Below, piece after piece: positions 1 to 49,780 of a DNA stretch of 49,780 nt. The DNA is from Defluviitaleaceae bacterium (GTDB taxonomy: Bacteria; Bacillota; Clostridia; Lachnospirales; WQUN01). Made by a program: the position numbers and the translations under genes. The notes beneath the pieces are model-generated. The model was not told the origin of the DNA. It searched no databases and saw only the letters and a list, made by a program, of their open reading frames with translations. Numbering within the stretch: the stretch's first letter is position 1; each line of letters opens with the position of its first letter. Where the stretch lies: the NCBI GenBank assembly GCA_009781725.1, contig WQVF01000020.1:1-49780 (forward strand), given 5' to 3'.

Positions 1-38
1 ATCAAATCAATGATAGGTTCAAACAATTTATTTTCCAC
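1..38 (-). CDS. Start of an unidentified gene running off the left edge
   Basis: On the minus strand an AAGGGGGTGA ribosome binding site lies just upstream of a GTG codon at 38-36. That codon opens a frame reading M-E-N-K-L-F-E-P-I-I-D-L before the window ends. Only about 12 codons are visible, so no function can be given. The SD match and spacing are the whole case for a real gene. Confidence 0.45.
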   Translation of the reverse strand, partial: MENKLFEPIIDL

Positions 39-532
39 AAAATCACCCCCTTTTCTTTTGTGACATATATATTCGTCGTTGCGCAACCGATAAGTAAGTA
101 ATACAGTATTGCTATTAGAAGTTGCTACATAATATGTGTATGCCGCTAAAAAGCGCATATTTCGGGCACGCAAGAATATTAACATGTTTTTTTTTTTTTT
201 TTTCAATATGTATTAGGAAATTTGGTGTATTCAACAAGTTTCAACATGTGACAGGCTATAAAGCGACACAATAATTAACAATATGTACAATATGCTCTTT
301 GAAAAATTTTAGGAAATTGTGCAATAGATAGAAGTTTTCGATTGCGTGGTAGATATATGATTATGTGTGTTGCATGATTTGCTGCCTCAATATAACCCCA
401 TAATGCATCCCAAGCCTATCTATACAGCGGAATACATCATCAAAAAGCAGGAAATCACTGATAGTGCAATCACCCCCGGTTGTCACCAGCTTTTCCCTGG
501 GCTTTTCGCTCCTTATGCTTGGTTATCAGCTC
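39..532. other. AT-rich intergenic region, no gene seen
   Basis: About 490 bases without a supportable gene. It holds a run of 17 T at 187-203 and scattered AT-rich sequence that may contain the promoter of the gene leaving the left edge. A 63-codon frame at 367-558 has no ribosome binding site and no recognisable product. Confidence 0.5.
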
Positions 533-1162
533 CTACTGTAATTGATACAAATCCCTGAGTCGGCGGCGGAGTTCTTGACATACGGGCTGGTCATCATCGG
601 GGGGTAGGTATTTTGCTATGAATTTGAGACCATCGTCGACTCGGCGTAGCCGCCAGAAGGTTTCTTTTGAGAGATTTTTCTTTTCGAGCTGCTTGTAAGC
701 TGCGCCGATTGTTAATTCTCCTGATTGGACTTTGGCTAGTAGGTCAGGGTCGCCTGAGTTCTTTATTTGCTTGTATCTGAGTAAGGTTCCTTCCCCAATA
801 TTGGCTTCGGCGGCAAGTTTTTCTCGAACATTGATGGTTTCTGTCTCCGGTTTTGTCATTTTGGTCAAAGCCGCTCTATTTGTCACTTTGTCGCCGCCAT
901 TAAGAGAGTAATTTTTCTTCGCCTTCTCACGAAGCATCTCTTCCTTTAACAATGCCATCTCAATCCGCATTGCACTATTAAGATTCCGCCGGGCCAGCTG
1001 ATTATTAAGTATCCAAACCATAACGGGGCTGTCTTGATAAGCAAAAATCATGAATATCTCTATGCAAATCCTGTCATTGCGAGCAAAGCGAAGCAATCTA
1101 GAAGGTTTGATTTGCTGGATTGCTTCGTCGCTTCGCTCCTCGCAACGACGAGGCAAGTGCAT
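533..1162 (-). pseudogene. Truncated ParB-like / replication-associated HTH protein remnant
   Basis: Residues from about 47 to the end read like the middle and C-terminal part of ParB-like plasmid or phage regulators: a 'WILNNQLARRNL' motif, a lysine-rich linker, then a helix-turn-helix segment ('EKLAAEANIGEGTLLRYKQI') and a 'GELTIGAAYKQLEKK' helix. The expected N-terminal ParB/nuclease half is absent. The first 46 codons are not gene sequence; they are read-through of the palindromic element at 1024-1197 (translation CEERSDEAI...LLRFARND). The gene therefore looks cut by that element, and no convincing N-terminal half is found on its far side. Family placement is from motif memory and is moderately sure; calling it a remnant is more secure. 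Confidence 0.55.
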
Positions 1163-1197
1163 AATTATTCATAAAAATGCTTAATGAGACAGCCCCG
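1024..1197. repeat. 174-bp palindromic MITE-like element with CGGGGCTGTCT ends
   Basis: The ends are an inverted repeat (CGGGGCTGTCT at 1024-1034, AGACAGCCCCG at 1187-1197) that continues imperfectly inwards for about 45 bp. The core at 1073-1149 is itself palindromic, with GTCATTGCGAGC facing GCTCCTCGCAACGAC. This core resembles a dispersed repeat known from many bacterial genomes, whose translation gives a CEERSDEAI/LLRFARND peptide. No transposase lies inside. The element interrupts the ParB-like frame. A target duplication could not be identified by eye. Confidence 0.75.
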
Positions 1198-1278
1198 AAA
1201 TATGTTGCCAAGCTAGACCACCCCTCGCCGCCTAGGTTGTCTTTCCACTCCTGCGGAGAGGTGGTGGTTGTTCTATAA

Positions 1279-2568
1279 CTACTTCCCAGAAACAGTAACT
1301 CCATCAAAACAGAACCAAGGCAAAATGGAACTACCATTTTTGCACCGCTCTTTAGAAATCGCCGGGATATTCTGCAATATATCCACAATATTAAAAGATA
1401 TCATTGTCTCGGATATAGCATCGGTTATCTTGCCATTCTCTATCAGGAAGCTATTCTTTGCCACACCGGATATATCACCGCTTGGCCCCGGAGAGGCCCC
1501 CGAGAATCGGTTGACTAAGATTCCTTTGTCCACGCTTTTAATCATATCCGCCAGTGAAACATCCCCTGCCTCGATTTCCAAGTTGTAAAAGGCGGTATTT
1601 TCTGCTCTCGGCTTGCCGGTTTTATTGGCAGCGTATAGGGGCAAGGCAAAGGACTTAAGCACTCCATCCTTGATAAAATCGAAATCCTTACTTTCGAATC
1701 CGTCGTCAGTGTAGCGTTCCGCAGAAACAATATCCGGATGCAGGGGCACTGCTCGCATGGTAAGCTTTTTATCCGCTACTTGAGTGTCTAGTGCATCTTT
1801 CCAGCGACTAGTACCGCTTATCAAAGAGCTTGCATCCAAGAAATTCCACAGCAATGTATACCATACCATATCGTCGCAAGCCGGGGTCATGATAATTTTG
1901 CCTACGTATTTGTCGTCTACCATACGGGTCTTGATAGACTTGGGAGCATCCTCAATTAGAGTGCGCAGCATCCCCCAATCCATAAAGGGCGTATCCAAAT
2001 CCGTGACCATTGCTCCATAAAAATTGAAGGAAGAAGATGCCTCTCCTTCTTTGGCACCAAACATCGGCTGGATATAATAGCACTCGCCTTCATCGTGGAA
2101 TTCTACCCCATTGCTGTTGAGATATACGGATTTTTCGCTGATAAAAACAGCTTGCATATCCACTGACACTTGGGGATATGCATCTTTTACATGCTGGATA
2201 AATTCCTGGGTACGGGCGAAGAGCTTTTCCATATCAGCACCGCCTATATTGCGGCTGAATTTTTTATTTTCAACCAGAGGGGCGATATCCTCAGCCTCGT
2301 CTGGAGTGGCAGAAGCGGCCATTGCCATACATTCGTCTACGGCAGCTTCTACTGATGCCATATCCAATTTATTGATAGAAATTGTACCCTTGCGGCCTCC
2401 GATTATTACCTTGAGATTAAGCTCGTCATCAAAGAGGGTGCGAAGGAGAGAGAATTTATTGGCCTCTACATTAAACTCATCCTTGCGGGTTTGCTGGACA
2501 CTGCAGGAGACCTTGTCCGCACCGGCATTTTTGGCTTTGTCTAGGGCATGTCTTGCGATATCAATCAT
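1279..2568 (-). CDS. tldE: TldE/PmbA-type subunit of the TldD-TldE metalloprotease
   Basis: 429 residues of the PmbA/TldD family. The protein lacks the HExxxH zinc motif seen in its neighbour, as expected for the non-catalytic TldE (PmbA) partner. TldD and TldE form a cytoplasmic heterodimer that degrades unfolded peptides and, in some bacteria, trims RiPP leader peptides. Typical family sequence is visible in the C-terminal third, including 'NRFSGASPGPSGDISGVAKN'. The ATG start follows a TAGGAGG site. It lies 71 nt downstream of tldD on the same strand and is probably co-transcribed with it. No RiPP precursor or modifying enzyme was seen nearby, so a housekeeping proteolytic role is more likely. 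Confidence 0.9.
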   Translation of the reverse strand: MIDIARHALDKAKNAGADKVSCSVQQTRKDEFNVEANKFSLLRTLFDDELNLKVIIGGRKGTISINKLDMASVEAAVDECMAMAASATPDEAEDIAPLVENKKFSRNIGGADMEKLFARTQEFIQHVKDAYPQVSVDMQAVFISEKSVYLNSNGVEFHDEGECYYIQPMFGAKEGEASSSFNFYGAMVTDLDTPFMDWGMLRTLIEDAPKSIKTRMVDDKYVGKIIMTPACDDMVWYTLLWNFLDASSLISGTSRWKDALDTQVADKKLTMRAVPLHPDIVSAERYTDDGFESKDFDFIKDGVLKSFALPLYAANKTGKPRAENTAFYNLEIEAGDVSLADMIKSVDKGILVNRFSGASPGPSGDISGVAKNSFLIENGKITDAISETMISFNIVDILQNIPAISKERCKNGSSILPWFCFDGVTVSGK

Positions 2569-2599
2569 GTTATTTTCCTCCTATGCATAATTACTTCTC

Positions 2600-2632
2600 G
2601 AGTGGAGACGGCTACGCCGTCCCCACGCACTC
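2600..2632. repeat. Small hairpin between tldD and tldE
   Basis: GAGTG...CACTC enclose a perfect GACGGC-TAC-GCCGTC palindrome in the 71-nt tldD-tldE spacer. There is no T-run, so it is not a classic terminator. It may adjust mRNA stability between the two subunit genes (inference). Confidence 0.5.
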
Positions 2633-2639
2633 CTTACGG

Positions 2640-4022
2640 CTACTTTCCTCCTACATTTATCATACACCGTAGGGCTGGGCCGCCCATTCCGCAGGTCATG
2701 GGCTGCTTTTTGCCACAGAAGCCGCTTACTGTCCAGTACATATCGTCGGCTACCATGTCCACGGTTTTAAGCATTTCAAAGGCTACTCCGGAAACGGTGG
2801 TCTCCCGGATTGCCTTGCCCAACTTGCCGTTCTTGATTTCATATCCTTCTTCAACAGAGAACATGAATTCTCCAGTTTGATCTGCTTGGCCGTTGCCGGT
2901 GTCTACCAGGTAATACCCGTCTTCTACACTGGCAATCATATCTTCAAGCTTGCTTGTCCCTGGCAAAATAGCAGTATTACGCATACGTATAAGAGGCTCG
3001 TCGGAGAAGGTGAATGCCCTTGCGTTGCCCTGAGGCTTCATCCCCAGTTCCCTTGCAGAATCACGGTTATGCATGTAGCCTGTGAGTATACCCTTATCGA
3101 TTAGCATGGCATCTTCCGCAATAACGCCTTCATCGTCCACATATACAGGGAGTCCGATGGTCCTGCCCTGGTATGTGTTGGCAATGTCAATCATGGTTAC
3201 AAGCTCACTGGCAACTTGCTTATTAAGATTATAGGAAGCTACCGACCCGCTTATTACTGCGTCTGCCTCTACTGTGTGGCCTATGGCCTCGTGGGCCAGC
3301 ATCCCCGCCATCTTGGGGCCAAGGACGCACTGCGTATATCCGGCCTTTGTGAATACGCCCTCACGCTTTTTCATAAGGGATTCGTACAGGGCGTCGATTT
3401 CTGCCTCGTATTGGGCCGGGCTCATAAATAGTTCGTCGAAGTGGCCAAAACCGCCCAATGGAACATACATCTCAACAGGGATACCATCTGGGGTATCCGC
3501 TGTCATCATTACATATACCATGCTCCGTGGCTGGTAGAAATGACTGTCTGCTCCATCGCTTATTACCAGCAGCTTTTCAATATCCAAAGAGTTGGATACC
3601 ACAGTGCGGCTGCTTAGGTTCTTATACTTTTCCACAATCAGAGCGTCTACAGCTTTGGCAAAGTCAATCAAAATGCTTTGCTGAACGGCTGGCCTCGGCT
3701 GTATTACAAGGCCCTGGTTGCCGGGGGCCGCACTTGGTAATGGGGGCTGGCCTTTTTTTGCATGGGAATCCATAAAGATGGCATTATCTGTTGCGGCAGA
3801 CAACACGTTTTTTACACCTTCCGGTGTATAGGTCGCCCCGGAAGCAAATCCAAAGGTACCACCGCGATAGACCCTTGCGGATACCCCGCCTTCTGTTTCC
3901 TGGGAATTGGAAACCATATTCCCTGCTACAAGTACAACACGTTGGTTGGTGTTAACCTGCGCCCTAAGCTCAGTGTAATCCTTGAAGCTGCCCTTGTAAG
4001 GGCTTAAAAGATTTTGCAGCAT
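2640..4022 (-). CDS. tldD: TldD zinc metalloprotease, catalytic subunit
   Basis: 460 residues, close to the family's usual length. The zinc-binding motif H-E-A-I-G-H is at about residues 244-249, inside 'MLAHEAIGHTVEADAV', and marks this as the catalytic TldD rather than TldE. The C-terminus holds the typical glycine-rich strands. Together with tldE downstream it should make the hexameric-family TldD/E peptidase acting in the cytoplasm. The ATG follows a CTAGGAGG site. That site directly adjoins one copy of the 74-nt double-hairpin element found before several ribosomal genes, so tldD may share post-transcriptional control with them (inference). Confidence 0.93.
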   Translation of the reverse strand: MLQNLLSPYKGSFKDYTELRAQVNTNQRVVLVAGNMVSNSQETEGGVSARVYRGGTFGFASGATYTPEGVKNVLSAATDNAIFMDSHAKKGQPPLPSAAPGNQGLVIQPRPAVQQSILIDFAKAVDALIVEKYKNLSSRTVVSNSLDIEKLLVISDGADSHFYQPRSMVYVMMTADTPDGIPVEMYVPLGGFGHFDELFMSPAQYEAEIDALYESLMKKREGVFTKAGYTQCVLGPKMAGMLAHEAIGHTVEADAVISGSVASYNLNKQVASELVTMIDIANTYQGRTIGLPVYVDDEGVIAEDAMLIDKGILTGYMHNRDSARELGMKPQGNARAFTFSDEPLIRMRNTAILPGTSKLEDMIASVEDGYYLVDTGNGQADQTGEFMFSVEEGYEIKNGKLGKAIRETTVSGVAFEMLKTVDMVADDMYWTVSGFCGKKQPMTCGMGGPALRCMINVGGK

Positions 4023-4037
4023 AAACTAACCTCCTAG

Positions 4038-4111
4038 CTAGTAGATTTTCTTCTGCGAACGTCTCTGCGTATAAAAAATTTGCGATTTTTGCCGTAGGCA
4101 AAAAAGCTTCA
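4038..4111 (-). repeat. 74-nt double-hairpin intergenic element, copy upstream of tldD
   Basis: Read on the minus strand it starts TGAAGCTTTTTTGCC-TAC-GGCAAAAA and ends AAAATCTACTAG, and is followed at once by the tldD ribosome binding site. The first hairpin (TTTTTGCC/GGCAAAAA) is intact. The second stem is degenerate in its left arm. It has the same layout and sense orientation as the copies before rpsJ, rpsN, rpsE, rpmJ and rpsK. Confidence 0.85.
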
Positions 4112-4115
4112 TTGT

Positions 4116-4721
4116 TTATGTCAACCACAAAATTAAAAACGCAATAAAAAACGCTACCCCAATTAGCCCCATAACAACCTGCCATTTGCCATACTTAGAG
4201 AGCTTGAACTTGCAAAGCATCAATAGTCCCGTGACAAAAAAGGTCACAGCCAATGTCCACACCGGGAAACCCGCTTCAAGTATTGCCCAGGTGGTTATTA
4301 CAACACACATCATAGCCCCTGGGACAGGTAATCCGGTAAAGGTCTTGTCCGCTTCGTTGATATTGTAATAGGCCAGTCGCCATAGACCGGCTACACAGTA
4401 AAATACCAGGCCAACCCTAAGGAGCCAAGTATAGTCAAGTATATAATGAACAAACCAGATAGGCATAATTACGCAAATAAAAAAGTCTACCAAGGAATCA
4501 ATGGCCTGTCCAAACCGTGATTGCTGGTTAAGCTTACTTGCGAACCAGCCGTCAACCAAATCACATACTCCGGCACAAAACAGGCAGACCATGGCAGCCA
4601 TAAAATTTCGGCCAACAAGATAGTAGCAAGCGGCAATGCCGAATACCATGCCGATGGTAGTAATCACATTGGGTAGATTGAAGTTGGCAAGTGCCGGGAA
4701 AAGCTTTGCTATCTTTCTCAT
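4116..4721 (-). CDS. pssA: CDP-alcohol phosphatidyltransferase, probably phosphatidylserine synthase
   Basis: 201 residues with about six hydrophobic segments. The family motif D-x2-D-G-x2-A-R-x8-G-x3-D-x3-D is present as 'DLVDGWFASKLNQQSRFG' followed by QAIDSLVD. The usual Arg after the Ala is a Ser here, a departure in a normally conserved position. The enzyme would transfer a phosphatidyl group from CDP-diacylglycerol to serine in the membrane. The psd gene 66 nt upstream, coding for the next enzyme, supports the phosphatidylserine synthase assignment over phosphatidylglycerophosphate synthase. Start chosen at the ATG behind AGGGGGAGA. Confidence 0.85.
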   Translation of the reverse strand: MRKIAKLFPALANFNLPNVITTIGMVFGIAACYYLVGRNFMAAMVCLFCAGVCDLVDGWFASKLNQQSRFGQAIDSLVDFFICVIMPIWFVHYILDYTWLLRVGLVFYCVAGLWRLAYYNINEADKTFTGLPVPGAMMCVVITTWAILEAGFPVWTLAVTFFVTGLLMLCKFKLSKYGKWQVVMGLIGVAFFIAFLILWLT

Positions 4722-4787
4722 GGATTCTCCCCCTTGAATTTTGTCATTATTGCCGACGCCGCTCTTACTGTCCTAACAAACTTACGC

Positions 4788-5759
4788 TCATTGTCCTAGT
4801 GGATGTCCGATTTCTGCCTTTGTTTCGTATCCCGCATTGGTTTGCTCCACCAGAGCCACGTCAGGCCGAAATGCTCCTTCTTTGAAAAAAATAAGTACCA
4901 AAGACCCACCGGGCAAAAAAAAGCTGGCCTGCTGCCCCCGGCTTACCTGCTGCCCCACATCAAAGCAATGTACGATACTGCCCACAAAGGTAGCACCCAC
5001 CTCTACCATTGCCACCTCGCCAAAGTTTTGACTCTGGAAGTTGACCAAAGCCCGCTTGTTGCGGCAGTAAAGCCTTCTGACCCTGTCCACTGCCAAGGGA
5101 TTAACGGAGTATAAATCCCCCTTAAGGAATTTTGCCCCCGTTACAACCCCGTCATCAAAAAAATGCATCCGATGATAATTAGAAGGCGTCAGGCGGATAC
5201 GCAGCATGGTACCCCCACGATAGGCCTCTGCCAAGGTTGCGTCTCCAAAAAGCTCCGCCAGGGAAAAATCAGACCCCTTAGCTGCAATCATCTTTTCCGG
5301 TGTGATATCCGTGCTTACGGATACCATCCCCTCGCAGGGTGAGCCCAGGATTTGAGGTGCGTCAGGAAAAGTAATATCCGCCCGTTCCCGGGAAAAGAAC
5401 TGAGCGAAATTTTTATAAGTAGGGTCACAGCCCGTCATATCTATATCATTTTCCTTGATAAATTTAGGAATTTTGCGAGCGGAAAAACGGGTACGGCAAT
5501 AAAGCCCATAAATACGGCTTACCGCCTTGCGCTTTACCCACCATAGCATAGAAGCACGGCCAACAGGATTTTCGTAAATCAGGCGCATCCAGCGTTCCGC
5601 TACAATGCGCTCCTGCTCTAGTTGGCCGTTGTTATATACCCATAGGGGCTGACCTTTAGGCAGCCGACTGCGTCTAAATCTGGGACGCCTAGGGCCTAAT
5701 CGCAACCACCTCTCGGGTTTGTTTCGTCTTCTGGAGAATTTATTTCGTTTTCGTCTCAT
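4788..5759 (-). CDS. psd: Phosphatidylserine decarboxylase proenzyme
   Basis: Converts phosphatidylserine to phosphatidylethanolamine at the membrane. The conserved 'SNYHRMHFFDDG' histidine segment lies in the middle. The C-terminal self-cleavage motif appears as G-G-S within 'FFLPGGSLVLIFF'; that Ser would become the pyruvoyl group, and the usual following Thr/Ser is Leu here. About 40 N-terminal residues are very rich in Arg and Lys, which is unusual and may aid membrane contact. The start used is the second ATG (5759), 6 nt after AGGAG; an ATG 6 nt earlier overlaps the SD. Upstream of pssA on the same strand, it probably forms one operon making phosphatidylethanolamine. Confidence 0.9.
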   Translation of the reverse strand: MRRKRNKFSRRRNKPERWLRLGPRRPRFRRSRLPKGQPLWVYNNGQLEQERIVAERWMRLIYENPVGRASMLWWVKRKAVSRIYGLYCRTRFSARKIPKFIKENDIDMTGCDPTYKNFAQFFSRERADITFPDAPQILGSPCEGMVSVSTDITPEKMIAAKGSDFSLAELFGDATLAEAYRGGTMLRIRLTPSNYHRMHFFDDGVVTGAKFLKGDLYSVNPLAVDRVRRLYCRNKRALVNFQSQNFGEVAMVEVGATFVGSIVHCFDVGQQVSRGQQASFFLPGGSLVLIFFKEGAFRPDVALVEQTNAGYETKAEIGHPLGQ

Positions 5760-5790
5760 GGTCATCTCCTGCGTTTATATGTATCCAAAA

Positions 5791-6474
5791 TCATAATACC
5801 AAAAAATAATACCCTACCGCAAACAATATCCCAGGCAGCAGATTTGCCACTTTGATTTTAGTGTCAGCGGCCATGTTAATCCCCAGTGCCAAAATCATAA
5901 GGCCACCCACTGCGGAAACCTGATTAATCAGGCTATAGGTTAGTATATCCTGTAAAAATCCCGCAAAGACCTCTATTGTCCCCTGATAAACAAATACGGT
6001 AAAAGCGGAGAATAGTACGCCAAACCCCAAGTAAGAAGCAAACACCATAGCCGCAACAGCATCAATAATAGACTTGGTGATGATTATACTGTAATCATTG
6101 CGCAAGCCTCCCTCAATGGAGCCAACAACCGCCATTGCCCCGACGCAAAACAACAAAGTCGCCGTAACAAAACCTTCTGCAAATTTGGACTTGGTGTCTG
6201 CTGGAGCGATTTTTCTCTGTAAAAAAAGACCCAAGGTATTTAGCCTCGCGTCTATGTCAACAAGCTCACCGGATAGTGCCCCTAGTAGCATTGCCACAAC
6301 AAGCAGCATTATATCCCCGCCAAGGGCTGAGGATATCCCAATAATACATACACAAAGGCCGATGGCCTTAGTAATGGTCAATGAAATTTTCTCGGCTATA
6401 CGGCCCTTAAACAGTAATCCGATGCTACCCCCTGCCAGTATGGCAATGGCATTTACAAGTGCGCCCGCTACGAT
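5791..6474 (-). CDS. DUF554 (YdfK-like) membrane protein with no standard start codon
   Basis: A polytopic membrane protein of the DUF554 family, function unknown. From a TTG at 6381 the frame gives 196 residues, but coding clearly continues upstream. The 30 codons before it read like the family N-terminus ('ALVNAIAILAGGSIGLLFKG' then RIAEKIS), giving about 227 residues, the family's usual size. The first in-frame stop upstream is a TGA at 6483-6481. No ATG, GTG or TTG lies between that stop and the conserved segment. An ATC codon at 6474-6472 sits 9 nt after AGGATGG, so either AUC initiation or a lost ATG is possible. Roughly six membrane segments. Confidence 0.8.
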   Translation of the reverse strand: MVAGALVNAIAILAGGSIGLLFKGRIAEKISLTITKAIGLCVCIIGISSALGGDIMLLVVAMLLGALSGELVDIDARLNTLGLFLQRKIAPADTKSKFAEGFVTATLLFCVGAMAVVGSIEGGLRNDYSIIITKSIIDAVAAMVFASYLGFGVLFSAFTVFVYQGTIEVFAGFLQDILTYSLINQVSAVGGLMILALGINMAADTKIKVANLLPGILFAVGYYFLVL

Positions 6475-6546
6475 ATTGTTTCACCATCCTTTACCTTCCC
6501 TATGTCAGTCCCTTCACTTATAAACCGCTCCCGTTACGATATATAA

Positions 6547-7830
6547 TCACCGCCCATTGTAACTGCCCCACGGTAGCCTTAATCCTTGGTAAATATCGCC
6601 TGGCTCAAGTTCTCCGTAAAAATATGCTATAAGCTCAGATGCGGTTACCAGTTGGAACCCTTCTTCTATAAGGCTGGGGATTACCCGCTCCATAGCCTCC
6701 ACCGTTGAGATACGTATATCATGGGCCACAACTATGGACCCATCGATGGCTCGGCTCATTATATTATTGTAAATAACATCCGCATCCCGGTGATACCAAT
6801 CCTGGGGGTCAACAGACCAGTGGAGCAAGGCGTAGCCCAAGTCTCGTGAGGTGCTAACAACCCGGGTATTGGTCAGGCCATAAGGTGCGCGGAAAATCGG
6901 TGGCGGGGCCTGCCCTGTCGCTTCTTCTATTGCGGTGCTTGTGCGGGTAATCTGGTTGGTTATAGCATTGGCGTTGAGGCGGGTAAGATTGCTATGGTCC
7001 CAAGAATGGCCGATGACTTCACTGCCCATTTCAACTGCGCGCCTAAGAATGCCAGGGTGGTAATGAATGCGATTGCCTAGCACACAGAATGTAGCATTCC
7101 CGCCATGGGCCTCCAAGATATCTAGAATCATGCCTGTATATATGCTTGGCCCGTCGTCAAAGGTCAGGGCAATCATGGGCAGTCTGGGAGGCTCCCGCAG
7201 GCCCAGCTCCACATGTAATAAAAATACGTCATCCAAGTCTTCATATGAAATGATAACAGACACAAACCCTAAGTCCCAAGGAGTGATATCCGGCGCAAGG
7301 AGAATTTTCAAGCCCTCAGTGTCCAGCACAATGTGGGTGAGCCAGTCTTTGTCAATGGAATATAAAAAAGGCTCCACCTCCGGGGCATATGCCAATAAAG
7401 CATTTGCCAATAGGGTAAGAGCTTGGTCTGTCATTTCTGTATCAATGATTTGAGTAAGCCCTAGCTCCTCACCAGTATAGGAATCATATACAGAGCTATC
7501 GATTATCGGGACAGGTGCCGCTACCGATGGATGAGAAAAATATCCCCAAGTCAAAAAGCCCACATAACGCTCGGCTATGAAGAAATTTTCTGTTTGTATA
7601 TCCAGTTCCCCCGGTTCTACTGGGGGTTCATCGATTTCTTCAACTACAGTGGAAGAAAGATTCCCGGTTTCATCTGAGTTGTACTCATAATCGTCTGTGA
7701 TATCAGGAAGAATGGCGGCTGGTACACTCCCAGAGCTGCTCTGGGAAGCGGAATCCGAGGCAACACAACTAATAATACCAGCAAGAATACTAAAACCTAA
7801 AACTGCCAGCCAGAAAAATTTGCTTCTCAC
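6547..7830 (-). CDS. Polysaccharide deacetylase (NodB-type) lipoprotein
   Basis: 427 residues from a GTG start at 7830, chosen because it opens a signal peptide ending in a lipobox-like I-I-S-C (Cys about 22). A Ser/Glu/Asp-rich linker and a middle domain of unknown fold follow. From about residue 220 comes a NodB domain with 'IALTFDDGPS' (catalytic base and metal Asp), 'GHSWDHSNLTRL' (metal His pair) and 'FRAPYG' (Arg of motif 3). It should remove N-acetyl groups from a surface polysaccharide or peptidoglycan outside the cell; the substrate cannot be told. A fair promoter lies just upstream. The gene stands alone and is divergent from the YtxC-like gene. Confidence 0.88.
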   Translation of the reverse strand: MRSKFFWLAVLGFSILAGIISCVASDSASQSSSGSVPAAILPDITDDYEYNSDETGNLSSTVVEEIDEPPVEPGELDIQTENFFIAERYVGFLTWGYFSHPSVAAPVPIIDSSVYDSYTGEELGLTQIIDTEMTDQALTLLANALLAYAPEVEPFLYSIDKDWLTHIVLDTEGLKILLAPDITPWDLGFVSVIISYEDLDDVFLLHVELGLREPPRLPMIALTFDDGPSIYTGMILDILEAHGGNATFCVLGNRIHYHPGILRRAVEMGSEVIGHSWDHSNLTRLNANAITNQITRTSTAIEEATGQAPPPIFRAPYGLTNTRVVSTSRDLGYALLHWSVDPQDWYHRDADVIYNNIMSRAIDGSIVVAHDIRISTVEAMERVIPSLIEEGFQLVTASELIAYFYGELEPGDIYQGLRLPWGSYNGR

Positions 7831-7875
7831 GGTATGCCCCCCGAAACCCAGATTCCACGAAAATTGTAGAAAAAA

Positions 7876-7904
7876 AGTATACGTCACAATGCGTACTAAG
7901 TAAA
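7876..7904 (-). promoter_or_regulatory. Sigma-A type promoter for the deacetylase gene
   Basis: On the minus strand, TTTACT (7904-7899), 17 nt, then TATACT (7881-7876). It lies about 46 nt upstream of the GTG start of the deacetylase gene. Confidence 0.55.
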
Positions 7905-8046
7905 GCCTTGTGCAAGCTTTATTTTCAATTAAAACCGCAACAATCGTTGTCAATTTATTTTATACAATCTATCAGAATTTAGACATGATAATTCAAAGCA
8001 TGTGCTGGCATATAGTGTAAGTATCACCAATCGTCGTGAGGTCTGT

Positions 8047-8451
8047 ATGAAGCAATTGACTATCTATACCCGAATCTATGCACATCTATTAGAAGAGTTC
8101 GTTCATGATACATACAAAATCGATAATCGAAGTGGCTTATTTTCCCTTACCTGCCGTGTAAATCTCACTGATGGCAGATTTATCGAAGGGATAATTTCCA
8201 TGCTTACAGATATCGCCCAACAGGAAAATCCTATATATCAACATTCCCCAAAGCTCCGGGACATGGCTGGAGATTTACACAATACCCAAGTTTATGCCAA
8301 TCTCAAAAAGGAACTTATTCGCTTTATAAGACATAACAGCAACCTGCATTTAGAAGGCTATGTATCCTTTCGGATGACAGAATATCGGGAGAAGCTAGAT
8401 ATGATGTCATATTCCCTGATAAAAAAAATGAAGCTTCTTCGTCAGGACTAG
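8047..8451 (+). CDS. YtxC-like sporulation protein
   Basis: 134 residues. The C-terminal part, 'LHLEGYVSFRMTEYREKLDM', matches the signature region of the YtxC family (lnieGFvrFRlkdY), associated with sporulation in Bacillus and Clostridia. It is about half the length of Bacillus YtxC (near 280), so it is either a short family form or has lost its N-terminal half. The ATG at 8047 follows GTGAGGT; an ATG 45 nt earlier has no SD. It precedes the V-ATPase operon by about 110 nt but shows no functional tie to it. Confidence 0.6.
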   Translation: MKQLTIYTRIYAHLLEEFVHDTYKIDNRSGLFSLTCRVNLTDGRFIEGIISMLTDIAQQENPIYQHSPKLRDMAGDLHNTQVYANLKKELIRFIRHNSNLHLEGYVSFRMTEYREKLDMMSYSLIKKMKLLRQD

Positions 8452-8503
8452 AAATATTTGTAAATTATGGTTATTATAGGATATGATAAATCTATTGAGA
8501 TTG

Positions 8504-8528
8504 CTCCCGACGGCTTCGACGCCGGGAG
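8504..8528. repeat. Short GC-rich palindrome before the V-ATPase operon
   Basis: CTCCCG...CGGGAG with mostly paired interior, in the spacer between the YtxC-like gene and the first ATPase gene. A run of six T follows at about 8540, 11 nt later, too far for a good terminator. Confidence 0.4.
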
Positions 8529-8559
8529 TACAGATGGGTTTTTTAAGGAGGTGTGAAAA

Positions 8560-8871
8560 GTGGACAAGTTGGTAGCGGATTTATTGGAAATTGAGCGCAC
8601 TGCCCTAGAGAGCATGAAAGACATAGAGGGTGAAAAAGCCGCCCATACATTGCATACCCAAGAAGAGATATCACGCCGTATACTAGAGGTAAAACGCCAC
8701 GCGGATAAAGAACTCCAAGCTCAAAAACAAAAAGCCGAAGCCGAGACCCAGGCCCAACTAGATGATATAGAGCGGCAAAGCCAAGAAAAATCCACAGAGC
8801 TGAAGAATCTTTTCGAGGCGAACACAGATATATGGCGTAAACAATGGGTCGCTCACATATTGCAAACATGA
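8560..8871 (+). CDS. V-type ATPase subunit G/H (peripheral stalk)
   Basis: 103 residues, almost entirely alpha-helical and charged, with many Ala-Glu-Lys-Gln repeats. This is typical of the G/H peripheral stalk subunit that pairs with subunit E. GTG start 8 nt after AAGGAGG. It opens the ATPase operon, and its TGA overlaps the ATG of the C subunit gene (ATGA), implying translational coupling. Identification rests on composition, size and position rather than on a unique motif. Confidence 0.75.
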   Translation: MDKLVADLLEIERTALESMKDIEGEKAAHTLHTQEEISRRILEVKRHADKELQAQKQKAEAETQAQLDDIERQSQEKSTELKNLFEANTDIWRKQWVAHILQT

Positions 8872-9437
8872 ACTACGCCGCCATCAACGCAAAAGTAGGA
8901 GGGATGGGAACCAGAGCCCTCACTAAAAAAGAAGCGGTAAGCAGCATTTGTTTGTATATCCCGGACAAAGATTTACGTAATTATGTAAAAGCCCATATGG
9001 GTAGCGGTATAAATTATTATTTGACCCGGTGGAAAGTACTGGCAAGATTAGGCAGGGCTAACCGCCAAGCATTACGAGGCATACTAGGCGCAGAAATCGA
9101 TTTAACCAACATCATATGGATGTACAGGCTAAAAAGATATCGAGGTATTAGAGGCGATTCCACATATGGGTATCTTATTCCCATTAGGTACAGGCTATCC
9201 AGAGCCGCGACTCAGCGCATGGCGGAATGCGAGAATACTAAGGCTTTATTGGAAGAGATATCGAAAAGCCCTTATGCCAGGGATATAGACTTTTCCGATA
9301 AAAAGGCTACACCTGAGCAGCAACTGATATCTGTAATCAACAAGCGATACAAAAATGCCGCACGGCGACACCCAAATACATTGGTGCCTGTTCTGGCATA
9401 CCTTTACGGGCGACAGGCACAGGGGTTGTCAATCTAA
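8868..9437 (+). CDS. V-type ATPase subunit C (AC39 family), shortened
   Basis: 189 residues from the ATG overlapping the preceding stop (ATGA). 'ILGAEIDLTNIIWMYRLKRY' is the characteristic AC39/subunit C repeat segment, and the start 'NYAAINAKVGGMGTRALTKK' fits the family N-terminus. Family members have about 320-350 residues in three similar lobes; this one has roughly two lobes' worth. Subunit C sits between the central stalk and the membrane rotor. The shortening may be an internal deletion or a real short form. No frameshift was found that would restore the missing part. Confidence 0.75.
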   Translation: MNYAAINAKVGGMGTRALTKKEAVSSICLYIPDKDLRNYVKAHMGSGINYYLTRWKVLARLGRANRQALRGILGAEIDLTNIIWMYRLKRYRGIRGDSTYGYLIPIRYRLSRAATQRMAECENTKALLEEISKSPYARDIDFSDKKATPEQQLISVINKRYKNAARRHPNTLVPVLAYLYGRQAQGLSI

Positions 9438-9454
9438 GAATCAATGGAATAGTC

Positions 9455-9531
9455 CGTCATCCCAACCTTGCCCTGGGGTCCCCTTTGCTTTCGGCTGTAA
9501 TCTGGGGGCTCGCGTCAAGCGCGGGATGACG
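9455..9531. repeat. 77-bp intergenic repeat with CGTCATCCC / GGGATGACG ends
   Basis: Nine-base perfect inverted ends enclose an imperfect palindrome in the 235-nt gap between the C and I subunit genes. Short palindromes with GTCATCCC/GGGATGAC ends are common dispersed repeats in bacteria. Its length equals that of the 1073-1149 core, but the sequence differs. Confidence 0.6.
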
Positions 9532-9672
9532 AAGATATATGTTTTGTCGTTTTTGGTAAACCTTTTACTGCGGTGTTTTGCATGTTATTGATTGCATTTC
9601 AGGTTATTTAAAGGTATTTATGTTGTTTCATATGGGGAAAAATTGCGCCAAACGAGAAGGAGATGGATTTCT

Positions 9673-11535
9673 TTGGTCGAAAAAATGAAATACATAAGCA
9701 TAACAGGCCATATCTCTCACATGAACCATGTGGTTAGCCGTTACTTATCCAGATACGATATCCAACTGGAGGAAGCTCCTCATCTCCCTGGGCAGATGGA
9801 GCCGTTCACAACCCATAATCCATATACCAAGACTCTGGAAAAGGCCGAGGCTTTCTTGGAGCTGTTAGGCCCGGCTCCCACTTTGCACCTGCCAATCACC
9901 AGGGCTAATGCTGTAAACATGGTGGAAGCCGCTCATATCGCCTTTGAAGAGCGAGGGGACAAGCTTCGCAAAATGGAGGATGAATGCCAAGCCATTGGAG
10001 CATATATTCACAGACTGGAGCCATTTAAAAGTTTTGATGCACCTCTTAGCCAATTGGCTGACCTGGGATTTATCCACACACGGTTTGGCCGTATGCCCAT
10101 TGATAACTACCGCCAGTACACGGCATTTCTTGCGGAGGATGAAAAAATTCTCCTCCATGTGTGTAAGAAAAGCAAGGAATATGCATGGGTGGTGTACTTC
10201 ACTCCTAGGGTACACAGGGATACAGTGGATGCGGTGTTCTCGTCTCTTAATTTCGAGGCGATATCCTTATTTGGAATGCTGCATGAAGAATCTTATCCAT
10301 CCCTGTTGCTGACATATTGGAACGACAGACGTCAGGCATTGGAAATCGAAATCCAAGCCTTGACCCAGCAAAGCCTAGCCGACACAGTAGGCAGTTCTCA
10401 GCGGCTCACAATTGCATGTGAAAAAGTCAAGGCCATGCACCGCGCCTTCGCCATAAAAAGACACGCCGCCTTAAGCAGAGGCAAGCGCATCTTTACCTTT
10501 GTAGGCTGGATGCCAGAGACAGAGTCCCAAGCTTTAGAGGCAGAAATCGCCCATGATGACCTGGCGGTTTTCGCCAGATACGGAGAAACAGAAGACTCCC
10601 CTCCAATCCGTCTGAAAAACCCGCCGATTATCCGCCAATTCGAATTTTTTACAAGGTTATACGGCTTGCCTGTATATGGGGAGGTGGATCCCACCCCATT
10701 GCTTGCGGTGACATATACATTGCTCTTTGGGCTGATGTTTGGAGATGTGGGCCATGGGTTGGTACTGGGCCTAATAGGTCTTTATATTCACTTGGTCATG
10801 AAGAAACCCCTAGGGGGGATTCTTGCTGTGGTTGGAGTCTCCGCTATGATATTTGGTTTTTTGTATGGGAGCATTTTCGGATTCGAAGATTTGCTGCCTG
10901 CCCTATGGCGCAGGCCTATGACAGATATAACAGGGACTTTGTTTTTTGCTGTTGGGGTTGGTGTCGGTCTTATTCTTCTTAGCATGTGTCTTCATATGTA
11001 TAACGCCGCAAAGCAGGGCAGGATTTCGGATTTGTTGTTTGGTGCCAATGGGATGGCGGGGCTGCTGTTTTACTCGGCGGTGCTTTGGTTGGCATTTCGG
11101 GCACTCATATGGGGACAGGGTTTTACCCCGACGATTGTAATTCTTGCGCTTTTACCTCTGGTTCTTGTGGCTTTGAAGCATCCAATTAAGCGACTCATAG
11201 AAAAAGAGCCGAGTACAGAAACACCAGGGATGTTTATTTTTAACACGATTATTGGGTTGTTTGAGACTCTTTTATCATATGCAACCAACACGATTTCCTT
11301 TGTAAGGGTAGGGGCCTTTGCCATCAGTCATGCGGGGATGATGCATGTGGTGCTTCAATTATCCCAGACGGCGGCAGGGTCACGAAACCTGGTGGTTTTG
11401 CTGTTGGGGAATATTATCGTAATGGTTATCGAAGGGCTACTTATTGGGATACAGGTTCTTCGTTTGGATTTCTATGAAATTTTCAGTCGTTTTTATACCG
11501 GGGGCGGGCGTGGATTTACCCCTAGTCGGGAGTGA
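9673..11535 (+). CDS. ntpI: V-type ATPase subunit I (a subunit, membrane stator)
   Basis: 620 residues when started at the TTG at 9673, which follows GAAGGAGA and gives the family beginning '(M)VEKMKYISITGHISHMN'. A frame open further upstream has no good SD. The N-terminal half is cytosolic and coiled-coil rich. From about residue 345 there are seven or eight membrane helices beginning 'LLAVTYTLLFGLMFGDVGHG', the conserved I-subunit signature. The C-terminal membrane part, with 'SYATNTISFVRVGAFAISHA', carries the channel-lining helix. It forms the ion half-channels against the K ring. The gap before it holds only a repeat; ntpK follows 3 nt after the stop. Confidence 0.92.
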   Translation: MVEKMKYISITGHISHMNHVVSRYLSRYDIQLEEAPHLPGQMEPFTTHNPYTKTLEKAEAFLELLGPAPTLHLPITRANAVNMVEAAHIAFEERGDKLRKMEDECQAIGAYIHRLEPFKSFDAPLSQLADLGFIHTRFGRMPIDNYRQYTAFLAEDEKILLHVCKKSKEYAWVVYFTPRVHRDTVDAVFSSLNFEAISLFGMLHEESYPSLLLTYWNDRRQALEIEIQALTQQSLADTVGSSQRLTIACEKVKAMHRAFAIKRHAALSRGKRIFTFVGWMPETESQALEAEIAHDDLAVFARYGETEDSPPIRLKNPPIIRQFEFFTRLYGLPVYGEVDPTPLLAVTYTLLFGLMFGDVGHGLVLGLIGLYIHLVMKKPLGGILAVVGVSAMIFGFLYGSIFGFEDLLPALWRRPMTDITGTLFFAVGVGVGLILLSMCLHMYNAAKQGRISDLLFGANGMAGLLFYSAVLWLAFRALIWGQGFTPTIVILALLPLVLVALKHPIKRLIEKEPSTETPGMFIFNTIIGLFETLLSYATNTISFVRVGAFAISHAGMMHVVLQLSQTAAGSRNLVVLLLGNIIVMVIEGLLIGIQVLRLDFYEIFSRFYTGGGRGFTPSRE

Positions 11536-11538
11536 GAT

Positions 11539-11955
11539 ATGTATATTTTTGTTGTAGCTGTTTTGTTGGGCCTTGCAATGGCCGGGCCAATGATTTTTTA
11601 CCGCATAAGCCCCAATCGTAAGCGAGGGAAGCTTGCCCTCACTATAAATTTGGTCTCATTTATATCAATATTTTTGATTGCAACGATTTTTATTTTCGCA
11701 AGGCCGGTTGCTGGTGCTGCTGAGACCGGTGCCAGTGATTTTGCTCTTGCTGCGGCGTTTATAGGGGCGGGGCTTGTAACGGGGCTTTGCTCTATTGGGA
11801 CGGGGATAGCTGTAAGCTCGGCGGCGGCGGCAGCAATCGGTGCCATCAGTGAGAATGAAAATAACTTTGGCAAGGCTATGATTTTTGTGGCAATGGCAGA
11901 GGGAATTGCGATTTACGGATTACTTATTTCATTTATGATTTTGGGGCGGGTATGA
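11539..11955 (+). CDS. ntpK: V-type ATPase subunit K (proteolipid rotor ring)
   Basis: 138 residues with four hydrophobic segments. The last two form the c-ring hairpin: a glycine/alanine-rich helix ('GAGLVTGLCSIGTGIAVSSA') and the ion-binding helix 'VAMAEGIAIYGLLIS' with its essential Glu. The loop 'AIGAISENENNFGKAM' faces the stalk. The first two segments resemble the N-terminal extension common in clostridial K subunits rather than a second c-hairpin. Whether it moves Na+ or H+ cannot be decided by eye. Its stop overlaps the start of the E gene. Confidence 0.9.
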   Translation: MYIFVVAVLLGLAMAGPMIFYRISPNRKRGKLALTINLVSFISIFLIATIFIFARPVAGAAETGASDFALAAAFIGAGLVTGLCSIGTGIAVSSAAAAAIGAISENENNFGKAMIFVAMAEGIAIYGLLISFMILGRV

Positions 11956-12584
11956 TGAGCATCGAACGAAAAATGGAATACTTCAACGAGGCGGTCAACC
12001 AAGAAGTTGAGTCAAAAAAGCGAAAGCTTCAACATGAAATGACCACTGCCGCCAACGACGAGATAACTACGGCACTAACCACAGCCGCCGCCGAAGCCCA
12101 GGTGCAAACCTTGGCCCAGCTTCAAGCTATCCAAAAAGTAATGAATAAGCGTATTTCCCTTGCTCAAGCGGAAGCGCGCCGCACCTTGGCTACTCTGCGG
12201 GAGCGGCTGACTGCCCAGCTTTTTGACAGTATTAAAGAAGACATAGTTGCCTTCACCCAGTCTAGTGAATACGAGTCATTTCTAATTGCTAGCGTAAAAT
12301 CTGCCCAAGATAAATCTCTTCATCCTTACGCCATACTTCAGCTAACGCCAAATGATATGCATCTTGGGGAAACAATGCAGGAAGCTACCGGCCTTACCCC
12401 AGAGCCTGAGGACGAAAACATGTTAGGTGGATACAAGTTAGTCACAGAAAACCGGAGCAAAATACTGGAATTTACCCTATCTGCCCGGTTGTCACAGGCT
12501 CGGCAGGAGTTTATGCGAACGCACCGCGAAGCGGTGTGTGAGATAAGTGATATATCATTAGGAGGACATCATGGCAAAAGGTGA
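11952..12584 (+). CDS. ntpE: V-type ATPase subunit E (peripheral stalk)
   Basis: 210 residues. A long N-terminal charged helix (about residues 1-110, rich in Ala, Gln, Glu, Lys) is followed by a globular C-terminal part with the 'LGGYKLVTENRSKILEFTLSAR' region, the usual E-subunit end. It holds the A3B3 head to the membrane stator with subunit G. Start: tandem ATG codons at 11952/11955 overlapping the ntpK stop. The 3' end overlaps ntpA by 14 nt, leaving no room for the F gene often found near here. Confidence 0.85.
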   Translation: MMSIERKMEYFNEAVNQEVESKKRKLQHEMTTAANDEITTALTTAAAEAQVQTLAQLQAIQKVMNKRISLAQAEARRTLATLRERLTAQLFDSIKEDIVAFTQSSEYESFLIASVKSAQDKSLHPYAILQLTPNDMHLGETMQEATGLTPEPEDENMLGGYKLVTENRSKILEFTLSARLSQARQEFMRTHREAVCEISDISLGGHHGKR

Positions 12585-14370
12585 ATTACGTACAATTAAC
12601 GGGCCATTGCTAGCCGTAAGAGCTGACGAGCCTGGATTTTTTGTATCTGAACTGGTAAAGGTAGGGCCGAAAAATCTCCTGGGAGAAGTCATTGCACTGC
12701 GCACCCATCGGGTGATTATCCAACTCTTCGAAGACCCAAGCGGCCTTTCCCCTGGACTTACGGTCATTGGCACCGGCGCACCTCTTTCTGTAGCCTTGAA
12801 ACCGGGCCTTGTAGGTAATATTTTCGATGGGATACAGCGTCCTTTACGAGTCGAGCGGCAGACGGTTGGCAAGGTGCTTACCTATCAGCCCTCTCGTCCC
12901 AAGGAATCCTTGTCAGAAATATTTTTCCCATCCCGTAATGGGGACAGCGACGAACCCCGTTGGCAAACAAAAATCACCGTGGACATCGGCCAGGAGCTTA
13001 ACCCAGGGGATATCTTTGCGGAAATAGATGAAACCTCGGCAGTCACCTATCGTGCCATGGTGCCTACTAATGTATTTGGAATAGTAGAAAGCCGTGTCCC
13101 TGACGGCAAGTATACGGCAGATACTCCTATCGTTACCTTGGCAACAGAAGAAGGCCCTGTTGACCTTACCCTTACACAGCACTGGCCCATAAGAGTCCCC
13201 CGGCCTATTCTGGGCCGGATGGCCCCAGGTAACCCACTCCTTACAGGCCAGCGCATAATAGACAGCCTTTTCCCCGTAACGAAGGGGGGCACAGCCGCAA
13301 TCCCCGGGGGCTTTGGCACCGGCAAAACCATGACCCAGCACCAAATCGCAAAATGGGCGGATGCGGATTTAATTATTTATATAGGCTGCGGTGAGCGAGG
13401 CAACGAAATGACAGAAGTCCTGGAGGATTTCGGTAAGCTGACAGACCCACGTACCGGCAAACCTCTCCTTGCAAGGACAATCCTGATAGCCAATACATCG
13501 GATATGCCGGTGGCAGCCCGTGAGGCTAGTATCTTTACAGGAATGACTCTGGCAGAATGTTACCGAGACATGGGCTATCATGTAGCTCTGATGGCTGACT
13601 CAACATCACGTTGGGCAGAGGCACTTCGGGAAATCTCCGGCCGTTTGGAAGAAATGCCAGCCGAAGAAGGCTATCCTGCCTATCTTGCCAGCCGCCTGGG
13701 CAGCTTTTACGAGCGGGCAGGTTATGTAGAAACGCTGTGCGGAAAAGAGGGCTCGATTACCGTGGTTGGAGCCGTATCTCCACAAGGAGCAGATTTCTCC
13801 GAGCCGGTGACCCAAAATACAAAACGCTTTGTCCGCTGTTTTTGGGCGCTGGATAAGCAATTGGCCTATGCTCGTCATTTTCCTGCGATAGACTGGATGA
13901 ATAGCTACACTGGATACCTGGGCGACTTGGAAGAATGGTACACAAAAAATGCTGGCCCTGACTTTCCCAAACTCAGAGAAAAAATCCTGAGCCTACTTCA
14001 AGAAGAAAGCAACCTACTGGAAATCGCGAAGCTAATCGGCGCAGACATACTCCCTGACCGGGAACGCCTGACTTTGGCCCTTGCCAGAGTAATCCGCCTA
14101 GGCTTTGCCCAACAAAACGCCTATCATCCCTCGGATGTATACACCCCCCTAGCCAAGCAGAAAACCATGATGGAGATAATCCTATATCTATGGGAAACCT
14201 GCCATCGCCTGCTAGATGAAGGCATAGAAATGGACAGTCTGCAAAAAGAGGGCATCTTCGAGCGGGTAATTGCTGTGAAATATAAGGAGGCCAACACAGA
14301 AGATGAAATGCGTAGTGGATATTTTGGGGAAATTGATATGTTTAGGGATCGGTTGCTTGGGGCTGGGTGA
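12571..14370 (+). CDS. ntpA: V-type ATPase catalytic subunit A
   Basis: 599 residues, the family's full length. N-terminal beta-barrel, then the A-specific insertion, then the nucleotide-binding core with P-loop 'GGFGTGKT' at about residues 246-253, 'YIGCGERGNEMTEVL' carrying the catalytic Glu, and 'MADSTSRWAEALREISGRLE'. It hydrolyses or makes ATP in the A3B3 head, which also needs subunit B. The SD AGGAGG is inside the end of ntpE. No intact ntpB or ntpD follows: the gene is succeeded by about 75 nt of decayed sequence and a strong hairpin, so the operon is incomplete here. Confidence 0.95.
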   Translation: MAKGELRTINGPLLAVRADEPGFFVSELVKVGPKNLLGEVIALRTHRVIIQLFEDPSGLSPGLTVIGTGAPLSVALKPGLVGNIFDGIQRPLRVERQTVGKVLTYQPSRPKESLSEIFFPSRNGDSDEPRWQTKITVDIGQELNPGDIFAEIDETSAVTYRAMVPTNVFGIVESRVPDGKYTADTPIVTLATEEGPVDLTLTQHWPIRVPRPILGRMAPGNPLLTGQRIIDSLFPVTKGGTAAIPGGFGTGKTMTQHQIAKWADADLIIYIGCGERGNEMTEVLEDFGKLTDPRTGKPLLARTILIANTSDMPVAAREASIFTGMTLAECYRDMGYHVALMADSTSRWAEALREISGRLEEMPAEEGYPAYLASRLGSFYERAGYVETLCGKEGSITVVGAVSPQGADFSEPVTQNTKRFVRCFWALDKQLAYARHFPAIDWMNSYTGYLGDLEEWYTKNAGPDFPKLREKILSLLQEESNLLEIAKLIGADILPDRERLTLALARVIRLGFAQQNAYHPSDVYTPLAKQKTMMEIILYLWETCHRLLDEGIEMDSLQKEGIFERVIAVKYKEANTEDEMRSGYFGEIDMFRDRLLGAG

Positions 14371-14440
14371 TGAAAAATATATAGAAAACAGCGTTGCACC
14401 ACTAGGCAGGGCCGTTGATGACGCAATGAAACGCCATATA
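14369..14440 (+). pseudogene. Possible remnant of the V-ATPase B subunit start
   Basis: Overlapping the ntpA stop as ntpB usually does, an ATG opens a frame M-K-N-I-stop-K-T-A-L-H-H-stop-A-G-P-L-M. NtpB proteins begin like 'M-x-K-E-Y-x-T-I-x-E-V-x-G-P-L-M', so the spacing and the A-G-P-L-M match suggest a decayed B start. The stretch is short, carries two stops, and could be chance. Confidence 0.25.
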
Positions 14441-14446
14441 TCAAAT

Positions 14447-14503
14447 GAACATGTCGTTTCTGGAAACAACTTTGTTTCCAGAAACGACATGTTCTTATTT
14501 ATT
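14447..14503 (+). terminator. Perfect 22-bp hairpin ending the V-ATPase operon
   Basis: A perfect inverted repeat: 14447-14468 pairs with 14473-14494 around the loop ACTT, followed by a T-rich stretch (TTATTTATTTT). It is an unusually long, flawless stem for a terminator. Confidence 0.8.
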
Positions 14504-14626
14504 TTGAAGATGTAGTATCTCCTTGCTGAGGCACGGGACGCACGACATGTGTCCCAGTACAGGTAACCGGTCTACATATTCAGCAAGCGCGCTGTTGATG
14601 TGTAGGCATATTATTTCCGAGGAATC

Positions 14627-15340
14627 ATGATGAAAAAGAAAGTGGTAAGCTTAATTTTAGTACTTGTATTTGTATTTAGCACGTTTACAATGGTGCATGC
14701 ATCAACTCCAAGTCGTGAGACAATTGGTGAACGTGTACCAGTAAGTGAAATAAATCAAATGGAGTTGGCAACAGAAGTTATTAGTATTTTGGAGGATATT
14801 GATTTAGGAATTGACATTTCATTTTTTCCACTGGACCAAAGCACACACAGTCGTTATGATGCGCATATGCATGATTTGAATATGCCTGATGAGCTGCTTG
14901 AGTTTGACTCACTATATGAGTTCGAACTATTTTTGAGGAGTTTTATCCAATATATTGAGATAGCACATGGTCACACAATTGATGCATCGGGAGCAAGTGA
15001 TTTAGCGAATATGAATAATGTTACGACTACTTCATCAAGACTTGAATCTTGGTGGGCACCTAACATTATCGGTGGTGTATTTGTATGGTACAATATTTCA
15101 TATATATGGGCAATTGAGAATACTAATCCATCTCGCGCTCTTGTTACAGTAGTTAACTCTTGGGTGACTGGAGTTTCAAATGCTACGTGGACGCATAGAC
15201 ATGGAAGTGTATTTTTTACAAATCCATTTGTGCCAGCATTGATTTCTGCAACGGGAACATGGTTTATCGGTGTCAATGTATATGGTATACCCTTAGGTGC
15301 CACCTTCAATGCAACATGGGAAAGGATGGTTTGGCCCTAA
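14627..15340 (+). CDS. Secreted protein of unknown function
   Basis: 237 residues, starting at ATGATG after an AGGAATC site. A signal peptide with a hydrophobic core and a V-H-A cleavage site lies at about residues 1-26. The mature protein is rich in aromatic residues and Asn/Thr in its second half ('ESWWAPNIIGGVFVWYNISY') with no motif I recognise. The DNA is clearly AT-richer and uses more T-ending codons than the flanking ATPase and ribosomal genes, which hints at separate origin. It is followed after 39 nt by another small exported/membrane gene of similar composition. Confidence 0.75.
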   Translation: MMKKKVVSLILVLVFVFSTFTMVHASTPSRETIGERVPVSEINQMELATEVISILEDIDLGIDISFFPLDQSTHSRYDAHMHDLNMPDELLEFDSLYEFELFLRSFIQYIEIAHGHTIDASGASDLANMNNVTTTSSRLESWWAPNIIGGVFVWYNISYIWAIENTNPSRALVTVVNSWVTGVSNATWTHRHGSVFFTNPFVPALISATGTWFIGVNVYGIPLGATFNATWERMVWP

Positions 15341-15379
15341 GGTTTACATGTCATGTATTATGACGCAAAGGAGAGCAAT

Positions 15380-15676
15380 ATGCGTAAAAGATTTATCGTG
15401 TCATTAACTATTGTATTAGTTATAATAGGTCTTTTTCCTAGGCGTGGAGAAGGTATTAATGACGGTGTGTATTATATTGGTTTTCCCGACACATTTCTGA
15501 CTGTGTATACCCGCGACTTTTTATATCGTGCAGGCTCCGATTCCAGATTTATGTTCTCCTTTAATTTATTACAGTTTATTGTGAATATGTTGGCAATCTG
15601 GGGACTCTTGGCTTTAATATGCAAAGCATATGATGTGATTCGCAAAAGGAAGAAACAAGCAGGATGCCACCATTGA
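15380..15676 (+). CDS. Small membrane protein of unknown function
   Basis: 98 residues from the ATG behind AAAGGAGA. A hydrophobic N-terminal segment (about residues 5-18) and a second helix near residues 60-82 ('LLQFIVNMLAIWGLLALICK') are followed by a basic tail. AT-rich like the secreted gene before it, and probably in the same transcript. It ends at a strong bidirectional terminator. No homologous family recognised. Confidence 0.65.
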   Translation: MRKRFIVSLTIVLVIIGLFPRRGEGINDGVYYIGFPDTFLTVYTRDFLYRAGSDSRFMFSFNLLQFIVNMLAIWGLLALICKAYDVIRKRKKQAGCHH

Positions 15677-15681
15677 TGTAT

Positions 15682-15714
15682 AAAAATAACGCCCCTCAAC
15701 CGGGCGTTATTTTT
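15682..15714. terminator. Bidirectional terminator
   Basis: A stem of 13 bp (15682-15694 with 15702-15714) with GCCC/GGGC at its tip and A/T runs at both sides. It serves the plus-strand small membrane gene and the convergent permease gene, whose stop codon overlaps it. Confidence 0.9.
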
Positions 15715-16633
15715 ATAACAAAAAAGATATAAGCGGCACAGTAACTACACAAAGCAATGTACTAACCACCACCAGCTTAGCCGCTGTAGTCGTATCTCCC
15801 TTGTATTGCTCCGCGAAAATAACCGTACCGGCCGCCACAGGCATAGCCATCAGCGTCACAATTACCCCAAGCATAAGAAGATTAGGTACAAACCAGCGCA
15901 AGACAAGCCATGTCAAAACAGGCATCGCAAGCAGCTTTGTCGCCGCTGGCGGTAGTATTTTAATGTCCATCAGCGAATCCTTGAGCCGTTGTTTTGCCAA
16001 TATCGCCCCAATTAAAATCATAGAAATAGGGGACGTCATCCCTGCAATTAACTCAATGCCCCCCTCCAATGCTGCCGGGAATCTAAACCCCGTAAGGAAA
16101 AACACAAACCCAATAATAGTAGCAGCAAGGGCAGGATTGCGCATGACAACCTTAATCGGCCCGTCAACCTCGGATTTATCAAAAATCCACACCCCCCATG
16201 TAAAGGAGTGCAAATTAAATGCCGCCAACGCCATCGCTACATAAAAAAGTCCCTCAGCCCCAAACACCGCTGATATAACAGGCAGCCCCATAAACCCAAC
16301 ATTCCCAAACCCAACTCCAAATGCCCAAACCTTTCTTGCATCAATACCTACTTTTAATACCTTTGCAAGAAAAAATCCCACAACCGCACCCAATGCATAC
16401 ACAACACCGGTTATAAGAAAAGTAGCAATACTCTCCCAAAACAGTTCCATAGTAAATGGCCGCATGAGAGCCATAAAAACTGAGCTGGGCATTGCCACCT
16501 TAACCAATAGCTCCGCTATGCCGGAAGTATGGGTATCATTAAGTAATCGCCTACGGCGCAGCACATAGCCAACGGCTATACAAAGTATCAGCGCGACCAA
16601 ACTATTTGCAAATACAATAAAAAGTTCATTCAC
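15713..16633 (-). CDS. AEC-family permease (auxin efflux carrier-like)
   Basis: 306 residues with about ten membrane helices and the family's pseudo-twofold layout. 'GFGNVGFMGLPVISAVFG' and 'MTSPISMILIGAILA' are the usual conserved helix-break segments of AEC transporters. These move organic anions such as malate, or amino-acid derivatives, across the inner membrane; the substrate is not predictable. Start set at the GTG (16633) behind TTGGAGTG; an ATG 54 nt upstream lacks an SD. Single-gene unit, convergent with the small membrane protein gene. Confidence 0.88.
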   Translation of the reverse strand: MNELFIVFANSLVALILCIAVGYVLRRRRLLNDTHTSGIAELLVKVAMPSSVFMALMRPFTMELFWESIATFLITGVVYALGAVVGFFLAKVLKVGIDARKVWAFGVGFGNVGFMGLPVISAVFGAEGLFYVAMALAAFNLHSFTWGVWIFDKSEVDGPIKVVMRNPALAATIIGFVFFLTGFRFPAALEGGIELIAGMTSPISMILIGAILAKQRLKDSLMDIKILPPAATKLLAMPVLTWLVLRWFVPNLLMLGVIVTLMAMPVAAGTVIFAEQYKGDTTTAAKLVVVSTLLCVVTVPLISFLL

Positions 16634-17132
16634 AAATAAACACTCCAAGCCATAGATGCTATGTGGCAATAATCCATGTGACATCATACGGATTTGTTAG
16701 CATCAAAAAAGCAATTCAGGCAACACAAAGACGTATAAAATTTGGTCTAATAGGTGCCGGATTGTTTCTGTGCATTTATCTTATAGTGAAACCCATTTTT
16801 TGTGAATAGAGCTGAAATTTAGCATCTCATATTTTAATATCGAATCAGGAAATTTTACATCATTTTACATATATGTTACATTAAGCTTGATTTTGAGCAA
16901 GACGAAGATTTTGTTGACAAAATGTAATTTGCCAGATATTATCATTTCCATTCATGACACACCCGGCTACGTGTATTTAGGCAGGCTGAATACGCACGTT
17001 GGCGAGGGTTATCGCATGGCAAATCTGCTATATGAACAGATTTTGTATACTTAAGCTAGGTAAAGCATACCGTATATCTACCATAAGGTTTCATGGCGCA
17101 ATGTAGCGACACAGAGACAGGAGGATAGATGT
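16634..17132. other. Intergenic region with promoter and gene-like debris
   Basis: About 500 bp between the permease and the ImmA-type gene. It holds a very good promoter at 16914-16942. It also holds a 41-codon stretch (about 16928-17054, ending in TAA) that reads like a protein fragment, including 'DIIISIHDTPGYVYLGRLNT', but lacks a start and SD. The part 16690-16900 is AT-rich with nothing recognised. Confidence 0.5.
16914..16942 (+). promoter_or_regulatory. Sigma-A promoter upstream of the ImmA-type gene
   Basis: TTGACA (16914-16919), 17 nt, TATTAT (16937-16942). The predicted 5' leader to the ImmA-type gene is about 180 nt. Confidence 0.75.
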
Positions 17133-17810
17133 ATGCCAACTTTACCCTTTACAAAGGAGGAATTTATGAACCCAATAATGGAAAATGTTGCCAAGCTCCG
17201 CAGGCACTACTCCGACAAAAGGAAGACAAGTTATGACAAATGGGATTTTTCCAAACTTGTAAAAAAGATTATCGGCAATATGACACGCAATACAGTCGCA
17301 ACTCCCATCGAAAAGATTTATGAAAAATTTAAAATCAAACTTGTCGAGCTTGACATGAAAGAGTTCGGAAGCGACGACGAAATTCTTGGTTTTGTAATTG
17401 CTAAAAACGAAAATTTTCAAGTGGAGACCGGAGAGTCAACAGTCGTTGCCGGTGTAAACAAAACCGATACACTTGCACGAAAACGGTTTTCTGCGGCACA
17501 CGAATTTTACCATGCTATATTCGATTTAAAAGATAGGATGAAGGTAGCGCAAAATAAAAAATTTGTTTCATCAGTTCGAATTTTGGGGGCTGAAAATTGT
17601 CCAGTTCAAGGTGAAAACGAAAAAAAAGCCAATGAGTTTGCCGCACAGCTTCTCATGCCAACAAAAAGTGTAACAAAGGCATACAAGAAAACCAAATCGG
17701 TGGAGGAGTTAGCTTCCATGTTTGGTGTTTCAGTAGGAAATATGCGTATTCGTCTCAGTAATCTTGGTCTTTTGGAAAAGTTTGACCATCCCAATTTTTC
17801 GCTCGTATAG
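17133..17810 (+). CDS. ImmA/IrrE-family zinc metallopeptidase
   Basis: 225 residues with the zinc motif H-E-F-Y-H at residues 123-127 inside 'RFSAAHEFYHAIFDLKD', and the third-ligand region 'KKANEFAAQLLMPTKSV'. ImmA-type peptidases cleave a partner repressor or anti-sigma factor, often to induce mobile elements or stress genes. The C-terminus has a small helix-turn-helix-like segment ('SVEELASMFGVSVGNMRIRL'). Two starts have good SDs: ATG 17133 (AGGAGG, 8 nt) and ATG 17166 (AGGAGG, 5 nt), and the longer form is given. No separate cro-like repressor lies beside it; the next gene is a small membrane protein. Confidence 0.85.
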   Translation: MPTLPFTKEEFMNPIMENVAKLRRHYSDKRKTSYDKWDFSKLVKKIIGNMTRNTVATPIEKIYEKFKIKLVELDMKEFGSDDEILGFVIAKNENFQVETGESTVVAGVNKTDTLARKRFSAAHEFYHAIFDLKDRMKVAQNKKFVSSVRILGAENCPVQGENEKKANEFAAQLLMPTKSVTKAYKKTKSVEELASMFGVSVGNMRIRLSNLGLLEKFDHPNFSLV

Positions 17811-17870
17811 TGGTATAGATAATGATGCAGGTAAATTCACTTCACATGAAGGGCGCACTAGGGGGGTATC

Positions 17871-18281
17871 TTGGAGGAACGACGCGATGCAATTGAACCT
17901 AAAGTCCCAGAGTCGAACTTCAACCAGGGCAAACAAGAATATACTTCTTGGCAGCTGAAGGACCCTATTGCTGAACTTATGTTTGCAGCCGCTCAAACAG
18001 TTGGAAAGACTTCAGGTATGACAGAGATTAACGCTGCTATGGATGTCATTGAGAAAGGTTATAAAGTAATGGATGGTATAAAAAATCGTCGCATTAAGCG
18101 GTTTAGAGAGGTAGTGGGAATTCTATTAATTGTTGTTACGTTTCTCCTCACTGTTTATTTCATACGGAGTCAAACGCATCACCTCATAACAATTTCGTTT
18201 CCGATAACCGGCATTTCATTCAGTGGTTATGTGTCAGGCAGATTTTGGCGTAGGGGCAAGGACAAGCCAGATGGCACATAG
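17871..18281 (+). CDS. Small two-helix membrane protein next to the ImmA-type gene
   Basis: 136 residues from a TTG start behind AGGGGGG. A soluble N-terminal half of about 75 residues, with a possible amphipathic helix, precedes a strong membrane helix ('VVGILLIVVTFLLTVYFI') and a weaker second one ('ISFPITGISFSGYVSG'), with a basic C-terminal tail. No known family recognised. It lies 60 nt after the peptidase and is likely co-transcribed, so it may be the peptidase's membrane partner or target (inference only). Confidence 0.6.
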   Translation: MEERRDAIEPKVPESNFNQGKQEYTSWQLKDPIAELMFAAAQTVGKTSGMTEINAAMDVIEKGYKVMDGIKNRRIKRFREVVGILLIVVTFLLTVYFIRSQTHHLITISFPITGISFSGYVSGRFWRRGKDKPDGT

Positions 18282-18322
18282 TAGTGCCATTTGCAGAAGT
18301 CGAAAAAATTTCAAATTCCCCC

Positions 18323-18351
18323 TTGACTTCCTATAATTAATAGAGTATTAT
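18323..18351 (+). promoter_or_regulatory. Promoter of the S10 ribosomal operon
   Basis: TTGACT (18323-18328), 17 nt, TATTAT (18346-18351), about 160 nt upstream of rpsJ. The long leader contains one full copy of the 74-nt double-hairpin element, so leader-based control is plausible. Confidence 0.75.
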
Positions 18352-18430
18352 CTCGCCTGTTCCGAAAAAATACTGGAAACAGCATCTTTGTGTCACCAAT
18401 CATGACACGCCCGGCTGCGTATAAGCTGTA

Positions 18431-18504
18431 TGAAACTTTTTTGCCTTCGGCAAAAACCGTAAATTTTTTCTGGATAGAAGCGTTTCCAGAAGAAAATTTA
18501 CTAG
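18431..18504 (+). repeat. 74-nt double-hairpin element, copy upstream of rpsJ
   Basis: First hairpin TTTTTGCC-TTC-GGCAAAAA; second stem AAATTTTTTCTGG paired with CCAGAAGAAAATTT around about 12 nt. It ends ACTAG, directly followed by TATTGGAGG, the rpsJ ribosome binding site. Confidence 0.88.
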
Positions 18505-18519
18505 TATTGGAGGTTCCTT

Positions 18520-18831
18520 ATGCAAAACCAAATCATTAGAATCAATCTAAAAGGCTATGATCACAAGCTGGTTGACCAATCCGTAGCCCAAATCATCGAA
18601 ACCGCAAAGCGTACAGGTGCCAGAGTCTCCGGCCCTATCCCCTTGCCCACCAAAAAGGAAGTTGTCACAATCCTTCGTGCGGTACACAAGTATAAGGACT
18701 CCCGTGAGCAGTTCGAGATGAGAACGCATAAGCGGTTGATTGATATCCACGCCTCTACTCCCAAGACAGCAGACGCATTAGGTCGTCTTGACCTTCCCGA
18801 GGGCGTAGATATCAAAGTAGAAGTAAAATAA
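18520..18831 (+). CDS. rpsJ: Ribosomal protein S10
   Basis: 103 residues, full length for S10, a 30S head protein that also serves NusB in antitermination. The N-terminus '[15 protein letters not shown]' and '[16 protein letters not shown]' are typical, although the usual 'RRIRIRLKAYDH' opening is shortened. It is the first gene of the S10 cluster, with its own promoter 160 nt upstream and the double-hairpin element in its leader. SD TTGGAGG. Confidence 0.97.
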
Positions 18832-18836
18832 CTTAC

Positions 18837-18892
18837 ACCGCAATTTTTTTCTGTATTAAAGCCTACAGAAAAAAATTACTTGATAAGGAAGT
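18837..18892 (+). repeat. Half copy of the double-hairpin element upstream of rplC
   Basis: Only the second hairpin remains: AATTTTTTTCTGTA (18842-18855) pairs perfectly with TACAGAAAAAAATT (18864-18877). The tip differs from other copies (CTGTA/TACAG) but stays complementary. ACTTG and the rplC SD follow. Confidence 0.7.
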
Positions 18893-18899
18893 GACATAA

Positions 18900-19535
18900 A
18901 TGAAGAAAGCAATTTTAGCGAAAAAATTGGGTATGACCCAAGTCTTCGCTCCAGACGGAACAGTAACTCCTGTAACCGTACTGGAAGCCGGCCCCTGTCT
19001 CGTTGTTCAAAAGAAAACAATGGAAAACGACGGTTATGCCGCATTGCAGGTAGGCTTTGATACCATTAAGCCCAAGCATGTAAACGAGCCCAAAAAAGGC
19101 CACTACGAAGCCAATGTAAAAGGCCAAGCCCCTCGCCGCTATCTCCGCGAGTTCAGGCTGGAAGACTGCGACCAGTTTGAAGTCGGCGCCGAAATCAAGG
19201 CCGACGTATTTGTCCCTGGTGACCTTGTGGATGTGTCCGCAATTTCCAAAGGTAAAGGGTTCCAGGGCGCAATCAAGCGCCATGGGCAACATCGCGGCCC
19301 CCTTACTCACGGTTCTAAGTATCACCGTGGACTAGGCTCCATGGGCCCTGGTACAACTCCTGGCCGTGTCCGCAAAGGCAAGAAAATGCCAGGACACATG
19401 GGTGCCAAAAGAATCACCATTCAAAACCTAGAAATAGTAAAAGCAGACCCGGAGAAGAATCTTCTTCTAATAAAAGGTGCAATCCCCGGAGTTAAGGGTG
19501 CACTTGTAACTATCAAGGATACCGTCAAGCAATAA
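18900..19535 (+). CDS. rplC: Ribosomal protein L3
   Basis: 211 residues. It opens '[20 protein letters not shown]' and holds the central '[20 protein letters not shown]' loop that reaches the peptidyl-transferase centre of the 50S subunit. '[18 protein letters not shown]' is the conserved basic stretch. Second gene of the S10 operon; SD AAGGAAGTG. The 68-nt spacer before it carries the half element. Confidence 0.98.
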
Positions 19536-19598
19536 ACACTGTCGCGGTGGCACGCGGCCCCAAAGAGGAGCAATGACGGACTTTAGGAGTGATTGAAT

Positions 19599-20219
19599 AT
19601 GCCATCAGTTCCCATTAAAAACATCAAAGGCGAAACCGTTGGGGAAATGGAGCTTGCCGAAGCCCTATTTGGTGTAGACGTAAACCAACACGCCCTTCAC
19701 ATGGCAGTTGTGCAGTATCTTGCCAACCAACGCCAAGGCACCAAGTCAACCAAGACCCGCTCAGAGGTAAGAGGCGGTGGCCGTAAACCTTGGAGGCAAA
19801 AAGGCACAGGCCGTGCCCGTCAAGGGACAATCCGTGCCCCGCACTTCGTAGGCGGCGGCGTGGTGTTTGCACCAAAGCCCAGGGATTTCTCCATCAGGCT
19901 TAACAAGAAACAAAAAAGGCTGGCCCTCAAATCAGCTCTTTCCGATAAAGTCAACCAAGGTAAGCTGGTCGTACTGGAAAGCCTTGACCTTCCGGAAATC
20001 AAAACCAAAGCCATGGTGGAGGTATGTGAGAAGCTGGAGCTTGGCAAAAGCTTATTCGTGATGACTGGCAGTAATAAAAACGTAATCCTCTCCGCTCGTA
20101 ATATTCCTAACGTCAAAACAGCAGCGGTTAACACAATAAATGTTTATGATATTCTCAAATACGATAACTTTGTAGTAACCAAGGAAGCAGTAGAAGAAAT
20201 GCAGGAGGTGTATGCATAA
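19599..20219 (+). CDS. rplD: Ribosomal protein L4
   Basis: 206 residues. The long extended loop 'KTRSEVRGGGRKPWRQKGTG' lines the 50S exit tunnel. ATG at 19599 behind GGAGTGA. L4 is the known autoregulator of the S10 operon in some bacteria, but whether this holds here is unknown. The last base of its TAA is the first base of the rplW ATG. Confidence 0.98.
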   Translation: MPSVPIKNIKGETVGEMELAEALFGVDVNQHALHMAVVQYLANQRQGTKSTKTRSEVRGGGRKPWRQKGTGRARQGTIRAPHFVGGGVVFAPKPRDFSIRLNKKQKRLALKSALSDKVNQGKLVVLESLDLPEIKTKAMVEVCEKLELGKSLFVMTGSNKNVILSARNIPNVKTAAVNTINVYDILKYDNFVVTKEAVEEMQEVYA

Positions 20220-20527
20220 TGGCCGACCTCAAATACTATGACGTAATCCTTAAACCACTGATGACAGAAAAAAGCATGACCTTGCTGGAAGACCAATGCT
20301 ATGCATTCTATGTACACCCCGACGCAACCAAGGTTCAAATCAAAGAAGCAGTGGAAAAACTCTTCACCGGCACCAAAGTGGCAAAAGTCAATACCCAAAC
20401 CACACATCCAAAGAAACGCCACCGCCGCACCAACGAAGGGGGCTTCCGCCCAGGCCGTACAGTAAAGCGTAAAAAGGCTTTGGTAACCCTGTCAGCTGGT
20501 AGCATTGAGTTATTCGAAGGAATCTAA
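20219..20527 (+). CDS. rplW: Ribosomal protein L23
   Basis: 102 residues with the typical 'DVILKPLMTEKSMTLLED' start and 'YAFYVHPDATKVQIKEAVE' core. L23 sits at the tunnel exit and docks trigger factor and SRP. Start overlaps the rplD stop by one base; its SD AGGAGGTG lies inside rplD. Confidence 0.98.
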   Translation: MADLKYYDVILKPLMTEKSMTLLEDQCYAFYVHPDATKVQIKEAVEKLFTGTKVAKVNTQTTHPKKRHRRTNEGGFRPGRTVKRKKALVTLSAGSIELFEGI

Positions 20528-20552
20528 TCTCTAACCCGAAGGAGTAAACATT

Positions 20553-21386
20553 ATGGGAGTAAAACGCTATAGACCCATAACCCCCTCTCAACGACAGATG
20601 ACCGTTAGCGACTTTGCTGAAATCACAAAGTCAACGCCGGAAAAAAGTCTCACCGTTCACCTAAAGAAGCACTCGGGACGTAACGGCCAAGGCAAAATCA
20701 CTGTTCGCCATAGAGGCGGCGGGGCGAAAATTAAATATAGAATCATAGATTTTAAGCGCAACAAAGACGGTGTACCCGCAAAGGTTGCCGCAATAGAATA
20801 CGATCCCAACCGTACCGCATATATAGCTCTCCTGTTCTATGCTGACGGGGAAAAGAAATACATCCTTGCCCCTCATGGCCTCAAGGTAGGAGACAAGCTA
20901 ATGAGCGGTACTGATGCGGAAGTAAGGGTAGGCAATTCCCTCCCCATGAAGTCAATCCCAGTTGGCACCGAAATTCACAATATAGAAATGAAACCAGGCG
21001 CAGGTGGGCAGCTCGTCCGCTCCGCTGGTAACGTAGCCCAGCTGATGGCAAAAGACGAAAAATATGCCACAGTCCGCCTTCCAAGCAGCGAAATGAGAAT
21101 GGTTCCTGTAAACTGCCGTGCAACAATCGGCCAAATCGGCAACCTGGACAACGAGCTGATTAATATCGGTAAGGCAGGGAAAAAGCGTCATATGGGCATC
21201 AGGCCAACGGTCAGAGGTTCTGTCATGAACCCCAACGACCACCCTCACGGTGGTGGCGAAGGCCGCTCGCCAATAGGCCGCCCCGCACCTTCAACACCTT
21301 GGGGTAAGCCCGCGCTAGGCTACAAAACCCGTAAGAAGAACAAGCAAAGCAATAAGTATATAGTCCGTAAGCGCGGCAGTAAGTAG
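20553..21386 (+). CDS. rplB: Ribosomal protein L2
   Basis: 277 residues, full length. Conserved near the C-terminus is '[19 protein letters not shown]', with the His important for peptidyl-transferase assembly. The N-terminal '[20 protein letters not shown]' is normal. SD AAGGAG in a 25-nt spacer after rplW. Confidence 0.98.
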
Positions 21387-21459
21387 GAGTGGTATAAACA
21401 TCCGCAAAGCGGATTTTGCACATCCTAATTACCCGCCGACGAAGGAGGCACAAATACAC

Positions 21460-21744
21460 ATGGGCAGATCGCTTAAAAAAGGTCCCTTTGCAGACGACCA
21501 TTTGCTAAAAAAAGTCGACGCAATGAACCAAACTACCAATAAACAAGTTATCAAGACCTGGTCACGCCGGTCTACAATATTCCCCGAAATGATTGGCCAT
21601 ACAATCGCAGTACATGATGGCCGTAAACATGTCCCTGTCTATATCACCGAAGATATGGTTGGGCATAAGCTAGGCGAGTTTGCCGCCACCCGCACATACC
21701 GCGGTCATGGCAAAGACGCCGAAAAACGCAGTCGCGTAAAGTAG
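21460..21744 (+). CDS. rpsS: Ribosomal protein S19
   Basis: 94 residues; '[17 protein letters not shown]' opening and '[19 protein letters not shown]' core are diagnostic. Binds the 30S head near S13. SD GAAGGAGG. The 73-nt spacer behind rplB holds a small ATCCGC-AAA-GCGGAT hairpin but no copy of the 74-nt element. Confidence 0.98.
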
Positions 21745-21757
21745 GAGGTCTCAAGCT

Positions 21758-22147
21758 ATGCCAAAAGGATCAAGAAGCCAATATAAACAAACACGTAACG
21801 CGGAAAATAGAGAAACACGCCCTCATGCTCACCATATGTTTGCCCGTATTTCTGATACAAAGGCCCGCATTGTACTTGAGCAAATCAAAGGCAAAGGTGT
21901 GGAGGAAGCCGCAGCCATCTTAGACTACTCGCCAAGATACGGCGCGTACCTGATTGGTAAAGTGCTAAAATCCGCCGCCGCCAACGCAGAAGAAAACCAT
22001 GGCCTAGACAGGTCTGAACTATTTGTAGAAGAAGTAATCGCTAACCAAGGGCCCACCTTAAAGCGTATCCAGCCCAGAGCAAAGGGCCGTGCATACCGCA
22101 TTAACAAGAAGATGAGCCATATCACGATTATTTTAAACGAGAGGTGA
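21758..22147 (+). CDS. rplV: Ribosomal protein L22
   Basis: 129 residues with '[20 protein letters not shown]' and the C-terminal tunnel loop '[20 protein letters not shown]'. The N-terminus is about 15 residues longer than in B. subtilis. SD TAGGAGG, 13 nt after rpsS. Confidence 0.97.
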
Positions 22148-22151
22148 ATTC

Positions 22152-22916
22152 ATGGGCCAAAAAGTAAATCCCCACGGTCTGCGTCTGGGCATTAACAAAG
22201 AATGGGACTCCGTATGGTATGCAGAACGGGACTATGCCAAACTGCTGCTAGAGGACTACAAACTCCGCACTCATCTTAAGACTAAGCTCTACAAAGCCCA
22301 GGTCTCCAAGATAAGAATCCAGCGCACAACCGATAGGGTAAAAATAACAATCCACACCGCAAGCCCTGGTATTATCATTGGCCGTAGCGGTCAAGCAATC
22401 CTTGATTTGACCAATGAGCTTCAAAAGCTTATCGGTGTAGGTGCAGATGAGCGCAAAGTTGATGTCAACATTGTAGAAATCAAGCGTAAAGAACTTGACG
22501 CTCAGCTCGTAGCCGAAGATATAGCCCTTCAATTAGAAAATCGCGTTACCTTCCGCAGGGCTATGAAGCAGGCAATGGGGCGCACGATGAAAATGGGCGC
22601 ACGTGGCATCAAGACCGCTGTGTCAGGCCGCTTAGGCGGAGCCGACATTGCAAGAACCGAAAGCTATCACGAAGGTACAATCCCACTGCAAACTTTGCGT
22701 GCAGATATAGATTATGGCTTTGCCGAAGCCAAGACTACCTATGGTAAGCTTGGTGTCAAGGTATGGCTGTACAAAGGCGAGGTAATCCCAGGAGCACCAC
22801 AGCGGGAAGACAGACCCAGAAGAGATAGACGAGACAACAGGGAAGGAGGACGTAATCATGCTAATGCCCAAAAGGGTAAAACGTCGCAAGCAGTTCCGCG
22901 GCAGAATGACAGGTAA
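22152..22916 (+). CDS. rpsC: Ribosomal protein S3, with charged C-terminal tail
   Basis: 254 residues. KH domain with '[20 protein letters not shown]' and the conserved '[20 protein letters not shown]'. The C-terminal 40 residues are a low-complexity Arg/Asp/Asn/Gln tail, longer than usual, and their coding sequence overlaps the start of rplP by 59 nt. The S3 core ends before the overlap, so the tail may be tolerated rather than needed. SD GAGGTGAATTC. Confidence 0.96.
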
Positions 22917-23310
22917 AGCACTCAGAGGTAATTCTATTACCTATGGGGATTATGGCCTCGTGGCAATGGAACCAACATGGATTACCGCCAACCAAATCGA
23001 GTCCGCCCGTATCGTGCTCAATCGTACAATGCGCCGCGGTGGTAAAGTTTGGATAAAAATTTTCCCAGATAAACCCGTGACTCAAAAACCAGCTGAAACC
23101 CGTATGGGTAGCGGTAAAGGTTCACCAGAATACTGGGTGGCTGTAGTAAAACCGGGAAGAGTAATGTTCGAAATCTCAGGTGCCGATGAAGAACTTTCTC
23201 GCAAGGCACTTAAGCTGGCTTCCTACAAGCTTCCGATAAAATGCAAAATCGTAACCAAGGCGGAGCAGATTGCAGAAGCAGAAGCCCAAGCAGCAGCTGA
23301 AGCGCAATAA
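22858..23310 (+). CDS. rplP: Ribosomal protein L16
   Basis: 150 residues; the start '[19 protein letters not shown]' and the '[18 protein letters not shown]' motif near the tRNA-binding face are classic. SD AAGGAGGACG lies within rpsC, and the two genes overlap in different frames by 59 nt. The C-terminus has an Ala/Glu-rich tail of about 15 residues beyond the usual end. Confidence 0.98.
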
Positions 23311-23328
23311 TAAAAGGAGGCTGAGGTC

Positions 23329-23586
23329 ATGAAATCAAAGAAATACCTGGCATCCCTTAACGATAAATCCGTTGATGAATTAAACCTAGAGCTGGTCAAC
23401 ACAAAGAAGGAACTCTTCAACCTACGTTTCCAAAACGCAACCAACCAGTTAGACAACACAGCAAGAATCAACGAGGTCCGGAAAAATATCGCACGGATAC
23501 AGACCGTAATTACCCAGCGTGTAAAAGGAGAAGGCAAAAAGCCTCTATCCAGAGCATCTAGGAAAAAAGCGGTAGCCACAAGCTAA
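23329..23586 (+). CDS. rpmC: Ribosomal protein L29
   Basis: 85 residues: two helices with '[19 protein letters not shown]' and '[17 protein letters not shown]', the normal L29 fold near the tunnel exit. About 15 basic residues are added at the C-terminus. SD AAAGGAGG. Confidence 0.96.
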
Positions 23587-23607
23587 TAGAGTAAGGGAGG
23601 CAAGACG

Positions 23608-23880
23608 GTGCAACCAGAAAAGCAAACAGAGCGGAACCTACGCAAAACAAGAATCGGCAGGGTAGTCAGCGACAAGATGGACAAAACCATCGTAGTGGCC
23701 GTAGAAAACCGCATCAAGCACCCCGTAATAGGCAAAATCGTAAAGCGCACCTATAAACTAAAGGCCCATGACGAGCTCAACGATTGTAATATCGGCGACA
23801 GAGTAAGGGTTATGGAAACACGCCCATTATCCAAGGATAAGCGTTGGCGTTTGGTTTCCATCATTGAGAAGGCGAAGTAG
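23608..23880 (+). CDS. rpsQ: Ribosomal protein S17
   Basis: 90 residues from a GTG start behind GGGAGG. OB-fold with '[19 protein letters not shown]' and '[19 protein letters not shown]'. Primary 16S-binding protein of the 30S body. Confidence 0.97.
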
Positions 23881-23906
23881 AGTCCTTTCATTAGGAGGAA
23901 ACATCT

Positions 23907-24275
23907 ATGATTCAACAAGAAAGTAGGCTCCGCTCCGCTGACAATTCCGGCGCGAAAGAGCTCCTATGTATCCGCGTATTAGGCGGAAGTAAGCGCAGAT
24001 ACGGCAATGTCGGTGACATCATTGTATGTGCCGTTAAAGACGCAACTCCCGGCGGCGTCGTCAAAAAAGGTGAAGTCGTGCGCGCAGTTATCGTGCGCAC
24101 TGTCAAGGGCCTTAGCCGCCCAGACGGCTCCTCCATCCGCTTTGACGAAAACGCAGCTGTTATAATCAAGGAAGACTTGACCCCAAGGGGCACACGTATC
24201 TTTGGCCCGGTGGCAAGAGAACTTAGGGAAAAGCAATTTTCCCGCATAATTTCATTGGCACCGGAAGTGCTGTAA
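23907..24275 (+). CDS. rplN: Ribosomal protein L14
   Basis: 122 residues, exact family length. '[20 protein letters not shown]' and the C-terminal '[15 protein letters not shown]' are diagnostic. First gene of the spc section; contacts L19 and the 30S subunit. SD TTAGGAGG. Confidence 0.98.
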
Positions 24276-24288
24276 AGTGAGGTAACCC

Positions 24289-24654
24289 ATGAAATCGAGT
24301 CCACAGAAAATAAAAACAAAAATCCGTCGCGATGATACGGTTCAGGTTGTAGCTGGCAAGGAAGTCGGCCGTACCGGTAAGGTCCTGATGATTGACCGTG
24401 AGAAAAACCGCGTAATCGTGGAAGGCCTGAATATGCAAACAAAGCATCAAAAGCCTAACCGCGCCAACCAAACCGGCGGTATCACTCGCACCGAGGCACC
24501 ACTTAACCTTTCCAATGTGATGTATCTCCACAAAGGGAAGCCTACCCGCCTTGGATTCAAGGTAAACGTAGAGATAACAGAGGTAGATGGTAAGCAAAAG
24601 CGTACAGTAACAAAGCAACGCTACGCCAAGTCCACCGGAGAAATTATAGAATAA
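24289..24654 (+). CDS. rplX: Ribosomal protein L24
   Basis: 121 residues with the KOW motif 'DDTVQVVAGKEVGRTGKVL' and 'MYLHKGKPTRLGFKV'. Early assembly protein of the 50S subunit. About 15 residues longer than the B. subtilis protein, mostly at the N- and C-termini. SD GTGAGGTAA. Confidence 0.97.
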   Translation: MKSSPQKIKTKIRRDDTVQVVAGKEVGRTGKVLMIDREKNRVIVEGLNMQTKHQKPNRANQTGGITRTEAPLNLSNVMYLHKGKPTRLGFKVNVEITEVDGKQKRTVTKQRYAKSTGEIIE

Positions 24655-24705
24655 AGCAAGCTATTGTGCGGATGGAATCGCGCATGAATTAGCTAGGAGG
24701 AACTT

Positions 24706-25257
24706 ATGAGTCGGTTAAGAGGCATGTACGATACCGAAATCATCGATGCAATGATGAAGAAGTTCGGATATAAGAACAAGCTGGCTGTACCCAAAATCGA
24801 AAAAGTAGTAGTTAACATCGGCTTAGGCGAAGCAAAGGAAAACGCTAAGGTCATAGAACATGCTACTAATGATATCACTGTAATCACCGGCCAAAAGCCT
24901 GTGGTAACAAAGGCAAAGAAATCTATCTCAGCCTTTAAGCTAAGAGCCGGAATGCCAGTAGGCACAAAGGTAACTCTTAGAGGTGCTAAGATGTATAGCT
25001 TTGTTGACAGGCTGATAAATGTAGCCATCCCTCGTGTAAGAGACTTCCGAGGTGTCAGCCCGGATGCTTTTGACGGCAGAGGCAACTATACTCTGGGAAT
25101 CAAGGAGCAACTTATTTTCCCAGAGATTTCATATGACCAGATTGACAAGCTTAGAGGCATGGAAGTGGTTTTCGTAACCACCGCAAACACTGACGAGGAA
25201 GCAAGAGAGCTACTTTCCCTGTTTGGAATGCCATTTGTAAGACCAGGGCAGCAATAA
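24706..25257 (+). CDS. rplE: Ribosomal protein L5
   Basis: 183 residues; '[19 protein letters not shown]', '[19 protein letters not shown]' and '[20 protein letters not shown]' are conserved. Binds 5S rRNA and contacts P-site tRNA. SD CTAGGAGG. The 51-nt spacer before it ends TTAGCTAGGAGG, like the tail of the 74-nt element, but no hairpins remain. Confidence 0.98.
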
Positions 25258-25258
25258 A

Positions 25259-25331
25259 TGAAACTTTTTTGCCTACGGCAAAAACCGTAAATTTTTTTTG
25301 AGTGGAAACATCCCAGAAGAAAATTTACTAG
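25259..25331 (+). repeat. Double-hairpin element, copy upstream of rpsN
   Basis: 73 nt. First hairpin TTTTTGCC-TAC-GGCAAAAA perfect. The second stem is weakened in this copy (left arm AAATTTTTTTTGAGTGG against CATCCCAGAAGAAAATTT). Ends ACTAG and is followed by TCAGGAGG, the rpsN SD. Confidence 0.85.
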
Positions 25332-25344
25332 TCAGGAGGTTACT

Positions 25345-25530
25345 ATGGCAAAAAAAGCATTAATATTAAAATCACAAAAACCGCCAAAATTCTCAACTAG
25401 GGCATACAGACGCTGTAATATCTGTGGTCGCCCTCACGCCAATTTGCGCAAGTATGGCATCTGCCGTATATGTTTTAGAGAATTAGCGTACAAGGGTCAA
25501 ATCCCTGGTGTACGTAAGGCTAGCTGGTAA
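25345..25530 (+). CDS. rpsN: Ribosomal protein S14, zinc-binding type
   Basis: 61 residues, the short zinc form with Cys24, Cys27, Cys40 and Cys43 in '[20 protein letters not shown]'. Assembles late into the 30S head. The N-terminus '[20 protein letters not shown]' fits the type. The element copy fills the whole gap to rplE. Confidence 0.97.
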
Positions 25531-25559
25531 TAAAGTTGTAAACAGAAGGAGGAGCGCTA

Positions 25560-25958
25560 ATGTTGTCCGACCCTATAGCGGATATGCTCACCAGGATTCG
25601 TAATGCTAACATGGCCAGACATACGACTGTGGACATTCCATCGTCTCAAATGAAAGTTGCCATTGCACAGATTTTGCAAAAAGAAGGCTATGTCAAAGGT
25701 TATGAGATAATTAAAGACGGCGTAAAGCAAACCATGCGTATAACCCTAAAGTATGGCCGCAACAAAAATGATAAGGTCATCGCAGGCCTAAAGCGCATCT
25801 CTAAGCCAGGCCTCAGGGTCTATGCCAACTGTGAAGATTTGCCCAAGGTTCTCAATGGGCTTGGCCTTGCCATTGTTTCCACTAACAAAGGTGTAGTCAC
25901 AGACAGAGAAGCCCGTAAGCTGGGCGTAGGTGGCGAAGTACTTGCATTTGTATGGTAA
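25560..25958 (+). CDS. rpsH: Ribosomal protein S8
   Basis: 132 residues: '[20 protein letters not shown]' start and '[21 protein letters not shown]' end (the last stretch is the 16S-binding domain). In E. coli S8 represses the spc operon; no matching site was identified here. SD AGGAGGAGCG. Confidence 0.98.
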
Positions 25959-26016
25959 AAGCCTTTGTCTAAAGTGACAAAACCAGAAAAGTAACATAAC
26001 GAAGGAGGTGCAGAAC

Positions 26017-26559
26017 ATGTCAAGGATTGGTAAACTTCCCATAGTGATTCCCTCAGGCTTGAAAGTCGACCTAAAAGAAGGCAATCTTCTCACAGTCGAA
26101 GGCCCAAAGGGAAAACTTACACGCAAACTTTCTCCCGACATGAACATCGCACAGGAAGACGGGCAGTTAAAAATAACCCGCCCCAATGATTTAAAACGCT
26201 TTAAGGCACTTCACGGTCTCACTCGCACACTGATTAATAACATGGTGGTGGGTGTGACCCAGGGCTATGAAAAGAAACTGGAGATTAACGGTACCGGTTA
26301 TCGTGCTGCCAAAGCTGGCAACAAGCTGACCCTTACACTGGGTTATTCCCACCCCATAGAAATGGAAGATCCCGAGGGCGTAACTACAACAGTTGATGGT
26401 AATACCAAAATAACTGTCTCCGGTATAGATAAGGAAAAAGTCGGCCAGCATGCCGCCAATATACGTTCCAAGCGTGAACCTGAACCTTACAAAGGCAAGG
26501 GTATCAAGTACGAGACCGAAAGAATCAGACGCAAAGCCGGTAAGGCCGGTAAGAAATAA
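26017..26559 (+). CDS. rplF: Ribosomal protein L6
   Basis: 180 residues from the ATG 8 nt after AAGGAGG (an ATG 9 nt upstream overlaps the SD and is not favoured). Two similar domains; the C-terminal '[20 protein letters not shown]' is diagnostic. Near the GTPase centre of the 50S subunit. Confidence 0.98.
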
Positions 26560-26578
26560 AAACGGTAGGTGAGAGGCA

Positions 26579-26950
26579 ATGATAAAAAAACCATCCCGCG
26601 CTGTGGCGCGTCAGAAACGCCATTATAAGTTAAGGCGTTATCTAGTGGGTACGGCCCAGCGTCCTCGCCTGTCCGTATTCAGATCTAATAAGCATATCTA
26701 TGCACAAATTATCGACGATGATATCGGGCATACTTTGGTAAGCGCATCTACAATGACCATGGCGTTCAAGGATTCGGATTTGGAGTCTTCCTCCAACGTA
26801 GAAGCTGCCAAAGCCGTTGGTACAGAAATCGCAAATAAGGCCAAGGAAAAAGGCATCGAGACAATCGTATTTGACCGTGGCGGCTATCTTTATCACGGAA
26901 AAGTCAAAGCTCTGGCGGATGCCGCTAGGGAAGCCGGACTTAAGTTCTAG
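26579..26950 (+). CDS. rplR: Ribosomal protein L18
   Basis: 123 residues; '[20 protein letters not shown]' and '[20 protein letters not shown]' are typical. Binds 5S rRNA with L5. SD GTGAGAGGC, 19 nt after rplF. Confidence 0.98.
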
Positions 26951-26957
26951 CTTATTG

Positions 26958-27031
26958 TGAAACTTTTTTGCCTTTGGCAAAAACCGCAAATTGATTTCTG
27001 CGCTGAAGCATCGCAGAAATAAATTTACTAG
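26958..27031 (+). repeat. Double-hairpin element, copy upstream of rpsE
   Basis: 74 nt. First hairpin TTTTTGCC-TTT-GGCAAAAA. Second stem AAATTGATTTCTGCG against CGCAGAAATAAATTT, with one mismatch. Compared with the rpsJ copy both arms have changed together. Ends ACTAG then TTAGGAG, the rpsE SD. Confidence 0.88.
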
Positions 27032-27044
27032 TTAGGAGATTCCT

Positions 27045-27551
27045 ATGAATAAAGTAGACCCAAACGCCTTAGAGCTCCAGGATCGAGTAGTTGATATTAA
27101 CCGTGTAACAAAAGTTGTAAAGGGAGGACGTACCTTCCGCTTTGCTGCACTGGTAATAGTCGGAGACGGTAATGGTAGCGTAGGTGCTGGCCTGGGTAAG
27201 GCAAACGAAATCCCAGAGGCAATCCGTAAAGGCAAGGAAGATGCCAAGAAGAACATGATTCTGCTAGAGCGCAACGAGAACGACAGCCTCTATCACGAAA
27301 TCATAGGCAACTTCGGTGCTGCCAAAGTGTTAATGCGCCCAGCCCCCGAAGGTACCGGCGTAATAGCAGGCGGTGCAATGCGCGCGGTGCTTGAGCTTGC
27401 AGGTGTGCGCAACATCGTAACTAAGTCAATCGGTTCAAATAATAAACACAATGTGGTCAAGGCTACTCTGCAAGGGTTAAAATCAGTTAAAACCCCTTCA
27501 GAAGTTGCAAGGCTCCGTGGTAAGACAGTTCAAGAAATATTAGAAGCATAA
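27045..27551 (+). CDS. rpsE: Ribosomal protein S5
   Basis: 168 residues with '[20 protein letters not shown]' and '[15 protein letters not shown]'. Acts in decoding fidelity with S4. The 94-nt gap from rplR is mostly the element copy. Confidence 0.98.
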
Positions 27552-27591
27552 ATAAATCCGCCGCCGATGGCGGGATAGGATAGGGATAATT

Positions 27592-27777
27592 ATGGCTCAA
27601 TTGCAGATAACCTTAGTACGCTCGACTATCGGCGTAAAACCTAAGCATAAGCTTACGGTGGAGGCCCTAGGGCTTAGAAAATTAAACTCCACTGTTATAC
27701 AAAAAGACAACCCGGCAATTCGCGGCATGGTTCATCAAGTGCGGCACTTGCTCAAAGTTGAAGAAGTAAATCAATAA
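27592..27777 (+). CDS. rpmD: Ribosomal protein L30
   Basis: 61 residues; '[20 protein letters not shown]' and '[20 protein letters not shown]' are diagnostic. A short CCGCC-GAT-GGCGG hairpin and a weak SD (GATAGGGATA) precede it. Confidence 0.97.
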
Positions 27778-27787
27778 GGAGGCCGCT

Positions 27788-28228
27788 ATGAAACTAGGTG
27801 AACTAAAGCCCGCCGAGGGTGCAACAACTAAAGGCTGGCGGCGCGGCAGAGGCCATGGTTCCGGCAACGGAAAGACCGCAGGACGAGGCCATAAAGGCCA
27901 AAAATCCAGGTCAGGCAGTGGCGGCAAGGTCGGGTTCGAGGGTGGACAAATGCCCCTTTACAGACGTCTGCCAAAAAGAGGTTTCAAATGTCGCAACACA
28001 AAGGAAATCGTTGCAATCAATGTAACACTGCTTAACGTATTCGAAGATGGTACCGTTGTGGATATAGCCGCCCTCAAACAAAAGGGCCTGGTATCTAACC
28101 CAAGAGACGGTGTGAAAATCCTCGGAAACGGCGAACTAAAGAAAAAGCTTACCGTACAAGTCAACCAGTACAGCAACACCGCCGCTGAGAAAATTGAGGC
28201 GATGGGCGGTAAAGCAGAGGTGGTATAG
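27788..28228 (+). CDS. rplO: Ribosomal protein L15
   Basis: 146 residues. The Gly/Arg-rich N-terminus ('GRGHGSGNGKTAGRGHKGQK') threads into 23S rRNA, followed by 'GGQMPLYRRLPKRGFK'. Its stop is immediately followed by the TTG start of secY, which implies coupling. Confidence 0.98.
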   Translation: MKLGELKPAEGATTKGWRRGRGHGSGNGKTAGRGHKGQKSRSGSGGKVGFEGGQMPLYRRLPKRGFKCRNTKEIVAINVTLLNVFEDGTVVDIAALKQKGLVSNPRDGVKILGNGELKKKLTVQVNQYSNTAAEKIEAMGGKAEVV

Positions 28229-29569
28229 TTGTTTAAAATATTTGCAAATGCCTGGCGAGTACAAGATATCCGTAAGAAATTGCTGTTCATTTTCCTATTG
28301 CTTCTTATATATAGGTTTGGGACGGCTATTCCTTTGCCTGGCATAGATTTACAGACACTCAGTGACTTCCGGTATGGAGGAGCCATGCCATGGGACACTG
28401 CCGCGACCCTTTTCCAAATGATTATGGGTGGCGGCATTGGTTCTATTTTCGCAATGGGTATCGCACCATACATTACAGCGTCCATTATCATGCAGCTTCT
28501 GACCTACGCTATTCCTGCGCTCGCTCAGATGCAAAAAGAAGGTGAGGATGGCCGTAAGAAAATCGGTCAGATTACTCGCTATATGGCAGTTGGTCTTGCC
28601 GCAGTGCAAGCCGCAGCAACAGTGTTTTCATACACCAACTTCCATGGGACAGGTGCAAACCTCTTTAGATATGGAAATATGATGGTTTATGTCGTTGCCA
28701 CATTGGCAATGGTTACCGGTACTATTTTCATCATGTGGTTGGCAGAATTATTGACAGAGAAAGGTATTGGTAATGGTGCATCCTTCCTGATTTTTGCCAA
28801 TATTTTATCCCAGTTACCCCAAGGCATCATGATGATGTGGCACTTTATGACTGACGGAGAGACTAATCGATTTGTTGCAGTTGTCATTGTCATTGTAGTG
28901 CTGGCGGTCTTTGCTCTGATAATTGCTTTCGTCGTAATGGTTCATGAGGGTGAAAGGCGTATTCCGGTGCAGTACTCAAAATCTGCTGCTGGTGGTCGTT
29001 CTATGTTTGGGAATCAGAGCTCATATATACCATTGAAGGTTAATATCGCAGGCGTACTTTCAATCATATTTGCGGTAACCTTGCTGCAATTCCCCACGAT
29101 GATTATGGGTTTCATCCCACCGTCTGAGGATCCAGGATGGTTTGTGCGTAGATTTGGACCTGGCCCTGATGGAGTACTAAACATTGGTGGCCCCCATGGT
29201 TTCCATTGGATTGGCCTACTAGTTTATGTAGTTTTGATATTTGCATTCACACATTTCTATACATCTTTTGCTGTAAATCCGGTGGAAATGGCCGAGAACA
29301 TGAAAAAGAACGGTGGATTTATACCAGGTATACGTCCTGGCAAGCCCACCAGTGAGTTTATCCAGACAACGGTTAACCGTCTAAGCTGGATTGGTGCTGT
29401 GTTCTATTCATTGATTGCTCTTTCCCCGATTATCCTTGACCAGCTTACTGGCATACCTGTCGGTTTCGGCGGCACCACCTTGCTGATTGTTATCGGTGTA
29501 GCCCTTGAGTTTATCAAGCAGCTTGAGTCACAGCTACTCATGCGACATTACAAAGGCTTCTTAAGTTAA
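28229..29569 (+). CDS. secY: Preprotein translocase subunit SecY
   Basis: 446 residues with ten membrane helices, the SecYEG channel pore. 'WRVQDIRKKLLFIFLLLLIY' start, 'GIGSIFAMGIAPYITASIIM' in the plug/helix 2 region, and a cytosolic loop with 'VQYSKSAAGGRSMFGNQSSY'. The TTG start directly abuts the rplO stop. About 40 residues between helices 7 and 8 are Gly/Pro-rich ('GFIPPSEDPGWFVRRFGPGP') and look longer than usual. Confidence 0.97.
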   Translation: MFKIFANAWRVQDIRKKLLFIFLLLLIYRFGTAIPLPGIDLQTLSDFRYGGAMPWDTAATLFQMIMGGGIGSIFAMGIAPYITASIIMQLLTYAIPALAQMQKEGEDGRKKIGQITRYMAVGLAAVQAAATVFSYTNFHGTGANLFRYGNMMVYVVATLAMVTGTIFIMWLAELLTEKGIGNGASFLIFANILSQLPQGIMMMWHFMTDGETNRFVAVVIVIVVLAVFALIIAFVVMVHEGERRIPVQYSKSAAGGRSMFGNQSSYIPLKVNIAGVLSIIFAVTLLQFPTMIMGFIPPSEDPGWFVRRFGPGPDGVLNIGGPHGFHWIGLLVYVVLIFAFTHFYTSFAVNPVEMAENMKKNGGFIPGIRPGKPTSEFIQTTVNRLSWIGAVFYSLIALSPIILDQLTGIPVGFGGTTLLIVIGVALEFIKQLESQLLMRHYKGFLS

Positions 29570-29572
29570 TGC

Positions 29573-30319
29573 ATGGGGATTTTTATCAAAAATGATTCGC
29601 AGATTGCGCTTATGCGCACTGCTTGTCATATATGCGCACGCACCCACGAACTCCTTGAAAAATACATTAAACCGGGGATAACAACAGAAGAGTTATGTAA
29701 AATCGCAGAGGAATATATCCGAGGACAGGGTGCAAAGCCAAGTTTCCTAGGATACCGCGGCTTCCCAAAAGCGATTTGCACTTCTGTAAACGAGCATGTG
29801 ATTCATGGTGTGCCCGGTTTAAGGCGTCTTAAAAGCGGCGATATTATTAGTATTGATATCGGCGTGTGCTATAAACGGTTTCACGGAGATGCAGCACGTA
29901 CCCATCCTGTTGGGAAGATTACCCCAGAGCATCAGCGACTAATCGACGTAGCTCGGGATAGCTTTTTCGAAAGCATAATTTATGCTCGTCAGGGCTTTCA
30001 TCTTCATGAAATGTCTGCTGCAATCGAGGATTATGTAAAAGGACATGGGTTTAGTGTTGTGCAGGAGTGGTGTGGCCACGGGATAGGACGGCAACTGCAT
30101 GAGGATCCATCAATTCCTCACTATAGGCAGGAAAAGCGCGGGCCGCGGTTGGTAAAGGGTATGACCCTAGCGGTGGAACCTATGATTAACGCCGGAGGCC
30201 ACGAACTTAACATGCTGGATGATACTTGGACAGTGGTGACTCATGATGGGAAATTCTCAGCTCACTACGAAAACACTTTTCTTGTGACTACAGGTGAGCC
30301 GGATATTATGACTTTATGA
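29573..30319 (+). CDS. map: Methionine aminopeptidase
   Basis: 248 residues, type I. Metal ligands lie in the conserved segments 'SIDIGVCYKRFHGDAART', 'GHGIGRQLHEDPSIPHY', 'LAVEPMIN' and 'YENTFLVT'. Removes the initiator Met co-translationally. It begins 3 nt after secY; adk, normally between them, is absent. Its stop overlaps the next gene (ATGA). Confidence 0.97.
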   Translation: MGIFIKNDSQIALMRTACHICARTHELLEKYIKPGITTEELCKIAEEYIRGQGAKPSFLGYRGFPKAICTSVNEHVIHGVPGLRRLKSGDIISIDIGVCYKRFHGDAARTHPVGKITPEHQRLIDVARDSFFESIIYARQGFHLHEMSAAIEDYVKGHGFSVVQEWCGHGIGRQLHEDPSIPHYRQEKRGPRLVKGMTLAVEPMINAGGHELNMLDDTWTVVTHDGKFSAHYENTFLVTTGEPDIMTL

Positions 30320-30591
30320 AACCAGGGCAGATAGTATTTTCGAAGCAAGGGCGAGACAAGAGTATGGCCATGATTGTGATTGCCGTGGAAGGTGAGTACG
30401 CATGGCTGGTCGATGGCCGACTACGGCCCCTTGCTAAGCCAAAGAAAAAAAAGGCTAAGCATGTACAAATCACAAAAAATATTGTTGATTTACAGCTCTC
30501 ATGTGGGCGAGCATTACAAGACGCGGATATTCGAAAATATTTAGTTGGATATCAAAAAAGGGAGGTTGCCGAATGTCAAAGGACGACGTAA
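30316..30591 (+). CDS. KOW-domain RNA-binding protein (L14e/YlxR-neighbour type)
   Basis: 91 residues. The N-terminal KOW/SH3-like fold ('[20 protein letters not shown]', '[20 protein letters not shown]') suggests an RNA- or ribosome-binding protein. Clostridia often carry such a gene between map and infA. It overlaps map by 4 nt and infA by 19 nt, so it is expressed with them. The exact function is not established. Confidence 0.8.
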
Positions 30592-30791
30592 TCGAAGTCG
30601 AAGGTAGGGTTATAGAGAAATTACCCAATGCTACGTTTCAAGTACAATTAGAAAACGGACATACCATACTTGCGCACATATCTGGCAAACTACGGATGAA
30701 TTTTATCCGTATAATCCCGGGGGACAAGGTTCTCATAGAAATGTCGCCTTATGATTTGACCAAGGGCCGGATAGTCTGGCGTGACAAATAA
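30573..30791 (+). CDS. infA: Translation initiation factor IF-1
   Basis: 72 residues, the family's normal length: '[20 protein letters not shown]' and '[20 protein letters not shown]' mark the OB fold that covers the 30S A site. SD GGGAGGTTG lies inside the overlapping KOW gene. The start was chosen at the MSKDD Met; codons before it belong to the KOW gene overlap. Confidence 0.98.
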
Positions 30792-30809
30792 ATAGAGTTC
30801 AGAACTGGA

Positions 30810-30883
30810 TGAATTTTTTTTGCCTTCGGCAAAAACCGCAAATTTATTTCTGCTTAAAATCATCACAGAAATAAATTTACTAG
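30810..30883 (+). repeat. Double-hairpin element, copy upstream of rpmJ
   Basis: 74 nt. First hairpin TTTTTGCC-TTC-GGCAAAAA. The second stem, AAATTTATTTCTG with CAGAAATAAATTT, is a perfect 13-bp match. Ends ACTAG and is followed by ATGAGGTG, the rpmJ SD. Confidence 0.88.
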
Positions 30884-30899
30884 ATGAGGTGTATTTATC

Positions 30900-31013
30900 A
30901 TGAAAGTTAGACCATCAGTTAAGCCCATTTGCGAAAAATGCAAAATAATCCGCCGCAAGGGCGCAATCAGAGTTATTTGTGAAAATCCCCGGCATAAGCA
31001 GCGGCAGGGTTAA
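30900..31013 (+). CDS. rpmJ: Ribosomal protein L36
   Basis: 37 residues, '[20 protein letters not shown]' and onward, with zinc ligands Cys11, Cys14, Cys27 and His32. Exact family length. It stabilises 23S rRNA near the L11/GTPase region. The leader is the element copy, with GAGGTG as SD. Confidence 0.97.
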
Positions 31014-31025
31014 GGAGGACTATTT

Positions 31026-31394
31026 ATGGCACGTATTGCAGGTGTAGACTTGCCAAGAGAAAAGCGCGTTGAAATTGGCCTGACCTATATATTCGGGATT
31101 GGTCGTTCCAGCTCTAATCGCATTTTGAAAGAAGCTGGGATTAACCCAGACACCCGTGTACGGGATCTTACTGATGACGAGGTCGTCAGAATTCGAAGCA
31201 CAATCGAAACTACCCAAATGGTGGAGGGTGACCTGCGCCGTGAGGTAGCACTTAATATAAAACGACTGGTAGAGATAGGGTGCTATCGTGGTATACGCCA
31301 TCGCAGGAGTCTTCCGGTGCGTGGCCAACGTACCCGTACCAATGCTCGAACCCGTAAGGGTAAAGCCAGAACCGTTGCCAACAAGAAAAAATAA
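31026..31394 (+). CDS. rpsM: Ribosomal protein S13
   Basis: 122 residues; '[20 protein letters not shown]' and '[19 protein letters not shown]' are diagnostic. Forms the subunit bridge with L5. SD AAGGAGG, 12 nt after rpmJ. Confidence 0.98.
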
Positions 31395-31397
31395 TTA

Positions 31398-31470
31398 TGA
31401 AGCTTTTTTGCCTATGGCAAAAACCGTAAATTTTTTCTGCGTAAAAGCATCGCAGAAGAAAATTTACCAG
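31398..31470 (+). repeat. Double-hairpin element, copy upstream of rpsK
   Basis: 73 nt. First hairpin TTTTTGCC-TAT-GGCAAAAA. Second stem AAATTTTTTCTGCG against CGCAGAAGAAAATTT with one bulge. Ends ACCAG, then CTAGGAGG, the rpsK SD. Confidence 0.88.
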
Positions 31471-31488
31471 CTAGGAGGATAGCATAAT

Positions 31489-31890
31489 ATGCCAAAAAAA
31501 GCAGTGAGGCGGGCAGCAACCCGTAGAAGGCGCGATAGAAAGTTTGTTGATCGCGGCCAGGTTCATATTCAATCATCCTTTAACAATACTATTGTTACTA
31601 TAACCGACGCATCAGGCAATGCACTTAGCTGGGCCTCTGCTGGGCAATTGGGTTTTAGGGGTAGCCGTAAGTCTACACCATATGCCGCCCAAATGGCTGC
31701 AGACACTGCCGCCGGTGCCGCTAAAGAATTTGGTCTTAAAATAGTTGAAGTATTTGTCAACGGCCCGGGTAGTGGCAGAGAGGCTGCAATCCGTGCACTT
31801 CAGGCAGCAGGCCTTGAAGTAACTATGATAAAAGACGTTACCCCTGTGCCCCACAACGGATGTAGACCGCCGAAACGTAGGCGCGTCTAA
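31489..31890 (+). CDS. rpsK: Ribosomal protein S11
   Basis: 133 residues: '[20 protein letters not shown]' and C-terminal '[13 protein letters not shown]'. Lies at the mRNA exit of the 30S platform. The 94-nt gap from rpsM is mostly the element copy. Confidence 0.98.
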
Positions 31891-31920
31891 TTTGAGATTG
31901 AAACCTCAGGAGGATTTAAT

Positions 31921-32553
31921 ATGGCAAGATATATAGGGCCTGTTTGCAGACTTTGCCGCAGAGAAGGCGAGAAACTGTTCTTAAAAGGCGAAAAATGCGC
32001 AAAAAATTCCTGTCCTGTAAGCAAGCGGCCAACTGCTCCCGGCCAGCATGGCACTTCCAGGAAGAAGCTGTCTGAATATGGACAGATGTTAAGAGAAAAG
32101 CAAAAGACAAAAAGGATTTATGGTGTGCTGGAAGGCCAGTTCCGTAAATATTTCAAAATAGCCGATAATACCCCTGGAATCACCGGTGAAAACTTGCTTA
32201 GACAATTGGAGATTAGGCTTGACAATGTCGTTTTTCGTATGGGTTTAGGACGTTCCAGAACTGAGGCGCGCCAAGTTGTACGTCATAATCTGATAACTGT
32301 CAACGGCAAAAAGGTAAACATCCCCTCTTATCAAGTTAGAGTTGGCGATGTTATTCAAGTTAGGGATAATGCCCGTAGTCTTGACCGTTTTAAAGAGATT
32401 TTGGCTGTTACAGACAGACGTGCAGTTCCTGAGTGGCTTACAGCAGATTATGAGCAACTCAAAGGTGTTATCAATGCAATTCCGACTCGCGATCAGATAG
32501 CAACAGATGTGCGCGAAACACTTATCGTTGAATTCTATTCTAATAGGCTATAA
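31921..32553 (+). CDS. rpsD: Ribosomal protein S4
   Basis: 210 residues. The zinc-type N-terminus has Cys9, Cys12, Cys26 and Cys31, and the S4 RNA-binding domain is 'RLDNVVFRMGLGRSRTEARQ'. Nucleates 30S assembly; in Bacillus it autoregulates its own mRNA. SD AGGAGG. A 189-nt spacer with several hairpins follows before rpoA. Confidence 0.98.
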   Translation: MARYIGPVCRLCRREGEKLFLKGEKCAKNSCPVSKRPTAPGQHGTSRKKLSEYGQMLREKQKTKRIYGVLEGQFRKYFKIADNTPGITGENLLRQLEIRLDNVVFRMGLGRSRTEARQVVRHNLITVNGKKVNIPSYQVRVGDVIQVRDNARSLDRFKEILAVTDRRAVPEWLTADYEQLKGVINAIPTRDQIATDVRETLIVEFYSNRL

Positions 32554-32612
32554 ACGTTTGCTCAGATGCTTTGGCAAATTACGACAGTCGTATGTGAGAT
32601 ACTTTGCTAGAG

Positions 32613-32719
32613 GACATGACCCCCTTTGCATGTCGCGCAAAACGCGACCCCGTAGCGACGCAAGGAGCGAGGAAGCAAGTGGGGCTTTGCCCCGCGCAGC
32701 GGCTGGGGTTCAGAGCCCC
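32613..32719 (+). other. Hairpin-rich rpsD-rpoA spacer
   Basis: Three simple hairpins: GACAT...ATGTC (32613-32634), GGGGC-TTT-GCCCC (32681-32693) and GGGG...CCCC (32705-32719). The GC-rich, repeat-like sequence differs from its neighbours and contains 'GCGACGCAAGGAGCGAGGAA', which recalls the widespread GCGAAGCGA-type repeat. It ends just before the AAAGGAGG SD of rpoA. No T-run, so not a terminator. Confidence 0.5.
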
Positions 32720-32742
32720 GATTTAAAAGGAGGATTGCAAGC

Positions 32743-33696
32743 GTGCTGGATATAGAAAAATCTCGTATAGAAATATTGGAAGCCAAAGGTGTTACCTATG
32801 GGCGTTTTGTTATTGACCAATTAGGCCGTGGCTTTGGTACGACATTAGGCAATTCTCTTAGACGTGTATTGATGTCTAGTTTGCCTGGTGCTGCAGTAAC
32901 CAATATTCGTGTTGACGGAGTACTCCACGAGTTTAGCCATCTTCCTGGTGTCAAGGAAGATGTTACCGAAATAGTATTAAATCTTAAAAATCTGGCATTA
33001 AAGCACAGTGGTGAGTCTCCTGAGCCAAAGACAGCCATCATAGAAGCCAGTGGTACTTGTATTGTCACTGCTGGAGATATTAAGTTTGATTCGGATATCG
33101 AAGCAATGAATCCTGAGTTGGTTATTGCTACTTTAGATGGGGATGACGCTAAGCTTTACATCGAAATGACTGTTAAAAAAGGCTATGGTTACGTAGGTGC
33201 TGACAAAAATAAGAGTGTCGATAACACCATCGGCTTGATACCTATAGATTCGATTTATACGCCGGTAAGGAAGGTCAATTTTGCTGTTGACAATACTCGT
33301 ATTGGTGATGTAACGGATTTTGATAAACTAACTATCGAAGTAACGACCAATGGTACAATTTCTGCCAGTGAGGCCCTTTGCCTTGGTGCCCAAATACTTT
33401 CGGATCATTTTAGCCTATTTGTGGATTTGTCTGACCGCATTGATAGTTCTGAGGTTGCCGTTAATCGGGAAGAGAGTCAGCGTGAAAAGATGATGGAAAT
33501 GAGCATCGAGGAGTTAGACCTTTCGGTGCGTTCATATAACTGCCTCAAGCGTGCCGGTATTAACTCTGTGGAGGATTTGGCCAACAAAACAGAGGAAGAT
33601 ATGATGAAGGTGCGCAACCTTGGACGCAAGTCCCTAGATGAGGTGCTGCAAAAAATGGCGGACTTGGGGCTTGCCCTGACAATGCCAGAGGAATAG
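32743..33696 (+). CDS. rpoA: RNA polymerase alpha subunit
   Basis: 317 residues from a GTG start behind AAAGGAGG. N-terminal assembly domain ('[20 protein letters not shown]' opening) and C-terminal DNA/UP-element binding domain ('[20 protein letters not shown]', '[20 protein letters not shown]'). Essential. It precedes rplQ by 21 nt. Confidence 0.98.
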
Positions 33697-33717
33697 AGTT
33701 CAAAGGAGAGAATAAAT

Positions 33718-34253
33718 ATGCCTGGCTACAGGAAACTAGGACGGACTTCAAGTCAGCGTAAGGCAATGCTACGTAACCTTGCCACTCAGCTTATATATCA
33801 CGGGAAAATTAAGACAACAGAAACCCGCGCAAAAGAAGTGCGCCGCATTGCGGAGAAGCTTATTACTTTAGCTGTAAAAGAAAAAGATAATTTACGACAG
33901 TGACCGTAACGGCCAAAGTCCCCCAAAAAGACAGGGACGGAAAGCGGATTAGAAATGATGTAAACGGCCGTAAGGTAACTGTTTTTAATGAGGTTCAGAA
34001 AGAGATAAAGAAGGATGAGCCATCAAGACTTGCTGCACGTCGCAAGATTCTTAGTGTGCTATATCCCGTTACTAAGACCCCAGAAGATAAAAGGCGTATG
34101 CGTAGCGAATCAAAGCCAGTTGATTTGGCGGCCCTTATGTTTGATAAATGGGCACCGAGATATGCGGAACGCAGTGGTGGATATACCCGGATAATCAAAA
34201 TGGGACCACGCCGTGGGGATGCTGCCGAGATGGTATTGCTTGAGCTAGTTTAA
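33718..34253 (+). CDS. rplQ: Ribosomal protein L17, split by a frameshift
   Basis: The first frame (33718-33903) gives '[20 protein letters not shown]' and on to [12 protein letters not shown]. A second frame, read from about 33894 and open to 34253, gives [10 protein letters not shown] and ends '[17 protein letters not shown]'. Clostridial L17 normally continues K-E-K-D-N-(Y/F)-x-T-V-T-V-T-A-K-V without a break, so one T appears missing in the run at about 33894. The joined protein would be about 178 residues with the clostridial central insertion. L17 is generally essential, so a sequencing/assembly error is the likeliest cause; a real mutation or programmed -1 shift is less likely. SD AAAGGAGAG. 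Confidence 0.85.
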
Positions 34254-34277
34254 TACAAAACAATAGTGTGAATATTT

Positions 34278-34307
34278 AAACCGTGAGCTTGTGCTTACGG
34301 TTTTTTT
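34278..34307 (+). terminator. Terminator of the ribosomal super-operon
   Basis: AAACCGTGAGC-TTGT-GCTTACGGTTT with a run of seven T, 24 nt after rplQ. Confidence 0.92.
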
Positions 34308-34337
34308 ATAGCTTTGAATGCCATGTTGGAGGGTTGT

Positions 34338-35000
34338 ATGATTATATGTCCTGAGTGTGGAGAGCTGCCCAAAGATGGAATACTTATTCATAGTGAAAAG
34401 CTGCGAAAGCAAAGATTTGGGCATTCTCCAATTTTGCCTATATGTAAGCAATGTGGCTCTGACGTTGATATCATCCATCGCTGTACTGATGGGGATATTA
34501 TTGTGTTAAACGGAACGTGCGGGAGTGGAAAATCTACAGTGGCAGAGATATTAGTCCGCCGAAGCTTTTATGCTATTGATGGGGATTGTGTCATACAAAC
34601 ATTAAAGCATAAAAAAGGAGTAGAGAAAGTTTCGTTTCAGGAGTTGGCTTTCTATGATGAAGTGGGTCATGAGCTTGATATTCTCTCTATGTATGGAAAT
34701 AGATTTGTGCTGGCTCATGTTCTTAAGCTAGAGGATATGGAAAGATATACAAAGGTGTTTAAATCGCGGAATCTGAGATACCACTTTTTTCTTTTGAAAC
34801 CTCGTTATGAAGTTGCTGTGGAACGCTGTCAAACTAGAACGTGCCATACTAGCATTACGCCAGAGCAGTGGATACGGCATTTTTATGATTTGCTGGTGTT
34901 TGATAACTCTGTGGAGGTTGTGGATAACAGTGATATGACAGCGGAGGTAACAGGCGACTATATTCTGGAAAAATGCAATTTGTCGAATGCTATTGCATAG
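34338..35000 (+). CDS. Zinc-ribbon plus P-loop nucleotide kinase-like protein
   Basis: 220 residues. The N-terminus has a zinc ribbon (Cys4, Cys7 and Cys36, Cys39). Next comes a Walker A 'GTCGSGKST' at residues 59-67, then 'YAIDGDCVIQTLKHKKG' as in small-molecule kinases of the gluconate/shikimate/APS kinase type, and an Arg-containing lid-like region ('RYEVAVERCQTRT'). Likely phosphorylates a small substrate or nucleic acid end; the substrate is unknown. Start at the ATG behind TTGGAGGG; an in-frame ATG 24 nt upstream has no SD. Monocistronic, between the ribosomal terminator and a secreted-protein gene. Confidence 0.7.
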   Translation: MIICPECGELPKDGILIHSEKLRKQRFGHSPILPICKQCGSDVDIIHRCTDGDIIVLNGTCGSGKSTVAEILVRRSFYAIDGDCVIQTLKHKKGVEKVSFQELAFYDEVGHELDILSMYGNRFVLAHVLKLEDMERYTKVFKSRNLRYHFFLLKPRYEVAVERCQTRTCHTSITPEQWIRHFYDLLVFDNSVEVVDNSDMTAEVTGDYILEKCNLSNAIA

Positions 35001-35081
35001 GGTTGAATAGTGTTTCAACATATGGTACATTTATTAAGAAGATATTATAGAGTTGTTAAGAAAAAGCAGTTGGAGGTACAT

Positions 35082-36038
35082 ATGTGTAAGAGGTTGAGGC
35101 GGTTTTGTATCGCCTTGTTGGTGGCGGCATTTTGTGTTGGGGGGATTCCTGCTCGGTTTGAGGTTAAAGGTGCTTCGGCGAATGTACCTGAATACAGGGT
35201 GCCTGATTATGTGGAGATGCTCCACTGGAGGTATGTCAGGAATCTCATCACATTGCGGGAGCCTTTTAGGGTTACGGATATTAATACGGGGATTTATTTC
35301 TATGTACTAAGCATGTCCAACGGCAATCACGCGGATGTTGAAACAGTCACGGCCAGGGATACAGAATTATTGTTTCAGGCGGCTGGAGGGCGGTCGTGGA
35401 CCGGGCGCCCTGTGTGGGTTACCATCGGATATAGGACATTCTCTGCAGCTATTCACAGTATGCCACATGCCCAGAGTACAGTCCGCTACAACAACATGAA
35501 CGGGCATATTTGTCTACATTTTTATGGTAGTACAACTCATAATAGCAGGCGGGCCGTTTATCATAACGTGATTTTGGAGGCACAGCGAGCTTTTGATTCT
35601 GTTCGGTATTTACGTGAGCAGACGGTTCTCGCCACTCCTTCTGATGTTACGGTGTATGTCGATGGTGCTGCGGTGCATCTTATGGCATATAATATCGACG
35701 GGCATAACTTCTTTAGATTACGGGATTTGGCCTTTGTGTTAAACGGTAGCCAGTCTCAGTTTAACTTGTTTTGGCATGATGTCCACCAGGCGATTCTTAT
35801 AATAAGAGGCGTCCCATACCATGCGGTAGGTAACGAGATGATAATGATTAATACAGGGCCGATACGGGCGACACCTACCAGTGCTACTATTTTCCTTGAT
35901 ACAACTGAGATTAATCCCCGGGCATATACCATTGCCGGCACTAACTATTTTATGTTGGCGGAGCTGGCGGGGTTGTTGGGGTTTAGGGCTGAGTGGGATG
36001 GCGTTGCGAGGGCTATTAGGATTAGCACTGCTAGATAA
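35082..36038 (+). CDS. Secreted protein with GHAD-type domain and copper amine oxidase-like C-terminal domain
   Basis: 318 residues from the ATG behind TTGGAGG. Signal peptide to about residue 33. A middle domain contains 'NGNHADVETVTARDTELL', 'WTGRPVWVTIGYRTFSAAIH' and 'GHICLHFYGSTTHN'; this arrangement of conserved His, Asp and Cys recurs in clostridial surface proteins of unknown activity and looks enzymatic. The C-terminal 120 residues are a copper-amine-oxidase N-terminal-like module ('VYVDGAAVHLMAYNIDGHNF', 'YTIAGTNYFMLAELAGLLGF'), a common wall or matrix-binding domain, not an oxidase. It ends at a strong terminator. Confidence 0.78.
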   Translation: MCKRLRRFCIALLVAAFCVGGIPARFEVKGASANVPEYRVPDYVEMLHWRYVRNLITLREPFRVTDINTGIYFYVLSMSNGNHADVETVTARDTELLFQAAGGRSWTGRPVWVTIGYRTFSAAIHSMPHAQSTVRYNNMNGHICLHFYGSTTHNSRRAVYHNVILEAQRAFDSVRYLREQTVLATPSDVTVYVDGAAVHLMAYNIDGHNFFRLRDLAFVLNGSQSQFNLFWHDVHQAILIIRGVPYHAVGNEMIMINTGPIRATPTSATIFLDTTEINPRAYTIAGTNYFMLAELAGLLGFRAEWDGVARAIRISTAR

Positions 36039-36045
36039 ATAAAAC

Positions 36046-36077
36046 AAACCCGCTATCCATGGGATGGCGGGTTTTTT
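36046..36077 (+). terminator. Terminator after the secreted protein gene
   Basis: AAACCCGCTATCC pairs with GGATGGCGGGTTT around a short ATG loop and is followed by a T-run. Confidence 0.9.
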
Positions 36078-36078
36078 A

Positions 36079-36163
36079 TATGCTAGGAAATTGCTTCGTA
36101 ATTTCTGCTGGCACGGCCAGAAACAAAAGCGCGCTTTGCGCGTTTTGTTCTATGCTAGGAAAC
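36079..36163. repeat. Cluster of small palindromes flanked by a 12-bp direct repeat
   Basis: Three hairpins in a row: GAAATT...AATTTC, CTGGC-ACG-GCCAG, and AACAAAAGCGCGC-TTT-GCGCGTTTTGTT. The direct repeat TATGCTAGGAAA occurs at both ends. It abuts the 104-bp element. No coding. Confidence 0.55.
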
Positions 36164-36267
36164 TATAGCGAATTAAATGAGAAACAGTCCAGACCGAGCC
36201 GAAAATCGTGAACGATTCTACACGTTTTCGGCGACAGGCTGGACTGATTTCGAATTAATTCGCTATA
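36164..36267. repeat. 104-bp MITE-like palindrome, copy 1
   Basis: Perfect 13-bp terminal inverted repeats TATAGCGAATTAA / TTAATTCGCTATA and a palindromic body. The same 104-bp element is at 48825-48928. TA at both ends suits a TA-targeting mobiliser of the IS630/mariner kind (inference). Confidence 0.85.
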
Positions 36268-36334
36268 CATATAAAGTGGCCACGCTGGCCTGACGCAAGC
36301 TTCAAGGCGGCGTAGCTTCTTTTTATTAAATCCA

Positions 36335-37375
36335 CTATTCTTGATTTTCAGTAAGGGAAAATTCCTGTTCTCGGCTTAATGACACGAAATCTACGATTCC
36401 TTCCTCAGCAAGATGACATGCAACTTGCTGGCCCTCACTTACCTCATGTAATGGCGGTAAGTCATACATGCATCGTTCAATAGCAAAGGGGCATCTTGTA
36501 TGAAAGGGGCAACCCTTTGGCGGATTAATAGGGGAGGGGACGTCGCCATGAAGGATTATTCGTTCCTTTTTCTCCAGCATATTGGTGCTGGGTATGGATG
36601 AAAGGAGCGCGTAAGTATAGGGATGTCCAGGATGATTAAACAGTGCTTTTTTATCCGCTATTTCCATGATTTTTCCCAGATACATTACGATTATCCTGTC
36701 GGATATATGCCGCACAACTCCTAAGTCATGGGAGATAAATACATAGGTCAGCTGATATTCTTTTTGCAGCTTCTTGAGAAGGTTTAAAACCTGAGCTTGG
36801 ATGGATACGTCAAGGGCGGATACGGCCTCGTCGCAGATTATCAGTTTTGGTCTCACGCTTAATGCTCGGGCGATTCCAATTCTTTGTCGCTGTCCGCCGC
36901 TGAACTGATGAGGATAGTGATTCATTTGATGTTCACCAAGGCCTACGGTTTCTAAGATTTTAATAATATCCCTACGGCGGTCGGCTTTAGAGCCTACATT
37001 TTGGATATCCATTGCTTCCTTTATGGTTTGGTATACAGTGCGGCGTGGATTAAGAGACGCATATGGATCCTGGAAAATAATCTGAATATCTCCGCGCTTT
37101 TTTCGCATTGCACGTTCTTGTAATTTTGCTAAATCCACGCCATCGAAGATTATGTTGCCGTTGTTGGGCTTCTCTAATCGAAGAATTGACCGCCCGGCGG
37201 TGGATTTGCCGCAACCAGATTCTCCTACTATGCTCACAGTTTCTCCTTGATGCACCTCAAAGGAAATATCGTCTACGGCTTTTACATGATTAATCGTCCG
37301 ACCTAGGATGCCACCCCTTATGGGGAAGTATTGTTTAAGGTTTTTGACCTCGAGCAATGTTTTGCCGCCTACCAT
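36335..37375 (-). CDS. oppF: Oligopeptide/dipeptide ABC transporter ATPase (OppF/DppF)
   Basis: 346 residues. Walker A '[12 protein letters not shown]', signature '[15 protein letters not shown]', Walker B '[11 protein letters not shown]', and a C-terminal oligo_HPY region with '[18 protein letters not shown]'. Energises peptide uptake with OppD. Start at ATG 37375, overlapping the oppD stop by 7 nt, which implies coupling. In Walker B the usual D-E-P is D-E-A, a known variant. Last gene of the minus-strand opp unit. Confidence 0.92.
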
Positions 37376-38442
37376 AACTCTTCCCCCTTCCACATATCTG
37401 AAATCTGGATGTAGGAGGCGACTGTGCCGCCCTCCGTTGGCGATTCTGTGCTTGTGGTTTGATATATATGACAGCGTACCTTTTGCTCTGGCTCCCCATC
37501 AAGTTCTGGCATGGTTTCGTGGCAAATCTCCTTAGCATATGGGCAACGGGGAGCGAAAGCGCAGCCTGGCGGTAGCTCATAAGGACTGGGGACTGTGCCT
37601 TCGATTGTTTTTAGGTTTTCATCGGAGTCTTCTTCGTGGGAAGGGATGGATTCTAGTAAGCCTTTGGAATAAGGATGCTTCGGGTCAGTAAACAGATTAA
37701 AGGCACGGGTATACTCCACAATTTTACCGCAGTACATAACCGCTACAAAGTCACATGTCTCCGCAATAACACCCAGGTCGTGGGTAATCATGATAATGGA
37801 GGTCCCCATCTCCCGTTGTAGTCTCTTTACCAAGGTGAGAATCTGGGCTTGTATTGTCACATCCAAGGCAGTAGTCGGCTCGTCGCATATAAGCACATCC
37901 GGGCCACAGGCTAGGGCTATTGCAATCATTACCCTTTGGCGCATCCCACCAGATAATTCAAAGGGGTATTGTCGTGCCCGCTTTCTTGGCTCCGGCATAC
38001 CTACTAGCTCTAACATTTCCACGGCAGCATTCCAGGCTTGGCGCCTGTTTTTCCCTTGATGGAAAATTATTGGCTCCGCGATTTGGGACCCAATAGTCAT
38101 GGTAGGATTAAGGGATGTCATAGGCTCTTGGAAAATCATTGCAATCCGATTCCCACGAATTTTTCGCATCTGGGCTCTTGAGAGGGTCAGCAAGTCCTGT
38201 CCCATAAAACGAATTTGGCCCTTGCGGATATGAGCGGTTGTCCCCTCCAACAATTGCAAAATAGAAAGAGATGCTACAGATTTGCCTGAGCCGCTTTCCC
38301 CTACTATGCCAAGAGTGCCTCCCTTATCTATAGCGAAGGTTATACCATTGACGGCGTCGACTCTGCCCCTGTCTGTTGCGAATGAGGTGTGCAGGTCTTC
38401 GACTTCCAATACATGATTGCCTTTCATTTTCAAGTCAGCCAT
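37369..38442 (-). CDS. oppD: Oligopeptide/dipeptide ABC transporter ATPase (OppD/DppD)
   Basis: 357 residues with Walker A 'GESGSGKSVASL', signature 'LSGGMRQRVMIAIAL', Walker B 'VLICDEPTTALDVT', and the C-terminal oligo_HPY segment including 'PPGCAFAPRCPYAKEIC', whose cysteines could bind an iron-sulfur cluster as proposed for related proteins. Partner of OppF. SD TAGGAGG. Confidence 0.93.
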   Translation of the reverse strand: MADLKMKGNHVLEVEDLHTSFATDRGRVDAVNGITFAIDKGGTLGIVGESGSGKSVASLSILQLLEGTTAHIRKGQIRFMGQDLLTLSRAQMRKIRGNRIAMIFQEPMTSLNPTMTIGSQIAEPIIFHQGKNRRQAWNAAVEMLELVGMPEPRKRARQYPFELSGGMRQRVMIAIALACGPDVLICDEPTTALDVTIQAQILTLVKRLQREMGTSIIMITHDLGVIAETCDFVAVMYCGKIVEYTRAFNLFTDPKHPYSKGLLESIPSHEEDSDENLKTIEGTVPSPYELPPGCAFAPRCPYAKEICHETMPELDGEPEQKVRCHIYQTTSTESPTEGGTVASYIQISDMWKGEELW

Positions 38443-38452
38443 TTTGTACCTC

Positions 38453-39376
38453 CTAGTTTAAGTCAATACGCTTGTTGACAAACCGATAGGTAATGTCAAC
38501 ACACATATTGACCAGTACAAATAATAGCGAGCATACCAGTATTGCCCCCTGCGCCGTTGGGAAGTCCCGATTCATTAAAGACTGTATCATTAGGCGACCA
38601 AGGCCGTTGATGGCAAAAATCGTCTCGGATATTACCGCACCGCTGAGAAGAAAACCAAATTGCAGGCCTACAACGGTAATAACCGGTATCATCGCATTAC
38701 GTAGTGCATGGCGAAAAATTACTATCCGCTCACTGGCACCTTTGGCGTATGCGGTTCTTATATAGTCTTGGTTAAAAACCTCTAGCATACTTGCCCTTGT
38801 CATACGGGCAATTACAGCAGAGCCGCCAATCCCAAGCATCAACGCCGGCATGACCATCTGGGCGGGGGTACCCCAGCCCGTAATGGGCAGCCACCCCATC
38901 TGCAAAGAGAAAAAATTAATCAAAATTACTCCAAGCCAGAAGTTGGGTACGCTTAGGCCTAACAAAGCGATAAGCATCAGCAAAATATCCAGGAAAGACC
39001 GACGCCATACCACGGACACAATACCAATTATAAGCCCAAAGAACATTGAAAAAGCAGTGGCCACAAGCGCAAGCTGCACCGTTGTTGCAAAACGCACATC
39101 AAAAATTTCATTACGAACAGGCATGTCTGTCCTGATAGAAGTACCAAGGTCGCCTCGTATCGCATTGGTGATATAACGCCAGTACTGGGTCAGTATTGGG
39201 TCATTAAGCCCCAAGTTTACACGCATTTGCTCAATTTGGGCAGGTTGGGCAGCTTCGCCTGCCATAATAATTGCCGGATCCCCTGGTAGTAGGTGCATCA
39301 TCATAAATACTGCAAAGCTAACCCCAAGCACAACAGGGATGGCTTGTAACAATCGTCTGACTATAAATGTCCCCAT
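38453..39376 (-). CDS. oppB: Peptide ABC transporter permease (OppB/DppB)
   Basis: 307 residues with six membrane helices; the N-terminal 'FIVRRLLQAIPVVLGVSFAV' and 'MMHLLPGDPA' are diagnostic of the DppB/OppB class, and the EAA loop is 'TAYAKGASERIVIFRHALRN'. SD is within AGGTGATGG. It lies 10 nt upstream of oppD. Confidence 0.93.
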   Translation of the reverse strand: MGTFIVRRLLQAIPVVLGVSFAVFMMMHLLPGDPAIIMAGEAAQPAQIEQMRVNLGLNDPILTQYWRYITNAIRGDLGTSIRTDMPVRNEIFDVRFATTVQLALVATAFSMFFGLIIGIVSVVWRRSFLDILLMLIALLGLSVPNFWLGVILINFFSLQMGWLPITGWGTPAQMVMPALMLGIGGSAVIARMTRASMLEVFNQDYIRTAYAKGASERIVIFRHALRNAMIPVITVVGLQFGFLLSGAVISETIFAINGLGRLMIQSLMNRDFPTAQGAILVCSLLFVLVNMCVDITYRFVNKRIDLN

Positions 39377-39380
39377 ACCA

Positions 39381-40205
39381 TCACCTCGATTTCTTGGGCT
39401 GTAAAAAGTCCGTCAGCCCGTCACCAAACATATTGATGCCTACAACAAGCAAGAAAATCATCAGTCCCGGGAAGTAAATCATATGTGGCGCCTGATATAG
39501 AAAAGCACGCCCTCTATCCACCATTGCGCCCCATTCGGCAGTGGGAGGAGGCGTGCCTACCCCCAAGAATGACAGTGCTGCCGCAGTAACTATTGCACCA
39601 CCAACGTTGAGTGTGGCTTGCACAATGATGGGTGACAATATATTTGGGAAGATGTGTAGAAATATTATCCGGAAGTCATTAGCACCCACAGCTCTTATGG
39701 CGTCTATGTATTCCAGTTTTTTAACATTAAGAGTGGCACCTCTTACAATCCTTGCAAAGCCCGGCACTGCAAAGATGGCCACCGCAAGGATTACGTTTCG
39801 CGTAGAAGAACCCAGCACCGTAACGATAGCAAGTGCAAGTAGCAATCCGGGAAAAGCAAGTAAAACATCAATCATTCTCATGATAATTGAATCCAATTTC
39901 CCGCCGAAGTACCCGGCAAGCATCCCGAATATTACTCCTGTGGCTGCCCCGATTGCGGTTGCAAGTACCCCCACAGTCAAACTTACCCTGGCACCAAAGA
40001 TTATCCGGCTCAAGTTATCCCGGCCAAGGTCGTCTGTTCCCAGCCAGTGCTCACTTGACGGGGCTTGTAATCGTCTTGGGATTACAACCTCCAAAGGATC
40101 ATATGGGGCAATAAGTGGTGCAAAAATTGCCACCAAAACAAAAAAAAGCACAATCCCCGCACCGATATACATCTGGACATTCTTAGCGGTTTTGTGACTC
40201 TTCAT
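39381..40205 (-). CDS. oppC: Peptide ABC transporter permease (OppC/DppC)
   Basis: 274 residues; 'APLIAPYDPLEVVIPRRLQA' then 'HWLGTDDLGRDNLSRIIFGA' are the DppC/OppC hallmark, with EAA loop 'DAIRAVGANDFRIIFLHIFP'. The start is the ATG 10 nt after AGGAGG; a frame open to 40280 has no SD. First gene of the minus-strand unit, divergent from the binding protein gene. Confidence 0.93.
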   Translation of the reverse strand: MKSHKTAKNVQMYIGAGIVLFFVLVAIFAPLIAPYDPLEVVIPRRLQAPSSEHWLGTDDLGRDNLSRIIFGARVSLTVGVLATAIGAATGVIFGMLAGYFGGKLDSIIMRMIDVLLAFPGLLLALAIVTVLGSSTRNVILAVAIFAVPGFARIVRGATLNVKKLEYIDAIRAVGANDFRIIFLHIFPNILSPIIVQATLNVGGAIVTAAALSFLGVGTPPPTAEWGAMVDRGRAFLYQAPHMIYFPGLMIFLLVVGINMFGDGLTDFLQPKKSR

Positions 40206-40653
40206 AAAGATGCGCCTCCTAACAAGTTTCAAAATGCTTTTATGGGGCAAAAATTGATATTCCTTAGATGTTATACCCAAAACGAAAATATTGCAAGACT
40301 TATTTTATATTTCTGCATTAGGCAATGCGCTAAAATTTTGGAGGCAACTCTAGGAAAAGAAAAGGAAATATTCATTAGCGATACGTAATTTTGGGAAATT
40401 ATGCAGCAGACACATAGAGACTTGTGCATAAGGTTTGCACAACGACATGAAAGCCAGACAATTTATGTGGATAATGACATGAGTGCGAAAAAATATTTTT
40501 GTGCAATATTACGCCTTGCAATTGACAGCAATATGTGAATGGGTGTAAAGTCCCGGATTAATACTAATTTGCATGTGTTATCGCTTTCGGCGAAATTATC
40601 TATGCATAACTTACAACCCAAGCCGTAGCGGTAAAAAACAAGGAGGAATGAGC
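40206..40653. promoter_or_regulatory. Divergent control region of the opp genes
   Basis: 448 nt between oppC (minus) and oppA (plus). On the plus strand, TTGACA (40522-40527), 16 nt, TGTAAA (40544-40549) is a likely oppA promoter. AT-rich sequence at 40260-40400 should hold the oppC promoter, but no clear -35/-10 pair was picked. No gene in this gap. Confidence 0.55.
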
Positions 40654-42453
40654 ATGTTTAACAGATTTAGGTATGCAGCTCTTCTTATGATTGCGTTACT
40701 TGCTTTTGGGTTATTTGCCCTTACAGCATGTAATCGAGAAGATGAGCCTGCGGCTAGTACGGATGGCGAAGAAACCGTTGCCACTCCAACTCCAGAACCG
40801 ACAGATGACTCCAATGGTGACGACGAAGAAAACGGAGAAGATTCTGCACCCGCACGTACCGGCGGCACAGTTACCAGCGTAATCCTGTCTGAGTCTCCCT
40901 TTATGGATCCAATCAGGCAGAATGACGCGGCGACAGCCGACATTACAGTACAAATGATGGAGGGCCTAGTACGCTTTACTCCATATCCTTACAACGAAAT
41001 CGAAGCATCTCTCGCCACAGAATGGCGCCAGCTTAACCCTACAACATGGGAATTTGATTTGCGCCAAGGCGTATATTTCCATGATGGATCTTACTTTACG
41101 GCAGACGCATTTGTATGGTCTATTGAGAGACTCCTTGACCCAAGAGAAGCCGCACCTGGCGCATTCATCTTGGAAATGATTGAATCTGTTGTTGCCGTTG
41201 ATAGCTACACAGTACATCTTGTTCTAGAGTTCCCATTTGTGCCTATCCTTGGCCATCTTACTCACCAAGTTGCATTCGTGATGAGCCCTGCTGCGTTGGC
41301 AGAAGAAGTTAATGCGCGTATTGCCAACTTTGAGCCCTTCAATGTCTATGACGAAGATGATGAGTTAGTGGAAACTGTTGAAGAATATGTGCTTTCGCCA
41401 TGGCAGGAAGGTGCAATAGCCTATGCTGAAGCTCGAGGCTTAAGTTTCCCAAATCCGAGAATGGTAACTGCCAACCCAGTCGGTACCGGTCCTTTCGTAT
41501 TTGTAACCAGGGTAAGCGGTGATTATACCCGTATGGCCGCAAACCAAAACCATTGGCGTAGTGTACCGGTTATTGACTATCTTATTTTCCGTGTAATCCC
41601 TGATGCTGTTACACGCTTTGCAATGATGCAAGCAGGAGAGGGCCACGTGTTCCCGGCTCAGCCTGGTGACGTTATGCAAATGCCTATGCACCCTCAGTTG
41701 ACCTTGATACCTGTTGCAGGTACAGGTATTGACTATATCGGCTTTAACATGACTGACGGCCCACTCGCAGACCAAAGAGTGCGCCATGCTCTGACAATGG
41801 GCCTTAATGCAGAAAGCGTAATCATGGGAGCATACGAAGGTATCGGGATTCCTGCCGTTGGTCCTATAGGCCCCAATGTGCTCTACAGCCCACATGAATA
41901 TATAGAAAGAATGCCTTTTGACCCTGATGCTGCTCGCGCGCTCCTAGAAGAAGCTGGTTTTGGTGATGGGCTATCTCTTAGATTTTGGGTAAACGAAGGT
42001 AACGCCGGTCGTCTGGCCACTGCCGAAATTGCACAAGCATATTGGTCACAAATCGGCGTAGATATTACAATCGAAATCCTGGAATGGGGTACCTATCTTG
42101 ACCATACCGCAGAAGGGTTGCACGACTTGTTTATGTTAGGATGGACTACCGTTACCGGTGACCCGGACTACGGCACCTTCTCATTGTTTACTACAGAGAA
42201 CTGGGGCAACCCTGGCAATCGTACCTTCTACTCCAACCCTCGCGTAGACGAGTTGCTGATGGAAGGCCGTATGTCCACAGACTCTGCTCACCGCCGTGGG
42301 ATTTACCGGGAGCTAACAGAGATACTAGCATATGATGCTCCATGGATATTTATCCGTCACCCAATACACAACTGGGGCACTTATGGTATTACTGGTTTTG
42401 CAGCAAACTTTAACCATAATCCATATTTCTACCGAGTCGCACTTGTTGACTAA
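40654..42453 (+). CDS. oppA: Peptide-binding lipoprotein of the ABC transporter (OppA/DppA)
   Basis: 599 residues, SBP family 5. Lipobox 'LFALTAC' with Cys26, then an Asp/Glu/Thr-rich linker of about 60 residues tethering it to the membrane. The conserved core includes 'SLATEWRQLNPTTWEFDLRQ', 'GVYFHDGSYFTADAFVWSIE' and 'YIGFNMTDGPLADQRVRHAL'. Captures peptides for the divergent opp genes. Start set at the second ATG of an ATGAGCATG cluster, 7 nt after AAGGAGG. Ends before a strong terminator. Confidence 0.95.
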   Translation: MFNRFRYAALLMIALLAFGLFALTACNREDEPAASTDGEETVATPTPEPTDDSNGDDEENGEDSAPARTGGTVTSVILSESPFMDPIRQNDAATADITVQMMEGLVRFTPYPYNEIEASLATEWRQLNPTTWEFDLRQGVYFHDGSYFTADAFVWSIERLLDPREAAPGAFILEMIESVVAVDSYTVHLVLEFPFVPILGHLTHQVAFVMSPAALAEEVNARIANFEPFNVYDEDDELVETVEEYVLSPWQEGAIAYAEARGLSFPNPRMVTANPVGTGPFVFVTRVSGDYTRMAANQNHWRSVPVIDYLIFRVIPDAVTRFAMMQAGEGHVFPAQPGDVMQMPMHPQLTLIPVAGTGIDYIGFNMTDGPLADQRVRHALTMGLNAESVIMGAYEGIGIPAVGPIGPNVLYSPHEYIERMPFDPDAARALLEEAGFGDGLSLRFWVNEGNAGRLATAEIAQAYWSQIGVDITIEILEWGTYLDHTAEGLHDLFMLGWTTVTGDPDYGTFSLFTTENWGNPGNRTFYSNPRVDELLMEGRMSTDSAHRRGIYRELTEILAYDAPWIFIRHPIHNWGTYGITGFAANFNHNPYFYRVALVD

Positions 42454-42496
42454 TATTTATATGTATAGTGAATGACTATATTCTACTATAAACGTA

Positions 42497-42524
42497 AGGG
42501 ACTGCCTCGTGCAGTCCCTTTTTG
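42497..42524 (+). terminator. Terminator after oppA
   Basis: AGGGACTGC-CTCGT-GCAGTCCCT followed by a T-run; perfect 9-bp stem. Confidence 0.93.
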
Positions 42525-42546
42525 TTGCTCTGGCATATGATGTCAC

Positions 42547-43239
42547 ATGGATACCAATGCATTATTCACTCATCCTCCAACTGAATATAATCACAACTTG
42601 GCATTGTTTGCGGCTTGGCTTAGTGAGTATGCGTATTCACAGCAGGTTGCGTGGTTCTTTCCACATGGGGAGGAATTTAACTATGGCTTTTCACCCCACA
42701 GAAACTCCGTGGCCCATACCATCGCCCATACGGAAAACCTAATCATAGTCGTGATTAGGGGAACACCAGAAGGTCCTGAGGAATGGATTAGTAATTTCAA
42801 TGTAGGCTTTGGTGAAGTTCACACAGGGTTTTTATATGCCACAAACAATGTTTATCATACTCTTATGAATTATATAGCCAAACATAATGTCATGAGTAAT
42901 ATCATGCTGATAACTGGCCACAGCCGTGGCGGTGCCGTGGCCAACTTGCTAGGGGCGCGCCTCAATAGAATGCAAGAAAATCCATATGTATATACCTTTG
43001 GTGCTCCCAGGGTATCCAGGACTGAGGCTACCCGTGCTCATATTCATAGTAATATATTCAATATTATTAATTCCTTTGACCCGGTGATACATTTGCCTCC
43101 GTCAGTGCGCATTAACCCATGGCGGCGATATGGCCGGGATTTTGATATTAGATGGTTGAATCGTAATCCATTTCATTCCCATGAACTTGCGGAGACTTAT
43201 ATTGCGTGGCTTGATAATAATAACCCCCGTTGGCATTAA
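42547..43239 (+). CDS. Class 3 lipase-like alpha/beta hydrolase
   Basis: 230 residues. The nucleophile elbow 'ITGHSRGGAVANLLGARL' (Ser126) and the following 'YTFGAPRV' are the Lipase_3 signature; Asp in 'NSFDPVIHLPP' and His in 'NPFHSHELAETY' could complete the triad. There is no signal peptide. The only usable ATG lies 22 nt after the oppA terminator and has no visible ribosome binding site, so translation may be weak, leaderless, or the gene may have lost its 5' end. Substrate unknown. Confidence 0.82.
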   Translation: MDTNALFTHPPTEYNHNLALFAAWLSEYAYSQQVAWFFPHGEEFNYGFSPHRNSVAHTIAHTENLIIVVIRGTPEGPEEWISNFNVGFGEVHTGFLYATNNVYHTLMNYIAKHNVMSNIMLITGHSRGGAVANLLGARLNRMQENPYVYTFGAPRVSRTEATRAHIHSNIFNIINSFDPVIHLPPSVRINPWRRYGRDFDIRWLNRNPFHSHELAETYIAWLDNNNPRWH

Positions 43240-43251
43240 CCCAACGGGGGT
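43223..43251. terminator. Hairpin between convergent lipase and ald genes
   Basis: ACCCCCGTTGG (43223-43233) pairs perfectly with CCAACGGGGGT (43241-43251). It overlaps the end of the lipase gene and has no good T-run on either strand, so it may act only as a weak or Rho-assisted stop. Confidence 0.6.
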
Positions 43252-43272
43252 AAATCCAAAATGACAAAATTA

Positions 43273-44385
43273 TTATACAAGGGCATCCATAGGTGTATAT
43301 TCCATTTCAAAGGCTTCTGCTACTTCCTTACAAGTAAGTTTACCATGATAACAATTGACCCCAAGTTTAAGTCCCGTATCCTTGGCAATAGCTGCCTCAA
43401 GGCCCATGTTGGCAATCATTATCCCATAATCCAATGTAGCGTTAGTAAGCGCCGTAGTTGAAGTCTGGCTTACAGCTCCCGGCATATTGGCCACACAGTA
43501 ATGCACGATATCGTCTACCACAAAAGTCGGTGCGTCGTGATAGGTTGGGGTTGTGGTCTCGCAGCAGCCACCTTGGTCTACCGCCACATCTACAATTACC
43601 GCACCGGGTTTCATTAATTTTAAATGATGGCGGCGGATTAGTTTTGGGGCTTTGGCACCGGGGACTAGTACCGCGCTTACCACTAAGTCAGCGGTGGGTA
43701 ATACTTCTTCTATTGCTGCTTGGGTTGAGTACATAGTCTGAATGCGGCTGCCGAATACATCGTCAAGATAGGTCAATCGGTCTATGCTTTTATCCAGTAC
43801 AGTTACATTGGCTCCTAAGCCGATGGCCATTTTCATGGCGGCGGTGCCTACTACTCCCCCACCGATTATCACGCACTCGCCTTTTTTTACTCCCACGGCA
43901 CCGCCTAGCAGTACGCCTCGGCCTCCCATGGCTTTTTCAAGGCATCGGGCTCCGGCTTGGATGCTTAGCTTGCCTGCGATTTCGCTCATTGGACGCAGTA
44001 AGGGCAATCCACCGACGGTGTCTTCTATGGTTTCGTAGGCTACACCTTTACATTTGCTTGCAAGCATTGCATCGGTAAGTTCACGGGAGGCGGCAAGGTG
44101 CAGATAGGTGTAGACGATTTGGCCTTCTCTTATATGGGGATATTCATCAGGGAGAGGTTCTTTTACTTTTATAATCATATCGCATTTATCCCAGACTTCC
44201 TTAGCTGTGCCTAAAATTGTCGCTCCGGCTGCTGCATATTCTTCCGAAGAAAAAGAAGCTCCAGCCCCGGCTCCATTTTGCACATATACTTCGTGGCCGT
44301 GGTTTATATAATCCTTAACATTGCTGGGGGTAAGACCCACCCGGTATTCGTATCGTTTGATTTCTTTCACTGTGCCGATTTTCAT
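43273..44385 (-). CDS. ald: Alanine dehydrogenase
   Basis: 370 residues, full length. N-terminal 'MKIGTVKEIKRYEYRVGLTP', the substrate-site Lys in 'IIKVKEPLPDEYPHIREGQI', the NAD-binding 'VIIGGGVVGTAAMKMAIGLG', and 'VDVAVDQGGCCETTTPTYHD' carrying the catalytic Asp. Interconverts L-alanine and pyruvate plus ammonia with NAD. It suits peptide/amino-acid use together with the opp transporter. Start is the second ATG (44385), spaced 9 nt from GAAGGG; the first ATG abuts the SD. Confidence 0.96.
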   Translation of the reverse strand: MKIGTVKEIKRYEYRVGLTPSNVKDYINHGHEVYVQNGAGAGASFSSEEYAAAGATILGTAKEVWDKCDMIIKVKEPLPDEYPHIREGQIVYTYLHLAASRELTDAMLASKCKGVAYETIEDTVGGLPLLRPMSEIAGKLSIQAGARCLEKAMGGRGVLLGGAVGVKKGECVIIGGGVVGTAAMKMAIGLGANVTVLDKSIDRLTYLDDVFGSRIQTMYSTQAAIEEVLPTADLVVSAVLVPGAKAPKLIRRHHLKLMKPGAVIVDVAVDQGGCCETTTPTYHDAPTFVVDDIVHYCVANMPGAVSQTSTTALTNATLDYGIMIANMGLEAAIAKDTGLKLGVNCYHGKLTCKEVAEAFEMEYTPMDALV

Positions 44386-44611
44386 AAGAATCATCCCTTC
44401 GGGGTTATTTTTATGTGATTATACTGCATTCCTGGGCTGGTTCATATACTTATAGCAAACGATATTGAGAAACGTGATTGAAGGAGGGCTACCAAAAACG
44501 CGAACTTGGCGTTTTTGGCCGATTTTGCCCGTGCAGTGGCGGTTCACGATTTCGAAAGTCGTTCGCCATAGTATGGAGTGCAGAATGCGAAGCCGAGAAA
44601 AGGAGGTTGCC

Positions 44612-44821
44612 ATGCAGGAATTTCTATTATTAATCGCAATTCTACTATTTATCGCCTTTGTGCAAAAAGGTGCCGAGATTCTTCTTGAAAAAAATAATCT
44701 TGAAAAACATAAGCCCATGCTTTCTATCGGCTGTATTATTACCAGTTACCTGGTACTTGGCCGGTATGTATATGTACATATACTTGAGGATTTGATTGCG
44801 TTTATTGGGTTTTCCTTTTAA
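44612..44821 (+). CDS. Small membrane protein of unknown function
   Basis: 69 residues behind AAAAGGAGG. An N-terminal helix 'EFLLLIAILLFIAFVQKGAE' and a second hydrophobic stretch 'MLSIGCIITSYLVLG' are joined by a Lys/Asn-rich turn. 32 nt upstream of argS, so possibly co-transcribed. No family recognised. Confidence 0.6.
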   Translation: MQEFLLLIAILLFIAFVQKGAEILLEKNNLEKHKPMLSIGCIITSYLVLGRYVYVHILEDLIAFIGFSF

Positions 44822-44853
44822 AATGGAGGGACTACGCTCTTCAAGGAGGAAAT

Positions 44854-46554
44854 ATGGATTACAAAAGCGCACTGGCTGATATCTTAGCCACTTATACAGA
44901 TTTGCCCCACGAAGAATTACTCCAAACAATAGAAACCCCGCCGGACCCAAAACTAGGAGACTTGGCATTTCCCTGTTTTAGATTGGCGAAGTCCATGAAA
45001 AAAGCCCCGGCCGTCATTGCCCAGGAAATAATCGCAAAATTAATGGAGGCTAAGCCCGATTGGATAAACGAGGCAAGAGCCACCGGGCCATATATAAATA
45101 TTTTTTTGGATAAATCCGCCTTTGTAGGGGATGCCTTGACGGCCGTTTTCAAGGCTGGCAGCTCATACGGCGCGTCCAATCTGGGTGTGGGGCAGAAAAT
45201 CATCGTGGAATATTCTTCTCCTAATATAGCCAAGTATTTCCATGTAGGGCATTTTGCCAACACAGTTATTGGAAAAGCATTGGATAATATTTATCGTTGC
45301 CTTGGTTACGATGTGACGAGTATTAACCACTTAGGTGACTGGGGCACCCAGTTTGGCAAGCTTATCACCGCGTATATGAAATGGGGCAGCAAAGAAGAAA
45401 TCGAAAAAACCGAGATAGAGGGTTTGGTCAAGCTGTATGTACGATTCCACGAGGAAGCGGACAACGACCCTTCCCTCAATGATGAAGCCCGCGCTTGGGG
45501 CGTAAAAATGGAAAGCGGTGACGAAGAAGGGCTTGCCCTATGGCGTTGGTTTATAGCCTTGAGTATGCGTGAGTTTGACAGGCTGTATAAACGCCTCAAC
45601 GTAAAATTCGACTTGACCCGGGGAGAGAGCTACTATACGGACAAAATGCCGGCAGTGGCAAAATCCCTTGCAGATATGGGCTTAATGGTAGAAAGCGACG
45701 GCGCGCAAATCGTAGACTTGGAAGCCTATGGAATGCCTCCATGCCTGATATTGCGTTCCGACGGGGGCACACTCTACCCCACCAGGGATATAGCCGCAGC
45801 TCTGGACAGATATGAACTCTTCAAATTTGATAAATGCTTATACCTTACAGGGCATGAGCAAATTCTGCATTTTGCTCAATGGATGAAAGTGGTTGAGTTG
45901 ATGGGTAACCCCGGAGCAGCAGGCTTGGTGCATGTGTCTTACGGAATGTACAACTTCGTAGATGGCAAAATGTCTACCCGTAAAGGGCAGATAATAAAAG
46001 CAGATGAGGTAATTAACGAAGCCGTCACCAAAACACTGGCGATTATTGAGGAAAAAAACCCCGACCTACCGGATAAAGAAACCGTTGCCGAGGAAGTAGG
46101 CATCGGAGCATTGATTTTTAATCGCCTCTATAATAATCGGATAAAAGATGTAATGTTTAGCTGGGAGCGGGTCCTTAACTTTGAAGGGGAAACCGGCCCA
46201 TATGTACAATATGCCCATGCAAGGTGCTGCTCCGTGCTGGGCAAAGCCGGACACGCATCCAGTGCCGACTTCGACCCTGCTCATCTAGCCGATGATGAAG
46301 CCTTTGCCGTGGCAAGACTCCTCTACGATTATCCGGCGTGTATACCGGAAGCGGCGAGTAAAAACGAGCCATATATAATAGCAAGGCATCTGATGGCACT
46401 GGCCCAGGCGTACAATGCCTTTTATCATAAGCATATAATTTTGGTAGATGACCAGGAAGTGCGCAAAGCGCGACTTGCTCTGACAACCGCTGTCCAACAG
46501 GTACTAAAGGGCGGGTTGAATCTGTTAAATATCGCCGCGCCGGAGGCTATGTAA
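44854..46554 (+). CDS. argS: Arginyl-tRNA synthetase
   Basis: 566 residues, class I synthetase. N-terminal tRNA-binding domain, HIGH motif as H-V-G-H in 'SSPNIAKYFHVGHFANTVIG', KMSKS-like 'KMSTRKGQII', and the DALR anticodon domain at the C-terminus ('IIARHLMALAQAYNAFYHKH'). Charges tRNA-Arg. SD AAGGAGG. No T-box leader was seen before it. Confidence 0.97.
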   Translation: MDYKSALADILATYTDLPHEELLQTIETPPDPKLGDLAFPCFRLAKSMKKAPAVIAQEIIAKLMEAKPDWINEARATGPYINIFLDKSAFVGDALTAVFKAGSSYGASNLGVGQKIIVEYSSPNIAKYFHVGHFANTVIGKALDNIYRCLGYDVTSINHLGDWGTQFGKLITAYMKWGSKEEIEKTEIEGLVKLYVRFHEEADNDPSLNDEARAWGVKMESGDEEGLALWRWFIALSMREFDRLYKRLNVKFDLTRGESYYTDKMPAVAKSLADMGLMVESDGAQIVDLEAYGMPPCLILRSDGGTLYPTRDIAAALDRYELFKFDKCLYLTGHEQILHFAQWMKVVELMGNPGAAGLVHVSYGMYNFVDGKMSTRKGQIIKADEVINEAVTKTLAIIEEKNPDLPDKETVAEEVGIGALIFNRLYNNRIKDVMFSWERVLNFEGETGPYVQYAHARCCSVLGKAGHASSADFDPAHLADDEAFAVARLLYDYPACIPEAASKNEPYIIARHLMALAQAYNAFYHKHIILVDDQEVRKARLALTTAVQQVLKGGLNLLNIAAPEAM

Positions 46555-46573
46555 GAAAACTATATGCAAACTG

Positions 46574-46602
46574 TTGAAACACAATGAAAATTATGGTACA
46601 GT
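46574..46602 (+). promoter_or_regulatory. Promoter of a candidate ncRNA after argS
   Basis: TTGAAA (46574-46579), 17 nt, TACAGT (46597-46602) with an extended -10 TGG before it. It lies just past argS and is not followed by any coding frame. Confidence 0.6.
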
Positions 46603-46608
46603 GTCTGT

Positions 46609-46946
46609 AAGAAAGGTCAGCGGTAATATATTGCTGATATTCAACTAATAAAGTAACCGCGGAACCGTGAAGTGCCTGAGAAACACATACACGGGCTCGT
46701 AGGGATACGTGACATCTCCTACAAGCACAGGATAAACCTGCCTCCGCAGCAGGTGTTAGTGTACAATATCTCCCCAATTTCTTCAAGAAGCCCAGTTACA
46801 GGCCTTGGCAGGCAAACTTAACGGGCGTAATGGCGGTATATTGTTATACAAACCCAAGGCGGTAAGGCAGCTATATTCTTTGCATATGCGCAAAAAATAA
46901 CAGCGCGTAGGTGATGGTGGATTTCCATCTCCCTACGCGCTTTTCG
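46609..46946 (+). ncRNA. Candidate structured noncoding RNA, about 340 nt
   Basis: A stretch free of coding, bounded by the promoter at 46574-46602 and a strong terminator at 46902-46944. Visible pairings: CAGC...GCTG (46618-46636), GTAGGGAT...ATC-t-CCTAC (46699-46722), ACCTGC...GCAGGT near 46736-46756, and a possible H-type pseudoknot. In the pseudoknot, GCCC(a)GTTA (46790-46798) pairs with TAACGGGC (46819-46826), while its loop GCCTTGG (46802-46808) pairs with CCAAGGC (46854-46860). A GTATA-TTGT-TATAC hairpin sits between. RNase P, tmRNA and SRP RNA signatures were looked for and not found. A 6S-like reading of the 5' half (CCTGAGA...GGGCTC) is possible but weak. Class unknown. Confidence 0.5.
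46902..46945 (+). terminator. Terminator of the candidate ncRNA
   Basis: AGCGCGTAGG...CCTACGCGCT with an inner GATGG...CCATC, followed by TTTT. A stem of about 15 bp with one bulge. Confidence 0.88.
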
Positions 46947-47026
46947 CATTAACTCCCGCTGGCCTTTCTAATAAAAAGCGGCTTTACCATTAATGACAAA
47001 ACCGGAAAAGTAACACCCGTGCGGTT

Positions 47027-47174
47027 AAGCCCCCTTCCGAGGAAGGGGGAAAGACGCGGTCAGCGGCGAGGGGGTTGTGTACGCAGGCTGCAAACCTCGG
47101 CTTTTAGTTGCTACACTACGCAGGACGGCAACCCCCCGCCGCTGACGCGGCTCCCCCTTCCGAGGAAGGGGCTT
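47027..47174. repeat. 148-bp inverted repeat element upstream of the AbrB-like gene
   Basis: Left arm AAGCCCCCTTCCGAGGAAGG... with TCAGCGGCGAGGGGGTTG; right arm is its near-complement, ending CCCCTTCCGAGGAAGGGGCTT. Arms of about 50 bp flank a 45-nt centre. Elements of this CCTTCCGAGGAAGG/CAGCGGCG type are common in gut Clostridia as MITE-like repeats. The right end lies about 15 nt before the SD of the next gene. Confidence 0.8.
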
Positions 47175-47200
47175 TAAAAACTTCCACAAGGAGGAAAACC

Positions 47201-47389
47201 ATGGAGAATCTAGGGACAAAGACCATTGATGAACTAAGTCGTATTATCCTGCCAAAAGAAGTAAGGCAATTAAAAGGCTGGGCTATAGGGGATAGAATCA
47301 CGTTTTACAATTACAATGGCATCATCGTAATAGAAAAAAGCGAGCAAATCCAAGAATCTGAGCATTACCCAATCAAGCCAACCGCATAA
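47201..47389 (+). CDS. AbrB/SpoVT-type DNA-binding protein
   Basis: 62 residues behind AAGGAGG. One swapped-hairpin AbrB domain: 'TKTIDELSRIILPKEVRQLK' then 'GWAIGDRITFYNYNGIIVIE'. Such proteins are transition-state regulators or antitoxins; no toxin gene is adjacent, which favours a regulator. Its 3' end overlaps the convergent membrane-protein gene by 25 nt. Confidence 0.82.
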   Translation: MENLGTKTIDELSRIILPKEVRQLKGWAIGDRITFYNYNGIIVIEKSEQIQESEHYPIKPTA

Positions 47390-47796
47390 ACAACAAGAAA
47401 ATAAATATCAATAGGAATCCAAATCCCCCACATAATGTAGCGTCCTATCAGACGGACTCTGCTTCTGTGCGCGCCTGTTTTGTGAATCAGGCGTGATACT
47501 ATAATCGCGCTTATAGATACAACCAAGGAGGCAACGCAAAGCAGTAGCCCCAACATTGATGGCGGCAAGTCAAATATATTGACACCGCTACTCTGCACTA
47601 GGTCACCAATACTATAAAAGACAAAGTCGGTGTCCCTAAATGCATATGTGAAGGCCGTATCCCTAAAGGCATTACCTACATAGAAAATAATAGCAAAAAC
47701 CAATCCAAAATCTATCCAGTCTATGATATTGTATAATTGTAGAAGGTCAGATTTTTCATTTTCTTCTTGTTCAACCGTAAATACATCATTGTTCAT
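47365..47796 (-). CDS. Membrane protein of unknown function
   Basis: 143 residues from the ATG behind GAGGAG. A charged N-terminus of about 30 residues, then three membrane helices: near 'FGLVFAIIFYVGNAF', 'LLLCVASLVVSISAIIVSRL' and 'MWGIWIPIDIYFLVVYAVGL'. No family recognised. Overlaps the end of the AbrB-like gene tail to tail. Confidence 0.65.
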   Translation of the reverse strand: MNNDVFTVEQEENEKSDLLQLYNIIDWIDFGLVFAIIFYVGNAFRDTAFTYAFRDTDFVFYSIGDLVQSSGVNIFDLPPSMLGLLLCVASLVVSISAIIVSRLIHKTGAHRSRVRLIGRYIMWGIWIPIDIYFLVVYAVGLIG

Positions 47797-47929
47797 TTTC
47801 GTGCTCCTCTTCATTTTATACATGCAGTATGACATACGAGTTTAGTTTGCAATAGTTACAATTGTCACTCTATTGAGCAAAGGCGCGCAAACTTTCTTTT
47901 CAACATAGCGTATATCATTTCAAAGTGTT

Positions 47930-47972
47930 AGCTGAGAGCTTATAAAACTGTCAAATATATAAGCTCTCAGCT
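47930..47972. promoter_or_regulatory. Perfect 15-bp inverted repeat in a divergent intergenic region
   Basis: AGCTGAGAGCTTATA (47930-47944) pairs exactly with TATAAGCTCTCAGCT (47958-47972), loop 13 nt, without a T-run. It lies between the divergent membrane-protein gene and the zinc-finger/TM2-like gene, so an operator or a 5'-leader hairpin is more likely than a terminator. A second small hairpin GGAAGC...GCTTCC follows at about 47980. Confidence 0.5.
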
Positions 47973-48037
47973 AGTGGCAATGGAAGCCGGTTTTTTCTAG
48001 CTTCCAACTTCTAAACCTCTATAAAGGAGTGGATATT

Positions 48038-48679
48038 ATGCAATGCAGAACCCATCCCACCACCTCTGCCCTTGATACATGCAATCAGTGCGGTGAATGG
48101 CTCTGTGAGGAATGTACCGTGGATGTACAAGGGCGAAAGTTTTGCCGTAGGTGCCTGATGAGTATGGCCACCTCGGTAGACCATCATACAAAAGAAGCCG
48201 CAGTACCCGGTGGGCGGCGTTTAAGCGGGGGACTCTTGTTTCTGTTTACTATCCCCCCATTCCCATCAGGTGTAAATTATATGTATATGGGGCTAATCAA
48301 ACGCGGCCTTGCGGCACTAATCGGGTTTTTCCTACTGATTTACCTGATTGGAGTCTCAAGCGGCCCCCTTACAGTGCTCTTTGCACTGGCGATGCCCGTA
48401 TATTGGCTGACCATAGCCTTTGATGGCTTTAGCATCCGCAGGCGAATCAATGCCGGCGAGCATGTAGCTGACAGTATCGACGAAGCGATTAGATTTCTCC
48501 GGAATAATAAATATGTAGTATGGGTACTGTTGGCCCTTATAGGCTTTAGCCTCTTGGGTACCGTAGTAAGTGCAGTCATGCGCCTGGTTGCCTGGGCATT
48601 ACCGATAATAATTATATCCCTTGGGTTATATGTGCTCTTTAGGCGCAAAGGCCCACCGGGACCGCCGCCACCTCAATAA
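48038..48679 (+). CDS. B-box-type zinc finger, TM2-like membrane protein
   Basis: 213 residues from the ATG behind AAAGGAGTGG. The N-terminal 45 residues form a zinc finger of B-box kind ('CRTHPTTSALDTCNQCGEWL', 'CEECTVDVQGRKFCRRC'). Then come four or five membrane helices, including 'PPFPSGVNYMYMGLIKRGLA', which resembles the TM2 motif (pG..hhYlG...rG). Function unknown; such proteins may sense or bind partners at the membrane. Proline-rich C-terminus. Ends at a perfect terminator. Confidence 0.78.
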   Translation: MQCRTHPTTSALDTCNQCGEWLCEECTVDVQGRKFCRRCLMSMATSVDHHTKEAAVPGGRRLSGGLLFLFTIPPFPSGVNYMYMGLIKRGLAALIGFFLLIYLIGVSSGPLTVLFALAMPVYWLTIAFDGFSIRRRINAGEHVADSIDEAIRFLRNNKYVVWVLLALIGFSLLGTVVSAVMRLVAWALPIIIISLGLYVLFRRKGPPGPPPPQ

Positions 48680-48706
48680 CAAGCAACCCCTTTTCTTGGT
48701 AGGTTT

Positions 48707-48746
48707 GCATAAAAAACCCGTATGGTGACATACGGGTTTTTTATGC
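48707..48746. terminator. Bidirectional-looking terminator
   Basis: Perfect 18-bp stem 48707-48724 / 48729-48746 with loop GTGA; CCCGTATG/CATACGGG core and A6/T6 runs. Confidence 0.93.
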
Positions 48747-48824
48747 AGAATTGCCATACATAGAAACGCCAGCAGTTTTGTCTTTGAGTACTTACAGTTG
48801 CGCATTGTGTAAGGAAATGACGAC

Positions 48825-48928
48825 TATAGCGAATTAAATGAGAAACAGTCCAGGCCGAGCCGAAAATCGCGAACGCTTCTACGCGTTTTCGGCGACAGAC
48901 TGGACTGATTTCGAATTAATTCGCTATA
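48825..48928. repeat. 104-bp MITE-like palindrome, copy 2
   Basis: Same length and ends as the copy at 36164-36267 (TATAGCGAATTAA / TTAATTCGCTATA), with about six differences in 104 positions. The inner stem CGTG/CACG of copy 1 is CGCG/CGCG here, a compensatory change. Confidence 0.85.
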
Positions 48929-48953
48929 ATATGACGGTAAATGTAAATACTGA

Positions 48954-48982
48954 TTGACAGGTGGATAAGTATGGCATAAAAT
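48954..48982 (+). promoter_or_regulatory. Promoter of the leader before the DUF6273 gene
   Basis: TTGACA (48954-48959), 17 nt, TAAAAT (48977-48982): a near-consensus sigma-A promoter, 25 nt after the 104-bp element. Confidence 0.82.
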
Positions 48983-48988
48983 GCCTAT

Positions 48989-49173
48989 CAATCAAGGGGA
49001 CTCCCTTTAGATGTTAGCTTATCAAAACCAGATAGTATATGCTTCGGCATGGCGTTGCAGGACCAAGAGAGTGTGTGGGATATGAGAAAACGACTCATCC
49101 GCCGAATAAAAGTATGTCTAATGACATAGAATGTGTAGCCGTTTGGATACCTTAGTATCCGGCGGCTTTTTTT
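48989..49173 (+). ncRNA. Candidate cis-regulatory leader RNA of the DUF6273 gene
   Basis: About 185 nt from the predicted start to an intrinsic terminator only 30 nt before the next ATG. Hairpins seen: CTTATC...GATAG (49018-49035 region), ATGC-TTCG-GCAT, ATGAG...CTCAT, TATGTC-TAAT-GACATA. The promoter-structured leader-terminator-SD layout is that of a riboswitch or attenuator. No known riboswitch signature was recognised. A free small RNA is the alternative. Confidence 0.5.
49138..49173 (+). terminator. Leader terminator upstream of the DUF6273 gene
   Basis: GCCG...GGATAC-CTTA-GTATCC...CGGC followed by T7, ending 30 nt before the ATG at 49204. Confidence 0.88.
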
Positions 49174-49203
49174 GTCCTTATATGATATGAAAAAAGGTGA
49201 GGT

Positions 49204-49780
49204 ATGGAAAAAACTCAAGCATCTAAAATATTGAAAGCAATAGGCATCATGGTTTTATTATCGTTGCTTATACTATGCGGATGGTGGGCACATGTACTTA
49301 TATCAAGAAGCCAACCCCCAACAACAATAGCCGACATAGCCTACGACAATATAAGGCGAGGGCGGGATGTGGATTACCGGATATTTATTGAGGAAAATGG
49401 TGAGCTGGTGCCATATCTTGTGCTAACGGCAAACTACGGCGGCAATGTGCTGCTGCTGAGGGAGCACGTAATGGATGAAACAAGACCCTTTAATCCAACT
49501 CCTCGAGATGGAGGATGGGGATGGTCAGATTTTGGTGCATATTATCCTACCAGTGATATTAATAATTTCCTTAACACAGAGTTTATGGATACTTTGGGAG
49601 GGCAAGTGATTGCGGCTATTGTCGCCAGTGATATCGTGGTCACGGATAAGGATAGCATTGGGGGGGGGGGGAGAGGCGATATTTCAAAAGTCCTTACCCC
49701 CAATGGTTTTTTTTTTTCCCTTAGGGGGGTGGGGGTTCCCAACCCCATTTTAAGTTTTCCAGAAGGGAAAATACTAAGGC
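49204..49780 (+). CDS. Membrane-anchored DUF6273-domain protein, cut by the right edge
   Basis: About 192 codons visible; ATG behind AAAGGTGAGG. One N-terminal membrane helix (about residues 11-33, 'AIGIMVLLSLLILCGWWAHV'), then an extracellular part with the DUF6273 pattern: 'LVPYLVLTANYGGNVLLLRE', 'DINNFLNTEFMDTLGG', 'IVVTDKDSIGG', and onward to 'VGVPNPILSF'. Function of the domain is unknown; it is common in clostridial surface proteins. Runs of 12 G and 12 T near 49660-49720 disturb the sequence where the family has G-G-x-G and V-F-L-L-S, so the last 120 bases may contain errors, though the frame stays open. Confidence 0.75.
   Translation, partial: MEKTQASKILKAIGIMVLLSLLILCGWWAHVLISRSQPPTTIADIAYDNIRRGRDVDYRIFIEENGELVPYLVLTANYGGNVLLLREHVMDETRPFNPTPRDGGWGWSDFGAYYPTSDINNFLNTEFMDTLGGQVIAAIVASDIVVTDKDSIGGGGRGDISKVLTPNGFFFSLRGVGVPNPILSFPEGKILR

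What the first reader, a model, noticed from the sequence alone, without database searches (positions are those of the whole stretch)
18431..31470. A 73-74 nt double-hairpin element sits directly 5' of the SD of many genes, always in sense
Six near-complete copies (4038-4111 minus, 18431-18504, 25259-25331, 26958-27031, 30810-30883, 31398-31470) and one half copy (18837-18892) share a layout: TGAARCTTTTTTGCC-NNN-GGCAAAAACCG, then a long A/T stem with a CTG/CAG tip, then ACTAG and the ribosome binding site. The genes are tldD, rpsJ, rpsN, rpsE, rpmJ, rpsK and rplC. All seven have the same orientation to the gene and end within about 5-10 nt of its SD. The second stem covaries: CTGG/CCAG, CTGCG/CGCAG and CTGTA/TACAG tips, and TTTTCTG/CAGAAGAAAA versus TTATTTCTG/CAGAAATAA bodies. 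This points to selection on an RNA fold, or to an element that spreads while carrying its own SD. It could be a translation switch, RNase site or protein-binding site linking ribosomal protein genes. I know of no described family with this form, but cannot search.
Basis: partly seen in the sequence, partly recalled or inferred. Interest (0 to 1): 0.82.

Follow-up and report, generated by a model that had tools for sequence, protein, structure and literature searches.

The report
Mobile three-armed repeat before ribosome-binding sites
A DNA repeat of about 75-80 letters, predicted to fold into a three-armed shape, occurs at 33 places in this bacterium's genome, mostly directly before the ribosome-binding signal of a gene, and it likely spreads as a small mobile element that would use such signals as landing sites.

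Summary
The own genome holds 46 copies at 33 sites (E<=2e-5), nine of them tandem arrays. P1 ends 0-2 nt before the SD at 51 of 54 script-classed SD sites (42 of 54 under a stricter SD definition). Sense dominates (28 sense, 4 antisense, 1 undetermined) but is not absolute. Congeners have empty sites (rpsN, rpsE, rnpB). One copy lies antisense in the P12 loop of RNase P RNA; one is a 26-aa in-frame antisense insert in a membrane protein; others precede tRNA-His or tRNA-Leu or lie in the 5' part of rnpB. Nine genomes of one order carry it at E<=1e-5. I read it as a non-autonomous structured mobile repeat that most likely inserts 5' of AGGAGG-like motifs, usually SDs, rather than as a dedicated translation switch. 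Targeting is the best account but not proved: 13 of 22 non-SD sites lack such a motif. The mobilising enzyme is unknown. No Rfam family fits. A regulatory role at some ribosomal genes is not excluded.

The parts
4036..4112 (-). Full unit (P1-P2-P3) 5' of the SD of the PmbA/TldD-family gene (2640-4022, minus)
   Evidence: 92.2 bits; P1 AGCT/AGCT
18430..18506 (+). Full unit 5' of the rpsJ SD
   Evidence: 99.2 bits; no recognisable copy in the rpsJ leader stretches printed for G001, G002, G003, G020
18838..18885 (+). Partial unit (P3 part only) 5' of the rplC SD
   Evidence: 49.3 bits
25258..25333 (+). Full unit 5' of the rpsN SD
   Evidence: 103.2 bits; site empty in G001 and G002, a related unit in G020, other sequence in G003
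26957..27033 (+). Full unit 5' of the rpsE SD
   Evidence: 98 bits; site empty in G001 and G002
30809..30885 (+). Full unit 5' of the rpmJ SD
   Evidence: 89.3 bits; site also occupied in G001 and G002
31397..31472 (+). Full unit 5' of the rpsK SD
   Evidence: 106.4 bits; MFE is the three-way junction; site also occupied in G001, G002 (3 tandem copies) and G053
31401..31404 (+). P1, 5' strand (rpsK copy, AGCT), pairs with 31469-31472
   Evidence: fold; covariation
31405..31423 (+). P2 hairpin (TTTTTGCC / GGCAAAAA) of the rpsK copy
31426..31467 (+). P3 hairpin of the rpsK copy, loop around GAAGC/AAAGC
31469..31472 (+). P1, 3' strand (rpsK copy), followed at once by the SD AGGAGG at 31473-31478

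Best explanation
It is a dispersed repeat of about 75-80 nt, predicted to fold into a three-way junction, that occurs at 33 places in this genome and most likely spreads as a non-autonomous mobile element whose insertion is likely aimed at AGGAGG-like G-rich motifs, so that it lands directly 5' of SDs and in their sense. Shown by the calls: copies, tandem arrays, position, empty sites in congeners, an insertion in RNase P RNA and one in a reading frame, a covarying outer helix P1. Inferred: the target motif is read on one strand, which would set both orientation and spacing; the host gene keeps its own SD, so most insertions are tolerated. Inferred: the fold is kept because the element moves or is copied as a folded single strand, P1 bringing its two ends together. 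Inferred: highly transcribed translation genes are hit more often because their non-template strand or transcript is more accessible. Unknown: the enzyme. Effects on the host gene (loss of translational coupling, a 5' processing site) would be by-products, perhaps adopted at old sites such as rpmJ and rpsK.
For: 46 copies at 33 sites, nine head-to-tail arrays with period 73-80 nt. Empty orthologous sites with the SD present (rpsN, rpsE; rnpB). Insertion in rnpB P12 on the antisense strand, with the RNase P match running across it. A 26-aa in-frame antisense insert absent from 10 of 10 chosen homologs. Copies next to tRNA-His in four genomes and tRNA-Leu in one, and in the 5' part of rnpB in G047 and G069. 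P1 ends 0-2 nt before the SD at 51 of 54 (lenient) or 42 of 54 (strict) SD sites; 15 of 54 SD-adjacent sites have at least 100 nt of upstream spacer by a crude ORF caller, three of the 15 without any upstream ORF found. Same spacer hit in opposite orientation: antisense array at G000 C38, sense copy in G002 C2, same flanking proteins. Four of six orthologous pairs rank in mid-field among cross-genome pairs. RGNGG within 8 nt at 7 of 22 non-SD sites, background 2.6-3.1% of stretches.
Against: 13 of 22 non-SD sites have no G-rich motif beside them; collapsing tRNA-His and rplK orthologs leaves only 3 of 18 (4 of 18 within 10 nt), and the motif and window were chosen after seeing the sites. Of six orthologous pairs, rpsK (26 of 182) and rplK (30 of 182) rank in the top sixth, so some sites may be inherited. 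No target-site duplication and no mobilising enzyme found: Y1_Tnp in 2 of 9 and RVT_1 in 1 of 9 carriers tested, neither in G000. No strain-level presence/absence polymorphism was available. The C38 antisense array has no G-rich motif at its right end; the SD there abuts its left end.
Confidence: 0.6

Rival explanations
1. A cis-acting regulatory RNA family: the three-way junction beside the SD binds a protein, ligand or nuclease and co-regulates translation genes; dispersal is how the regulon grew.
For: Sense bias 28 to 4; fixed spacing to the SD; covariation; translation genes recur across genomes: rplJ, rplK, fusA, rpsL, efp, rpsD, rpsH, rplE and others; rpmJ, rpsK, rplK and tRNA-His sites occupied in more than one genome.
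Against: Antisense copies in rnpB, in an ORF and in an operon spacer; tRNA and rnpB copies have no SD; rpsN and rpsE sites empty in congeners; sense-strand A.C exceeds G.U 41 to 13, or 26 to 13 without one column pair; P1 base identity differs freely between copies; many downstream genes are not translation genes.
Confidence: 0.22
2. A passive hairpin repeat: insertion is random and only copies between a stop codon and an SD survive; pairing is kept by templated correction between palindromic arms, not by selection.
For: Most sites lie in short operon spacers; P2 and P3 are hairpins, whose arms can be corrected on each other (general knowledge, not tested here).
Against: 15 of 54 SD-adjacent sites have at least 100 nt of spacer upstream yet lie beside the SD; tolerance alone does not explain the strand bias; P1 arms are about 65 nt apart with two hairpins between them and still covary.
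Confidence: 0.1
3. A REP or IS200/IS605-type element moved by a Y1 (HUH) transposase, now lost from these genomes.
For: Hairpins near both ends and strand-specific insertion without target duplication fit single-strand transposition (family knowledge, recalled). Y1_Tnp is present in G050 and G069.
Against: No Y1_Tnp in G000 nor in G001, G002, G020, G047, G053, G044, which include the two genomes with most copies.
Confidence: 0.08

Closest known systems
Rickettsia palindromic elements (RPE)
   Same: Short palindromic repeats dispersed in a genome and able to sit in frame inside genes (review PMC10969869, passages seen).
   Different: RPEs are about 150 bp and encode a conserved peptide; this unit adds 78 nt in its one in-frame case, mostly sits 5' of SDs, and has a three-way junction with a covarying outer helix.
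MITEs such as Correia and small intergenic repeats (ERIC, BOX, RUP)
   Same: Non-autonomous, short, intergenic, able to form hairpins in transcripts.
   Different: No fixed terminal inverted repeats (the P1 strands are 4 nt and change together) and no target duplication seen; position fixed relative to the SD.
REP / IS200-IS605-type single-strand elements
   Same: Hairpin-bearing ends and strand-specific insertion (recalled).
   Different: No Y1_Tnp in 7 of 9 carriers tested.
Ribosomal-protein leaders (for example L10_leader)
   Same: Structured RNA 5' of ribosomal-protein SDs.
   Different: No Rfam match on the element; at rplJ the copy lies just downstream of an ordinary L10_leader match; copies also precede unrelated genes.

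Membership tests
Rickettsia palindromic element | length about 150 bp | tested here: not met
   unit about 75-80 nt; array periods 73-80 nt
Rickettsia palindromic element | in-frame insertion in coding genes with a conserved encoded peptide | tested here: inconclusive
   one in-frame case; a conserved peptide cannot be judged from one case
Classical MITE | fixed terminal inverted repeats | tested here: not met
   terminal P1 strands are 4 nt and occur in eight fully paired forms
Classical MITE | target-site duplication | tested here: inconclusive
   none seen at rpsN and rpsE by comparison with G001 and G002; these genomes are too diverged (about 75-80% DNA identity) to be sure
REP / IS200-IS605 | Y1 transposase in the carrier | tested here: not met
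   0 in G000; 2 of 8 other carriers; draft genomes
Retro-element | reverse transcriptase (RVT_1) in the carrier | tested here: not met
   0 in G000; 1 of 8 other carriers
Known structured RNA family (Rfam 15) | match at gathering score | tested here: not met
   none in the window; none to the element in six loci at E<=5, where RNase P and tRNA matches only border or overlap copies
Dedicated translation regulator | sense copies before a functional class only | tested here: not met
   4 of 33 antisense, varied downstream genes
Dedicated translation regulator | effect on expression | not testable with these tools
   needs RNA-seq or reporters

The most novel reading that the evidence does not exclude
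An SD-homing mobile nucleic acid: a 75-80 nt three-way-junction unit that moves as a folded single strand or as RNA, by a mechanism not yet known, into the transcribed strand directly 5' of ribosome-binding motifs, tRNA 5' ends and sites in RNase P RNA, preferring highly expressed genes, and amplifying in tandem because its own 5' end (AGGAA/ATGAA) mimics the target.
Probability: 0.3. Interest if true: 0.85.

Novelty: new variant of a known kind. Interest (0 to 1): 0.66.

Why it matters
This repeat sits at six places in the S10-spc-alpha ribosomal region of the window, in RNase P RNA of three genomes and beside tRNA genes, and the SD stays in place at the SD sites. If insertion is aimed at SD-like motifs, every gene start becomes a potential target with a fixed geometry, and the element would add the same structured 5' RNA to dozens of mRNAs. 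That would be a concrete route by which a selfish repeat could turn into a shared leader. The covarying P1 gives a direct mutational test of whether the constraint acts on RNA, on single-stranded DNA or on neither.

Tried and rejected
Rfam at gathering threshold on the window and on 14 further loci, and at E<=5 on six loci: no family for the element. Reading P2 as an intrinsic terminator was rejected from the sequence: A runs, not T runs, follow the GC stem on both strands. Y1 transposase and reverse transcriptase as mobilisers. Low-scoring model hits at C37:6643, C88, C40, C15, C7, C90 and C72 proved to be another family, an 88-nt inverted repeat. A target duplication of AGGA was suspected, but by eye the left AGGA/ATGA does not follow the right flank, so it was dropped. 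Looking for the membrane protein in G001, G002, G003 and G020 gave nothing. Literature: searches listed no paper that I recognised as describing this element; I saw listings and abstract starts only, and passages of PMC10969869. Most subscription papers are not in that library.

Rows dropped. Of 65 model hits at E<=1 in G000, 19 with E>=0.0148 were left out. One search used 41 one-per-site copies of the 83 references prepared; repeat copies within arrays, the G002 subfamily with another P3, and partial or degenerate copies were left out. Searches use 78 one-per-site copies from nine genomes; they omit the C37 half copy, the marginal G006 hit and all G069 copies. One search scored 68 of 78, because the script did not find the 5' arm in 10. 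One search classed 54 of 78 as SD sites (start codon at most 26 nt after P1, at least 3 nt of AGGAGG before it); its SD-core regex was lenient, and one search gives the stricter count. rpmJ in G000 and G001 are SD sites by eye that the script missed. One search uses a slightly different set of 54. One search shows 10 homologs that I chose of the 120 listed (197 found); several others (P0006, P0007, P0010, P0012, P0016, P0018) have unrelated extra residues in the same loop, so that loop is length-variable.
Full report
1. The observation. The genes are a PmbA/TldD-family gene, rpsJ, rplC (partial copy), rpsN, rpsE, rpmJ and rpsK (Pfam). Rfam has no family for it in the window.

2. Genome-wide. 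A model of the seven copies finds 46 matches at E<=2e-5 in the own 3.35-Mb genome G000, whose contig C20 is the window. I grouped them into 33 sites, nine of them head-to-tail arrays of 2-3 copies with period 73-80 nt. A pattern for P2 alone, which says nothing about the SD, gives 24 exact matches and 38 with up to 2 mismatches. Orientation, read: 28 sites in sense with the nearest downstream (or containing) gene, including the half copy at C37 and the partial copy at rplC; 4 antisense (C4 in rnpB, C22 in an ORF, the C38 array, C12:20390); 1 undetermined (C69). A two-sided sign test on 28 against 4 gives about 2e-5 (my arithmetic). A few of the 28 precede weak or distant starts (C3, C6:26145, C11, C28:24808, C35:37714).

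3. A third helix. On 41 one-per-site copies from three genomes (A2) the first and last paired segments pair with each other. I named P1 (columns 5-8 with 78-81), P2 and P3 and counted: 93.4% of cells paired (86.1 in shuffles), 15 pairs with changes on both sides (7.3), 79 doubly changed cells (21.0), 0 of 500 shuffles as high; slid registers gave 2-8 such pairs. RNAalifold on its own predicted P2 and most of P3 but not P1. The MFE of the rpsK copy shows P1; the other four sequences folded, most of them given with longer flanks, do not. Over 68 of 78 sites scored, P1 is fully Watson-Crick at 39, against 11.4 in shuffles (maximum 20 of 2000), in eight forms: AATC/GATT, AGTC/GACT, AATT/AATT, AACT/AGTT, AGTT/AACT, AGCT/AGCT, ATCT/AGAT and ATTC/GAAT. 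These controls do not correct for relatedness of copies.

4. Which strand is constrained? Among cells that are not Watson-Crick, sense-strand A.C outnumbers G.U 41 to 13; without column pair 32-75 it is 26 to 13. A.C on the sense strand is G.U on the other strand. This gives no support for selection on the sense RNA and leans to the other strand or to DNA. Copies are related, so I treat it as weak.

5. Position. Of 78 one-per-site copies in nine genomes, 54 were classed as SD sites. The SD core begins 0-2 nt after P1 at 51 of 54 with a lenient core and at 42 of 54 with a strict 4-nt core, 46 within 3 nt. The start codon lies 10-22 nt after P1 at these sites (the class itself demanded at most 26). 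Two more, rpmJ in G000 and G001, are SD sites by eye. By a crude ORF caller 15 of 54 SD-adjacent sites have at least 100 nt of upstream spacer, three of them without any upstream ORF in the stretch held, so lack of space does not explain the spacing at those sites.

6. Empty sites. rplE-rpsN reads CAATAGGAGGTTA in G001 and G002 and carries the unit in G000; rplR-rpsE is likewise empty in G001 and G002; the rpsJ leader stretches of G001, G002, G003 and G020 show no recognisable copy. The SD is present in the empty sites, so the unit does not bring it. rpmJ is occupied in G000, G001 and G002; rpsK in G000 (1 copy), G001 (1), G002 (3) and G053. Of six orthologous pairs compared, rpmJ (76 of 208, 79 of 182, 40 of 56) and tRNA-His (32 of 56) rank in mid-field among cross-genome pairs, while rpsK (26 of 182) and rplK (30 of 182) rank in the top sixth. 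This fits turnover better than slow vertical descent at most of these sites, not at all.

7. Odd sites. In G000 a copy lies antisense in the P12 loop of RNase P RNA (RF00010, 289 bits across it; sequence); G001, G002, G003 and G020 lack it there. The name P12 is from recall of the RNase P map. Read in the unit's sense, the right junction is CTGATTAAGCGG. In G047 and in G069 (another family of the order) a copy lies in the 5' part of rnpB, in sense, shortly before GAGGAAAGTCC; its place in or near P3 is by eye and recall. Copies directly precede tRNA-His in G001, G002, G050 and G044 and tRNA-Leu in G069. One G000 copy is a 26-aa in-frame, antisense insert in a membrane protein, absent from 10 of 10 chosen homologs, in a loop that varies in length in others. 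In G001:C16 the P2 hairpin alone repeats about every 34 nt before a gene that reads as rpmA by eye. At C38 three antisense copies occupy the same spacer in which G002 has a sense copy: both flanking proteins match.

8. Target motif. Of the 22 sites without an SD, seven have RGNGG within 8 nt of P1; such stretches make up 2.6-3.1% of the window's strands. Counting tRNA-His and rplK once each leaves 3 of 18, or 4 of 18 within 10 nt. Thirteen of the 22 have no such motif. Motif and stretch were chosen after seeing the sites. So targeting is the best single account of position and strand, but is not proved.

9. Spread. Model R2 matches 10 of 38 genomes of the family at E<=0.001, two of them (G006, G013) only marginally, and 9 of 295 genomes drawn from the order at E<=1e-5, one of them (G069) outside the family (strict filters, at most 15 candidates scored per genome). 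One contig of genome contigs matches the pattern, WQVY01000030.1, titled Defluviitaleaceae bacterium isolate Emb289P1bin52; it has the length of G001 contig C30, so G001 is likely that organism. The family belongs to Lachnospirales, Clostridia.

10. Genes hit. NCBIfam confirms rplJ, rplK, fusA, rpsL, groEL (as the start of the protein), efp, rpsD, rpsH, rplE and atpD downstream of copies in different genomes; I chose these ten because they looked like translation or housekeeping genes. Outside the window, 4 of the 26 own-genome sites (rplJ, rplK, fusA, rnpB) belong to translation or RNA processing. The enrichment fits both easy access at highly transcribed genes and a function.

11. Mobiliser. 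None found. Y1_Tnp and RVT_1 have no match in G000; among eight other carriers Y1_Tnp is in G050 and G069 and RVT_1 in G050. These are draft genomes (G000 94% complete). Other transposase families were not searched.

12. Verdict. A real family of structured repeats that I found described nowhere within the searches named; most likely mobile and aimed at SD-like motifs; regulation is a possible secondary role. New variant of small mobile bacterial repeats.

Noticed in passing
window 36162-36267 and 48823-48928: Two 106-nt copies, 95% identical, each a long inverted repeat (47-nt arms): a separate MITE-like family.
   Followed up: no
window 21396-21450 (rplB-rpsS spacer): A stretch that matches about 20 places in G001 and G002. 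Own AAGTAGGAGTGG...GACGAAGGAGGCACAA against AAGTAGGAGGCACAA in G001 suggests a second repeat family inserted within an SD with a short duplication.
   Followed up: partly
window 32631-32736 (rpsD-rpoA spacer): A stretch that matches several places in G001, G002 and G003: a third repeat family.
   Followed up: no
L162-L167 and L070 (G000 C88, C40, C15, C7, C90, C72, C37): An inverted-repeat family of about 88 nt beginning TGCGAACTTAAACT, in tandem in some places; its loop GCGTTGAAGC resembles the P3 loop of the element.
   Followed up: partly
L071 (G000 C37:14255-14314): The 5' half of a unit (P2 only) forms the last codons of a gene that reads as pyrK-like by eye.
   Followed up: partly
L004 (after 1579) and L077 (before 1512, minus): The copies at C11 and C3 are both followed by ATACRAAAATAACTCTGTCRGCTTA, probably another short repeat.
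   Followed up: no
L134 (G001 C16:16852-16979): The P2 hairpin alone repeats about every 34 nt just upstream of a full unit.
   Followed up: partly
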